A DNA stretch of 64,000 nucleotides. Source: Cantharellus purpuraceus (taxonomy: Eukaryota > Basidiomycota > Agaricomycetes > Cantharellales > Hydnaceae). A program made the position numbers and the translations under genes. Positions 1 through 64,000 of the stretch are shown in pieces. How positions within the stretch are numbered: position 1 is the stretch's first letter; each line of letters starts with the position of its first letter. Below the pieces are notes generated by a model that ran no database searches, had not been told where the DNA came from, and saw only the letters and a program-made list of their open reading frames with translations. The DNA lies in assembly GCA_025174535.1 (NCBI GenBank), contig JALBUN010000005.1, positions 976,172-1,040,171 of the forward strand. Direction: 5' to 3'.

Positions 1-407
1 GGGCCCTGATAGACATGCGAGACGCGGACCAACAAATAGTGCACCTCTCTCATCCCCGCCCCGTCCCATGGTCCAGGATTTCAGAATTCATATCAAAGAC
101 TCTAAAGATCCCTTTGGTTTCCTACCAAGACTGGCTCATCCGACTGGAAGAAAGTGCTGAAGGTATGAGTAACATCACAGGCAACCCAGGGGAAGATTCG
201 AATCCTGCACTGCGACTTTTGCATTACTTCCGCGGTCTAGAGGTGGGGACTAACGATGCCAAGGAGGCATTAGGACTCCCCAAGTTAAGCGTCGTGGAGG
301 GAACAAAGGCGTCCGCTTCGCTGAGAGCCGCTGAGCCATTAACTAATATGAATGTAGCGCATTGGATTAGTAGTTGGGAAAGGGCGAATTTCTTGAAGAC
401 TAAATAG
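1..407 (+). CDS. Adenylate-forming (NRPS-like) reductase, C-terminal end (partial)
   Basis: The frame is open from the window edge (codons from base 3) to the stop at 405-407, so only the last ~134 residues are present. The protein has the pattern seen at the end of the thioester-reductase (NAD-binding 4, 'male sterility') domain of basidiomycete adenylate-forming reductases: a VHLSHPRPVPWSRI segment, then 'YQDWLIRLEES', a helix with NPALRLLHYFRGL, and a closing 'VAHWISSWERANFL'. Family knowledge: these A-T-R enzymes activate an acid as adenylate, load it on a carrier domain and release it as aldehyde or alcohol with NAD(P)H. The A and T domains lie outside the window. The assignment to this class rests on the C-terminal signature only. 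Confidence 0.72.
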   Translation, partial: ALIDMRDADQQIVHLSHPRPVPWSRISEFISKTLKIPLVSYQDWLIRLEESAEGMSNITGNPGEDSNPALRLLHYFRGLEVGTNDAKEALGLPKLSVVEGTKASASLRAAEPLTNMNVAHWISSWERANFLKTK

Positions 408-997
408 ATTGTAATGTACTAGCAGTACCGACGGATTGGGATAATCAATAGTAAAATCACCCAGACGAATTGGAGGCGCGTGTGGGGTGTAAGGTCGACA
501 ATTGCCAGTACCGTGAACGCCGACGTTATCCTCGATTATGAAGTATTGGAACACTTGTGAATATTTTCAAAATAGACTTCAAGTCGACAATGTTGGTGTA
601 ATCGAGCTCTACAGTATTTGCTATCAATATCCTTGAGTACTGGTCTTTTTTGCAGAAATAGGTAAAATGTGATGTGGAGGATGAACTCGAACCCAAATAG
701 ATGAGTAGTTGACGACAAGACGAGAGAGGCATAGAATGTATGTAGAAGATAGACTCGTGGGCCGGTGTTCTGCATGTGATGATTCCTTGTTTATCCTTGA
801 CTCACTAGCTACTTCTTCAACATAGGTTATACTGCTATAATAATAATTTTTTAAACAGATTACAAACTTGCCAACAATATTATGTTTTTCGATGCAAGCA
901 GTGGTCGTTGTCACACGTAACGCGTGACCATCAGGTGGTGACTCTAAAGTCGTCACTGGATGGTGTTATTGACCTTCACCTCTGTTCAGTGTCCACC
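408..997. other. Intergenic region, no gene seen
   Basis: This is the 3' flank of the reductase and presumed promoter of the next gene. Open frames here are short and lack splice-linked continuation or recognisable motifs. There is an AT-rich patch around 835-890. I see nothing else. Confidence 0.5.
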
Positions 998-3216
998 ATG
1001 GCTTCCGACTCTTCATTACAGGGTTCCGAATTGCATTCGACCATACAGCAGGATTCGGCGTCTTCTACAACTGCTGCCAAGAAAGCGCGACGTCAGACCG
1101 CATTTTATCCAAACATGGCGAACAAGCCACAGAAGCCGTTCAGTCGCAGTGCTGCCAAACGTGAAAGCGTAATGGCTCTAGGCAGCATTGAATACTTGCA
1201 GCATTATTTTACGAAAACAGGTATTGCTGCTCGGAAGAAGTTCGTAACTTGTATGCTTTTCGTGGCTTGGATCTCACGTCCCAGATGGTAGTCCGCTTAA
1301 GCCTAACAGCAATCTCGTTCCCGCGATTGGACCAGGTCTCATTCAAACAGATACGGAAACACCTCGCGATGCCAACTTTGTTCTCCCGCCATCGCCGATG
1401 GTCCCACCCCCATTGCGTCCTGCGTTCCCGCCGTTTGTCAAGACATACCAAACCGATCCCGAGCTACTCAAGCCCGGTGTTATTGAAGATCTCGAGGCAG
1501 TGCAACATGCATGGGGTCTCGGTCGATCAGATCAGCAGCACGACAAACCTCGCGACCCAAAGTTGCTCGGTGGCGATTCACGTAATTCGACCATGGGAAC
1601 ATTTGACGTGCTCTCCGTCCTCAAAACTACGACACGCACCATTCGTTCTGTCAGGAATTATCTTGTCTCGCTTCCAGATGATTTCGCTACGCCGCGGCTT
1701 CCACAGACAGAGTTTAGGCCGCACACGCTCTCTCCACAAGCCGCACTTGTGAGAAAAGTGCCACAGCCTGATTCTGTCAATGATCCTCTTACCCTCATAC
1801 GACGCTCCGCTCTGGATGTTCTAACCGTTTTGAGAAATCTCGAGGAGGCAGCAAGGATGCCTCTCTCGGATGACGTCTATGACGTTCAGAGCGACGGCGG
1901 ATCATCTTCGACCCGGGCACAAACTCCGAGTGGAACTGAGCGAGTTGCCTCGCCTTTCACGACTACATCAGGAGATGACGACAATGATAGCACAGCGTCT
2001 TTTTCGTTTTCCGTCGTCAAAGTACCGAGTCAGAAGAACTCCGTTCCAGTCTGGAGTGACGATGAGGATAATGACGAAGATGAGGATGTGGAAGAGAAAC
2101 GAGAACGGTGGGATGAACGGCTCGTGCTTGGTGGAGGATGGCTTTACAAGCAGGATTTGACACTGGAAGCATTGAGCACTGAACGTGAGGCAGTAAGGAG
2201 GTACCTCGAGGCGGCTGACAAGGCATTGTTTGGAGGACAAGATGAAGATGGGCGACGTGGGTGGGAAAAAGAGAAGGAGCGAGTAGCGGCAGAGAAACAA
2301 AGGGAGGCCAAGGCTAGTAAATTGCGACGGGCGAGTGCTGGCGACGGGGAAGGTCAGAGGCTATCTGTCCAAACTGACGGACGTGCAAGACGGGTCGTCA
2401 GCACAGGGGTGATTGAGGCGATGAGAGGTATGATGGTTAGTGAGGAGCCCGATGATATGCTGCATAGTGTTGTGGAAGAGGATGAAGGAGAGGAATGCGG
2501 TGTGGACGATGATGAGTTGCCAAATTGGGCGAGACGTTCAACGTTTGTGGATTACCCTCTCGGTAAGGCTGTAGCTTGTCTTGGTAGGACAACGTACTGA
2601 AGTCAAGCTTTGCATATGTTTAGGGCGTCTTCTTAGCCTACTTGTTTCGCTTCTCCCTTCTGAACTGCTTTCTCTCCTTCCTCCGCCCCACGACTCCGAC
2701 AGAGCGACGCTACTATTCAGGCTTTCCTCCGGACAGATTTTGTGTACTGCGTATAACATTGGAGTGCGGAAGTCACGCAAGCCATGGGGGTATATCACTA
2801 AGACTGCCATTCATGATATAGCCGCTCTTGAAGCTCAGGCTTGCGAAGACCCTGAAGCTGACAAGGAAAAGAAGAATATAGGGTGGACGTTCAGACGTAC
2901 TGATAACCTCCGTTTATGGGCTGCGTAAGTCGCTCCCTAGTCTGCATCTGAAATTGGCTCGCTCATGACCGTTATTTCTTGAAGTGCCCTGAAATTACGT
3001 TATATGATCCCAATTGGTCCTCCCAGGAACTCTCGAGGCAACACTCCGACGACGTCGCCTTCCGCGAATCAGCTAGCGTTCCCTGGCATTGAGAACCTAT
3101 TACTATTCGATCCGCAGGTTGTCGCGAAGCGTGAGGAGGGTTGGGATGCCATGCTTGAGAGTGCGGTGTTGAAGTGGATGTGGTGCGTTGTCGGTGAGCG
3201 ACGAGAGGGCAAGTAA
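998..3216 (+). CDS. Conserved agaricomycete protein of unknown function, 4 exons, ~679 aa
   Basis: Proposed exons are 998-1243, 1302-2562, 2624-2924 and 2985-3216. The last two introns (2563-2623, 2925-2984) keep frame exactly with GTAAG/GTAAGT donors. The first is less certain: a donor at 1221 with acceptor 1284 also keeps frame. The start MASDSSLQGSE gives a basic N-terminus containing KPFSRSAAKRESVMALGSIE, followed by proline-rich linkers, a helical segment (TTRTIRSVRNYLVSLP), a long acidic and low-complexity middle (EDNDEDEDVEEKRER) and a conserved C-terminus ending in WCVVGERREGK. I recognise the pattern as a protein conserved in mushrooms but know no function. It has no signal peptide and no membrane segment, so it is probably intracellular. 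Two damaged partial copies lie at 58738-59634 and 61048-61800. Confidence 0.75.
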
Positions 3217-3873
3217 GATGCATTGTCCTTTGCTTCAACATCCAATTTCAAGACACCGACCTATGCTACTTGTCTAATGACTCGCTTCACGATGGATCAT
3301 GATCACCGACGCATAACTTGCACAAATACCTCTCTCCCCCCTGTTTCACCCCTTCGATCCAAAGTCTCTTTTGATCAATGTATACCGCACACTCACTCAT
3401 ACCAAACATCCAGCACAACGTTATTTCCCACGCATTGCACATCACATATTTCTTTCTTCCTTTGCTTTGAAGCTTTGTTGCATCCCATACTTAGTCAGAA
3501 AGTTATAGTTAGCCTCCCGATCGTTCTAGGTATAACGATACTATGATTAGCTCCGTGTAGCAATTGATAATTGATCGTTGTGATCAGCTGAAAACGAAGG
3601 CAGTACCACGGATGATCAGGAGATGCGTCTATAGATGGACATTGCGTCTCAACTATTGAAGCAGTCTCTAAGCCATAAGTACCAGGGAGTAGGCAAGTTA
3701 ATTAATTTTTGTTAACTTTTCCATTTATTAAAACAGCGGTTATTCAAAGTGAGGGCTTTTCATAGAGTATATCACAAGTCAACACCTCCCAAATATTTTT
3801 GAGGAGGGCTATCGAACCCGCCGACGAGCAAGTCCGAGCCCTTAAGGCTCCAACCGACTGCAGGAGCATTACA
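3217..3873. other. Intergenic region with second tRNA-like trace on the minus strand
   Basis: This is the 3' flank of the preceding gene. On the minus strand, about 3798-3870 resembles a degenerate tRNA: a possible D-arm (CTCC...GGAG around AGTCGG) and a B-box-like GGGTTCGATA. The T-stem does not close at the G53-C61 pair, so I do not call a gene. The whole region is repeated inverted at 60430-61020. Confidence 0.35.
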
Positions 3874-3983
3874 TGGGCGATGGCATAGTGGTATAAGGCG
3901 TAGTTTAGGGTCGTTGGGCTGGCCACCCGCGGCTCTCGGCTACGAATGCCTAGAGGTTGCGAGTTCGATTCCCGTTCGTCACC
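3874..3983 (+). tRNA. tRNA-Leu(UAG)-like gene with a ~29-nt intron
   Basis: The sequence folds as a class II tRNA. The A box is TGGCATAGTGG at 3881-3891. The anticodon stem CGTAG (3899-3903) pairs perfectly with CTACG (3940-3944). The loop TTTAGG gives anticodon TAG at 3906-3908, an intron of ~29 nt follows position 37, and a variable arm GCC-TAGA-GGT and a B-box-like AGTTCGATTCC at 3962-3972 follow. The D-stem start and GATGGC...AAGGCG match fungal tRNA-Leu. Weak points are two unpaired bases at the end of the acceptor stem (TGGGCGA against TCGTCAC), one T-stem mismatch and one D-stem mismatch, so this may be a pseudogene. A second copy is at 60315-60424. Confidence 0.55.
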
Positions 3984-4271
3984 AATGGTTCTCCAAAAAT
4001 AGACGTCAAATATGTACACATCAAGCGGTGCCGTCTAAGAATTGTTGTTGGCGAATTGGAATCGTCCTTCGAGACCTTGATGAAGCATTGTACACTTTCG
4101 AGTGTACTCCTGCAATCACCTGTCATGTTAATAATCAGCGAAGCCACTACCATTGCCCCTCTTTTTTTAATAGTCTTTATTACCTCTTACCACAGCTGCC
4201 TCTTTATCATGGTCTAACCTCCAGCTCCCTTGCAAAATCAAACCTAGCAGGTCCTTCTCATCGCACTCATG

Positions 4272-4434
4272 TTGGGAATACCTAGTATTCCCTCACCTGA
4301 ACTCATGTCAAAATCGGAATAGTATCAATACTAGCCAAAGCCCCCTAAACTTGCTGTCCCATCATGAAACCCCACAAAGCTGGCTTGCTCCGCCTCGACG
4401 CGCTCGTGTTTTCTTTCTCTCAGCCCCGGGTCAG
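4272..4434. repeat. ~160-bp insertion present here and absent from the duplicated copy
   Basis: The duplicated copy at 60060-60100 reads straight through this position with ~15 unrelated bases, whereas this copy carries ~160 bp starting TGTTGGGAATACC and ending GGGTCA. A related sequence, inverted and with several transitions, lies at about 11205-11322 directly against an X-family LTR, so this is a dispersed repeat. It starts with TG and ends with CA, but I cannot see a clean target duplication. It sits about 200 bp upstream of the methyltransferase start codon. Confidence 0.5.
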
Positions 4435-4634
4435 TTGCAGTAAGCCCCCCTTAGAGCATAATGCAGTCATATTATTCTTGAATTTTACTAATCCATCACC
4501 TAGTCGCCAGACGGCGTGAGTCGCCACGGGGACACTGTAGGCGTCACGTCTCCGCTATCATATCGTGACAATTACTGGATTTTTTACTGTCACTCGCACA
4601 CGCGGCCCCATAACGTTGGACGATAACCACCAGC

Positions 4635-5553
4635 ATGAAGATATCGAACGTGCTCGCTGCCATCACCGAGGTTCGCCTCTCGATTCAACAGGCGTTTCGA
4701 CCGACCTTGCTGGCTGTTGTAAAGTTTCCGACGCTCATATTCCGCCCCCGTGCCTTGTCCAGGTTATTTTTCTATCATGTGTGGTCGAAGCTTTGTCCTG
4801 GGTTAAACGAGAATACCAACGATCTTATATCGCCACACGCGAAAGGGATCGTGCTTGACATTGGCGCAGGTAGAGCATGCTGAGCCATGACACCATTATA
4901 TAAACATGACCTCTCTTCACAGGAATGGGACACACTGCATTATACCTATCTCCGAGCCGTGTAACGAAATACGTTGCCCTCGAACCTAACATGCTCATGC
5001 ACCCCCACATCAAGGAGAACGCCAGGCAGGCTGGATTCACAGCGGAATCAGACACCCTTCTCATCCTGTCCTGTGGTGCGGAAGAATGGAAATCTATCGT
5101 TTCCGCCGTCGGTGGACAGCATCAAGTGGACACTATTGTGTCTGTACTCACTCTGTGTTCTGTGCCGCAGCCGGAGCAGACGATCAAGGCCCTGGCAGAG
5201 AAGGTACTCAAGCCTGGGGGGCAGATGATTTTCCATGAGCATGTGGCGAGTAAGAGACGTGATGTGCGATTCTGGCAGTGGTTTTGGACGCCGATTTGGG
5301 GGGTAATCGCAACGCTATCAATACATCCCATGTCGTATGATTGACTCGCGTTTGATGGCAGATTTTCTTTGACGGCTGCGCCCTGGATCGTCCGACAGAT
5401 GATTATATCCGAAGGCTGGAACATGTTTGGGAAGCCTCTCCGCGTGTCGAGGATGGTGAAAGTAGCCGTATTGGGATATGGGGAGCGGAAGATGAAGACG
5501 AGGAGCATCTGTGGTGGCATCAAATGGGGCGTCTTATTAAACGCAGCACTTGA
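4635..5553 (+). CDS. METTL7-like SAM-dependent methyltransferase, 3 exons, 268 aa
   Basis: Exons are 4635-4869, 4923-5302 and 5362-5553. Both introns (53 and 59 bp) keep frame. The N-terminus is hydrophobic or amphipathic, as in membrane-associated METTL7/thiol-methyltransferase relatives. Motif I spans the first junction as VLDIGAGMGH, followed by YVALEPNMLMHPHI (SAM ribose acid), a DTIVSVLTLCSVPQPE motif IV and LKPGGQMIFHEHVAS. The C-terminus (FFDGCALDRPTDDYI, then EDEEHLWWHQMGRLIK) matches the family's fungal members. Known family activity is methyl transfer from SAM to small thiols or lipids; the substrate here is unknown. The length fits the family. A pseudogene copy is at 59635-59862. 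Confidence 0.85.
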
Positions 5554-5849
5554 CGGCCTCTTTGAGTGATTGGGATCTACGTTTGGTGGAATTTTCGTGT
5601 GATGATAACAGGGTTTAGGGGACGGATTGTATGACCTTGGTTCATACCTAGGGAAGAATCTGGAATAAATGATATTTTAAGCACACACTTTTATTTCAAG
5701 ACGCTTCATCTCTGCCATATCGACTTGTTTCAGTCTGTCCTGACATGTGGCACTGGGTCGCTTACATAATCAAACTTTCCCAAGCTTGAAAGTGACTCGT
5801 GCCCTTGCTGCTGGCCAACAAAACTTGAATCTGTCCTAGCTTTCCTGTC
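5554..5849. other. Intergenic spacer between methyltransferase and TyrRS
   Basis: This serves as 3' flank of the methyltransferase and promoter of TyrRS. Its right part (from about 5608) is conserved, inverted, at 62810-63040. I see no gene. Confidence 0.5.
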
Positions 5850-7616
5850 ATGGCCGCACCCGCCGTTGTTGAGAAACGATACGATATTATCACGCGGCGA
5901 CTTCAAGAGGTACTTGGAGGCGACGCTATCAAAACGCTCCTACAGGAAGGCAAGACACCGAAATGTTACTGGGGTGCGCGGTGTGCGAATGCTTTGCTGC
6001 CATGAGTTTGATTGTGTTGATATGTGGGGGTTTTTTTGTAGGAACGGCACCTACAGGACGACGTGAGCAGTGTATTAGCTGACAATGCTATTTGAGAGGG
6101 CTCACATTTGTATTTCCCGATCTCGAACAGCGCATATTGGATATTTTGTTCCGTTGATAAAAATTGCGGATTTCCTACGTGCAGGTGTTGAGGTCACTCT
6201 TATCTTTACCTTTCATTTTTCCGCTCCCTCACGTCGTTCTTCTTCCTAGGTAATCATTCTCTTAGCAGGTTCGTCCTTATGCACCCTATCGCAATTCCCT
6301 GGTTCTGCTCATTTAGACCTTGTACACCCCAGACGTCCACGCCTTTTTAGACAACCTAAAAGCACCCCTAGCTCTCGTCGAACACCGCACAAGGTACTAT
6401 GAACACTGCCTCCGCACTGTCTTCACCTCCCTTTCCATCCCCGTCTCCAAGCTCCGCTTCGTGCAGGGCTCGAGCTACCAGCTTTCCCGCGAGTACAACA
6501 TGGACAATTACAAACTCTGCACCACCGTCACGGAGCACGACGCGAAAAAGGCGGGCGCCGAGGTCGTGAAGCAGGTCGAGAGCCCGCTCTTGAGTGGGCT
6601 GCTCTACCCTGGGCTGCAGGCGCTCGACGAGCAGTACCTAGACGTCGACTTTCAATTCGGAGGTGTGGATCAGGTGAGTTGCCGCCCCCCCCCAACCTTG
6701 GCAATAGAATGTCTAATCTACAAACACAGCGCAAAATCTTCACCTTTGCCGAGCTCTACCTCCCCCGTCTGGGATACCGCAAACGCGCACATCTGATGAA
6801 CGCCATGGTCCCCGGGCTGCAGGGCTCCAAAATGTCCTCCTCGGACCCCAACTCGAAAATCGACTTTCTAGACCCACCGGCGGTGGTGCGCCAAAAGCTC
6901 AAAAAGGCGTTTTGTGAGCCGGGGAATGTGACGGAGAATGGTGTGCTGGCGTTTGTGCAGGCGGTGTTGATTCCGATTAGTGAGTTGCGGTTGGAGCAGT
7001 TGGCGGAGAGGAAGGCGGCCCAGCAGCAGCAACAGCAGCAACAAGGGGAGCAGCAGCAGGGGGAGGAGCTGCAGCAGCCGTTTATGACCCCCGACGCGCC
7101 GGAGAATACCGTGTTCAGCATTCCGCGGGACGAGAAACACGGTGGGCCGACGCATTACCGTACGTACAAGGAGCTAGAGGCGGCGTTTGCGGTCGAGGAA
7201 GTGCACCCGGGCGACTTGAAAAAGGCGGTGGCGGACCGGATCGTGGAGATTCTCGAGCCGATCCAGAAGACGTTTAGGGAGAGCGAGGCGTGGCAGGCCG
7301 TGGCGGAGCTGGCTTATCCGCCCGAGGTGAAGGAGGTGAAGAAGAAGAAGGTGGGTTGAGTTTTGTGTACGTGCGCCGGATGAGTGTGCTGAGCGGTTTC
7401 TTTCTTGCCTTTTTTTTTGATTGTTGTGTACAGGAAAAGGTATACACGCCGCCGCCGCCCGGAAAGGGAAAGAATGCAACGCCAAATCCGCCCGCGGAAG
7501 GGGATGCAGAAAAACCGAACGGTCACGCAGGTACGAGTGATTCTGCAGCAGAAGCACCGGGAATAGCACCGGCACCGGCAACAGCAGCTGTGGCGGCGAC
7601 GCCACCACCGTCATGA
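5850..7616 (+). CDS. TYS1: Cytoplasmic tyrosyl-tRNA synthetase, 7 exons, 456 aa
   Basis: Exons are 5850-5973, 6042-6062 (21 nt), 6131-6192, 6250-6268 (19 nt), 6333-6673, 6730-7350 and 7434-7616, in frame throughout. It is a class I aminoacyl-tRNA synthetase charging tRNA-Tyr. The ATP-site HIGH equivalent is assembled across the microexons ([16 protein letters not shown]). Tyrosine-site and dimer motifs include [34 protein letters not shown] and [14 protein letters not shown], and the KMSKS loop is GSKMSSSDP. About 50 residues after the KMSSS loop there is a low-complexity Q/E insert (CAG-rich, about 7019-7080). The last exon adds a Pro/Ala-rich tail of ~60 residues beyond a KKKK cluster. The start codon is supported by conservation of the same ATG in the pseudogene copy (61803-62806). 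Confidence 0.93.
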
Positions 7617-8060
7617 TATGCTGTGTGACACGCCCATAATACAAGTCTAGAGCCACACTACCCACCACCACCACCACCACCACCCCACATGCAATATATC
7701 ACCCCTTTAGGTACCTAATGTCACTCCACATGACACGCCCGCTCATACCGTATAATGAAAGCGCCGTAGAGAATATAGAATGGGATAAATAATAGTTATT
7801 GCATGGGCATGGATTTGATAGGCTACCCCCCTTTCCCCCACCATGTGGGTATGTCGTCCGTGAACGTAAAAACAGCATGAAGTGCTAGACCGAGAGTCGC
7901 TCTCGTAACCTATATGCATCGGGCGCGTGGTGTTACGTTGCGGTTCGGGAAGTAGGCAAGCGACAAAGCAAGCAAAAGGGGCAGGGAAGCACGCAGTAGT
8001 AAATGCATCATCACCGCACAACGGCACAAAACACACGCTTCCCCTCCCACCCCTCCCACA
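7617..8060. other. Convergent 3' intergenic region
   Basis: The region separates the 3' ends of TyrRS (+) and the J-protein gene (-). It contains a short CCA-type repeat at about 7661-7684. No gene is supported. Confidence 0.5.
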
Positions 8061-10613
8061 TCACCACCCTCTACGCATCTTCTCCGAATCCCAACTCGCC
8101 CCACTATTACCCATCTTCCTATCCGAATCCCAACCCCCCGAATATTTCTTGTCTGCCTCCCCACCCGCACCTGATCCGCTGCCTCCCCCTCCACCACCAC
8201 CACTTCCTCCTCCTCCCCCGCGGGTCTTCCTCTCCACGTTGACATACTCCCGCTCGTCCACGAACGGCCCCGTCTCCTTCCGTACTGCCATGAATGCCTG
8301 TAGATGGGGACGCGATATTGGCCCAATGTAAGCAAAAGCCGCAATATAAATAATACACGAGTGAAATGTGAGAAGAGTCAAGAGGTAACAGTAGAGTCAA
8401 AAAGGGCAACAGTCACAAAAAGGAAAATATGCGAAAAAAAGGGTGGGGTGGGGGCGGGGGAAGGGATAAAGACAAGAAAAACAAGACAAGCCACGCCATC
8501 CCAAAGTAAAAACAAAACATGAAAAATCCCCAACCCACCTCGCCCATAATCTGCAACGCCACCGCGCGCATATGCAACTTTTCCCTCGACACGGCGGGGT
8601 ACGATGATCCCTGTCCTTGTCCCTGTCCCTGCCCCTGTCCTTGCCCTTGACCCGGGGGGCCTTGTTGTTGTTGGCCGGCTTGGGCTTGGGCTGGGGTGGG
8701 TGGTGGAGGAGGAGGATCAGAGGACAGCACGCGGTCGCATGTCTCGCGCAGGACCGATTCGATTTCGAGTTTGGCGCCCTGTTTGGGGAGAAAGAATGGG
8801 TGGGTGGTTGGGATATGTCGTGAGCCCCCCATTCGAGGTGCCAAAAAAAAGAGAACAGGGTCGCATGCGTACCTTGAACAATGTCTGGATGCCCTAACCA
8901 CCAAAAAAAAGAACACGATTCAGCCATCGGCACACCAACCACCACTACCATCACAAATGACATCAAACACGTGGAAAAAAATCCCCCACCTTCTCCGCAA
9001 CATTCTCCTCCAACTTTCTCTTTTCCTCCGGACTCAACGACCCCGATTTCTCCGCAGCGGCGATCTGGTCAAATGTCTTTTTCAACTCGACAGCTGCCTT
9101 GATGGTTGATACACTATTTTGTCCGTGGACATTGCAACGCAGATGAATGTGGTTAGAACCCCCTCCCCCAACGAACGGAGACACCGACGTACGTCTCGCT
9201 AAACACATGATACTTTCCCTGGACGTTGTGCAGCCAGCCACCCACGCCCAGAAAGGTCTGGTTAGACGCTAGATGATGTCTGTATGCACGCGCGCATACA
9301 AGTGCGTTAAACCGATGGTTCCACTCGTCAGGGTGCAAGTGCAGGTCGGGAGACGCACCGTGCTTTGGAGGCATATACGAATCCGATCGCATGCAATAGC
9401 TCTACACCGTACGATTCATGTTTGAGTTGTCTAAGCAGAACAAATAAGTGTTAAAAAGCCAAAAACCATGAGGACAACCGCCAGACAACGCACTCGGCAT
9501 CCAATTCGCATATGGTGCGCCAGCTGCGCGTGACGTCGGCATCGTCCACGCCCGTAGCGGACTCTGTGAAGATGCTCAGCTTGCGCTCCAGCTCCTCGGC
9601 GAGCTTTCGGACGCGTTCTTCCCTTGCCGCCGCTTTCTGCGCCGGCCAGCAGCTGCGCATAAGCCACACACAACGTACGAGCACGGGCAGAGACGCACCT
9701 CCTGGGCCTCCTTTCTGCTCTTCTCCTCGCGCTTCGCCTTCTCCGCCGGCGTCATATCCGCACCGGCCTTGCCCTTCAGCCTCTTCCCCGCACCTGCCGC
9801 GGCGTCCGGGTCCTCCGTATCCCCCCCCTCCTGCATGGCGGTCTTCATATCCCGTCCCAGGGATATATTTCCGATGATGGGGACAAACTTGTCGCCGCCG
9901 AAGAGCTGGCTGAAGAATTCCTCGGGGTCCATGAAGCCGCCTTCGGGCTGGGAGGCGCGGGAGCCGAATTCGTTGTATTTGGTGCGGAGGGTGGGGTCGG
10001 AGAGTGTCTGGCGAAAGGGGGTAGTTTTTCAGCGAAAGAGATGGGGTGGTGACGTACTTGGTATGCCACGCTTATTTGTTTGAACTGCGGGGAGTGGTGT
10101 GGGTATGACGAGGAGGGAATGGGGAATTCGACTTACTGTCTCTTCAGCATTTGGATCGTCCCGATTTTTATCCGGATGATGTTTGATCGCGAGACGACCT
10201 AATATTTCACTTTAACAACAATGAGCGTGTGTCGTGTGGCACCGTCACGCACGGTAGGCTTTCTTGATCTCCTCCGTGGTGGCGTCGACCTCGACGCCGA
10301 GGATCTCGTAGTAGGCCGTCTCGATGGGGCGTTCCTGCGTGCCGATCGTGCGCCCGCCTTTCTTGCGGGTGTTATCTGCGTGGGGGGATGGGGATGCCGA
10401 CGCCGACGACGACGATGGGTCCAGCGCGTCGGCGGACACGACGCTGTGTGTCATGATCGCGCCGCATTGCCAGCAGCGCACGCGGAGGGCCGTGCGCGGG
10501 GGCGGGGGCGGGGAGGGCGTGGGGAACTCGAGGCGGACGGCGCAGTGGGTGCAGGACGTCTGCGTGTGCGGCGTGATCGCGCGTGAGGGCAGCACACCAT
10601 ATGCGCTCGCCAT
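8061..10613 (-). CDS. J-domain co-chaperone with DnaJ-X domain (CAJ1-like), 11 exons, ~560 aa
   Basis: Exons on the minus strand are 10613-10253, 10198-10137, 10084-10058, 10007-9699, 9636-9494, 9430-9359, 9279-9193, 9113-8990, 8893-8873, 8778-8539 and 8297-8061; every junction keeps frame. The J domain (YYEILGVEVDATTEEIKKAYR, then LAIKHHPDKNRDDPNAEE) holds the HPD that stimulates Hsp70 ATPase. DnaJ-X features follow: NISLGRDMK, VGGWLHNVQGKYHVFSETVS and TKLEIESVLRETCDR-like residues. Before the J domain is a ~90-residue extension with two CxxC pairs (CTHC, CWQC), which may bind zinc. A Gln/Gly repeat (about 8598-8650) and Gly-rich C-terminus are low complexity. The start at 10613 is preferred to an upstream ATG at 10631 because it begins the conserved MASAYGVLPSRAITPHTQ stretch. 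Probably cytosolic or ER-peripheral. Confidence 0.88.
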
Positions 10614-10915
10614 TGGATTGTGACACGTCACATGTCACCGTCGGGCGCAGGTCAGCGGCGACACCAACCACAGTCTGAAGGCCTTCGCCGCTGTACAACG
10701 CATCGTCGGATGCCGTGAAGCCCCAGACGTGGAATACAAAGCTGGACATGCAGCGCAACGCTTTACACATGATGCCCATTCACTGTCGGACGGCATTGCA
10801 TGGACTGTTATTCAGAAGGCGTTTCTCAAACTAAATCATGCAAACTGAGTTATATTCATCAAGGCTAATACCTCCTGGTTCTGTGACAGTCGCCAAAAGA
10901 TATTGACTAGGATAG

Positions 10916-11160
10916 TATAAAATTGCAAGTTAGACCAGTAGCCTGCAGTGCACTCTCTTGAACCACCCCACAATGTATTACACAACTGCCCTTTGCTTGT
11001 TCAGCTCCCTTGCCTCCCTTGTGGCGGCCAACACTGTTTCATCATAGGTAGCATATACATGTACCCCAAAGATGTTATACACTGAATATTCTGCACTATC
11101 AATGCAATCATACTGGTCAACTACAATGCCTGCTGGGTGGCTGCTAACCCCAGTGATCCC
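10916..11160 (+). pseudogene. 5' remnant of a secreted-protein gene (tentative)
   Basis: A TATAAAA box at 10916-10922 is followed ~50 bp later by ATG at 10973. The first 25 codons encode a signal-peptide-like segment (MYYTTALCLFSSLASLVAAN) and then hit a stop. A second frame at about 11094-11160 (ILVNYNACWVAANPSDP) could be the next exon of a small secreted, thaumatin-like protein. No clean splice pair joins them, and transposon sequence begins at about 11205. I read it as a truncated relic; the thaumatin link is weak. Confidence 0.3.
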
Positions 11161-11323
11161 ACCTTGGCTTCATTCCAAATACTGCACTTGTGGGGTGTCA
11201 TATGATCAGATCAGCTGAGAGAAAGAAAAAATGAGTGTGTTGAGGTGGAGCAAGCCAGCTTTGTGGGGTTTCATGATGGGACAGCAACTTTAGGGCAGGG
11301 GCTTTGGCTAGTATTGAGGATAC

Positions 11324-12775
11324 TGTTTTGGAACCCGCAAAATTATGGTGTTAGGGCAAACTCTAAATCACCACAATTCCGTGAATGAACAGCTGAGAAG
11401 AATATCAAATCCTACTGCAGCACAACTCCAGAAACAATTTAACGTTTGTACTTTGGTTACAATCCGTTGTAATGGTCAATGCAGACGATACGCAGGAAGG
11501 TAATACGTTTCTTAGCAGTAGGGAATGAATAAGACTTCCAGAGTCTAGAGTTCACGGACGCTTAGGGGTCCAGATATTCCAAAAAGAGGGGAATGCACTT
11601 AGAGGCTAGAGGAAGTAGGTGGATGAATCTGACCGTCCAACCAGTGACACTCTGAAGCGGGTAACAGCAATGTGTGAAGTAGTCTAGCAACTGCTTCACA
11701 CGAGTTCAAGATTCTAATGCTCTGCAAAGGCAGTACACACTAGTAACTTAAACAAGAGCACTAATGGCAGGACTATCGACAGACAATCTCACCCTGTAGA
11801 TTCGTAGTCACGCGAGGTAGATACTACACTCACGCCCAAAGCAGGACAATCACTACTTCGAGTGCAATCGAATACAGTTACACAACTGTAAGCGACCCTT
11901 GAACTGGACAATCAACAGTTACTGAGATATAGAGGATGACACTGTATGTCACTCTAGTCACACTGATGTGCAAATGATGGGGTAGAAATGGTTATTTATT
12001 CAGAGGCAGAATGGGCTCCTTTTATATTGTATTTACAGGAGCTGACTAATACTACTGGAAACTTCTACCTATTAATAGATGGAAACTACTGGAAGCTAGT
12101 GGAATATGTGAGAAGGGGTGGAAGTTTCCTAGCCAATGAGCTGCTTGGATTTGCTCTGACTCATGGCATGAGTCATGGATGGAGTCATAGTGTGACTCAG
12201 AGCAGGAGTCATAGTATGAGTAATCACAGGAGTCATGGTATGAGTCATGGAAGGAGTCATAGCATGAGTCATGGCAGGAGTCATTGCATGAGTCACCATT
12301 ACTCAAATAACTCGGTCAATACTTCGTTTCCCAGGCTGATTAGCACAGCTATGGGTAGGCATGGCTTCTATTGAACTCTCCACTGAAAATGGAGTCAGGA
12401 GGTGCAGTGGTTGCGAAGATATTGAGCATTTACTGGCAGTGGTGACCAGATTGAGTCGGAGATTGAAATGAGTCATGTGATCGACAATGAGTCAGTTGTC
12501 CGGGTGACTCCGGCTGACTTTGAGGCTGCTGACATCTGCGAAGGTTTGTGGGTCCATGTGGGTCCCAAAACTTCACCCAGCAGAACAATAAGTTTGTAGA
12601 CTCATTTCTGCATGGAAAATTCCCAAAAAAATATGAAAAAATAGAGAATATTTGAATGGCCCTGAATCAAGAGAAAGCAGCAGATATATGCTGATATTTT
12701 AAGGCCATGAAGTGAAATTGTACAGTTTTGGGACTTTAAACAAGATCTTTTTAAGGGAAAACCAGTTCCCATACA
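11324..12775 (+). mobile_element. X-family LTR, copy X1 (1452 bp)
   Basis: It starts TGTTTTGGAACC and ends TTCCCATACA, the termini shared by all X copies in this window. Two other copies with these ends carry 5-bp target duplications (ATTGT at 48113/50357, GTTTC at 43808/44478), which identifies X as an LTR-type unit, mostly seen as solo LTRs. X1 has no matching target duplication: its left side abuts the 11205-11322 repeat and its right side a 68-bp Gypsy LTR fragment. It contains the TGAGTCA-rich array at 12165-12305. Confidence 0.7.
12165..12305 (+). repeat. TGAGTCA/TGACTCA-rich imperfect tandem array inside the X LTR
   Basis: The stretch is built from variants of a ~10-bp ATGAGTCATGG/GGAGTCATAG unit. 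Five exact TGASTCA heptamers occur in it, several as the full palindrome ATGAGTCAT. This heptamer is the known binding site of Gcn4/CpcA/AP-1 bZIP factors. Shorter versions are present in the other X copies (about 13440-13475 and 44290-44345). Whether it is bound is not shown by sequence. Confidence 0.6.
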
Positions 12776-12843
12776 CTCCTTCTCCGACTCCGACCAAACC
12801 TCCAACCCAATCTCTGACCCCCAATCGGACCTAGTGCGTAACA
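12776..12843 (-). mobile_element. Gypsy (G family) LTR fragment
   Basis: It is the reverse complement of the first ~68 bases of the G LTR as seen at 47038 and 56476, ending at the LTR terminus GCGTAACA. It lies between two X copies, so either X1 or this LTR was inserted and the rest lost by recombination. Confidence 0.6.
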
Positions 12844-13952
12844 TCAATGCAGATGATATGCAGGAAGGTAATATGTTTCTTAGCATTAGGGAATGAATAA
12901 GACTTCCAGAGTCTAGAGTTCATGGATGCTTAGGGGTCCAGATATTCCAAAAAGAGGGGAATGCACTTAGAGGCTAGAGGAAGTAGGTGGATGAATCCAA
13001 CCGTCCAACCAGTGACACTCTGAAGCAGGTAACAGCAATGTGTGAAGTAGTCTAGCAACTGCTTCACACAAGTTCAAGATCCTAATGCTCTGCAAAGGCA
13101 GTACACACTAGTAACTTAAACAAGAGCACTAATGGCAGGACTATTGACAGACAATCTCACCCTGTAGATTTGTAGTCACGCGAGGTAGATACTACACTCA
13201 CGCCCAAAGCAGGACAATCACTACTTCGAGTGCAATCGTATACAGTTACACAACTGTAAGTGACCCTTGAACTGGACAATCAACAGTTACTGAGATATAG
13301 AGGATGACACTGTACGCCACTCTAGTCACACTGATGTGCAAATGATGGGGTAGAAAATAATTATTTATTCAAAAGCAAAATAGCCTCCTTATATACTGTA
13401 TCTACAGGAGCTGACTGATCCTTCTACCTATTAATAGTTATGAGTCATGGTAAGAGTCATAGCATGAGTCACTATTACTCAAATAACTCGGGAAATATGC
13501 CATTTCCTGGGCTGATCAGCAAACCTATGGGTAGGCACAGCTTCTATTGAACTCTCCACCAAAAATGGAGTCAGGAGGAGCTGTGGTTGCCAAGATATGG
13601 AGGATTTACTGGCAGTGGTGATCAGATTGGGTTGGAGATTGAAATAAGTCATGTGATTGAAAATGAGTCAGTAGATCAGGTGACTCTGCTGACTTTGAAG
13701 CTGCTGACATCTGTGAAGGTTTGTGGGTCCATGTGGGTCCAAAACATTGCCCAGCAGAACAATAAGTTTGTGGACTTATTTCTGCATGGAAAATTCCAGA
13801 AAAAATATGAAAAAATAGAGAATATTTGAATGGCCCTGAATCAAGAGAAAGCAGCACATATATGCTGATATTTTAAGGCCATGAAGCGAAATTGTACAGT
13901 TTCAGGACTTTAAACAAGATCTTTTTTTTAAGGGAAAACCAGTTCCCATACA
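12844..13952 (+). mobile_element. X-family LTR, copy X2, 5'-truncated
   Basis: Homologous to X1 from about 145 bp inside X1's left end through the terminal TTCCCATACA at 13943-13952. The left boundary is the G LTR fragment. Confidence 0.65.
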
Positions 13953-14193
13953 GGATTCAAGGTACATTAGATTGTTTGACCAGTATAGTACAAGAAGAAT
14001 GAATGAAAGAAATTGGGTGTAGTAGGGGTAGAATATTCCCTTGAAGCAGTTGCCACTGGTAAATGAAAAAAAAAAAAAAACAATCACTTTTGAGAATCAT
14101 GTCAAAATATCAAAATATGTTTTAAATCTAAGTAAATTATAAATTTGAGGAAATGGGTTGTATATACATATTTGATGTATTTTTGAACAAGCA
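13953..14193 (-). repeat. Degenerate solo copy of the element T terminal repeat
   Basis: From about 14041 the sequence (GCAGTTGCCACTGGTAAATG ... GGTTGTATATACATATTTGA ... TTTTTGAACAAGCAT) matches the reverse complement of the 563-bp terminal repeat of element T (30378-30940), with internal deletions, a poly-A expansion and a mutated end (GAACAAGCAT for GAACAAGCGT). The part nearest 13953 is more diverged and truncated by X2. It shows that the terminal repeat occurs outside T and is old in this genome. Confidence 0.6.
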
Positions 14194-15657
14194 TCTTACT
14201 GAGTCTAGTTCTTCTTCTAGGAAGGACTGCATTGTGGGTAGCTCATGTTTAGAGTTACCCCCTTGGCATCATTTATTCATGCCAATACTCCTTCTTCGTA
14301 TTGAGTTTATACCCTGTGACAGGGTATGAAGAGCATTGGTATTATGCTCTTCTTTGGTGGGGACTTCTTCAGTTCCCATCATGATTTGGCCTGGGCCATT
14401 AAAGTCCAGGGATATTCCTAGCTTTCGTAGGAATGGGATGCTGAGTATTACATTGTAATACTCAACATTGGTATTATTCTTCAATGTCCCAACTACCAAA
14501 CTTTATGGTAGTGCGAGTACCATAATTTATGGTACTCCTGCTCCCAATGCACACTAATTGCAGTGCAATGGGTTGCTCTAGCGTGAAGGTTTTCATACCT
14601 GTTGCATGTGTGAATTCAGGGGATATCATTATCCCCTCACTCCCACTGTCTAATAGACAGTGAGCTGGTGTTCCACCAATCTCCCAATACCCAGAGATTG
14701 TTTTATTGTCTATGTGTGGTCTATCTGATTGCGCTGTTGACTTCTGTCAGCTCCTATGATTATACATAGGTTCAGCTGATCTGTTGACACTGACAGCAGC
14801 TATATGCAGCTGTTGTAATTCCCTGCTTGTTGGGAATCTTGTTGGACTACAGAAACACACTGCATAGGTGTGTTTCAGTGGAATTTGATCATTGGGTCAA
14901 ATTCATATTGCATTAGAGCAATACAGTGGCATAGCCTCCTTTTTGGGGGCATCATCTTAGTCATCCCATTCATCAGCCACTTCTACAGCTGGTATTTTTT
15001 TGTCTAGATGGTCCTTGGGATCATTAATTGCTTCTTCATGTTCTCCCTCTATTGGGGAGAATCCATCTACATTGTCCTCCACTATGTGTGAGGACACATC
15101 CTTTCAGACCACAGCTGACCTTACATTGCCCTTTAGTTTGGGGCAGCTAGGTTGCATGTGACCTGTCTGGCCACATTCATAGCACACAACATTATTAGTA
15201 ACGTTGTTCGATTGATCACCACTCATGTGTGCTGGTGGCTTTGATTGATAATTACCCTTGAAAAGGTAATTGTTGGAATTGGACCTGGAGCTTCCATTAC
15301 CGGGTTCCAACCTTGACACACTCACTCGTTGTGAGTGTGTGTTGGGAGCCATATACACATGTCCTTGGGGCATGGGTTGACTCCCCATATTCATCATACC
15401 AGTAGTTCCATTGACTACTGTTCTATGGGTTGAGGAGGACATGTTAGTCATGTTCTCCAGGCATCACATACCATGGTATCACATTGCTTCCTCTCTCATT
15501 CAAGCAGTTTTGTACAACTGCTTAATACTGCTAAACTCAGCATTGAAGCCCTTTTTGAGGACTTCTTGTCTCAGAGGTTTGCACATTGCAGTTACAAACC
15601 TCTTCCTGTACATGTATGCATCTGGCGGCATTATCATGTGGCCTGCATACTTATCTA
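14194..15657 (-). mobile_element. Y-family LTR retrotransposon fragment (gag C-terminus and protease), copy Y1
   Basis: Minus-strand frames, broken by stops, encode a gag zinc knuckle (CYECGQTGHMQPSC, about 15135-15185) and, downstream, a retropepsin-like region with a LLDSGSEG active-site segment (about 14640) and IPFLRKLGISLDFNGPGQ (14390-14430). These are typical of agaricomycete gag-protease polyproteins. No reverse transcriptase remains. The left end meets the T-repeat copy and the right end is cut by X7. A second, longer gag copy is at 41880-45039. Confidence 0.7.
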
Positions 15658-17457
15658 TGTATGGGAACCACCTTTTCCCTATCAAATTCCATTTATGCAG
15701 CACCAATGTGCTATTCTTTGCTTTTCCATTCCTAAATATCAACATATATTTGATGCTTGCACCTGGAATGGACTTATTTAAATATTCTCCAATTTTTCAT
15801 ATTTTTTTGGGAATATTCCATGCAGAACTTGGCCCAGAATCATTTATTTCTGCTGTGCTACAGTTGTGGACCCATAGGCGCCCACAAACCTTCACACAGC
15901 CGGCTCTCCCCCTTTGGACCAGGCATTCAGCCTGAATTCAAGCTCAGATGTCTCTGATCAATAAATATTCTCTAACTTCACAACCACAGCCTCTCAGGGC
16001 ACTATTTTCCATGCAGATCATCATCTGAGATGTGGCTATCCATGGCTGTCCAAACCAGTGCAGAAAACAGGATGGACACCCTTCTTTTTGCCTGATCAGT
16101 GCCTAGTTCAGGGATCAGATCAGCTGATGGGTGATCAGATCAGGTGATTGCCTTGGAATATTCTACCCCTTTCCATAACATTCTAGCTGTTTCCTTCTAT
16201 TATTAGATAGAACTTTCCAGAACCATTATTCAGCTCCTGATCAGTGTTAGCACAGTGATCAGAACCTGTGATTGGCTTGGAATATTCTACCCCTTTCTTC
16301 CACCTTCCACAACCTTCCAGTAGCTTCCATCTATTAATAGGTAGAATATTCCAGAAGCATTAGTCAGCCCCTGTAAATACAATATATAAGGAGGTCATTC
16401 TGCCTCTGAAATAGTAACATATTCTACCACTTCTACCCATCTTCTGCACACCAGTGCGACTAGAGTGACATACAGTGTCATCCTCTATCTCAGTAACTGT
16501 TGATTACCAGTTCAAGGATCTTTTACAGTTGTGTAACTGTATACGATTGCACTCAAAGTAGTGATATTCCTGCTTTGGGCGTGAGTGTAGTATCTGCCTC
16601 ACGTGACTACAAATCTACAGGGTGAGATTGTCTGTCAATAGTCCTGCCATTAGTGCTCTTGTTTAAGTAACTAGTGTGTACTGCCTTTGCAGAGCATTAG
16701 GACCTTGAACTTGTGTGAAGCAGTTGCTAGACTACTTCACACATTGCTGTTACCCGTGTTGATTATGGGAGAAAGGGGTTAGGAGAGAGGGGGGACAGGA
16801 GCACATAGGAGGCTCAGGAGGTTGAGGGGGAGGTAGGAAAGCAGGGGGAAATGGTTAGGAGAAAAGAGGAGAAGCCCCTGTAAGCTCCACACCCATCAGA
16901 TTATTCTCCTATATTTCTTTTATATTTTATTTCGTCATTTTTCCCCTATTGGCTCCACCCCCATTTCGTTTTTATCACAAGTTTCCTTCCCATGTTTCAA
17001 ATGATTCAGGACTTTTATCACATGTTCTAAAGACACATATCTTGTATAAAACATGCTTATCTAGATATGAAATGGACTAGAGAATTTACTCACTTGTTTT
17101 TGGGCGAAATTTTCAACAACCCGCTTCAGAGTGCCACTGGTTGGACAGTTGGATTCATCCACCTACTTCCTTTAGCCTCTAAGTGCATTCCCCTCTTTTT
17201 GGAATATCTGGACCCCTAAGCATCCGTGAACTCTAGACTCTGGAAGTCTTATTCATTTCTTGCTGCTAAGAAACATATTACTTTTCTGCGTATAGTCTGC
17301 ATTGACCAATACAAGGGATTGTAACCAAAGTACAAACGTTAAATTGTTTCTGGAGTTGTGCTGCAGCAGGGTTTGATATTCTTCTCAGCTGTTCATTCAT
17401 GGAATTGTGGTGATTTAGAGTTTGCCCTAACACCATAATTTTGCGGGTTCCAAAACA
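15658..17457 (-). mobile_element. X-family LTR, copy X7, reverse, split by a solo LTR
   Basis: It starts TGTATGGGAACC and ends GGTTCCAAAACA, i.e. X in reverse orientation, interrupted by R1 (16757-17118). Flanks do not match: ATCTA on the left inside Y1 (uninterrupted in Y2 at about 42632) and AGTGT on the right inside the G2 gag (uninterrupted in G1 at about 55590). The most economical reading is recombination between two X insertions at different sites. Confidence 0.7.
16757..17118 (-). mobile_element. Solo LTR R1 (362 bp) inside X7
   Basis: It runs from TGTTGATTATGG to TTTTCAACA and is flanked by the 5-bp duplication ACCCG (16752-16756 and 17119-17123). The intact X sequence at this point reads through ACCCGCTTCAGAG. 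It is related to R2 (45191-45904) in opposite orientation, with a ~350-bp internal deletion. Confidence 0.8.
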
Positions 17458-19111
17458 AGTGTTTGACTTCTGGCCTGAGTTGGCGGTGGTCTTCTTATCG
17501 GACCCCTTGTTGGATTTTGGGGTCTTGTCCAATGCTTTGTCCAATTTGTTGTTAGCCGAATTTTTGTGGGAGACCTCAGATTGACATTCCCAATAACGGG
17601 TGTTGATGGATTGGGCGAGCTTGCGAAGGTTAACCAAAGTATCTGGCTTACTGACATGTGATATCTTGTCCTTGATGTGGGATGGGAGTCCAATGTAAAA
17701 TTGGCATTGGAGTGTGGCATCGCCCCATTGGACTTTTGGGGCTAGCTGCTGGAAACTCACAATGTACTTGTGATTTTGTGATTTTCCTTCATCTGAAGTC
17801 GATTTAGTTCATTCTCGGCATTGGCCTTGGGGTTGTAAGGACTGAAATTGGTCTGAAGTTCGGAGATGAAGTTGGAGTAGTCATCTGACCATATCGGGTC
17901 ATCGGAGTCGTCCATGAGCGCTGGCTCAAAGTAGTCCAGTGCGGTGCCCTTGAGATAGGACATGGCAAAGGTGACCTTTGCCTGATCGGATGTGAATGTG
18001 TCGGGGTGGTCGCAGAAATTCAACCGGCATTGCACCAAGAATGGCTGGAGCTTTCATGGATCAGAGCCATTGAATGGGTTGGGTTCTCGGACCTTGGTCT
18101 GGGACTTAGGGGCTTGTGGGTTATGGATGTTATTTGAATAATGTAAATAATTGCTTTGCTGGAGTGTAGTGACGAGCAGAAGTCAAATAGAAAGTGGAGC
18201 AGTGGTGGGAACACGATGTATGCATAGTCGAATTGAAGATATACTTGAGTAGTATCTTCCTACGAAGTTTGATGGGATTTGGTGTGATCTTCGTCTAGAT
18301 ATTGACAATTTGAGCAGGGATCAGGAGCAGATGACTCGAACGAGAGTAAATGCTTAATAAAAAAGTAGCCAGTGATTATATGGCTTCGTAATTCGAGATT
18401 CGAGTTGGATATGCAATAGTCTAATAGAATATGCAAAAGCTAATAGAAATACGCGTTCGTTCTGGAGATATTCCAGATACGAATAGATTCAGACACACAG
18501 ACAGAAACAGGTGAGAGGAAATTCTCTGTCAATTCAAGTGCATTACAGATGTGATTTATATATGATACTAAGTCCTATGAATGAGTGAAGTCATTCGTAA
18601 ATGTCCTGAGTCAATGATGGGATGGATGATGAGATGATGATGGGGGGAAGTGTCCATGATGATGAAATGATGAAAATAAAAGCGAAAATAATGTCCAGGA
18701 AGTTCTGGAACTCACAGGGGCTTCTCCTGTTCCCTATTCCATTCCTGTAACCGTCCTCCTTTACCCCCATTTTCCCTCAAAACCTCCTGAGCCTCCTATA
18801 TGCTCCTGTTCCTCCCCTGTCCCCTGTAATCCCCCTCTCCTCTCCCTTCTCCCCAGAAGTCCGGCAGCTAGACGTCTGGCAGCTGGAACAACAGCGGATG
18901 CTGCTGGTGAGCAGGGAGATGGCTTGTGCCAGATTTGGAGAGGGCAGGGTGTCGTCTTCTTCATTGATGGCCTCTATGTGGTCTGTCGGTTCTTCGACGA
19001 CCTTGGGGATGGTGTTGATGCTGGGAGCAGGCACCTCGACGGTTCGTGCACATTTGGAATTGGCAGTGGATCGTGGCATTGGTAGGAGTGAGTATGGCAG
19101 TTCGAATATAC
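17458..19111 (-). mobile_element. Truncated Gypsy element G2: gag region
   Basis: The minus strand carries gag of the same family as G1 (SYLKGTALDYFEPALMDDSDDPIWS, FISELQTNFSPYNPKA, QFYIGLPSHIKDKISHVSKP), split by solo LTR S1 at 18128-18893. Frames are broken. It is cut on the left by X7 inside the gag C-terminal region and joins a partial G LTR on the right (19112). No pol is present. Confidence 0.75.
18128..18893. mobile_element. Solo LTR S1 (766 bp) in G2 gag
   Basis: It runs TGTTATTTGAATAATG to CTGGAACAACA. The near-identical S2 (39402-40167) has the same length. Flanks are ATGGA and GCGGA, while the uninterrupted G1 sequence reads ACGGA at this site (about 56256), so the two copies of the target duplication have each since mutated. 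Confidence 0.8.
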
Positions 19112-19530
19112 TGTTACGCACTAGTTCCAATTGGGGGTCGGAGATTGGTTTGGTTGGAGTCTTGGTCGGAGTCGGAGAAGGAGTCGGGTACATTGTGGGG
19201 GTTGGAACAGACTTGGCTTCAGCTTATGTGCTGTGTCCTCACTAATACCGGTGTCCAAGATTTCGGAGACGGAGTATGACTTAGAGAATTAGGATCGGAC
19301 TTAGGAACTAGGCATGATTCAATATTCGAACTGGGGAATGAAGTCCCCAGTCGGACAACTTAAATACATATTTGAAATCTAATAATAATTACTCTGGTGA
19401 TGGGTCTCTGAGGCTGACAGCCTTACATGAGTATGTCTGAGTCCAACAGGGACAGATGTCCAGGTTCCTATGGTGATGCTGATGCATCAATCGGAACCGG
19501 AGATGGATGGGCGGAATCGGCAGTGACAAT
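19112..19530 (-). mobile_element. Partial LTR of G2
   Basis: Homologous to the G1 LTRs (47038-47564, 56476-57002) from TGTTACGCACTAG to the GGCAGTGACAATG position, then homology stops; about 100 bp of the LTR end is missing. It carries many transitions relative to G1. Confidence 0.75.
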
Positions 19531-20309
19531 GTGTCCGATAGAATGATATTGAACTTATATACTACCGAGTCAGGTGGGCAAAATAAAATAAGTATCGCCG
19601 TACTCGACCGCTATGCGTATGTATTTGCGGCTGTTGAACCTTGTGGTACCTCAACTATGCTTCCGTGTTCGTCAGCCTCGATACTCCAACATTACCCGCT
19701 GATCCCTCGACTTAGGTTCCGTACCACCGGATCATATCAATATACGTCGACACCCATACGATCATGCCTTACAATTCAATCATCAAGCTCCATCCGATCA
19801 TCAGTCACGAGACGTGGTCATGTTACCGTCGCGCACATGAACATCGGTCCGTATAACCAATCACCGTATACATTCAGGAGTAATGAATGTATATGCCAAG
19901 TCTTTATCTTTGTAACTAGCCTTACGATCTAATCCTCTGTTCTTCGTTCAATTGACTAAAACCCCCTTTCTATGTCTCTTTAGTTTACTTGTAAACAATC
20001 TAACTCCCATATCCAATTCCTATCGCGTTCGTACATCTTCATTCACAAATTCCTCACAAACACAGTCTATTTTTGTTCTGTCTTTTGTTCATGTGATCCT
20101 CACAATCCATGTGTTCCGGTGCCAAGATCACTCTCGTGTATAATACGCGTACTACCAATACACAGTTCTCTAGTCATTCCGAATCATATTAATCCCACCG
20201 ACTCACTGCTTTTGCTTCTCGAAGATTCCAATTACATATTGGAATACTACGCTCTTGTTCTACCGACTGCTATTCGTCCACTTAATCTTACAACAGTGAT
20301 TGGGGGGGT
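19531..20309. repeat. Non-coding stretch containing a repeat shared with 57690-57890
   Basis: About 19650-19890 is the inverted relative of 57700-57870: both contain ACTCCTGAATGTA(T/A)ACGGTGATTGG, AACATGAC and GTATATTGATATGATC(C/T)GG (read on the plus strand at the second site), with many substitutions. The rest, next to the PKS stop codon, shows nothing recognisable. Confidence 0.45.
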
Positions 20310-23300
20310 CTAAGGACTTTCTTGAACGTCTTGATCACTTTCTACAGTTTCCATCCGAGTTTGAAGATCGTGTAGGGAAATATCGGAGAGAAGTTGTAGC
20401 TGCGAAATGGCCATGTAAGGTCGCAAGGCGACTGCTAGTCGTGCCGCGGAAAGTGAGTCCAGTCCGTAAGCTGTGAATGGTACATTGCCGGAAAATTCAG
20501 ACGGATCAACGTCTAAAATTTCCACGACAGCATCAGTCATGCTTTTAGCATTTCCCTCGGTGTGTTCAGAAGACTCGTCGGTGGCAATACGTGTCAGATG
20601 CTCATATAACTCCGAAGAACCCAGGTGCTTATGCACAAGATTCCAGTCAAGGCCAGGGATGTATTGCCAGAAAGGACCATCTGCAAGTTTGCGGATTCCG
20701 TCTTCAAGGCAGTCACAAATTTCTGAGAAAGAAAGAAAACTTAGATGCTTGCAACAGCAGCTATACATCATTTCACACATACGTTGAGAAGACAGTCCCC
20801 AGGGCTGAAAAACAATGTGTCAGACGAAATGTCTTGTAGTCAAGATATAAACGAACCGTTAAATGACGCAACCTTCCTCCCTGCTCTCTTGTTTCCGATG
20901 CTAAGCCACCTCCATCCGTGACCGCTGGCAATACGAAGGTAAATGCATTGTTCCAGTTGCGTACCATGCCGTCCAAAGCTGTGTTCGCACTGAATTGGTC
21001 GCATTAATTGCTGGATATCGTATGTTTAGGGTGTTTCATACCTGCTATAGTTGGTTTGCCCTCCATTTCCAAACAGGCCAACCACGGACGAAAATGATAT
21101 GAAGAAATCCAACACAGCTAATCCTCCAGGAAGGCAACTTTCCAACACGCTGCACGCTCCAGTTTTGGATGCAAAAACCTTTCGGAAACTCTCTTCTTCT
21201 TGGGACGCGAAGGTTCGATCGGACAACACGGCTGTCAGCAGCATACACCCGCCTAACTGACGCGGAATGCTGCGCAATAAGCCTGTAGTCGCTTCCTTCG
21301 ATGTAGCATCCGAGGCCTCGAGTCGGATGATCAAGTCAGGGAGAGACTCCATATAAGCCATGATCCGCAGCGCCAAACGATCCTGTACTCGTGCAAGAGA
21401 TTCTCTACCCGACCTCGACGTCAATATGAGGTAACGTGCCCCTTTCTGCAAATTGTAATGGTCAACGAAAGAAATTGACGAATTTCACTGTTCGTACCTC
21501 ATACATCCAAAGAGCAACACGGATTCCTAGACCACCAAGACCCCCGACCAAAAGATATGCCTTGTTTGAATCGAAGAGCGATGCAGTACTTGTAACGAGT
21601 GTTCCTGCATCAGGAATGAGAACATCAGACAATCGGAGACCGATGTTATTACGAGGCCATCGATCGGTCAGTTCGAGAGCAAAATCGAATGCTTCTCCGA
21701 TCGAAGCAGGGTCCTCATTGAGAATGGACTCTAAACCATCATCAGTGTTATTCCACATGAAGGTGTGGCACTTCCGTGTGATTGCCTGTGCGATGCTTTG
21801 AATCTCGACGTCGTCGTCAGAACCAGAAAGAATCAAATCGACTTCTGTCGCTCGTTCTGCGAGTTCAGCAGGAGCACTGGACTCGAGGTCGATCACGTCA
21901 AAGCCCAGAAGTCGTAGAATCCACTTCAAAGAGGGGACGACCTCATAGCTTCCGTGAGAAAGTAATGCGCTTCCACCGTGGCGGCGGCGTGAAGACCTCA
22001 ACTTCGATACCCCACATGCCAAACATCCTATGAGGATACCGAGTGCTGCACCCGCAATCTCGGCCGCCACCTCCTCGGCTGTATCGGGTAGGAGAGCCAG
22101 CGATGCATGATGGGCCGTAATGACATTCGATATCCCCTCAGATGAGACGAGTCCGACGACAAGATTATTTGCACCAATGTAAGGGTTATCGACAGTGGAT
22201 GACACGCGACCAACAAATGTGCGTAGGTTCGCCTCACGAGGCGACATGGCTAGGACCTCTACTGTCACGAGATTAGCTTGGGGTGGAACCAGGGATGTTT
22301 GAACCAGTTCTGTTTCGGTTGAGGTCCAGGGTAATGAAGGCTGAAAGGGGTGCTTCCCGCTCGGAGCTGCAGATGGGACAATTCGGGATACCGAAATAGC
22401 GCCTTGCTCGTCAACAAGGAGTAGAGGCTCCAGACCAGGGATGCGTGAGAGACGATAAACAAACTCTGATTTCTCCTGCTCCTTCACGGGGCCGTTGAAT
22501 ATAACCAAGTGGATATCCCATAGTAGGTACTCCCGACCAAGTGACCTGAAGAACCCTATACCTGCATCACCATGAAACCCAGCCTCAGAATAGAACCAAA
22601 GGGATATTGTGCTCAGAGTATCAATGGCGGATAGCTTGTCCCGAATTTGTATTTCATTGCCCTGTCGGTATTGGATAACGAGCTTCTCCGTGTGACGCTC
22701 AGGGCTAGAAACATCTAGGAGTGGTTGAATTGACTTCTGGGCTTCCAAAGTGAAAAGAAGAGCATCTGCAGAGAATTCCACCGTGTAGACGTCTCCAAAT
22801 CCTGCCGTGTGAAGGCGTCGACGCCAATCTTGAGGTGAAATTGTGCAATGGGACCTATCGTCTGTGAACGCGAACCATTTTGCAAGGCTCCCGAAAATAA
22901 AATCAACCCAGATTGAGCCTGGTGCGCGTGATGTCCAGCTTTCGCCATTGAGATCCCCAATAAGTAAACAACCACCGGGCACAAGAAGACTATTGAGCCC
23001 ATCAAGTGACGGTGCCAGGTCCTCCATGATATGTAAGACGTTAAATGCAGTGATCACGTCAAAGGACGCCAGGTCGAGACCCTGTGGCGTTGGGGGCTTT
23101 GAGAGGTCGAAAGACATGTAACGACACTGCGCATAGGGCATCCGCGGTAGTAACTCCGTGGATAAGTCAGAGACAACAAATTGAATTATCGCGGATGGAA
23201 ACTCGTCCATGACCTTGGCAAGGTGTCGTGTCAATGCACCCGTCCCTGGTTTGTAACTGTTATCCTGTACTGTACTAATCCATGGCACGACATTACGTAC

Positions 23301-26300
23301 CTGCGCCTACTTCCAACACTTTGATAACACGCTTTCCACTTTTGATCATAGACGTTAGGATCTTCCGCAGACGACTGGCGCAAGCTTCGGCAGCCCAATC
23401 GTAATGCTGAAAATAGCGAGTCATAATGTCGTCCTTATATAGAATTTCCACGGCAGCCTGAGTGAACCCGTGAGTCGACGAGTTGTTAGTATGCTAACCC
23501 TACGAACTACCTTGGAGCTTTTCAAAATTTCACTGTGGATAGATGCTACCCGTGTCGTAACCTCTATAAGGTCTGGCCATTTCTCATGGATGTCGCGAAT
23601 AAACGATTCCTCAAATGGTTCTGTAGGGGTAGATGAAGCGGCCACCGTAGTCGAAAAGTTAAGATATCTTTGTCGGTCGATCTGGGAAAGGGTAAGTAGC
23701 TTTGAGAACTTAATATATGTATAAACTGACACTTTTCCCAGCGACTGGGTTATTCTTAAGCGTGTTGATGATTGCTTCGGTTGCGAGATTGTCTAAATAT
23801 GTATAAAGTTTACGCATGTCTTCGTGGGATGACCTGTCAATGGCATGAGCTTCAACAGTAATTTCCGGGGCTGCGAATGGCTGAAAAGTCAAGTCATGGC
23901 GCTGTGACACGGGCACGCGAGGAAAACTCTCATGTCGCTCAACTTCGACTTGGGTTAAAGTACAAAGTGGTGTTCCATCAATTGTCACGATATTAAAGTC
24001 GGCAACAAGGGTCGCTGGCGCGTAAATAATCAGCACGCAACGAGAGTGGAATTTTTCTATAGGCGTAATTACCGGGAGTCCAAGACCTGAAGACAATATG
24101 AACAAACACTTCTTCCGGCAGGCCTTGATCTACGAATGTCTGATGCAGAGTGAGTTTCCCCACTTTGGAGGGTAGATAGTATATGTTCCTGTCGTCATTG
24201 AGGGTGAAAGACTTGTGGACCATGAAATGTAGGCAACAGTCAAGAATCGCCGGATGGAAGACGTAGCCATCAACACTGTACAGTAATCAATTTAACGATC
24301 GTCAACTGAGGAGTTTTCTTACTCTAACGAATCATCATCACCACGAACTAAAACCAAGGCTTCATTTTCCCCTTGATAACCATCAATGACTCTCTGAAAT
24401 TCTGGGCCATATTCTGCAAATGTCTTCAAATCCTCATAGAAACCTACGTGGCATTGTAAATGACGTCCGTATCCACGCCATGTATGATAACATACCTGTT
24501 AGATCCATCCGCTGACATCTCTCAAGGATATCATCAAGGTTCAACGGTGTGTTCTCGGACTTGTAAGATGTCAAAGACAGAAAGCCTTCCGCGTGTACCC
24601 TGTCAAAATGGGCATCATGCTGCCAGTTGGAGCTCTTGAGTCTGGTAATTCGGGCGGGTGACATATTAAACGCACCTTGGTTGGTGACCTAGAGGTGGCA
24701 GCGGTCTTGACAGTCCAATGGATACCATCTAATTTCACTTCGACAGCAATAGGAGACTCTGCCGAGAGAGACATCATTGCGCGAAACTCAACGTCCCAGA
24801 GCTCCATCGCTCCAAACTCCAGAGCCATCTCAATAAATCCTGCCGCCGGCATGATGGGTTCTCCTTTGATCACATGTTGTGCCAGGACTGGATGGGTGTG
24901 AGAGTTGACACGCAAGCCAGAATAATTCAATGGGCCTTTCCTGTCTTGGAACTGGCGATAGAATGAGACCGATTCAGAGTGGTATGGCACTGGTTTGGTG
25001 TTGAATGGATATGCAGGGAGGGAGAAGTCGGTATCAAGGGCGGGGTGGTCGTTGAGTGCGGAGAAATCAACAAAGTTGTGGCCGAGCGTAGTAGCCTTAC
25101 CAAGGCAGTCCAAAAACGTCGTGGCCTCGACGGGATTATATTCATTTCGTTTGGGACGACGAAGGGGCGCAAGGACGGCAGTAGCTCCCAAGGCTGAAAG
25201 GTATGAAGAAAGCACTGGGTGGGGGGAGATTTCCATGAAGGTCGCAGTTGGATATTTCTTCAGCAGCGCAGTGATCGCCTCAGTGAATAAAACCGGCCAG
25301 CGTGTTCCGTCCCAGTAGTAGTCGCTGGTTATTGCAAAGTCTAACAATTCGCCTGTAAGAGTTGAATAAACGGGGAGCTGTGGATGGACTGCGCCGGGGT
25401 AATGTGACCACATTTTCTCCACTTCTCGCTTGAATTCTGTATGGCAGAGGTCCATCATGTTGGAATGAACCGGGACGCGTGTCTTCAGCTTTCTAGCCAT
25501 AATTCCCCTTGATTCCGCCAGTACAACAACCTTATCGATCGACGAAGCTTGGCCAGATAGAGTTACAGCCTCCTGAGAGTTATGGCATCCCACATCTATG
25601 GAACCGCGGAATTGCGGCTCCAAAGCTTCCGCAATTAGAGAATGTGCATCAGCGACACTGCATGAAAAAGCTGCCATGGTGCCGCCAGCCGATTCGACCG
25701 ACGCCATGGCCTTTCCTCGAGCGATGGACAGCTCGATGACCATGGCCTTGGAACCTGCTTTGGAGGCGTACAATACGGAGGTCTCTCCTGCGGAGTGGCC
25801 GACTACAATATCCGGGGAAATGCCTACGCTCTCTAGCAGATCGACCAGGGCACATTGCAGCATGGCAAGAGCGGGAAGCGTCACATCGATGGGCCAAATA
25901 TCTCCCAGAGGCGTATAGTTCCCCCCGAAAGATGTCTTTTGGAATAGACCAGTGGTGGCAATCAGAGACGTACCAGTCATCTGTGCATATACCTGATCCA
26001 TCTCCAGGATGCTTTCCCGGAACGTAGGATACATCTGGAAAAGCTCCCGCCCCATGTCGAGATGCTGTGGCCCTTGTCCCGCAAATACGAAGACGAGTGC
26101 TGGTTTGATGCGTGGACCAAGAACAGGTTCCGAGAACTTTGCCTTGCTGGCTTGACGAGGGGTATACACAGCATAGCTCCGCCATGTCATCTGCCTCGAG
26201 CGTCGGCCATAGATGGTCGAGACGAGCTGCGCCTGCCCAGGAGATGCGATGATTAAATCGGAAATTGTATCCGAAATGACTGTAGCACTGCGTGGAGACA

Positions 26301-28132
26301 GGGCGCCAGAGACCAAAAGGAGGGGTTTTTCTGCGCTTTGAGCTTCCATGTGGGGGCTTTGCCTGCGGGGAGGCGCAGGGGGTGCCTCGAGGACAACATG
26401 CCCGTTGGCACCGCCAATCCCAGTGCCACAGAGTGAGATCAATGGAAGACCAGTCCTTGAGTGACAGGGGAGCTGGAGAGGCTGCGTAGGAACACGGAGA
26501 CGATGCTTGCCCCAGTTGATCAGAGGATTCGGCGTGGTGAAATTCACGTTGGGAGGGATGACCCCTGTGTGGAAGATGTTCACCGCTTTGGTCAACGATA
26601 CCAAAAAAGCGGCGATCTCTGTATGCCTAAGTGGTGTTAAGTGTATCAGAATGACGCTTTCGCATCAGGCATCAGAGATATTCTGACCCTATGTTTCCTT
26701 TCACGCTCCCAATTATCAGTTCGTCTTCGCGGCAAAATGCCTCTCCAACCCAATTAGCTTCTGTGGGGTCTCCAGCAGCGGTACCTGCAATAGAATAAGG
26801 CTGGAAATGAACACAATTTTGAAATATTGATTACCTGTCGCATGCAGCTCTACGAAGTCTACTTCGGCAGGTTGTCTACTGGTTTGTGACCAGGCTCTGC
26901 GCATGGCATCGCGCTGAGCCTCCGCCACGGGAGCATTCACTGGAGCAGCAGATCCCGCAGAGTTGATACCTGTCCCCAATATCTAATGGAAAAAAAACGA
27001 CATGAGCGCTATAGTGTATACTTATTGGTTCTGAACTACGCACGGTACCATAAATTTGGTCCCTATCTTTCAAAGCCAAGTCAAGACGCTTCAGAACAAT
27101 AGCGACACCCGCTTCGCCCCGTGAGAACCTGCGTAAGGATAAGGAAGACGTATCAGAGTTTTTATCACCCCTAGTAGAGACAAGGTTTTGAAGAGATCCT
27201 ACCCATTAGCGGAGACGTCAAAAGGTTTGCATTTGCCATCTGGGGCCAAGATGCCACCTTGACTGTATTGCACCCAGTCGACGAAGCGATGGTTGAGCTG
27301 AATTCCCGCGACGACGGCTGCATCGCAGTCACCGCTACGAATGGATTGCACAGCCAAGTGTGTAGCGGTTAAACTGGAGCAACATGCAGTGTCAACAGTG
27401 ACAGACGGCCCGACGAGATCCAAGTGATAAGATACACGATTTGCTATCATAGCTGGTGAACCACCCGAAGAACCTCGGGCTTCAAACTCATCCTAATTGT
27501 CCCAAATAGTGTTGTTGAGTTAATACCTAATGGCACATAATGTCTTCACGTACAGGCTCCGACAGACTAAGGACGTCCAAAGCAATTCCAGACCTTACAA
27601 AAAACGTACATCAAACAATGTTTCCGAGGGGTGAAAAAGTGTACCCACGCAAAGCATCCTACGTTTTGCCCACGGTAGTCGATGCCTGAATCAAGCAGGG
27701 CCAGGAAAGACAACTCGATCAATTTCCGTGTCGAAATGGACATGGCTTTTGCATCCTTGCTAGTAATGCCAAGTTCTACGTGATCCAGCTGATCAGTCTG
27801 CTTGAGAAATGCGCCAAATTCCGTTGACACTTGGCCGATGTCTCTGCCTTTATATCTGAACGTGATAGAAAGTAAGCTGGAAGTGACGCGAAAGGACAGA
27901 CGAGAAAGGCATGGTCTACTAACGAATCGATGTTGAAACGGTCGATGGGGATCCTTTCATAGGCCTCGCCTCTGTTGAGCAAAAAATCGCCGAATTGTTT
28001 ATGGTCTAGGTTTTCTATGGCAGTCTCTCCACTGGGGAGCTCGGCAGCAATACCAACCTTCATGACATCAGTTATGACTAAAAGCATAATAAAAAAACTC
28101 ACAATAGCAATTGGAAGTTGCGGCAACGTCAT
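20310..28132 (-). CDS. Type I polyketide synthase, KS-AT-DH-CMeT-pseudoKR-KR-ACP, ~20 exons, roughly 2,250 aa
   Basis: The gene starts MTLPQLPIAI at 28132, splices to VGIAAELPSG, and can be followed in frame through about 19 introns of 45-70 bp to the stop at 20310. KS: DTACCSS (active Cys near 27383), HATGTAAGDPTE, GNIGHTE. AT: VGHSAGE near 25783-25800. DH: HVIKGEPIMPAAGF (near 24830-24876) and Asp in FHPAILD (near 24240). C-methyltransferase: KVLEVGAGTGALTRHLA and ITAFNVLH (about 23030-23330). A ~300-residue degenerate structural region follows, then the KR Rossmann motif LVGGLGGLG (about 21540) and SFSSVVG...GGQTNYS (about 21055-21100). ACP: AYGLDSLSAARL (about 20440-20480). No enoylreductase, thioesterase or reductase is visible, so release and enoyl reduction would need other enzymes. 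The product is unknown. No premature stop is needed in this model. Confidence 0.88.
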
Positions 28133-29080
28133 ACTTGAAGGAAGGTTGATAGACCATGGTTTCCACTGCCCCCTTTTTATAAACTTTTTGGTGGAGGGGA
28201 GTGTGGAGGAATCGAGTGTCCTTGATAGGGACAGACAGTTTCATACGAGTGACTGCAGGGTTGCAGCTAGGTGTGTAGAATATTTTGGCACTGCAGGGTA
28301 GTATGACTTACATACAGCGATGTTGATACACCGGATTGCGTCTCATTGCACCGGCCATCAGATAGATATTTACAACGAGCCTCCACGAGAACTTACTCTA
28401 TGAAGTTGAAGCATAACTCCGACAACAATGGCGAGCGTGTAAGTGCGGGTCAATTCTTCTATTCATGCACCAGAGATTGAGCAGCCATGCGGTCCATAGA
28501 AAGATACCGTGGTGTGATATCTGGTAAAGGAGCAGCGTATACCGTGTGTATCAGCTACGGATGTGAAATGGTACTGCCTTCAAGAAACCCTGAAATCTCG
28601 CTGTAACTTGTAATTTTTCCTGGATTGCGATGATGCGTCGCGCGTGTATTGGCAAGGGCAGTCGAAGAATCAGTCAGGGACAGATATGAGAAGACCTGGA
28701 GACATGGTACGGTAAATTAGGGGTCATCACGGCGTATATCGCACCCTGTAACTAGGCCTTTTGACCCCGTGATGGTCAAGTCTACCCAGACCCTTCTATT
28801 TGGTAGTCGCCGCCGACACTGTAGGAAAAAATTGCACTGTGCGATTCACACTAGCTCTGTATTTAAGTACAAATTTACACATGTATAACAGTTCAAAGTT
28901 TTTTGAAGGATACATCACTTAATTTTAGTGTTATTTTGCACTTCAAATAAGGAATGAAGAATTTGCTGCGAGCACATTATCGTGATCTCATTCAAAATTT
29001 TTATTTCAAGCTGATGTCTTTGATCAACTGCGGTTATGTCAGTGTTAAGTACCAAGAATAACATATAACGCACTAGAAAG
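28133..29080. other. PKS upstream region
   Basis: About 950 bp between the PKS start codon and retroelement debris. It presumably holds the PKS promoter. I see no convincing open frame, tRNA or repeat. Confidence 0.45.
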
Positions 29081-29089
29081 TTCGCCAAT

Positions 29090-29775
29090 CCTGGTCATCA
29101 TCCTCCAGATCCACAAAGGCAGTGCGAGCAAAGTCCCTGCTAGCCATGGTGTGTCATCAGTGTGTGTCTTTTCTGTTGTGTTGTAAACCCAAGTGTTATG
29201 CCTTGTGAGGGCCAAAGTCGAGTAGATGTTGATTGGAATACAGGGGAAGTGATAGGAGCTGGCACCTCTGATGGATGAGAGTATATGTGTGTTTGTAAAA
29301 TCCTATGGGCATTGTACAGCCTTGCATATGGGTTCAATGGGTAGATATGAATAATTAGAAGCAGATGTGATTGAGTTTACAAGAATTTATAATGGTTTCG
29401 AAGAGTTATGAGGAGAACAGCATGATTGCTTCCAAAAATGCAAGTTATCAGAACAAACTTGGAGACAAGAGCTCTGAAATCTCCTTTTCTTCTAATTGCT
29501 TTCAGGACTAAAACCCAGCACTTCAATCCATATGTTCTGAGCCAATCAATTCAAGGCTTAATGTCCCAGAATGCTTCATGAGGTGACATCTTGATATGAC
29601 TGTGTAATAATCAATTCTTGATGAAAGTTAACAGTGTGAATTGCTGAGACCCAGAATTTATTTGACAACTCAGAGTCATGTAATAGCCTAAGGGCTCCCT
29701 CCTGCAGCATTCAATTATATTGTTCAGCAATTCCATTATGCTCTGGGATATATGGTGAGGTGGTCTCATGAACTA
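29090..29775 (-). pseudogene. Decayed Copia-type retrotransposon fragment (integrase C-terminus)
   Basis: Reading the minus strand from 29775 gives HETTSPYIPEHNGIAEQYN, then GALRLLHDSELSNKFWVSAI, the end of a Copia integrase core (E of the catalytic triad in the GIAE position), followed by stops and frameshifts. A further 65-codon frame at 29140-29337 may belong to the same polyprotein. The fragment is cut at 29776 by the X3 LTR. Confidence 0.6.
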
Positions 29776-30377
29776 TGTTTTGGAACCTGCAAAATTATGG
29801 TGTTAGGGCAAACTCTAAATCACCACAATTCCATGAATGAACAGCTGAGAAGAATATCAAACCCTGCTGCAGCACAACTCCAGAAACAATTTAACGTTTG
29901 TACTTTGGTTACAATCCTTTGTATTGGTCAATGCAGACTATACGCAGAAAGGTAATACGTTTCTTAGCAGCAAGAAATGAATAAGACTTCCAGAGTCTAG
30001 AGTTCACGGATGCTTAGGGGTCCAGATATTCCAAAATGAGGGGAATGCACTTAGAGGCTAAAGGAAGTAGGTGGATGAATCCAACCGTCCAACCAGTGGC
30101 ACTCAGAAGCAGGTAACAGCGATGTGTGAAGTAGTCTAGCAACTGCTTCACACAAGTTCAAGATTCTAATGCTCTGCAAAGGCAGTACACACTAGTAACT
30201 TAAACAAGAGCACTAATGGCAGGACTATCGACAGACAATCTCACCCTGTAGATTCGTAGTCACGTGAGGCAGATACTACACTCACGCCCAAAGCAGGAAT
30301 TTCACTACTTCGAGTGCAATCAAGTACAGTTACACAACTGTAAAAGATCCTTGAACTGGTAATCAACAGTTACTGAG
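29776..30377 (+). mobile_element. X-family LTR, copy X3, left part (host of element T)
   Basis: It starts TGTTTTGGAACC and matches the other X copies to CAGTTACTGAG at 30377, where element T begins. The X sequence resumes with CTGAGATAGAGGATGACAC at 38249-38267, so T sits inside X3. After 38267 X3 is replaced by the reverse copy X4. Confidence 0.75.
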
Positions 30378-30940
30378 ACGCTTGTTCAGAAATACAACAA
30401 ATACGTATATACAACCTATTTTCCTCAAATTTTATACAATACACTTCAATTCAAACTTATTTTCATATTTCAACATGATTCTCAAATTTTACACAATATA
30501 CTAGATTAAAACATATTGTGATATTTTGGCATAATTCTCAAAAATAATTCTTTTTTCCCCATTTAGTGGTGGCAACTCTCTTGAAGGAACATCCAAATAT
30601 CATTGATTCTTTCTTATACAATACTTATAACATAATTTGAACTATCTTTAATCCCCACCTGGTATTTGTATATCTAAATACCCTATATAATACCAATTAT
30701 ATTCATATATACATTCCTATTATGTACATGTAAATGATTATGTTCATCTCAACCAAATGTCTTATCTTTAAAAGTTTATTAAAATATAGAATATATGTTT
30801 ATATTTATGAAAATTTCACACATCCGAAATCTTTTAAGATATCCAAATTGTAACTCCCTGGCTTTATGTATCATTGAAATTCTGATGTATATGAGATATA
30901 CATCAGAATATTGTATACTGACATGATTCCGAACAAGCGT
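30378..30940 (+). repeat. Element T left terminal direct repeat (563 bp)
   Basis: Same sequence as 37686-38248 in direct orientation, with inverted ends ACGCTTGTTC...GAACAAGCGT. It is strongly AT-rich, with no open frame. It is followed by CTAGG at 30941-30945. Confidence 0.9.
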
Positions 30941-31020
30941 CTAGGGAGGTCATTTTAAAAACAAAAATCATCACCTTATATCATCAACAAGCTTCTTTCT
31001 CCATAGATTTAGACATGCCA

Positions 31021-31518
31021 TTATGAATTCTTATCTTCATTGGTATGTCTGGACACTGTCCAACACAGCAAAGCCAATAGTATACCAATACTAGTTATGT
31101 AGATCATGTGCACTGTACGGCCAAGATATAGTTTCTGCCTATTTATATCTGGGCCTGGCTGTCTAACAAACGCCTGATTCACATGTGTGGTTATAATGTG
31201 TGCATATCCAGAGGTTGGATCAGAACCACTTACAAATCTGTTGGTTTTATTCAGAAAACCTGCAAATTCTGCTACAAAAATAGGATCACTTTCATTATAG
31301 CCTATTTTATCAGGTTGTAGACCAAGAAATACATATTTGATATGAGGATACTTTGAAAGCTGGAACACTTCACCTTCAGCATATGAACGGTCCAGATACT
31401 GCCCAAAGGGGTACCAGTCACACGTTGTACAATTAGCTAGCCGGTGTGGATTGCTGTGAAAAGGCTTTTGGTAAAACTGTTGATTGAGACGCTGTTTCAG
31501 TAATGGATCAGTCTCCAT
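31021..31518 (-). CDS. Element T protein: 165-aa putative tail-anchored membrane protein
   Basis: Intronless frame beginning METDPLLKQRLNQQF. It has a Cys pair (NCTTCDW) near residue 30 and a globular middle. A single hydrophobic segment near the C-terminus (residues ~137-155, IYITSIGILLALLCW) is followed by a short charged tail, the layout of a tail-anchored membrane protein. I do not recognise a family. Codon use is as AT-rich as the rest of T. Confidence 0.6.
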   Translation of the reverse strand: METDPLLKQRLNQQFYQKPFHSNPHRLANCTTCDWYPFGQYLDRSYAEGEVFQLSKYPHIKYVFLGLQPDKIGYNESDPIFVAEFAGFLNKTNRFVSGSDPTSGYAHIITTHVNQAFVRQPGPDINRQKLYLGRTVHMIYITSIGILLALLCWTVSRHTNEDKNS

Positions 31519-31700
31519 AGATACCTATAAGTATAAAACATACAAATATTCAATTTTATTCTGGGAAAAAAATTTACAGTTGAATGTAGCATAGGTATAC
31601 AATAATACTATTACTATTGTCTTTCCAATACTCTTTAATACATTCTGTAGATTTAAAGCTTGATGTTGCTTCCCAAGTTTTCTCTGCATAACATTTCCAT

Positions 31701-33050
31701 TTAACTAAATATTCTATGTACTTTCCTTTTTCTTTGCCTTATTATTTGTTCTACTTCATTTTCAGTCTCATAATGCATCTCCACATCATACTCACATCTT
31801 TCTAATAGTCGTTGTTGAGATAGAGTCATCTTGTCAACATCTTCTGCTCTTTCCAGTAATGATCTGGGTGGCTCAATATCTGGGTCCTCTTCCTCAGGGT
31901 AATCAAAATATTGTTCACACCATTTTTCATGATAAGGGGATGGTTTGATCTTACGTAGTTCTACAAATTTCTTAATATTCCATAATAGACATGCTACCTT
32001 TAATTCCAGATTAAAGACAGCAGGATTTGTAGTTCTAATAGATCTCTTATTATCAAATTTTTCAAACAATATTGCAAACCCTCCAAAGAATGCTTCTACT
32101 GTTGAACGAAAGGCACCAAACTTCTTATTAAAAATCTTTTCTTCAGGTTTAAGTTCAACATTTTTTGGCTTCTGAAAAGGATAAAAGAAGTTCTTAGGCT
32201 TTAATATACTTGCCTTTACTACTTCTGGAATAGCAGATGGATAAGCTCCATCAAAGCCTATCTGATCATTCTTATCTATTTTATTCCATACAGCCATCTC
32301 TACAAACATTTTTGCATCAGGATTTAGTTTACATGCCAATGAAGGTGAGGTGAATAGAACCATTTGATTAATGTCAATGCATACTTGAGTACGAAATCCT
32401 GCCTTTTTAAATTTATGTGAGTACCCCTCTTCAGATGTCGATCCAATCAAAATTCCTCTTGTATCATGACCATCAAGAAGTAATGTCACTGATTCCATTT
32501 TTGGAGGATTCTGTATAAGAGCTGATAATATCCTTATTATTATATTTGAGAACATTGTACGCAGTGAATCAGTAACTTGTTTATCTAGATCAAAGTTAAG
32601 ATGATGCAGACGACCATAAAATTCCTTATGAACATCATAAAAGCTACTTGATGGCATGAAATTTCCTATTTCTTCATAAGTAGGACCTTTGAGTAGATGA
32701 TATAGTACTAACAAGCCTTTTTCTATCTCTCTATAAGGTGTAGAATGTTCTTCAACTGAAAACAATACCACAAGAAAGAAAAATACTGGTATTGGTCCAA
32801 GCTTGTTATATACTACTTTTTTTACATCATCCATATCATTCATATCTTTTAGTTTTGTTCTATGATATTTTTTGTGTTCTAAGACAGGCCACTTTGTGTA
32901 TAGAAAATTCCAATGATTGTCCATCAACTTATTATATGCTCTGTCCCTTTGATCATTCCACATTTTAAGTTGCTGAAGCTCTTTTTCTTCTTTCTCTTTT
33001 TGCTCTTTCTCTTTTTGCTCCTTTGTGCGTTTTTGCTGGTCTGAGGGCAT
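31701..33050 (-). CDS. Element T transposase, DDE_Tnp_4-like (PIF/Harbinger-IS5 type), 449 aa
   Basis: A single intact frame. The Lys/Glu-rich N-terminus (residues 5-30) is followed by a helix-turn-helix-like part (LLKGPTYEEIGNFMPSSSFYD, ~119-139). The catalytic core has first Asp in LLLDGHDT (D193), a FRTQVCIDINQMVLFTSPS strand block, second Asp in GFDGAYPS (D267) and Glu in FGAFRSTVEAFFGGF (E319), preceded by EEKIFNKK. This D-D-E spacing and the DGAY / FN..FG.FRS.VE blocks are those of the DDE_Tnp_4 superfamily of PIF/Harbinger and IS5-like transposases. No stop or frameshift. A separate Myb-like partner, usual in Harbinger, is not evident. The tail is basic (RQRKRKVHR). Confidence 0.8.
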   Translation of the reverse strand: MPSDQQKRTKEQKEKEQKEKEEKELQQLKMWNDQRDRAYNKLMDNHWNFLYTKWPVLEHKKYHRTKLKDMNDMDDVKKVVYNKLGPIPVFFFLVVLFSVEEHSTPYREIEKGLLVLYHLLKGPTYEEIGNFMPSSSFYDVHKEFYGRLHHLNFDLDKQVTDSLRTMFSNIIIRILSALIQNPPKMESVTLLLDGHDTRGILIGSTSEEGYSHKFKKAGFRTQVCIDINQMVLFTSPSLACKLNPDAKMFVEMAVWNKIDKNDQIGFDGAYPSAIPEVVKASILKPKNFFYPFQKPKNVELKPEEKIFNKKFGAFRSTVEAFFGGFAILFEKFDNKRSIRTTNPAVFNLELKVACLLWNIKKFVELRKIKPSPYHEKWCEQYFDYPEEEDPDIEPPRSLLERAEDVDKMTLSQQRLLERCEYDVEMHYETENEVEQIIRQRKRKVHRIFS

Positions 33051-33146
33051 TTTGACTAAGATACTCTTATATTACAGTAAAACAAAAATATGTTCATTTT
33101 TTTGATAATTGAATTTTAAATTAAATAACATTTATTCTATGAAGCT
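33051..33146. promoter_or_regulatory. Divergent promoter between transposase and 216-aa gene
   Basis: Only 96 bp, very AT-rich, separate the transposase start codon (minus) and the next start codon (plus), so both genes must be expressed from this spacer. No specific motif was identified. Confidence 0.4.
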
Positions 33147-33797
33147 ATGTTGTCTGTCTCTAAGCAAGTTGTTCGTAAAATATCTACTGTCTTTGTTAAA
33201 AAAGAACCAGAGGATGATGAAAATCCTTTGTATATAGACTCTGACACCATCTACATAAAATTCAGATTAAGAAATCCCCCAAAGGACTTCTTTCCAGCTG
33301 GATTGGTTTCTCAGGAAAGAGATAAAACACCAGAAGCACTGTACAATAAGATGATTGAAAAGGGCAATGAAATAAGTAATTCAACCTGGATTCAACAAAA
33401 TCATTGTATGTCAAGTCTGCAAACCATGCAACAGGATAATCTGCCTAGTTGTAATATTTCTATTGCTAGAGAAACTGGCAAGAAGTGTGATATTTCTATT
33501 GCTGGGGAAACTTGTAAGAACTGTGATGTGTATAACAATTTGGTTACATCAATGGTTGTTGCATTGAAACAACAGCAGAGAGTTTTCAAGAAAAGTAAAA
33601 TCACAATCTATGGTATGATCATAACTAAGGATGGTAGGTTAAAATTATATGAAACCACCAATAACAATCAGGGTGTTTCAATTGTTGTATATCCTTCCTC
33701 TGGATACAGCATAGAAGCTCAGTTTGAAGAGTGTTCTAATGCTATTGACATTATATTCCAAAGTATAAGAAATCAGATGTTCAAAGAATCCTCATAA
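33147..33797 (+). CDS. Element T protein: 216 aa, unknown
   Basis: Intact intronless frame starting MLSVSKQVVRKISTVFVKKEPEDDENPLY. The middle holds an internal repeat (NISIARETGKKCDISIAGETCKNCDVY written as two ISIA-ETxKxCD units), possibly metal-binding Cys residues, and the C-terminus looks alpha/beta (KSKITIYGMIITKDGRLKLYE). No family recognised. It is transcribed away from the transposase. Confidence 0.55.
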   Translation: MLSVSKQVVRKISTVFVKKEPEDDENPLYIDSDTIYIKFRLRNPPKDFFPAGLVSQERDKTPEALYNKMIEKGNEISNSTWIQQNHCMSSLQTMQQDNLPSCNISIARETGKKCDISIAGETCKNCDVYNNLVTSMVVALKQQQRVFKKSKITIYGMIITKDGRLKLYETTNNNQGVSIVVYPSSGYSIEAQFEECSNAIDIIFQSIRNQMFKESS

Positions 33798-33815
33798 GGA
33801 GTTGATTTAAAAGTC

Positions 33816-34040
33816 CTAGTTTCTACACTCACAACATTTTTCATCTATTTTCACTTGGATAATTTCAAGATTTGAACTTTTGTTCACACAACAATAAGTA
33901 CCATTAGTATCATGATGAGTATTTTTTGAATGTTCAGAGCTCTTAGGACATTGAATATCCTTACAATCTGTAACTACAGATGTAGTAGTTATATGATTGC
34001 ACTTCCAAGTAATTTGAATTTTTTCACTATCACCACACAT
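33816..34040 (-). CDS. Element T protein: 74-aa Cys-rich, unknown
   Basis: Frame MCGDSEKIQITWKCNH...CCECRN with nine Cys, including CKDIQC, CC and CCEC. It is convergent with the 216-aa gene, 18 bp apart. It could be a zinc- or disulfide-bonded mini-protein. No signal peptide. Small size keeps confidence low, but the tight packing with neighbours supports coding. Confidence 0.4.
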   Translation of the reverse strand: MCGDSEKIQITWKCNHITTTSVVTDCKDIQCPKSSEHSKNTHHDTNGTYCCVNKSSNLEIIQVKIDEKCCECRN

Positions 34041-34091
34041 GCCTTCATTTGAGTGAATAAAAATATTGCATATTCACTTATCTGATTTATC

Positions 34092-34271
34092 TTATACTTG
34101 TTGTAGTGCACGTAGTGGTAGCTGAATCTCATTGTCATCATAAGTAACAGTTATTAGCAAAGTGTCATCTGACAAAGTGCCAGTTACTAATGTAACAATA
34201 CCTGTCACTGTCATTTGTGTTCTTGCATTGATAAATGATACCTTATCACCAATCTCAGGTATATTCAACAT
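34092..34271 (-). CDS. Element T protein: 59-aa beta-rich, unknown
   Basis: Short frame starting MLNIPEIGDKVSFINARTQ and ending LQLPLRALQQV-like (IQLPLRALQQV). The predicted alternating strands and the GDKV.F start resemble a small SH3/KOW-like barrel, but this is only a resemblance. It lies between two other minus-strand mini-genes with 40-50 bp spacers. Confidence 0.35.
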   Translation of the reverse strand: MLNIPEIGDKVSFINARTQMTVTGIVTLVTGTLSDDTLLITVTYDDNEIQLPLRALQQV

Positions 34272-34309
34272 GGTGTCTCTGGTTATTATATATTAATTTT
34301 CAAAACTCA

Positions 34310-34555
34310 TTATTTCTCATCTAATTTCCTATCAAGTATATCTACAAACTTCTTAAATGCTTCAAAACACTGTAGAACATTCTTTCTACTATTAATATGT
34401 TTCATACCTGTTACTGTTACAGGGAAACAACACCTTACATTTGTTTTCACTTCTGAAAACAACCCTTCTGTGATAGCATGATCAAGCTCTCTTGTAACAG
34501 TTACTAGGTAAAACTGGGGGACTTTTCTCGATGTTTGAATGCAAGGTATTGTCAT
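34310..34555 (-). CDS. Element T protein: 81 aa, unknown
   Basis: Frame MTIPCIQTSRKVPQF...ILDRKLDEK, mixed alpha/beta with a helical, charged C-terminus (ECFKKFVDILDRKLDEK-like). No motif recognised. It is 21 bp downstream of the next minus-strand gene. Confidence 0.4.
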   Translation of the reverse strand: MTIPCIQTSRKVPQFYLVTVTRELDHAITEGLFSEVKTNVRCCFPVTVTGMKHINSRKNVLQCFEAFKKFVDILDRKLDEK

Positions 34556-34576
34556 TTCCTCTAAAGCACTTTCCCC

Positions 34577-34801
34577 TTATTCTTCCTTATCTAAGTATGT
34601 AAAAAATTTTCTTGAAGACTCCTTTAAACATTTCACATCATCTTTTTTGTAATCAAAACTGAGGATCTCATCATCAGTATCTAAAGTAATATCTCTAAAA
34701 TCTGTCTCAAAAAACTGTTTAGTCCATTGTGTGTCAACCATTATACCATAATCCCAAAGATCATGAGAACTCCAATCATTGCACTTCTTATCTTTACCCA
34801 T
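34577..34801 (-). CDS. Element T protein: 74-aa acidic, unknown
   Basis: Frame MGKDKKCNDWSSHDLWDYG..., strongly acidic (DITLDTDDEILSFDYKKDD) and likely helical at the C-terminus. First of the run of four minus-strand mini-genes (34801 down to 33816). No family recognised. Confidence 0.4.
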   Translation of the reverse strand: MGKDKKCNDWSSHDLWDYGIMVDTQWTKQFFETDFRDITLDTDDEILSFDYKKDDVKCLKESSRKFFTYLDKEE

Positions 34802-35299
34802 GATGTCAATAAAGAAGGATATATAAAATTTATTTACTAGATATGTGCATAGTTCTGAAGAGCAGAATGTCCATATTTTTATCTAATATTTATAAATTGA
34901 ATTATATATATTTTCTAAAGTTGTTAATAGCCAGATGCATGCACTCGTTCTGAATACTACAACAAAGTCCCATACAGAATTCCCTGTCCTTTCATCTATC
35001 ATTCTTCTACCAGTTCCTTGTTTCCTATCTTGCCAGTCTTTCATTCCAAATTCTTTGCTGCATAGCTAAATAGGTGTACCAGCCGATTGGATATTATCAT
35101 ATCATGGTAATGACGTCGGATGGAAGGTCACCTTGTCAGGAGCAGTTTGATCACATTATCAAAGGACAGCCTTTTGGCTGTGAGGGTTGATAATGATGCA
35201 CTTACTGAGCAGACAGTAGGTGAGACTTTGCAGCGGCATGGTGTACCAGATAATTGAATCGTTGTCCTTGAGCAGCCCGATGATGTCACTCGGTGTCGG

Positions 35300-35865
35300 T
35301 TCGCTTATGGAATAGATCCTATAAGCCTGCGTGCAATGGTCCTAGCAAGCAGACGGTGTGTAACGCAGTTGTTCAGCACTCCAAAGATCAATCATGGCGA
35401 GGGGTACGTAACAGGGAAGTGGGATAGTGCTCTGTGGTTGGATGAGGATGGGAGCAAAAGGTCGGTCCCGATGGCTGATCGTGCTCTGTGACTGGATGAC
35501 AATGCGGAGCCCGGTTGGGAGGTACGCGAAAGCTGGTTTCAGGAGAAGCAACCTCTCGGTGGCGGAGGGAAATCTGATCGTTGAACCAAGGTGTTTTACC
35601 TCAGTGTAGAGATGATGGATTGTGATGTAGAGTGTAGACTTAGAGCTTGGACTTTGACTTTAGAGCGCCGGCTGAAAACTTGTTTTTTGATTCCAAAGGC
35701 GAAAAACTAGCGCCTTTTTATATACAAATTCCCAGGGCACAACGACACAATATGAGGAGCAAATGATGCAAGAAATGCTGATCAAGCCAGCTGACAAAGC
35801 GTGTGAAGTTGAGCTACTAAAGGGGAAATCATGGAGAAATGAAACGACAGATAGGGACATCATTA
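35300..35865 (-). repeat. Promoter-bearing repeat inside element T, shared with 41310-41878
   Basis: It matches 41310-41878 inverted, from the GAATAGATCCTATAAGCCTG end to the GGGGAAATCATGGAGAAATGAA end, with scattered differences. Both copies hold TATATACAAA / TTTGTATATAAAAGG (about 35711-35720 and 41435-41446), a TATA-box candidate reading into the repeat. It is more GC-rich than the rest of T and probably a later insertion; I could not find its target duplication. Confidence 0.5.
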
Positions 35866-35929
35866 GACTGCTCATGGACAGCCATTCACTCCAAGGTGAC
35901 CTTGTATCCTACGTCTTTGGAGGCTTACA

Positions 35930-37150
35930 TTACTGGGTTCTCCCTCTACATCTTTTTCTTGAACTAGGAATTTGAGATTGATCAGAGTCTGAATCAGATT
36001 GATCAGAGTCTGAATCAGATTGATCAGAGTCTGAATCAGATTGATCAGAGTCTGAATCAGATTGATCAGAGTCTGAATCAGATTGATCAGAGTCTGAATC
36101 AGATTGATCAGAGTCTGAATCAGATTGATCAGAGTCTGAATCAGATCGTTCCTTAGACCTTTTTTCTTGATGCCTTGAACTAGGAGTTTGAGATCGTTCC
36201 TTAGACCTTTTTTCTTGATGCCTTGAACCTTGAGTCATTCCTTGCTTCCATGTTTGAAAATTAATCCTATTACCATCTACGTCATATGATGACATTTCAT
36301 TCTTCCTAGTATATATTGTAGATAGTTTTCTAGGCTCACCATTTATGAATAATTCCATTCTATTTAGTCTACAAGACTGATCTGAGTCTATAAGTATATA
36401 ATCTACACCTCTTTTCACTATCTTAAATGTCACCTTTCTGGTACCATTTTCCTGTAACCTTGTTACCTCCTGTTCTTGTTTTCCAGCCCAGTGATTCATA
36501 TCAAATTTCCAGTCAACAATCTCAGATATTATTGCTTTATATTTATCACCCTGTTTCTGAAGTTTATTAATGTCTGTTCCAAGTTCCACTACAGTATCAT
36601 CTGTTTCTACAATCCACTCATGCACTTCAGATTTCCATTCCACAATGTCTGATATTGTTGCAATACATCTATTAACCTGTTTCTGAAGTTTATGAATATC
36701 TGTTCTATGGTCCAATATAAGATTCTCTGCATTATGTGTATTGACCTGTTGATGAATATCTGTTCCATGGTCTGATATTGTGGCAACACACCTATTAACC
36801 TGTCTCTGAAGTTTATGAATATCTGTTCCAAATCCTGATACAATATCATTCATTTCACTCATCCATTCATCTAAATTCTCTTTCCTGTCTGTCAAAGTAG
36901 TTATAATTGTATTTTTTTCCTCAACCTGTTTCTTAAGCACCTGAATTTCCTGACTCTGGGAATTAACCTGTTGTTCAAGTATAGTGATCTGCCTATCCTT
37001 TTCACTCATCCAAGACTTGACATTTATAAGATCAGATATTAATTCATCTTTTACTTCCATTTGACTTGCCATAGCTTTTATCAGTGCATCATTGTCACTT
37101 ATCCAGCCTTTGATTGCTTTTATATCTTCAAAGATTTGTGACATTTTCAA
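35930..37150 (-). CDS. Element T protein: 406-aa coiled-coil protein with C-terminal SDSDQSD repeats
   Basis: Intact intronless frame. Residues ~1-250 are heptad-like with repeated blocks (TDIHKLQ(R/K)QVNRC.ATISD and VEWK..VHEWI), indicating long coiled coils. Residues ~255-310 look globular (VTFKIVKRGVDYILIDSDQS). Then come two basic RHQEKRSKERS copies and about eight 7-residue SDSDQSD repeats coded by a 21-bp DNA tandem repeat (about 35977-36145), ending RKRCRGRTQ. No homologous family recognised. The architecture suggests a structural or DNA-bridging role. Confidence 0.6.
   Translation of the reverse strand: MKMSQIFEDIKAIKGWISDNDALIKAMASQMEVKDELISDLINVKSWMSEKDRQITILEQQVNSQSQEIQVLKKQVEEKNTIITTLTDRKENLDEWMSEMNDIVSGFGTDIHKLQRQVNRCVATISDHGTDIHQQVNTHNAENLILDHRTDIHKLQKQVNRCIATISDIVEWKSEVHEWIVETDDTVVELGTDINKLQKQGDKYKAIISEIVDWKFDMNHWAGKQEQEVTRLQENGTRKVTFKIVKRGVDYILIDSDQSCRLNRMELFINGEPRKLSTIYTRKNEMSSYDVDGNRINFQTWKQGMTQGSRHQEKRSKERSQTPSSRHQEKRSKERSDSDSDQSDSDSDQSDSDSDQSDSDSDQSDSDSDQSDSDSDQSDSDSDQSDSDSDQSQIPSSRKRCRGRTQ
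35977..36145. repeat. 21-bp in-frame tandem repeat
   Basis: About eight nearly perfect copies of a 21-bp unit (ATTGATCAGAGTCTGAATCAG) in the 406-aa gene, encoding SDSDQSD on the minus strand. The near identity suggests recent expansion or ongoing slippage. Confidence 0.85.
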
Positions 37151-37291
37151 ATACCTCTCTGCTTATAAAACAGAAATGAAAAAACATAATAATCATTTTT
37201 TTCTGAACATTTGATATTTTGTATAGGCAGTAGATATATACATCTTGCTTTCTTAATAAAATGATTATTATGTTTTTATGTTATAAGCATT

Positions 37292-37618
37292 ATGAAGATG
37301 CTCTCTTTTATGCTTCAATGCAAGATAGAGTTTGATAGAAGAGTTAATGATTGGTATATATCTCGGATAGGATCCCTCCATGATTTGTTTCTGAGGTAAG
37401 TTCCTTTATAAATATCAAGGTTCCAATCACTGACTTTATACAGATGTACTGATGGCACACTTCTGGAACAGAAATTAACAGAGTTATATACTAGTATGGA
37501 GCAGGATCATTATTTTCCACCACTTTGGATGGAAAATCTGATGGTATTGCACCCTAAAGTACGAGGGATAGTCATACAGTCTCATGTTAGAACAAGATTA
37601 TCTACCACTATGCCCTAA
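37292..37618 (+). CDS. Element T protein: spliced 92-aa protein, unknown
   Basis: Exons 37292-37395 and 37444-37618 are joined by a 48-bp intron with GTAAGT donor and TACAG acceptor. Splicing keeps frame (MKMLSFMLQCKIEFD...HDLFLR then CTDGTLLEQKLTELY...RLSTTMP). It lies on the plus strand against the right terminal repeat. It is the only intron-containing gene I see in T and shows that T genes can carry spliceosomal introns. No family recognised. Confidence 0.5.
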
Positions 37619-37685
37619 CTAAGTTACTTTGTTTTAAAAATAGCTTCACTGCATTAAAGGTGTTTGTTTCCAAGACTTTCCTAAG

Positions 37686-38248
37686 ACGCTTGTTCAGAAA
37701 TACAACAAATACGTATATACAACCTATTTTCCTCAAATTTTATACAATACACTTCAATTCAAACTTATTTTCATATTTCAACATGATTCTCAAATTTTAC
37801 ACAATATACTAGATTAAAACATATTGTGATATTTTGGCATAATTCTCAAAAATAATTCTTTTTTCCCCAGTTAGTGGTGGCAACTCTCTTGAAGGAACAT
37901 CCAAATATCATTGATTCTTTCTTATACAATACTTATAACATAATTTGAACTATCTTTAATCCCCACCTGGTATTTGTATATCTAAATACCCTATATAATA
38001 CCAATTATATTCATATATACATTCCTATTATGTACATGTAAATGATTATGTTCATCTCAACCAAATGTCTTATCTTTAAAAGTTTATTAAAATATAGAAT
38101 ATATGTTTATATTTATGAAAATTTCACACATCCGAAATCTTTTAAGATATCCAAATTGTAACTCCCTGGCTTTATGTATCATTGAAATTCTGATGTATAT
38201 GAGATATACATCAGAATATTGTATACTGACATGATTCCGAACAAGCGT
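37686..38248 (+). repeat. Element T right terminal direct repeat (563 bp)
   Basis: Direct copy of 30378-30940 with the same inverted ends; preceded by CTAAG (37681-37685) and followed by the target duplication CTGAG. Confidence 0.9.
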
Positions 38249-38267
38249 CTGAGATAGAGGATGACAC

Positions 38268-40470
38268 TGTATGGGAACCACCTTTTCCCTATCAAATTCC
38301 ATTTATGCAGCACCAATGTGCTATTCTTTGCTTTTCCATTCCTAAATATCAGCATATATTTGATGCTTGTACCTGGAATGGACTTATTCAAATATTCTCT
38401 ATTTTTCCATATTTTTTCGGGAATATTCCATGCAGAACTCGGCTCAGAATCATTTATTTCTGCTGTGCTACAGTTGTGGACCCATAGGCACCCACAAACC
38501 TTTGCACAGCCGCCTCTCCCCTTTTGGACCAGGCATTCAGCCTGAATTCAAGCTCAGATGTCTCTGATCAATAAATATTCTCTAACTTCACAACCACAGC
38601 CTCTCAGGGCACTATTTTCCATGCAGATCATCACCTGACATGTGGCTATCCATGGCTGTCCAAACCAGTGCAGAAAACAGGGTGGACACCCTTCTTTTTG
38701 CCTGATCAGTGCCTAGCTCAGGGATCAGATCAGCTGATGGGTGATCAAATCAGGTGATTGCCTTGGAATATTCTACCCCTTTCCATAACATTCTAGCTGT
38801 TTCCTTCTATTATTAGATAGAACTTTCCAGAACCATTATTCAGCTCCTGATCAGTGTTAGTACTGTGATCAGATCCTGTGATTGGCTTGGAATATTCTAC
38901 CCCTTTCTTCCACCTTCCACAACCTTCCAGTAGTTTCCATCTATTAATAGGTAGAATATTCCAGAAGCATTAGTCAGCCCCTGTAAATACAATATATAAG
39001 GAGGCCATTCTGCCTCTGAAAGAAGAACATATCATCATATTCTACCCATCTTCTGCACACCAGTGTGACTAGAGTGACATACAGTGTCATCCTCTATCTC
39101 AGTAACTGTTGATTACCAGTTCAAGGATCTTTTACAGTTGTGTAACTGTACTTGATTGCACTCGAAGTAGCGATATTCCTGCTTTGGGCGTGAGTGTAGT
39201 ATCTGCCTCACGTGACTACGAATCTACAGGGTGAGATTGTCTGTCGATAGTCCTGCCATTAGTGCTCTTGTTTAAGTTACTAGTGTGTACTGCCTTTGCA
39301 GAGCATTAGAATCTTGAACTTGTGTGAAGCAGTTGCTAGACTACTTCACACATCGCTGTTACCTGCTTCAGAGTGTCACTGGTTGGACGGTTGGATTCAT
39401 CTGTTATTTGAATAATGTAAATAATTGCTTTGCTGGAGTGTAGTGACGAGCAGAAGTCGAATAGAAAGTGGAGCAGTGGTGGGAACACGATGTATGCGTA
39501 GTCGAATTGAAGATATACTTGAGTAGTATCTTCCTACGAAGTTTGATGGGATTTAATGTGATCTTCGTCTAGATATCGACAATTTAAGCAGGGATCAGGA
39601 GCAGATGACTCGAACGAGAGTAAATGCTTAATAAAAAAGTAGCCAGTGATTGTATGGCTTCGTAATTCGAGATTAGAGTTGGATATGCAATAGTCTAATA
39701 GAATATGCAAAAGCTAATAGAAATACGCGTTCGTTCTGGAGATATTCCAGATACGAATAGATTCAGACACACAGACAGAAACAGGTGAGAGGAAATTCTC
39801 TGTCAATTCAAGTGCATTACAGATGTGATTTATATATGATACTAAGTCCTATGAATGAGTGAAGTCATTCGTAAATGTCCTGAGTCAATGATGGGATGGA
39901 TGATGAGATGATGATGGGGGGAAGTGTCCATGATGATGAAATGATGAAAATAAAAGCGAAAATAATGTCCAGGAAGTTCTGGAACTCACAGGGGCTTCTC
40001 CTGTTCCCTATTCCATTCCTGTAACCGTCCTCCTTTACCCCCATTTTCCCTCAAAACCTCCTGAGCCTCCTATATGCTCCTGTTCCTCCCCTGTCCCCTG
40101 TAATCCCCCTCTCCTCTCCCTTCTCCCCAGAAGTCCGGCAGCTAGATGTCCGGCAGCTGGAACAACATCATCCACCTACTTCCTTTAGCCTCTAAGTGCA
40201 TTCCCCTCTTTTTGGAATATCTGGACCCCTAAGCATCCATGAACTCTAGACTCTGGAAGTCGTATTCATTTCTTGCTGCTAAGAAATGTATTACTTTTCT
40301 GCATATAGTCTGCATTGACCAATACAAAGGATTGTAACCAAAGTACAAATGTTAAATTGTTTCTGGAGTTGTGCTGCAGCAGGGTTTGATATTCTTCTCA
40401 GCTGTTCATTCACGGAATTGTGGTGATTTAGAGTTTGCCCTAACACCATAATTTTGCAGGTTCCAAAACA
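38268..40470 (-). mobile_element. X-family LTR, copy X4, reverse, split by solo LTR S2
   Basis: It starts TGTATGGGAACC and ends GGTTCCAAAACA, interrupted by S2. Left flank GACAC (end of X3) and right flank GACAA match at four of five bases. If X4 had inserted in X3, X3 should resume on the right, but it does not, so the right side has been rearranged. Confidence 0.7.
39402..40167. mobile_element. Solo LTR S2 (766 bp) inside X4
   Basis: TGTTATTTGAATAATG to CTGGAACAACA, flanked by perfect TCATC duplications (39397-39401, 40168-40172). The uninterrupted X sequence reads ATTCATCCACC. Nearly identical to S1, so recently active. Confidence 0.88.
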
Positions 40471-41309
40471 GACAAGCCAGGATGCATCGAGGACATATAT
40501 TGAACCACTCTGACAGTCCAACTCCACCAGCGCCTTTTCGTATCCAACTTTTAAATAGCACCGCAACTCCCTCTACACCTCAGTCTCTAATTCTAGCCAT
40601 CGATCATCACTCGTGTTTCATTGCCATTATCAGCCTTCTATTCACACCAATCCTTTCATCATTATTCACATGGCTTCCAATTCTATTCCCCTCTCCAACA
40701 TCTCTTCTAATAATACATCACACTGGTCTCTGGACACAGAGGACTATCAAAAATATGCTGAGCTCCACGGGCATGTTAAGCCGCCTCCACATGTCAAAAT
40801 ACTTCCAAAACTCTTTCAACATCCAAGATCCCCACATCTCTCTTATGCCATTGGCAATCCTAATTCTTTCACGATTCTGTTGAACCATATACATTCCTTG
40901 GCATTTCACCTCTATATCGTAACACGGATAGAAGAGTCGAACATGAGGTAGAGTTTCAGTCACCATCGCCAACCTATCCTTCCACTTCAATCCGACTCAG
41001 GTTACATCGTGTCAGGCAAAGGGACTGAATACTCTTGGAACAGGATACCATATGGAGACATATCACTAAGACAATAAGGAGTATTTGTTGTGGATGCTGA
41101 CTGAAGTCCTCATGTGACTCAGGGTCGATTTACCTTCGGAGCCATAGGGAAGATGGTATTGGTGGATGTTTCTATTGTTCTTTTATATGACTCACCCCTG
41201 TTTCATCTTTTAATTCATTCATACACAACTTACTCATCCTTGTTCTATTTTTGGTTCTTTTATTACTCATCACCTCCTATTCTTACAAAGATTACCCCTA
41301 TCTGTCACT
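40471..41309. other. Unassigned stretch between repeats
   Basis: Contains an open frame at 40613-40951 (MASNSIPLSNISSNNTSHWS...) with no recognised domain and no splice-linked continuation. It may be part of an older transposon; I cannot assign it. Confidence 0.3.
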
Positions 41310-41878
41310 TCATTTCTCCATGATTTCCCCATTAGTAGTTCAACTTCACACGCTTCATCAGCTGGCTTGATCAGCATTTCCTGCATCATATTGCATCATT
41401 TGCTCCTCATATGGTGTCGTTGTGCCCTGGGGATTTGTATATAAAAGGGCACTAGTTTTTGCCTTTTGGATCAATCAACAAGTTTTCAGCCAATGCTCTA
41501 AAGTCAAAGTCCATGCTCTAAGTCTACACTCTACGCTCTACATCACAATCCATCAGCTCTACACTGAGGTAAGGCACCTTGGTTCAATGATCAGATTTCC
41601 CTCTGCCACCAAGAGGCTGCATCTCCTGAACCCAGCTTTTGCGTACCTCCCAACCAGGCTCCCCATTGTCCAGTCACAGAGCACGATCAACCATCTGGAC
41701 TGTCCCTTTTCGCTCCCCATCCTCCTCCAACCACAGAGCACTATTACACTTTCCTGTTACTCAGTGCTACCCCTACCCCTCGACCTGATTGTTCTTTGGC
41801 ATGCTGAACAACTGCATTACACACCATCTGTTTGCTAGGACTGTTGCACACAGGCTTATAGGATCTATTCCGTGAGCA
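41310..41878 (+). repeat. Promoter-bearing repeat, second copy
   Basis: Inverted relative of 35300-35865, with a TTTGTATATAAAAGG TATA candidate at about 41432-41446. It abuts the Y2 retrotransposon fragment. Confidence 0.5.
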
Positions 41879-41879
41879 A

Positions 41880-44800
41880 ACCAACATTGCATTAGAGCAA
41901 TACATTGGCATAGCCTCCCTCTCAGGGGCATCATCTTGGTCATCCCATTCATCAGCCACTTCTATAGCTGGTATTTTTTCGTCTAGATGGTCCTTGGGAT
42001 TACACATCATGTTCTCCCTCTATTGGGGAGAATCCATCTACATTGTCCTCCACTATGTGTGAGGACACGTCCTTTTGGACCGCAGCTGACCTTATGTTGC
42101 CCTTTAGTTTGGGGCAACTGGGTCACATGTGTCCTGTCTGGCCACATTCATAGCACACAACATTACTGGTAACATTGTTTGATCAATCACCACTTGCATG
42201 TGCTGGTGGCTTTGATTGATAATTACCCTTAAAGGAGTAATTGTTGGAATTGAACCTGGAGCCCCCACTATGGGGTTCTGGCCTTGACGCACTTGCTCGT
42301 CATAAGTGTGTATTGGGAGCTGTATACACACATCCATGGGGCACAGGTTGACTCCCTGCATTCATCATACCAGTAGTTCTATTGACTACTGGTCTATGGG
42401 TTGAGGAGGATGCATTAGTTGCATTGTCCAGGCATTGCATACCATGGTGGTATCGCATCACTTCCTCTATCATTTGAGCAGTTTTGTACAACTGCTCCAT
42501 ACTGCTAAACTTGCCATTGAAGCCCTTTTTGAGGACTTCTTGTCTCAGAGGTTCGCACATTGCAGTTACAAACCTCTTCCTGTACATGGATGCATCTGGC
42601 AGCATTATCATGTGGCCTGCATACTTATCTAGGTCATTCATTAATTTGTGAATGGTCCTTTGACCCTGTGTTACAGAGTCAAATTTATTTGATGCATGAT
42701 GATGCGTCAGGGTGTGTAGGAATCTACACTGCAATCCTTGGATTGCAGTTTCCAGGGTCCAGTCTTGGACTGCCCTGTCATAGTGTTCTACATTTCTGTA
42801 GAACCATTCCTGGGCCTCACCTTTAAGGCGAGTGCCTAAGTACAATAGCTGAAACTTTGTACTTGATGGCCCTAGGAGATTATTCAACTTCAGCCATCAT
42901 AGCATACCTGCTACAAAGATCTTGAACTCTTCAAGATCTGTGCCTCCTGCATATTGCTCAGGAGGTGATACTTTAATGCCCACCTTGGCAAGTACAGACT
43001 TCTCTGGGTCTGTGTCTCTGTTATCGACTATGGCTACTCATACCATGTGAGTAATGCCATTGATAGGATCAATTGTGTCCAATTGATCCGGTATGCCTTG
43101 ACCTTCTAGGGTCAATGGTGCTGATTGTTCTCTGTTATGGGGAACATCTTCTTGAGGTACCCATTGGGTATCTCATTGCTCATGGTGGGTGTCTCCTGAA
43201 AGGCCTGCCACTCATACATGCTGATAACTGTTCAGCACATGTTGCAACTGTCGGTTTGAATCAACAGCCACATTGAGCTCTTGCTGGGGCTGCTGCTCTC
43301 TAAACAGCTGGCCAAGCTCCTGCTCTGCATGTTTAGCCTTCTGTTTGAGGGCTAATCTGTGTTTATGAGAAGCCTCAACTTCTTGTTGTTTCCATAGCTC
43401 AATCTCTTGATTGAGCTCCTTTGCCATAGATTGAGGAGTTTCCTCCTCATTCTGGATTGGTAATCCTTGCCTTACAAGGATTACTGGGTCTCTGATTCCC
43501 TCCATTGGGGGAATCTCATTTCCTCTGCCCATCCAATCATTCGGTTGGATCCTCTCACTCCAGGGAGATCCAGACTCTCTGGATTCAGATTCTCATTGAG
43601 AATCTGATCTTCAGTGATGTGACTTGCATTGCTCAGAGTTCTCTTGGAGTGATTTTAACATTGTTCCTAGCTCTGCTATTTGCTGCCCCATAGTAGTGGC
43701 AGCATGCCCTGCTTCGGCAGCCGTCTTGGCTGCCTGAGAACTAGCTTCGCTAATGCTCATGTTGATTACACATGAGTTGTTTGGTCAATCTTGTGATTGA
43801 TCTGTGGGTTTCTGTATGGGAACTGGTTTTCCCTTAAAAGATCTTGTTTAAAGTCCCGAAACTGTACAATTTCACTTCATGGCCTTAAAATATCGGCATA
43901 TATGTGCTGCTTTCTCTTGATTCAGGGCCATTCAAATATTCTCTATTTTTTCATATTTTTTTTGGGAATTTTCCATGCAGAAATGAGTCTACAAACTTAT
44001 TGTTCTGCTGGGCAAAGTTTTGGGACCCACATGGACCCACAAACCTTCACAGATGTCGGCAGCCCCAAAGTCAGCCAGAGTCACCTGGACTACTGACTCA
44101 TTTTCGATCACATGACTCATTTTAATCTCCGACTCAATCTGGTCACCACTGCCAGTAAATGCTCAATATCTTCACAACCACTGCACCTCCTGACTCCATT
44201 TTCAGTGGAGAGTTCAATAGAAGCTGTGCCTACCCATAGCTGTGCTAATCAGCCTGGGAAACGAAGTATTGACCGAGTTATTTGAGTAATGGTGACTCAT
44301 GCAATGACTCCTGCCATGACTCATGCTATGACTCCTTCCATGAACCAAAGTACAAACATTAAATCGTTTCTGGAGTTGTGCTGCAGTAGGATTTGATATT
44401 CTTCTCAGCTGTTTATTCACGGAATTGTGGTGATTTAGAGTTTGCCCTAACACCATAATTTTGCAGGTTCCAAAACAGTTTCACACTGCTCCATGCTGCA
44501 TGATTCCCTAGTAGAAGTATTGCTACTTCTACTTGTACTTGTATATTGAGCATGTTCCTTTCCTTTAGGAATGTTGGAGGCAGTTAATGACTGTCTCCTC
44601 CTTTCTTCTCTAATCAGAGAACCACTTGATGAGGGGTTTCTGTTTGACAGACAATCTATTGTGTGATCATCTGTGTGGTCTCGTGACCTCGATGACTCTC
44701 TCCTAGAGTCCTCCTTACAAGAAGTCCCTATGACTTCTCTAGGGTCTAGCTCCCCTTCATGGGAGCTTCTGCTGCTGGCTACACACCGCCATTCATCATT

Positions 44801-45039
44801 TATGATGTCCTGGGCACTGCCAGCACAACTCACTCTACTGTGAGTCATCATTATGGTGACTCCTTTCTTTCTTCTATCTTTGTAGACTAACTAAATTAGT
44901 CTACTAGTTGCTCACTTATATGAGCGACTGGGGGTTGGTATACATCTGTACACCAGCAACAGCCAGTTTTCTAGTATTGACTAGAAAACTTCAATAATGA
45001 GGAAGAATCAATTGATTCTTCCTTTGGAAGTTCAAAAAG
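41880..45039 (-). mobile_element. Y-family LTR retrotransposon, gag region (copy Y2), split by X6
   Basis: Minus-strand gag is recognisable in broken frames: an N-terminal Ser/Arg-rich part (44480-44851), a coiled part (43212-43532), the retrotransposon gag core (YAGGTDLEEFKIF, LLGPSSTKFQLLYLGTRL, AQEWFYRNVEHYD; 42500-42960), then KYAGHMIMLPDASMYRKRF and a zinc knuckle near 42120-42160 with a damaged Cys. Its 5' LTR is at 45040-46030. Pol is absent: the left end stops at 41880. Confidence 0.72.
43813..44477 (-). mobile_element. X-family solo LTR, copy X6 (665 bp, internally deleted)
   Basis: TGTATGGGAACTGG to GGTTCCAAAACA with perfect GTTTC duplications at 43808-43812 and 44478-44482. More than half of the X length is missing; the deletion junction lies near 44343, at the end of the TGACTCA-rich array. 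Confidence 0.85.
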
Positions 45040-46030
45040 TGTAAATAGGTGTCTTAGTTCACACCATTACACAGAACTCAACCAAGTATATTGGTTTTGC
45101 AATGTGTTGTACAGTGTGGTAGTTAACTAAGTTATGTCTACTACATGTGGACCCACACATGTACTTGGGTCCACTGGCTTATGTAATAACTGTTGAAAAT
45201 TTTGCCTTGCTGGGGCAGTGTGGAGAGTAGATTTTGAATAGTGATAGAGGGAGTGATGGTAACTAGGTGTATGCATAGTCAAATTGAAGACATATCTTGG
45301 GAGTATCTTTTTACAAAGTTTGATGAGATTTGATGTGGTCCTTGTCTAGATATTGACAGTTTGAGCAGGGATCAGGAGCAGATAACTCAAATGTGAGTAA
45401 ATGCTTAATAAAAAATCAACCAGTGGCGCTTAGGCTTCGTAAACTGGGATTTGAATATATGCTGCAATACTCTAGAAGGGTATGCCAAAGGTTTGATGAA
45501 ATTCAAGTTCGTTCTGGAGTTATTCCAGAAACAAATAGTTCAGACACTGACAACAAAAACAAGTGAGAGGAAATTCTCTGGTCCATTTCATATCTAGCTA
45601 GGTGTGTTTTATACAAGATATGGGTCCTAAGAGCTTGTGATAAAAGTCCTGAATCATGTGAATCTTGGGAATGAAACTTGTGATAAAAACAAAATGGGGG
45701 TGGAGCCAATAGGGGAAAAAATGATGAAATAAAATATAAAAGAAATATAGGAGAATAGTCCAATGGGTGTGGAGCTTACAGGGGCTTCTCCTCTTCCCTC
45801 CTAACCATTTCCCCTTGCTTTCCTACCTCCTCCTCAACCTCCTGAGCCTCCTATGTGCTCCTGTTCCCCCTCTCTCCTAGCCCCTTATCTCCCCATAATC
45901 AACAATAACTATACATATGCGCCCATAGGGTGCATATATCTATCAAGAAGACAGCATTCCTTAAAGGAATGCCACATACATTAATTATCTATATAACTAT
46001 ATACTATAGTAAGTACCTTGGATACTTACA
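45040..46030 (-). mobile_element. Y-family 5' LTR, split by solo LTR R2
   Basis: Homologous to the solo LTR at 46374-46631 (shared TTAGTTCACACCA, CAGAACTCAACCAAGT, ATAACTATACATATGC, GTACTTACA end). Net length without R2 is about 272 bp. It lies upstream of Y2 gag in the expected orientation. Confidence 0.65.
45191..45904 (+). mobile_element. Solo LTR R2 (714 bp) inside the Y LTR
   Basis: TGTTGAAAATTTTGCC to CCATAATCAACA, flanked by ATAAC at 45186-45190 and 45905-45909. The related LTR at 46490-46510 reads ATAACTATAC without interruption. Distantly related to S1/S2 in sequence order. Confidence 0.85.
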
Positions 46031-47037
46031 TATGCAAAGCTCAGCAGATTTGAATGGAAGGTGCTTCAAAAGGATCTTACTGCCTTTCATGAGGATTGTT
46101 CTAAAGTAAAACACACCAATCCAAAGGCAACACAAAGGAACATTGATGAACATTTGCAGCAATGAATCAGGAGGTACATACACTGTAATATATCATAATG
46201 TGGCATTGACAATTGTATTTCAGTGGTCTGCAGCAATAGAGAGAACAGGGATTAAGGGGTTCTATGTGGCTGTGCATGGGGATGTTGAGCAGTATCATGA
46301 CCTGAAGGCCTGGTTCTCCCCAGTGGCCAAAAAGTTTGTAAAGGATGTTTTGGACCTTGAACTGAAGTGACTGTGTAAGGTTAGACTTAGTTCACACCAA
46401 CACAGAACTCAACCAAGTTATATTGGTTGTGCTATGTGCAACAGTGGTGTGGTAAAATCTAAGTTTGGATCCACATGTATACTTGGGCCCACTTGATTAT
46501 ATAATAACTATACATATGCACCCTATGGGTGCACATATCTATCAAGAAAAGCACAACTCCTTAAGGAAATGCTGTATATACTGTATTAATATATACTACT
46601 CTATTGTAAGTAAGTACCTAGGGTACTTACAGACTGCCACTCCAAATGGAGTCCTATGTGGTTGCAGGCTTTGACAAGAGTAAGCATAGGTGTACCTTGG
46701 TATATACTCACTGTTCATAACTAGAAACAGCACATCATCAGTCTACTCATTTAGGAAGAAAAGCAGTTGTTAGCCAGTGCTGTCAAATGATACAAGAAGG
46801 ACTGGGTATGTGCTTCATTGCTGGTTAAAGATGATCAGAACTAATGGTTATCAAGTAAATACCCTCCAGAAAAATAAGATACTAGACAAGACATTGATGA
46901 ACTATGATAATTATGAGTGGCAAGTGGTAGAAAACTGGGGAGTTACCCTCCATGGGTGGCCCCTCAAGAAAGTGGTTAATCCAGCAAAGGCTGGGTCTCA
47001 AGGTGACTTAAATTGGCTACACCAGGCATTGAAGAAT
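46031..47037 (+). pseudogene. Decayed agaricomycete protein gene (gene P), 5' part, split by a solo LTR
   Basis: Plus-strand frames encode EWKVLQKDLTAFHEDCSKV, GIKGFYVAVHGDVEQYHDL...KKFVKDVLDLELK, then, across the solo LTR at 46374-46631, LPLQMESYVVAGFDK, and VVENWGVTLHGWPLKKVVNPAKAG...LNWLHQAL. The last block is a pattern I have seen in many uncharacterised mushroom proteins ('...G..L.GWP......NP......L..L..AL'). In-frame stops are present. The frame continues at 57003 after the Gypsy insertion. The function is unknown; it may itself belong to a transposon. Confidence 0.5.
46374..46631. mobile_element. Y-family solo LTR (258 bp) in gene P
   Basis: TGTAAGGTTAGAC to GGGTACTTACA with perfect GACTG duplications at 46369-46373 and 46632-46636. 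Removing it joins the gene P frame (LDLELK to LPLQMES, with one stop codon between). Confidence 0.85.
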
Positions 47038-47564
47038 TGTTACGCACTAGGTCCAATTGGGGTCAGAGATTGGATCGGAGGTCGGGTCAGAGGTTGGGTC
47101 GGAGTCGGAGTATGTTGTGGGGGTCAGAACGGACTTGGCTTCAGCTTATGTGCTGCACCCTCACTAATACCGGTGTCCGAGATTTCGGAGACAGAGTACG
47201 ACTTAGAGAGTTAGGATCGGACTTAGGAGCTAGGCGTGATTCAATATTCGAACTGGGGAATGAAGTCCCCAGTCGGGCAACTTAAATACATATTTGAAAT
47301 CTAATAATAATTACTCCAGTGATGGGTCTCCGAGGCCAACGGCCTTATGTGAGTATGTCCGAGTCCGACGGGGATGGATGTCCGGGTTCCTATGGTGATG
47401 CTGATGCATCAATCGGAACCAGAGATGGATGGGCGGAATCGGCGGTGACAATCGGACAGGTAAATGGAGACGTAGCAGTTTCCAAATGGAGTTTAGATTT
47501 CATATGCGCGGGGATCTGAGGGGATTGGACGGGGATCTGGATGTTAATGAATATAGTCATAACA
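47038..47564 (-). repeat. G1 LTR (3' LTR)
   Basis: 527 bp, TGTTACGCACTAG...AGTCATAACA on the plus strand; pairs with 56476-57002. The minus-strand side next to it (GGAGAGATAC) could be a short polypurine tract. Confidence 0.92.
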
Positions 47565-48117
47565 GTATCTCTCCATTTAAGGCCGAGCCCCTGAGGCCTC
47601 ATGTCCGTGGATTGAATAGGTGAGACAATTGGGCGTGGTCGGAGTTATACTGGGGGTCTGACATATAAAAGGAGGGGCATGATTGAGGTCTTATCCTCAA
47701 CGATGTCAAACCCTTTGGCAAGCATGAGCGTGGCTGAGCTGGAGCAGTTGCTCTTGGCCCGATGGAAGGAAGAGGAAGAGGAGCGGAAACGGAAAGAGGA
47801 GGAGGAAGCAGAACGGAGACGGAAGGAGGAGGAGGAGGCGGAACAGAGATGGAAGGAGGAGGAGCAGCGATGGAAAGAGGTGGCGAAAATGGAACGGAGA
47901 AGGAAAGAGGAGGAAGCGAAGGCCAAGAGGGCCCACATGGTGAAGGAACTTGCAGCAGCGATGGAGGCTGCGAGGCGGCCATGGAGGTAGAGGAGGAGGT
48001 GACCGGGGCAGGGGAAACCAGCCACCCAGGAAGTCCGAGTGTACCAATACGGCCAGGGACCCCGGAAGTCGCCATCATCTCCGTTACACGGACGGAGGCG
48101 ACTCATTCGAGGATTGT

Positions 48118-50356
48118 TGTTTTGGAACCCACAAAATTATGGTGTTAGGGCAAACTCTAAATCACCACAATTCCGTGAATGAACAGCTGAGAAGAATATC
48201 AAACCCTGCTGCAGCACAACTCCAGAAACAATTTAACGTTTGTGCTTTGGTTACAATCCTTTGTATTGGTCAATGCAGACTATACGCAGAAAAGGTAATA
48301 CGTTTCTTAGCAGCAAGAAATGAATAAGACTTCCAGAGTCTAGAGTTCACGGACGCTTAGGGGTCCAGATATTCCAAAAAGAGGGGAATGCACTTAGAGG
48401 CTAAAGGAAGTAGGTGGATGGATCCAACCGTCCAACCAGTGACACTCTGAAGCGGGTAACAGCAATGTGTGAAGTAGTCTAGCAACTGCTTCACACAAGT
48501 TCAAGATTCTAATGCTCTGCAAAGGCAGTACACACTGTCAAGAATTTATTCAAGGAATATTACAATCTATTGGAGCAAGAAGGGGGAGTTTTATGATAAG
48601 AAAAAGTTGTGAAAAGTTTGGGAATTTTTTGATTAAGGGATGAGGAGGTGTTTTTCGATTTTATTTTGTGAGCCATCCTTTCGTTCTACGGGGGTGGCTA
48701 CTACTCAAAAAGAGAGGTATTATGATGATTTTCATTCGTCATAAACCTCAAGTCAAACGGGTAAAAACTCCTTTCTCTGTAAAAATTTTTTCCCCATGAC
48801 ATCACATATTATCAGTATCCACATCATTTCTTTTATCATATGTTTCAATCTTACTAAAAGGCTTTTTTATCATGTGATTGTCAAATTGTATATTAACTAC
48901 AACTGTGTACGAGTATCAAGAAGGAGATTCATTACTCTTAATCCCTTCCAAGCTGCAAACAAACAGCTTGTGTCAACTTTCTGTCGTTCCTGGAATAACT
49001 CCTAAACGACCTATTCGATTGGAAATCTTTTGCATATCCCATTAGGATATTGCATCAACTATTGCTATCTCAAATTACGAACGATTTGGATCATTACATC
49101 CATTTCTATTAAGCAAACACTTTTTCGAAGTGTTGCTATTCCCATTTCTGCTCAAATATTTCGCAGAAGTCCCAGTTCTTAACCAAATATTCTGATATTT
49201 GGTAACATTACTCTACTAAACAATATCTTTCCATCGACCCCGCATATATCTGCATCCTTGCAGTAATTGCTCCCCTATTCAAAAATCTACTTCGCCACCA
49301 TCCCTCACCATCATTTTACACTCACCCACAACACCCCTCCATATCTTTTCTTAACACACACTAGTAACTTGAACAAGAGCATTAATGGCAGGACTATCGA
49401 CAGACAATCTCACCCTGTAGATTTGTAGTCACGTGAGGCAGATACTACACTCACGCCCAAAGCAGGAATATCACTACTTCGAGTGCAATCAAGTACAGTT
49501 ACACAACTGTAAAAGATCCTTGAACTGGTAATCAACAGTTACTGAGATAGAGGATGACACTGTATGTCACTCTAGTCACACTGGTGTGCAGAAGATGGGT
49601 AGAATATGATGATATGTTCTTCTTTCAGAGGCAGAATGGCCTCCTTATATATTGTATTTACAGGGGCTGACTAATGCTTCTGGAATATTCTACCTATTAA
49701 TAGATGGAAACTACTGGAAGGTTGTGGAAGGGGGAAGAAAGGGGTAGAATATTCCAAGCCAATCACAGGATCTGATCACAGTACTAACACTGATCAGGAG
49801 CTGAATAATGGTTCTGGAAAGTTCTATCTAATAATAGAGGGAAACAGCTAGAATATTCCAAGGCAATCACCTGATTTGATCACCCATCAGCTGATCTGAT
49901 CCCTGAGCTAGGCACTGATCAGGCAAAAAGAAGGGTGTCCACCCTGTTTTCTGCACTGGTTTGGACAGCCATGGATAGCCACATGTCAGGTGATGATCTG
50001 CATGGAAAATAGTGCCCTGAGAGGCTGTGGTTGTGAAGTTAGAGAATATTTATTGATCAGAGACATCTGAGCTTGAATTCAGGCTGAATGCCTGGTCCAA
50101 AGGTGGATAGCCGGCTGTGTGAAGGTTTGTGGGCGCCTATGGGTCCATAACTGTAGCACAGCAAAAATAAATGATTCTGGGCTGAGTTCTGCATGGAATA
50201 TTCCCGGAAAAATATGGAAAAATAGAGAATATTTGAATAAGTCCATTCCAGGTACAAGCATCAAATATATGCTGATATTTAGGAATGGAAAAGCAAAGTA
50301 TAGCACATTGGTGCTGCATAAATGGAATTTGATAGGGAAAAGGTGGTTCCCATACA
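48118..50356 (+). mobile_element. X-family solo LTR, copy X5, split by solo LTR N
   Basis: TGTTTTGGAACCC to GGTTCCCATACA, flanked by perfect ATTGT duplications (48113-48117, 50357-50361). About 1,413 bp without the nested LTR N. It is the best evidence that X is an LTR with 5-bp target duplication. Confidence 0.9.
48536..49356. mobile_element. Solo LTR N (821 bp) inside X5
   Basis: TGTCAAGAATTTATTC to TTTTCTTAACA, flanked by CACAC at 48531-48535 and 49357-49361; uninterrupted X copies read GTACACACTAGTAAC. Weakly similar to the R/S LTR group. Third level of nesting (gene P, G1, X5, N). Confidence 0.85.
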
Positions 50357-51683
50357 ATTGTCACTGCGGAGGACTTGCCGTTACGTCCGCGGGCATGGCC
50401 CTTATTTGAGTTAGGGGCAGCTGAGGAAGATGATGCGGCGGAGATGGAGAGGGCGGAGGTGGAAGCAGATCCCGATGCCAATGTGGAGCTCAATGCAACT
50501 GCAGAGCCCGAGGCGGGCGTGGATATTGGGACGGATGCGGAGCCAGATCCTACTTCGAATTCTTACGAGGAGATGGCTTGGGTAGCTGCGGTCGAGGCTC
50601 GCAAAAGAGCGGAGCTCTATGCTGCTACCACTAAGAAGAACCTCAATGTCGCGGTCTTTTCCCTGAAGGCATACCTGAGTGCTGATACAGAGAAGCGAGA
50701 GGCGGACCGGAGGGTCATATGGTGCAAGGCAGAGAGTCGCGTGTTGGCGACCCGTAAGAAGGAGCTGTGTGTCGCGAGGTCGGCGATCCAGCTTCGGAAA
50801 GCGTGAGATGGAGAAGGCGGTGGCAGAACAGCAGGACAAGGAGGAGGAGAGGGAACGCTTGGAGGCCACAGTGAGAAGGGGCGGGCCACCCAAGGCTCTG
50901 GCTCCAACGGAGCCATTTGGCGGACCCGGCATAACTTGCGACTTATGTCATGATGCGGGTGTGGAGTGCGTGTGGCCTACCGGCCCAACTCGCCAACTTT
51001 GGTCCTGCAATTGTTGTCGGGGTCAGAAAGGAGGGTGTAGGATCGATGGGAAGTTCGATCCCCGGAGTCGGAGCGTCAAGCCCCGATTAGTGGTACAAGG
51101 AGGGGCAGAGAAGGAATCGGAGGGTCGTCCGACCAAAAAGAGGCGGACGGAGACGGGTGCTGTGGCAGCCAGGGGTAGTGGTGTCGGATTGGAAGGGGTG
51201 ACGACCGGTGCAGGTATGGGGCGCGTTTCGGCGCCCAATAGCACTGTGGGCCAGCTTATCCGGCTGGTTAACCTACAGTCGGAGCACCTTCGGCGGACGG
51301 AGGGGTTGTTGGTAGACTTGGTGAGGACGATGAAACGGAAGGAGGTTCTGGAGGGTCATTGGACAGCCGAGTTACGTTGGTTGCGGAAATTCATGGCCCT
51401 GTTGGACGAGGATTCAGACATGGGAGATGAGAAGGATTGGGTGTCGGATGTAGAGTGATGAGGAGTCGGAGACAGCATTGGAGACGGAGCCTGAGGTAGA
51501 TAAGGGAAAGGGGAAAAGGAAATGCAATGTATAAAATAAAAATGAAAATGATTATAAATTTTGGAACGGAGAAAGAATGAGGCGGAGTGATTCCTTTGGA
51601 GCCTTTTGAGCAGGCTGGTAATTTCCCTTGACTTGTAATAAAATGGTGATGCAAAATAATAGAATTAGCATTAGTAATCAAAC

Positions 51684-54600
51684 TTAAAGATTCATAAGAG
51701 GGCCAGGTTTGTCTGGATAAGCGGAGTGAAAATCGGAGACGGATTCGGATGCGTGATCGAGTTTGGATGCGGAGATCCATGAAGACTCTTCATCGGTGCC
51801 TTCGTATCCAGTCCATTTGACTAAGTACTGGAGCTTGCACTTGTCGATGGTCGATCTTCGAGTCCAGGATCTTGGATATCTCATATTCATTGTCTCCTTC
51901 GATGATGATCGGGGGAGGTGGAGGTTGTGTGCGACTGGAGATCTCGTTTGTGGTAGCGGGTTTGAGCATTGATATATGGAAGACCGGATGAACTGCTCGG
52001 AAGTGGTCTGGGAGGCGGAGGGTGAAAGACCTGCTGCCCACGCGAGCAATGACCTCATAAGGACCTAAGTATTTCTCGGAGAGTTTCTTCGATGGACGGG
52101 TGGTCCGGAAGTGTTCGGCCTTAACGAATACTTGGTCTCCAATTTGCAGGTCCGGAGCCAGGATGCGTCGGTCTGCGGAGACTTGATATTGTTTCTGGGC
52201 ATCGGAGATGGTCTCTCGGAGATGTTGGTGTAGTTGATCGAGGTCGGTTACGAATTGGCGGGCTTTGGTGGAGGCAAGTTCTTTCTTGGGGTGGACAGAG
52301 ATGTTCGGATGGTAGCCTTTGTTAGCAAAGAATGGAGAGATGCCAGTAGTCACATTTGGAGCATTGTTGTAGGCAAACTCTGCGATCGGAAGTAGATCAG
52401 CCCAGTTGTCTTGTTGATAGTTACAATAGATTCGGAGATATTGTTCCAGTGACTGATTCATTCGTTCTGTTTGTCCGTCTCCTTCAGGGTGGTATCTGGA
52501 GGTGAAATGGAGCTTCATGTCAAGAGCCTTTCCTAATGTGCGGAAGAAGGAGGACACGAACTCTGAACCCCAATCGGACATGACATGCGACGGGACTCCG
52601 TGTTTGGAGAATATGTGGAGAACGAACAATTTAGCTAGCAAGGCGGAGGTGATGGTGTCATGCGTCAGAATGAATAGTGACTGTTTGGTGAACCTGTCGA
52701 CAATCACGAGTATGGTGTCATATCCGAGCGATGGGGGGAGCTTCTCTATGAAGTCCATGGAGATGGAGTTCCATGGTTGCTCCGGGATCGGAAGTTGTTT
52801 GAGTGCATACACGTGGTGCAGGAGTTACAGTAGTGTTGAATGTATTCCCGCATTTTTGGCCATACATAGTCTCGTCGGATTAATCCTTGTGTGCGATTTT
52901 GCCCAAAGTGGCCGGAGATCGGGTGATCATGATAATACTGCAAAACTCAGAGTCAGAGGCTGTTGGCGTCGGGGACGTATATCCGGTTGTTGTGTCGGAG
53001 GTGTCCTTCGGGGTCAAGTGACCATTTCGGATCGGAAGGGTTGTCCAAGTGTTTAACTGCAACAGGATTGGATCGGAGTGATGAGCAGATGTCAGAACGG
53101 AGTTGGTCGATGTCCATAATGGTGACAGCTCGGAGAGTGGGAGTCATGAGGGTGGATGCTCATAGGGACGATGCCAGCTGCTCGTTAGTAAACACAGGAT
53201 GAAAGTTGTGGGGGTTTACAGTGGCATAGTCGCTATTCCCCTCTTTAGGGTAGACGTCCCAGCGTCTAGTTAGCGTGTCGGGCTTTGCTCCGAGTCAACC
53301 TGGACGGAAACGGATAATGAGATTGAACTGAGATAGGTATTCGGACCATCGGACCTGTCTCCAGGTGAGCAGTTTCGTTGTGGAGAAGTATTCCAAGTTC
53401 TTGTGGTCAGTTATGACGTCCACCAGATCGGAGGGACCTTCAAGGTAGTGTCTCCATATCCAGAAGGCTTCATATATGGCAAGGAGCTCTTTGTCATGGA
53501 CGTCATAGTTCAGTTTGGGGGGCGTAAATGTATGCGAGTGAAAACCGATCGGGTGGACTTGTCCGTCGTCCGGAGAGATGATGGACAGGATCGCGGCAAG
53601 TGCATAGTTGGAGGCGTTGGTCTCTAATAGGATGGGAACATCTGGAACCCAATGAATCAGTATTGGAGCGGAAGTAAAGGCCTTTTTCAAGGTCTCAAAA
53701 CTCTGTCTACATTCGTCAGTGAAATTCCATTGGATACCCTTCCTAGTGAGTTGGGTGAGCGGAACAGTGATATCGGAGTAGCCGTGAATAAAGCGGCAGT
53801 AGAAGTTGGCGAACCCGAGGAAGGACTGTACGTCCTTGACTTTCTGGGGTTCTGGCCATTCCTGTATGGCTTTGATTTTGTCGTCAGACATTGTTAATCC
53901 TGCCGGGGAGAGGATATAGCCTAGGTATTCAACCAAGTCGGAGTGGAATTCGCATTTGTCAGCACGGGCAAAGAGGCCATGCTTTCGGAGACATTGGAGT
54001 ACCTCTCAGACATGTGTCCGATGTTCTTCTTCGTTGTCTGAATATACCAGAATGTCGTCTAAGTAAACGAGGACGGTCACGTTGAGGAGGTCGGCGAAGG
54101 TATCATTCATGAACTTCTGGAAGGCGGCCGGAGCATTGGTTAGTCCGAAGGGCATGACACATCACTCGAAAGATCCATATTGTGTGCGGAAGGTCATTTT
54201 CCATTCATCGCCTTCTCGGATGCGGACTAGATGGTAGGCGTGTTGGAGATCTATTTTGGAGTAGATCTTAGCCTTTTGAGGACTCTTGAGTAGGTCCACA
54301 GTGTGGGGTATGGGGTATCGGTCTTTCTTGGTGATCTTGTTGAGCCCACGGAAGTCGACGCATAGATGGAGTGATCCGTCCTTTTTATGGACAAATAGGA
54401 CCGGAGCTCCATGAGGAGATAGGGATGGGCGGATGAAGCCCGTGGCCAAGTTCTCGTCTATGAATGTTCGGAAAGCCAGTAGCTCTTTTTGTGATAGCGA
54501 GTAGATAGGGCCAAGCAGAGGGGTGGAGTTGTCATCCAGTTCGATCTTGAGATCATATGGTCGGTGTTCTGGTAGGGAGTCGGCTTTAGACTTGCTGAAC

Positions 54601-56443
54601 ACGTCGGCGAACTCATGATACTCCTTGGGAACCATAGAGAGGTCCAGTGGAGTGGATCAGGCAGAATGAGCGGTGAGGAATATCGGATCGGAGAGGTGGA
54701 CCTGGAATGTGTGAGAACCGTCCAGCTTGCTTAGTCTGGCAAAGACCATAGCATCCACCATCAATATAAACAGAGGGGTAGACGGAGTATCTATCGGAGC
54801 GGGGTCAGCGGAGGCGGAAGATAATTTCGCACCTATAGTTGCTGGTGATGTCAGGGATGACACAGCCTGTGCTGGAGAACAGAATGTGATATGGCCCAAT
54901 GCCCAGTCAATCAACGGATTGTAGCGGGTGAGCCAGTTATGTCCAAGAACCACAGAACAGCTGGAGTCAAGTGGAGTAACATAGAATGTAAGGGTCTGGA
55001 TTTCTCCAACAGAAAAATGGATAGACAGATCTATAGCTCGTGAAATAACAGCACTAGTAGTGCCATCAAATAATCGGAGTGGTATCGGAGTTATGGTGTA
55101 TATATGGAGTTTATGTAAATCGGAAAAAGAGGAATTGAGGAAACAGTGAGTAGAACCGGAGTCAATTAATGCTTGAATAGTGGTATCGGGAATGGAGTCG
55201 GAGTGGACGAGGAGGGTAAGGGAGTTGGAGTGGGAAAGAGCGGATGCGTTCAGGTGGACCTCGTCTGTCGTACGGGGAGTACCAATGCAGCCCTCAGCCT
55301 GTACGGAGGCTATAGGACTGCTTACTATTTTTTTTGGTCTGTTGTGGCGTTGGTGGTGCGGCCCTTTGCCTTTGCTGTGGACGAGGTTGCCTTGTTGCAA
55401 TCCTTGGCTTGGTGACCAGGCTTTCCGCAGAACAGACAGAGGTTGTTGTCCATGTGGCGCTGGCGTTCCTGCTGGGTAAGTTTCCCATCCTTTCCCAGCT
55501 TGGTGGAGAGGTCCAGAGTACTCTTGCGAGCTCCGGAGTTATTGCTGGTGCCGGAGTTGTTCTGACTGGAACCAGAAGCGGCAGCGTTACCAGTGTTTGA
55601 TTTCTGGCCTGAATTGGTGGTGGCCCGCTTATTGGACCCCTTGTTGGACTTTGGAGTTTTGTCCGATGATTTGTCCGATTTGTTGTTAGCTGAATTTTCG
55701 CGGGAGACCTTGGATTAACGTTCCCAATAACGGGCATCGATGGATTGGGCGAGCTTGCGAAGGTTAACCAAAGTATCTGGCTTACTGACACGTGATATCT
55801 TGTCCTTGATGCGGGATGGGAGTCCAACGTAAAATTGGCGTCGGAGTGCGGCGTTGCCCCATTGGACTTTCGGAGCTAGCTGCTGGAAACTCACAATGTA
55901 TTTTGCGATTTTGTGATTTTCCTTCATCCGAAGTCAATCGAGTTCATTCTCGGCATCGGCCTTGGGGTTGTACGGACCAAAATTGGTCTGAAGTTCGGAG
56001 ATGAAGTCGGAGTAGTCCTCTGACCATATTGGGTCATCGGAGTCGTCCATGAGCGCTGGCTCAAAGTAGTCCAGTGCGGTGCCCTTGAGATAGGACATGG
56101 CAAAGGTAACCTTCGCCCGATCGGATGTGAATGCGTCAGGGCGATCGCAGAAATTCAACCGGCATTGCACCAAGAATGGCTGGAGCGTGCGCAGATCGGA
56201 GCCATCGAATGGGTCAGGTTCTCGGACCTTGGTCTGGGACTTAGGGGCTTGTGGGTTACGGATGCTGCTGGCGAGCAGGGAGATGGCTTGCGCCAGATTT
56301 GGAGAGGGCGGGGTGTCGTCTTCTTCATTGACGGCCTCTATGTGGTCCGTCGGTTCTTCGACGACCTCGGGGATGGTGTCGATGCTGGGGGCGGGTACCT
56401 CAACGATTCATGCGCGTTCGGAATTGGCGGTGGATCGTGGCAT
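51684..56443 (-). pseudogene. G1 gag-pol polyprotein (decayed): gag, protease, RT, RNase H, integrase, chromodomain
   Basis: Order on the minus strand: gag from MPRSTAN (56443) with SYLKGTALDYFEPALMDD and zinc knuckle CLFCGKPGHQAKDC (about 55380-55430); retropepsin LIDSGSTHCFL (55150); RT with VPKEYHEFADVFSKSKAD, FRGLNKITKKDRYPIP and [11 protein letters not shown] (about 54050); RNase H start (LETNASNYALAAIL, with N for the usual D of ETDAS); H2C2 integrase finger with HDHPISGHFG, core SMDFIEKLP, DWGSEFVS and NQSLEQYLR; GPYEVIARVGSRSFTLRLP; chromodomain LQYLVKWTGYEGTDEESSW (about 51770-51830). Several stops interrupt it, including SFE-stop-CVMPFG where W is expected and HV-stop-EVL; both fit single transitions. 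Not autonomous now. Confidence 0.9.
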
Positions 56444-56475
56444 TGGTAGGAGTGAGTATGGCAGTTCGAATATAC

Positions 56476-57002
56476 TGTTACGCACTAGGTCCGATTGGGG
56501 TCGGAGATTGGATCGGAGGTTGGGTCGGAGGTTGGGTCGGAGTCGGAGTACGTTGTGGGGGTCAGAACGGACTTGGCTTCAGCTTATGTGCTGCGCCCTC
56601 ACTAATACCGGTGTCCGAGATTTCGGAGACAGAGTACGACTTAGAGAGTTAGGATCGGACTTAGGAGCTAGGCGTGATTCAATATTCGAACTGGGGAATG
56701 AAGTCCCCAGTCGGGCAACTTAAATACATATTTGAAATCTAATAATAATTACTCCAGTGATGGGTCTCCGAGGCCAACGGCCTTACGTGAGTATGTCCGA
56801 GTCCGACGGGGATGGATGTCCGGGTTCCTATGGTGATGCTGATGCATCAATCGGAACCAGAGATGGATGGGCGGAATCGGCGGTGACAATCGGACAGGTA
56901 AATGGAGACGTAGCAGTTTCCAAATGGAGTTTAGATTTCATATGCGCGGGGATCTGAGGGGATTGGACGGGGATCTGGACGTTAATGAATATAGTCATAA
57001 CA
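56476..57002 (-). repeat. G1 LTR (5' LTR)
   Basis: 527 bp, pair of 47038-47564. The gag start codon lies 33 bp away on the minus strand. Confidence 0.92.
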
Positions 57003-57238
57003 AGAATGGAATATGTAGGTGGGAAAAGCTAAGTGAAGAGTTGACATGCCGGATAGAGGAGAATCATGCTTGGGAGGCTGCCAGTGAAGAGGTCTATAAA
57101 CACTGTAAGGTGTCAGTGCACAAGGGTGTGCCTAAGAACTGTCATATTATTTTTAATGAGGATGAGGGTGAGGAAATGGAGGAAGGTGTTGTAAGATTAA
57201 GTAGACAGATAGCAAACAGTAGAATAAGAGCATAGAAT
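57003..57238 (+). pseudogene. Gene P, 3' part after the G1 insertion
   Basis: After the AGAAT duplication the plus frame continues GICRWEKLSEELTCRIEEN...VYKHCKVSVHKGVPKNCHIIF and an acidic stretch, then stops. Joined to the LNWLHQALKN frame before G1 it gives the 'L..AL..G.C.W..LS..E' pattern common in uncharacterised agaricomycete proteins, which supports insertion of G1 into one gene. Confidence 0.5.
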
Positions 57239-58090
57239 TCCAATATATAATTGGAATCTTTACTTCCCCCTTTGAAGTATCTGAACCCTTGAACGCCTGT
57301 CAATCTTTGACTTTACATTGCATCAGCAGTAAAGTGTGAACTACACATGACAAGCATAAAAATCTCTATTGCTTCACTTCCTGTGGCAACATTGATTGTG
57401 TTTGTTCACCGGAGTATAATTTCTTAATTGGGTTCTCCATTAAAATAGTTTCAAGCTTATTGCTGGCCTCGAAAGGTCATACATCCTTGGGCTAAACTTA
57501 GATTGTGATTAACACCACAGTTTAGGTTGAAGTTCACGGTTCCAAAACAAAACGGCAGTGAGTCAGAGAGAAAAGTACAACTGTGATTGACTGGAGAACT
57601 GCGTATTGGTAGAATGTGTACTTATACATATGAGAATGACCTTGGCATCTGGATCATGAACATGACATCAGAATTACATATACACAGGTAAATGCTTAGC
57701 ATTTTCATTCACTACTCCTGAATGTAAACGGTGATTGGATATATGGATGGATGTTCGTGTGGACGACAGTAACATGACTGCATCTCGCGAGATGTTCGGA
57801 TATGGTCTGGCAATATCGAGTTCAAGATGTATATTGATATGATCTGGTGGTATGGAGCCTGAGTTGAGTGATCAGCAGGTGAGTACATTTCTCAACAGAA
57901 AGGTGTTCTAGAAATATCATTGCGTAGTTCTCTTGGTTCTAGCATATATCAATGCACACATTCACGGTGATTATAGAAAAGGAGTATATGAGACAGAAGT
58001 ATGAAGTTACTCGCTGTGTGCGGCAGTGAGCAAGCGCAGGCGATGACGGCGCGTGAGATGAGCACGGAAGGTTTAGGCCGTGAGTTTGGA
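57239..58090. other. Non-coding region with a repeat shared with 19650-19890
   Basis: 57690-57890 is the diverged relative of the repeat near the PKS 3' side. The remainder shows no supported gene. Confidence 0.4.
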
Positions 58091-58099
58091 TAGAGGGGT

Positions 58100-58520
58100 G
58101 AAGAAGTTGAAATCAAAGGCCAGCGGTGAATCCAAGAGGGTAAGGCCTTAAGGACTTACAACTGAGCACAAGGCTTCAGTTCACCCAGCAACCAAATGCA
58201 CTCGCTGTGTGCGGCGGTGTGTGGTGAACCAAATCAACTCGAAGGTTGGAATAGCAAATCGAAGGCCGGCGGCGAACTAAGAGGGTAAGGCCTTGAGGAT
58301 TTACAACTGAGCGTGAGGCTTCAGTTCACCCAGCAACCAAATGCACTCGCTGTGTGCGGCAGTGTGATGAACCAAATCAATTCAAAGGTTGGAATAGCAA
58401 ATCGAAGGCAGGCAGTGAAACAGAGAGGGGGCCTTAAGGATTTTACAACTGAGTGCGAGGCTTCAGTTCACCCAGCAACCAAATGTACTCGCTGTGTGCG
58501 GCGGTGTGCGGTGAGTAAGT
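58100..58520. repeat. Minisatellite, about three 142-145-bp units
   Basis: The segment GGCTTCAGTTCACCCAGCAA recurs at 58172, 58317 and 58459, each followed by CCAAATG(C/T)ACTCGCTGTGTGCGGC and preceded by ACAACTGAG. A partial unit (CGCTGTGTGCGGCAGTGAGC) precedes at 58013. Units differ by substitutions and small indels. Confidence 0.8.
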
Positions 58521-58737
58521 GCAGGTGATGACCACCCATGAAATAAGCACAGAAGGTTTAGAGTCGCATGAGGGACAGGCGGAGGCCAGGCTCTTGGGTT
58601 TGATATAAAATTCACCGAGACACTGCTGAACAGCTGGTACGACAGCTGGTACACTGTAGAATAGCTAAGCCCCTCCAACTAGAACTCTGTGCGCGGTCCC
58701 ATTGCATTTCTGATAAGAAGCAACAGGGGTGTTACAT

Positions 58738-59634
58738 AGACTAGGGAGTGGCTTACCCAGCCGATAAACAGAGGTTATCAATACGTCTGAACGTCCACCC
58801 TATATTCTTCTTTTCCTTGTCAGCTTCGGGGTCTTCGCAAGCCTGAGCTTCAAGAGCGGCTATATCATGAATGGCAGACTTAGTGATATACCCCCATGGC
58901 TTGCGTGACTTCCGCACTCCAATGTTATACGCAGTACACAAAATTTGCTCGGAGGAAAGCCTGAATAGTAGCGTCGCTCTGTCGGAGTCGTGGGGCGGAG
59001 GAAGGAGAGAAAGCAGTTCAGAAGGGAGAAGTGAAACAAGTAGGCTAAGACGTCCTAAATACATGCAAAGCTTGAGTTCAGTACGTTATCTTACCAAGAC
59101 AAGCCATAGCCTTACCGAGAAGGTCATCCACAAACGTTGAACGTCTCGCCCAATTTGGCAACTCATCATCGCCCACACCGCATTCCTCTCCTTCATCCTC
59201 TTCCACAACACTATGCAGCATATCATCGGGCTCCTCACTAACCATCATACCTCTCATCGCCTCAATCACCCCTGTGCTGACGACCCGTCTTGCACGTCCG
59301 TCAGTTTGGACAGATAGCCTCTGACCTTCCCCGTCGCCAGCACTCGCCCGTCGCGATTTACTAGCCTTGGCCTCCCTCTGTTTCTCTGCCGCTACTCGCT
59401 CCTTCTCTTTTTCCCACCCACGTCGCCCATCTTCATCTTGTCCTCCAAACAATGCCTTGTCAGCCGCCTCGAGGTACCTCCTCACTGCCTCACGTTCAGT
59501 GCTCAATGCTTCCAGTGTCAAATCCTGCTTGTAAAGCCATCCTCCACCAAGCACGAGCCATTCATCCCACCGTTCCCGTTTCTCTTCCACATCCTCATCT
59601 TCATCATCATCCTCATCATCACTCCAGACTGGAA
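58738..59634 (-). pseudogene. Partial copy of the 998-3216 gene (block 1 of the inverted duplicate)
   Basis: Colinear, inverted, with 2060-2945: minus-strand frames give KRERWDEWLVLGGGWLYKQ...LPNWARRSTFVDD and, after the intron, SSEQILCTAYNIGVRKS. It lacks both ends of the gene. It joins directly to methyltransferase sequence at 59634/59635. Confidence 0.85.
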
Positions 59635-59862
59635 TTCCGCTGTGAATCCAGCCTGCCTGGCGTACTCCTTGATGTGGGGGTGCATAAGCATGTTAGGTTC
59701 GAGGGCAACATATTTCGTTACACAGCTCGGAGAAAGGTATAATACAGTGTGTCCCATTCCTGTGAAGAGAGGTCATGTTACCTGCACCAATGTCGGTCGA
59801 AACGCCTGTTGAATCGAGAGGCGAACCTCGGTGATGGCAGCGAGCACGTTCAATATCTTCAT
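59635..59862 (-). pseudogene. METTL7-like methyltransferase pseudogene
   Basis: Starts MKILNVLAAITEVRLSIQQAF at 59862, but the region between RPT and DIGAG (most of exon 1) is deleted and intron 1 is shortened. The 3' side stops at the equivalent of position 5048, where it is fused to block 1. It cannot make an active enzyme. Confidence 0.85.
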
Positions 59863-60314
59863 GCTGGTGGTTATCGTCCAATGTTATGGGGCCGCGTGTG
59901 CGAGTGACAGTAAAAAATCCAGTAATTGTCACGATATGATAGCGGAGACGTGACGCCTACAGTGTCCCCGTGGCGACTCACGCCGTCTGGCGACTAGGTG
60001 ATGGATTAGTAAAATTCAAAAATAATATGACTGCATTATGCTCTAAGGGGGGCTTACTGCAATCAACCGCCATGAAATGAGGGTGATGAGAAGGACCTGC
60101 TAGGGTGGTGGGAGGTGATGGAGACTATTAAAAAAAGAGGGGCAATGGTAGTGGCTTCGCTGATTATTAACATGACAGGTGATTGCAGGAGTACACTCGA
60201 AAGTGCACAATGCTTCATCAAGGTCTCGAAGGACGATTCCAATTCGCCAACAACAATTCTTAGACGGCACCGCTTGGTGTGTACATATTTGACGTCTATT
60301 TTTGGAGAACCATT

Positions 60315-60424
60315 GGTGACGAACGGGAATCGAACTCGCAACCTCTAGGCATTCGTAGCCGAGAGCCGCGGGTGGCCAGCCCAACGACCCTAAACTACGC
60401 CTTATACCACTATGCCATCGCCCC
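60315..60424 (-). tRNA. tRNA-Leu(UAG)-like gene, duplicated copy
   Basis: Inverted copy of 3874-3983 with the same anticodon TAG, intron, A box and B box. Its 5' acceptor strand reads GGGGCGA, one more pair with TCGTCAC than the other copy (six of seven, counting G-T). T- and D-stem mismatches remain. Confidence 0.5.
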
Positions 60425-60429
60425 TGTAA

Positions 60430-61020
60430 TGCTCCTGCAGTCGGTTGGAGCCTTAAGGGCTCGGACTTGCTCGTCGGCGGGTTCGATAGCCCTCCTCAAA
60501 ATATTTGGGAGGTGTTGACTTGTGATATACTCTATGAAAAACCCTCACTTTGAATGACCGCTGTTTTGGAAAAGTTAACAAAAATTAATTAACTTGCCTA
60601 CTCCCTATTACTTATGGCTTAGAGACTGCTTCAATAGTTGAGACGCAATGTCCATCTATAGACGCATCTCCTGATCATGCGTGGTACTGCCTTCGTTTTC
60701 AGCCGATCACAACGATCAATTATCAATTGCTACACGGAGCTAATCATAGTATCGTTATACCTAGAACGATCGGGAGGCTAACTATAACTTTCTAACTAAG
60801 TATGGGATGCAACAAAGCTTCAAAGCAAAGGAAGAAAGAAATATGTGATGTGCAATGCGTGGGAAATAACGTTGTGCTGGATGTTTGGTATGAGTGAGTG
60901 TGCGGTATACATTGATCGAAAGAGACTTTGGATCGAAGGGGTGAAACAGGGGGGAGAGAGGTATTGTGCAAGTTATGCGTCGGTGATCATGATCCATCGT
61001 GAAGCGAGTCATTAGACAAG
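60430..61020. other. Duplicated intergenic DNA
   Basis: Inverted copy of about 3260-3870 with scattered substitutions; no gene. Confidence 0.6.
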
Positions 61021-61047
61021 TGGCATAGGTCGGTGTCTTGAAATTGG

Positions 61048-61800
61048 ATGTTGAAGCAAAGGACAATGCATCTTACTTGCCCTCTCGTCGCTCACCGACA
61101 ACGCACCACATCCACTTCAACACCGCACTCTCAAGCATGGCATCCCAACCCTCCTCACGCTTCGCGACAACCTGCGGATCAAATAGTAATAGGTTCTCAA
61201 TGCCAGGGAACGCTAGCTGATTCGCAGAAGGCGACGCCGTCGGAGTATTGCCTCGGAAGTTCTTGGGAGGACCAATTGGGATCATATAGCATTATTTCAG
61301 GGCACCTCAAGAAACAACGGTTATAAACGAGCCAATTTCAGACGCAGATTAAGGAGCGACTTACGCAGCCCATAAACGGAGGTTATCAGTACGTCTGAAC
61401 GTCCACCCTATATTCTTCTTTTCCTTGTCGGCTTCGGAGTCTTCGCTAGTGATATACTCCCATAGCTTGCGTGATTTCCGGACCCCAAAGTTATACGCAG
61501 TACATAAAAGTTGTGGAGCGGAGGAAGGAGAGAAAGCAGTTCAGAAGGGAGAAGCAGAACAAGTAGGCTAAGACGCCCTAAACACATGCAAAGCTTGAGT
61601 TGAGTACATTGTCCTACCAAGACAAGCTATAGCCTTACCGAGAGGATCATCCACAAACGTTGAACGTCTCGCCCAATTTGGCAACTCATCATTGCCCACA
61701 CCGCATTCCTCTCCCTCAACCTCTTCCACAACACTATGTAGCATATCATCGGGCTCCTCACTAACCATCATACCTCTTATCGCGTTAATCACCCCGGTGC
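61048..61800 (-). pseudogene. Second partial copy of the 998-3216 gene (end of block 2)
   Basis: Inverted match to about 2400-3216. The last exon is intact (IPIGPPKNFRGN...WCVVGERREGK, 61073-61285), but exon 3 has internal deletions (the EAQACEDPE region is partly lost) and exon 2 stops at the MIN...AIRGMMVSEEP region, where it is fused to TyrRS sequence at about 61800. Confidence 0.83.
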
Positions 61801-63040
61801 TAGCTGGGGACCGAGGAGGACATTTTGGAGCCCCGCAGCCCAGAGACCATGGCGTTCATGACATGTGCGCGTTTGCGGTATCCCAGACGGGAGAGGTAGA
61901 GCTCGGCAAAGGTGAAGATTTTGCGCTGTGTGTAGGTTAGACATTCTATCGCCAAGGTGGTGGGGGGGCAACTCACCTGATCCACACCTTCGAATTGAAA
62001 GTCGACGTCTAGGTATTACTCGTCGAGCGTCTGCATCCCAGGGTAGAGCAGCCCACTCAAGAGCGGGCTCTCGACTTGCTTCACGACCTTGGCGCCCGCC
62101 TTCTTCGCGTCGTGCTCCGTGACGGCGGTGCAGAGCTTGTAATTGACCATGTTGTACTCACGGGAAAGCTGGTGGTAGCTCGAGCCCCGCACGAAATGGA
62201 GCTTGGAGACGGGGATGGAAAGGGAGGTGAAGACGGCGTGGAGGCAGTGTTCACAGTACCTTGTGCGGTGTTCGACGAGGGCTAGGGGTGCTCTTAGGTT
62301 GTCTAAAAAGGCGTGGATGTCTGGCGTGTACAAGATCCAAATGATCGGAATCAGGAATGGCGATGGAGTGCATAAGGACGAACCTGCTAAGAGGATGATT
62401 ACCTAGGAAGAACAACGATGTGAGGGAGCGGAATAAATGAAAGGTAAAAATAAGAGTGACCTCAACACCTGCACATAGAAATCCGCGATTTTTGTGAATG
62501 CGACAAATTATCCAATGTGCGATGTTCGAGATCGGGAAAAAATACAAATGTGAGCCCTCTCAAATCGCATTGTCAGCTAATACACTGCTCACGACGTCCT
62601 GTAGATGCCGTTCCTACAAAAACAATCTCCACATATCAACACAATCAAACTCATGGCAGAAAAGCATTCGCACACCGCGCACCCCAGTAACATTTCGGTG
62701 TCTTGCCTTCCTGTAGGAGAGTTTTGATAGCGTCGCCTCCAAGTACCTCTTGAAGTCGCTGCGTGATAATATCGTATCGTTCCTCAACAATGGCGGATGC
62801 GGCCATGACAGGAAAGCTAGGACAGATTCAAGTTTTGTTGGCCAACAGCAAGGGCACGAGTCACTTTCAAGCTTGAGAAAGTTTGGTAATGTAAGCGACC
62901 GAGTTGCCACACGTCAGGACACACTGAAACAAGTCTAAACGGCAGAGATGAAGGCGTCTTGAAATAAAAATGTTTGGCTTAAATTATTACAGATTCTTCC
63001 CTAGGTATGAACCAATCCATTCCCTAAACCCTGTTCTCAC
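61801..63040 (-). pseudogene. Tyrosyl-tRNA synthetase pseudogene (block 3)
   Basis: Inverted match to 5608-6855: promoter, start codon (minus, about 62806), microexons and exons to the GSKMSSS region, where it ends (KMSSSVPS) by fusion to block 2. A stop replaces Gln in LDE-stop-YLDVD (near 62018), and exon 5 has an inserted codon (SYHQLSREY for SYQLSREY). The KMSKS-to-C-terminus half is absent. Confidence 0.9.
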
Positions 63041-63329
63041 GATAAGAAGGACGGGAACACCAAATTTGACCCAAGGGGAGGACCTTGCTTGTAGGAAGGG
63101 ACATCCAGACTATCTCGTACCAACGAGACAAAGACAAAGCAATCGATCTGGGTCTCAAAATCTTTGCTTTTTATGGTCTCTAAGAAGACGCAGGGAAGGC
63201 CATTGATGCTGCAGTATAAGGTAGAGTCCTGGGTTGTCCACTGTTCAAGGTGTGTGGCATGATAATTAAAGAGCTTGTAGTCCTTGCGAGCCTCGATCGA
63301 AATATTCATAGCTCTATCTACAGGATCAG

Positions 63330-63361
<32 letters not shown>

Positions 63362-64000
63362 CCATATCAATATCAGTTACGACTAAAGTCAAACTGCAAC
63401 CGTTCACTGGCGCCGAGGCAGTGTCACAAACACACTAGCAGCCGCGATGTGGGCTAATCAGCGTTAGGCGGCAACCTCAAACACAATTCCAAGTCATTTA
63501 GCAGGGGACCGATCAAGGAATGGATTGCATGGTATTGGAGAAATGAGCAATGTTCTGATAATTGCATGTGCGTCTCGCCAATCCGGATCCTACACCACAA
63601 TCAGCTGAGCTTAAATGTGGACGCAGTCTACAACCACCACAACAGCTCGATATATTGTCATATCAATCAACCCCATGCTTCAGGTATTGGAAATTTGGAA
63701 AATCGACCTCGCAACAGGAGGTTATGAGTGCTCATTCTGTTCTTAGGAACTCACGGCAGCAACTGCCAATTGCAATGGGTTCAACATCACATTCGTTCAA
63801 CACCCTAATCGATCAACCAATCACTCCGCTGACGTGGTTAAAAAAGCCCTGACAGCGCTTTCAAACATCTTCAACCGAACAACTGTGCTCGGCTTGCTGA
63901 TGGTCCCCTAATTGACGGAGCTTCCTCGCAGTCTGGTTCCACCCTATCGGTTTCTCGGCCTCGCGCTCAACAGTTGTGAAATCTCTTCCTCCGAGCGCGG
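63041..64000. other. Right-edge region, no gene assigned
   Basis: Contains a (TG)n microsatellite at about 63339-63361 and a GC-richer end. Short frames (63037-63309 minus, 63562-63852 plus) have no recognised domain. The last ~150 bases could be a 5' UTR or promoter of a gene outside the window. Confidence 0.35.
63339..63361. repeat. (TG)n microsatellite
   Basis: About eleven TG units following a short TATATATA run. Confidence 0.9.

Follow-up and report, generated by a model that had tools for sequence, protein, structure and literature searches.

The window, a stretch of 64,000 nucleotides from Cantharellus purpuraceus, contains a 7,873-bp element (element T, 30377-38249) with a composite-like plan, in which two long terminal direct repeats (LTDRs) of 565 bp each, 30377-30941 and 37685-38249, separated by a single mismatch, enclose a core (INT) of 6,743 bp. 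Both LTDRs separately carry 11-bp inverted ends (GACGCTTGTTC), and their terminal bases read GACGC...GCGTC, making the ends of the GA...TC type. An earlier reading of the sequence alone had placed 563-bp repeats and a 6.7-kb core within boundaries of 30373..38253; the near-identity of the repeats holds, and the lengths and boundaries are corrected here. AT-rich coding DNA between two direct repeats, also described in that reading, is borne out by a GC content of 34%, compared with 47% elsewhere in the window. The features, in order, are as follows.

30374..30376, no strand: left copy of the target duplication, TGA, 3 bp; empty sites in the window
30377..30941, + strand: left LTDR, 565 bp, GACGCTTGTTC...GAACAAGCGTC; 507 genome-wide matches to a 22-base marker
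30942..37684, + strand: INT (core), 6,743 bp; first bases TAG, last bases TAA
31021..31524, - strand: ORF of 165-167 aa with a C-terminal hydrophobic stretch (by eye); no relatives found when searched for
31701..33071, - strand: DDE_Tnp_4 transposase, 449 aa from ATG; D193, D267 and E319 invariant in 40 sequences
33129..33797, + strand: ORF of 216-222 aa, divergent from the transposase; no relatives found, no usable model
33816..34073, - strand: Cys/His-rich ORF of 85 codons
34310..34882, - strand: ORF with one in-frame stop in the window copy
35930..37162, - strand: coiled-coil-like ORF, 410 codons, containing a 21-bp tandem repeat (SDSDQ)
37298..37618, + strand: 90-aa ORF spanning a 48-nt GT...AG intron-like stretch (37396-37443)
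37685..38249, + strand: right LTDR, 565 bp; one difference from the left (30562 T, 37870 G)
38250..38252, no strand: right copy of the target duplication, TGA, 3 bp; empty sites in the window

A Pfam scan of eight ORFs recognized the transposase as the sole known protein. Its reading frame is open in the window copy, and a C-terminal chromodomain, which many of its relatives carry, is broken by a frame shift near 31715 (by eye). The window protein scores 21.5 bits against PF13359 (DDE_Tnp_4), under the cut-off of 24.8; among nine genome matches three copies exceed the cut-off, as does a fourth when taken with its neighbours, and 38 of the 40 aligned transposase sequences match the model. The eight ORFs gave no match to Myb/SANT at an E value of 1 (two of them being ORFs without relatives found) and none to a His-Me finger nuclease (several being without relatives or models). 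A Kolobok transposase, which has a C/DxxH motif between the second D and the E (PMC9587614, in the part accessible), was considered and rejected: the protein matches DDE_Tnp_4, and in the window copy the stretch from D267 to E319 contains no H (by eye). The sequence-only reading had counted about nine genes; a cargo of multiple ORFs stands, on both strands, although its number is not firm at some seven or eight, one with an in-frame stop.

LTR retrotransposons are defined by TG...CA repeat ends, a duplication of 4-6 bp and a reverse transcriptase or integrase. Element T has GA...TC ends and a 3-bp duplication, and the eight ORFs scanned include no Pfam match to a reverse transcriptase or a retroviral-type integrase, in agreement with the earlier description of an intact DDE_Tnp_4-like transposase without reverse transcriptase; membership was rejected. 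That the element might still be an LTR derivative, copied through RNA by the reverse transcriptase of another element, is suggested by features that are all LTR-like, namely near-identical repeat pairs, solo repeats and mosaics. Against this, beside the ends and the duplication length, stand ORFs on both strands, the element's own DDE transposase, the retention of the intron-like stretch in 10 of 10 loci with that INT end (window copy counted) and the failure to find, by eye, a tRNA-type primer site in the first INT bases, and we regard this origin as largely refuted and extremely improbable.

The genome contains 507 matches to the 22-base LTDR marker. Junction searches returned 64 left junctions (reversed-pattern control, 1), of which 58 were used and 6 with two or three mismatches were omitted, and 61 right junctions (control, 0). 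Three of the 58 had no right junction and seven right junctions were unpaired, leaving 55 pairs; after C24:166165, with a right junction in common, was dropped, 54 paired full elements (LTDR-INT-LTDR) remained. Both repeats could be read in 42 of them, the other 12 being unavailable for reading or having altered ends. Among the first 100 marker places listed of the 507, 55 were solo LTDRs and 45 belonged to full elements, and tandem arrays occur at C44, C45 and C38. Two apparent dimers are each bounded by a matching pair of 3-bp duplications, TTA for the one at C45 and TAT for the one at C38. Solo LTDRs keep their own terminal inverted repeats (TIRs) and 3-bp duplications. In the full-length repeat search, 40 of 687 candidates were scored; in the top 30 query matches, all 13 solos available at full length had a 3-bp duplication, and of 10 further solos four had it by script and two by eye (L122 and L136), three failed and one was unreadable.

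The sequence-only reading had proposed a 5-bp target duplication, CTGAG. The duplication at element T is in fact 3 bp, TGA, and the apparent duplication of CTGAG results from ends of the form GACGC...GCGTC together with a target that favours C before and G after. A 3-bp duplication is present in 35 of the 42 elements in which both ends could be read (mean 7.9 and maximum 16 with shuffled flanks); the flanks match over 5 bp in 16. By eye, seven of the 12 left-out elements show a 3-bp duplication in two (C1_2875662 and C20_589168), a mismatch in two (C9_1225896 and C9_1497775) and a degraded or missing end in three. Within the 35, the duplicated trinucleotides include TTA (10), TAA (9) and TGA (2), with TNA in 21 and other sequences in 14; C precedes the duplication in 22 and G follows it in 25. 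The window contains three copies of the uninterrupted target, 16469-16499(-), 39078-39108(-) and 49536-49566(+), with none expected in shuffles; this confirms the empty site that the earlier reading saw in other X LTR copies. LTDR-INT-LTDR inserts as one unit with a 3-bp duplication. The contrast with PIF/Harbinger that had been drawn from a 5-bp duplication is not supported; the accessible part of PMC4482050 assigns TNA duplications of 3 bp, inside a C|TNA|G target, to the NuwaII group of PHIS (PIF/Harbinger) elements. From its DDE_Tnp_4 match, triad and 3-bp duplications, element T is classed by sequence as a DNA transposon of the PHIS kind with the NuwaII-group C|TNA|G target.

The two LTDRs of an element resemble each other far more than they resemble those of other elements. 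Within the 42 elements they differ by a mean of 2.9 positions (median 1) and are identical in 14, compared with 12.2-12.6 between elements (5'-5', 3'-3' and 5'-3'); random pairing gave a mean of 12.2, and the minimum of 10,000 such pairings was 9.5. The 33 duplication-bearing elements with distinct flanks gave 2.2 within and 12.5 between, and the 35 duplication-bearing elements, compared at 34 polymorphic columns of the repeat, showed 31 mismatches as opposed to 350 with random pairing. The proposal that the element moves as a unit and its direct repeats are regenerated is upheld to the extent that unit insertion is observed and the repeats are regenerated or homogenized. All seven elements without a duplication have repeats that differ at alleles also found in other elements, as ectopic recombinants would; the same holds for 11 of the 35 duplication-bearing elements. 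Common alleles are combined in mosaic fashion among the LTDR variants, 195 of 253 column pairs showing four gametes.

INT tells a different story. Over about the left half of INT (approximately 3.4 kb) in 23 elements, mean variation is 0.74% compared with 2.1% for LTDRs, one INT (C38:12686) being 4.5% divergent. INT and LTDR distances are uncorrelated (Mantel r 0.03, p 0.34), whereas distances for the 5' and 3' LTDRs are concordant (r 0.92, p 0.0002) in the same 23 elements, and the histories of INT and LTDR are, by these sequence distances, separate. Cut-and-paste movement of a fixed composite does not account for pairs this alike, for mosaic variants or for an LTDR history unlinked to a near-uniform INT.

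Under the models proposed for KolobokP, most new full copies would come from homologous recombination of an LTDR-INT circle with a solo LTDR, or from unequal crossing-over. The excess of solos over full-element repeats in the first 100 marker places listed agrees with this, and the arrays and the two dimers would fit multimerization in place, but one crossover keeps all the differences between the partners and predicts approximately 12 between the repeats rather than the median of 1, making this route unlikely. Homing of INT into resident solo LTDRs, with duplication of the resident repeat on each side, would account for a single young INT being flanked by matched copies of many different LTDR variants and for the outer duplications as the solo's inheritance. 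Old solos should then show several site-specific mutations on both sides, yet 14 element-private alleles are present in both repeats of the 42 elements (mean 0.33), a single element accounting for six, and 33 have none; the constant TAG...TAA inner ends would also be hard to recreate every time, and we consider homing improbable.

The main rival is cut-and-paste through the two outermost ends, with gene conversion in cis or sister exchange keeping pairs alike and rarer conversion from the hundreds of solos diversifying them. The 3-bp duplications around whole units agree with it, and mosaics are also expected from ectopic conversion. Certain 5'/3' differences keep a constant order across several elements (a homopolymer indel in nine elements, two linked columns in five), a weak positional inheritance that is significant in a label-flip test (p 0.0005, and 0.007 once the homopolymer column is left out), and some moves therefore probably carry both repeats unchanged. 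Three duplication-bearing elements (C14_694576, C23_3501468 and C15_465524) have several haplotype differences clustered in one repeat, as this rival would have it. In 22 elements (the 23 minus C38_12686), 11 private alleles, of which a single element supplies six, occur in both repeats (0.00089 per bp) and 12 are confined to one repeat (0.00048 per bp). The two classes are thus matched in number, and the test is compatible with conversion between the two repeats. However, conversion in cis would have to outpace ectopic conversion about tenfold, judging from the 31 and 350 mismatches, yet fresh one-repeat differences are found at two thirds of the INT rate (0.00048 and 0.00072 per bp; 12 and 53 events), so that most of them have survived any homogenization that followed insertion. 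The 33 of 42 elements with no private allele common to both repeats also speak against this rival, and we judge it possible but rather doubtful.

The repeat statistics speak against cut-and-paste and circle-into-solo recombination in their simple forms and favour a replicative transposition of the cointegrate type. Our favoured explanation, held tentatively at a little under an even chance, is copy-in integration of a circle with one LTDR and INT. The matching outer duplications of the two apparent dimers also count in its favour. Against it count the weak positional inheritance, the 11 duplication-bearing elements whose repeats differ at shared alleles, and the imperfect inner duplication; neither a circle nor a pair of donor and target turned up. 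Recombination between the two LTDRs would release such a circle, and its single LTDR could be shuffled with the large pool of solos through further recombination. The transposase would nick both ends of this LTDR and join them to a C|TNA|G target, and replication across the LTDR would yield LTDR-INT-LTDR whose repeats are identical and whose flanks carry a fresh 3-bp duplication, as happens with IS6/IS26 cointegrates; later recombination between the paired repeats would leave a solo behind and free the circle again. An IS6-type cointegrate keeps the donor's old duplication at its inner sides, while the new one flanks the whole (PMC7986276, accessible part). The INT ends of element T, once joined, read CC-TAR-GG, which fits the C|TNA|G target of its family, as though an LTDR had at some time entered an INT that was circular or in tandem; the inner duplication is imperfect (TAG/TAA).

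In a search aimed at Harbinger-type elements in a single literature collection, no paper was found on a paired-LTDR plan or copy-in for a PIF/Harbinger-type element. The composite-like plan is itself known from KolobokP, here joined, on sequence grounds, to a different transposase group. It is quite possible, though short of probable, that element T represents a eukaryotic DDE transposon that spreads mainly by copy-in of one-repeat circles, its pairs remade at each insertion and its repeat shuffled with the solo pool, a DNA-only counterpart of LTR regeneration independent of KolobokP. The same plan in a second transposase group would mean at least two origins and a workable design, and the repeat statistics make the upkeep of paired repeats, formerly an open question, testable.

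Element T shares with the NuwaII group, as far as covered by the accessible part of PMC4482050, a DDE_Tnp_4-type transposase, a 3-bp TNA duplication in C|TNA|G and a short TIR starting with G; it differs in its long, LTR-like direct repeat pairs, in the chromodomain of many transposase relatives and in having no Myb/SANT recognized in the eight ORFs. KolobokP (Kojima and Bao 2022, PMC9587614), termed there unlike any other DNA transposon, already combines LTDR-INT-LTDR, LTDRs with their own short TIRs, solos, multimers with outer duplications and a transposase inside INT; comparisons of repeat distances within and between elements were not found in the accessible part of that paper. By the same source, its LTDRs are approximately 450 or 660 bp, compared with 565 bp in element T, with RR...YY termini in both, and the short matching INT ends are TATA/TATA in one KolobokP family and TAG/TAA in element T. 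KolobokP has a Kolobok-type transposase, is from animals and carries a His-Me nuclease, whereas element T has DDE_Tnp_4 and no such nuclease recognized by Pfam in eight ORFs; KolobokP solo duplications are mostly 3-5 bp without strong target preference, whereas those of element T are 3 bp in C|TNA|G, and its INT is longer with more ORFs. The pseudo-compound transposons and translocatable units of IS6/IS26 (PMC7986276, accessible part) resemble element T in their TIR-bearing direct repeats around a passenger, tandem arrays, old duplication inside and new outside, and one-repeat circles, which are proposed for element T. They are bacterial, with 8-bp duplications and the transposase within the repeat (IS), whereas the transposase of element T lies in the passenger.

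Element T is a DNA transposon with a long terminal direct repeat (LTDR) at either end of a core (INT) of 6,743 bp that encodes the transposase. The sequence-only reading had described near-identical direct repeats of 563 bp around an AT-rich core of about 6.7 kb; the near-identity stands, with a single mismatch between the repeats (30562 T versus 37870 G), as does the AT-rich core (GC of 34% for the element versus 47% for the remainder of the window), and the repeat length is corrected to 565 bp. Each repeat carries its own perfect inverted ends of 11 bp (GACGCTTGTTC...GAACAAGCGTC). The insertion site of T is a repeated sequence that, free of the insertion, is present three times within the window, bearing out the claim that an empty site exists elsewhere.

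Features of the window element and its target (window positions)
30377-38249: element T, 7,873 bp, INT with a direct repeat of 565 bp at either end
31701-33071, minus strand: transposase ORF, DDE_Tnp_4 match of 21.5 bits versus a Pfam cut-off of 24.8
16469-16499, 39078-39108 and 49536-49566: empty-site form of the target of T, by comparison within the window

Within the element, a 410-codon ORF contains a 21-bp tandem repeat of eight units (35975-36142) encoding SDSDQ repeats. Elsewhere in the window are long ORFs of polyketide synthase type (21462-26664, minus strand; named by eye from the translation) and a large inverted duplication near both window ends (2044-6037 and 58738-62904), 93-98% identical in pieces.

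The genome comprises 40.15 Mb in 50 contigs, the window being C5:976172-1040171. A 22-base repeat marker gave 507 matches at up to 2 mismatches and none when reversed; the first 100 listed places (contigs C1 to C21) comprised 45 in full elements and 55 solos, that is, an LTDR alone. Starting from 58 left junctions (a repeat running into INT) and 61 right ones, we paired 54 full elements, with an INT of 5.98-7.27 kb and in one case 12.4 kb. The family is real and, since INT copies are nearly alike, recently spread. The repeat variant of the window also exists as solos (C49:616792, identical; C1:225998, one difference), and one solo lies inside another (C1:3697496-3698624). Tandem arrays with shared repeats occur on C44, C45 and C38; the apparent dimer on C45 has TTA on either outer side, and that on C38 (L143 and L067) has TAT. 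Element junctions lie about 1 kb or less from several contig ends (starts of C5, C15 and C33, end of C9, and C44), so that arrays may be incompletely assembled and counts should be taken as minimum values. In two elements (C24:124350-125300 and C38:5650-6600) a deletion has removed the beginning of INT together with the inner end of the left repeat, which leaves their left end looking more conventional. An older relative of T, on C35 and C23, has 84-85% DNA identity over 3.2-3.5 kb and repeats at 72-74%; another INT part of the C35 copy is 95-97% identical, and that copy is therefore a mosaic.

Both repeats and the outer flanks were read in 42 of the 54 paired elements. A 3-bp duplication was found in 35 of the 42 (shuffled flanks: 7.9 on average, at most 16), with a 5-bp match in 16, and 3-bp duplications also flank 13/13 solos available at full length and 6/10 further solos (script and eye). 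At the window copy, comparison with the empty site gives a duplicated TGA, taking the element as GACGC...GCGTC; the 5-bp duplication CTGAG proposed previously results solely from assigning the terminal G and C of the element to the target. The duplication in this family is 3 bp, and the 5-bp claim falls. The 35 triplets were TTA (10), TAA (9), TAT (5), ATA (3), TGA, TTT and TTG (2 each), AAA and TCG (1 each), preceded by C in 22 and followed by G in 25; on these counts the target C|TNA|G is a preference and not a strict requirement. The sequence GGTTCCTATGGTGATG stands uninterrupted at 19463, 47385 and 56823 in the window, and exactly the same site is occupied, with TAT duplications, by three other elements (on C36, the C38 dimer and C1:2372843). 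It thus serves as a hotspot for insertion and also supplies several empty sites, unless some occupants are one insertion spread by duplication.

The assignment of a DDE_Tnp_4-like transposase is supported. Three genome copies pass the Pfam cut-off alone and a fourth together with its neighbours. Among 40 aligned sequences, comprising the window protein plus 39 of the 58 homologues found, 38 match DDE_Tnp_4, 29 also have a chromodomain, and Asp-193, Asp-267 and Glu-319 are invariant; a DDE/RNase H transposase fold is predicted. The few homologues with organism names are fungal (Apophysomyces, Rhizomucor, Mortierella and Actinomortierella). An own-genome search listed 12 places, among them the window copy, at which all 449 residues are encoded free of stops, and many more that are stop-bearing or fragmentary. 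By eye, the transposase frame closes where the chromodomain starts, which resumes in the +1 frame in 30/30 genome copies examined; the break, after the A-rich stretch AAAAAGG (window 31700-31730 and loci L031-L060), is either an old mutation or a programmed shift.

The two repeats of one element differ at a mean of 2.9 columns (median 1; identical in 14/42), whereas means between elements are 12.6 (5'-5'), 12.2 (3'-3') and 12.4 (5'-3'), and 10,000 random pairings gave a mean of 12.2 and a minimum of 9.5. The own partner was nearest or tied nearest for 28 of 42 5' repeats (strictly nearest for 20), and 33 duplication-bearing elements with distinct flanks gave 2.2 within versus 12.5. With distances within elements so far below those between them, the 5' and 3' repeats do not fall into clearly distinct lineages, unlike the expectation for an inherited composite. 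Across 23 elements (about 3.4 kb of INT each), mean divergence was 0.74% for INT, 2.1% for LTDRs and 0.35% for the two repeats of one element. INT and LTDR distances were uncorrelated (Mantel r 0.03, p 0.34 for the 5' repeat; r 0.08, p 0.27 for the 3' repeat), and the 5' and 3' repeat distances agreed (r 0.92, p 0.0002). The LTDR variants combine common alleles in mosaic fashion, with four gametes in 195 of 253 column pairs. Plain cut-and-paste of the composite should keep INT and LTDR linked and preserve distinct 5' and 3' lineages, a pattern that is absent apart from a weak positional signal: the 5'/3' order of one homopolymer indel is shared by 9 elements and that of two linked columns by 5 (label-flip p 0.0005; 0.007 without the homopolymer column). 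This signal suggests that some moves probably carry both repeats across unchanged.

The main rival is cut-and-paste with fast conversion in cis. Few alleles, 14 over 42 elements (6 in one element), are private to an element yet present in both its repeats; the 11 among 22 elements (0.00089 per bp, with six in a single element) are compatible with conversion of one repeat by the other. Mutations private to one repeat reach 0.00048 per bp versus 0.00072 for INT (12 and 53 events; 22 elements), and from these rates most one-repeat mutations survive homogenisation after insertion. Were full elements to arise when a circle recombines with a solo by one crossover, their repeats should differ as the partners do, by about 12, and such a difference is rare. 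All 7 elements without a duplication differ between repeats at alleles common to other elements, as ectopic recombinants would, and so do 11 of 35 with one.

We infer instead that the transposing form would be a circle of a single LTDR and INT. Its LTDR would be reshuffled among the solos before replicative transposition attached it to the target, with replication a presumed step; such a route would yield two identical repeats, constant inner ends and a fresh duplication on the outside. INT begins with TAG and ends with TAA, which when joined give CC-TAR-GG; this fits the target that the family itself uses, and would follow from a past LTDR insertion into INT in circular or tandem form. For a cointegrate, a review of IS6 elements places the two parts of the donor's old duplication on the inward-facing sides of the copies, with the target's new one outside, and it describes alternative pathways as possible for IS903 of the IS5 family (PMC7986276).

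The classic Harbinger target is given as TNA in the accessible part of an Ectocarpus survey (PMC12477816). The family of T shares C|TNA|G with the NuwaII group of the PHIS (PIF/Harbinger-type) superfamily, for which the authors of a PHIS survey, in the portion available, could not distinguish 3 from 5 bp (PMC4482050), an ambiguity settled as 3 bp in the T family. No PIF/Harbinger element with terminal direct repeats was found among the matches listed in literature searches on direct-repeat transposons and Harbinger, and the available part of a survey of fungal TET/JBP transposons describes Harbinger-type families with no terminal direct repeats seen (PMC12730594). The repeat statistics make the regeneration of paired ends a testable question. 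The accessible account of KolobokP, an animal transposon of LTDR-INT-LTDR plan, proposes unequal crossing-over or a circle and mentions IS26 translocatable units (PMC9587614). KolobokP has the same plan as T but belongs to animals and has a different transposase; the architecture of T is already known, in another superfamily.
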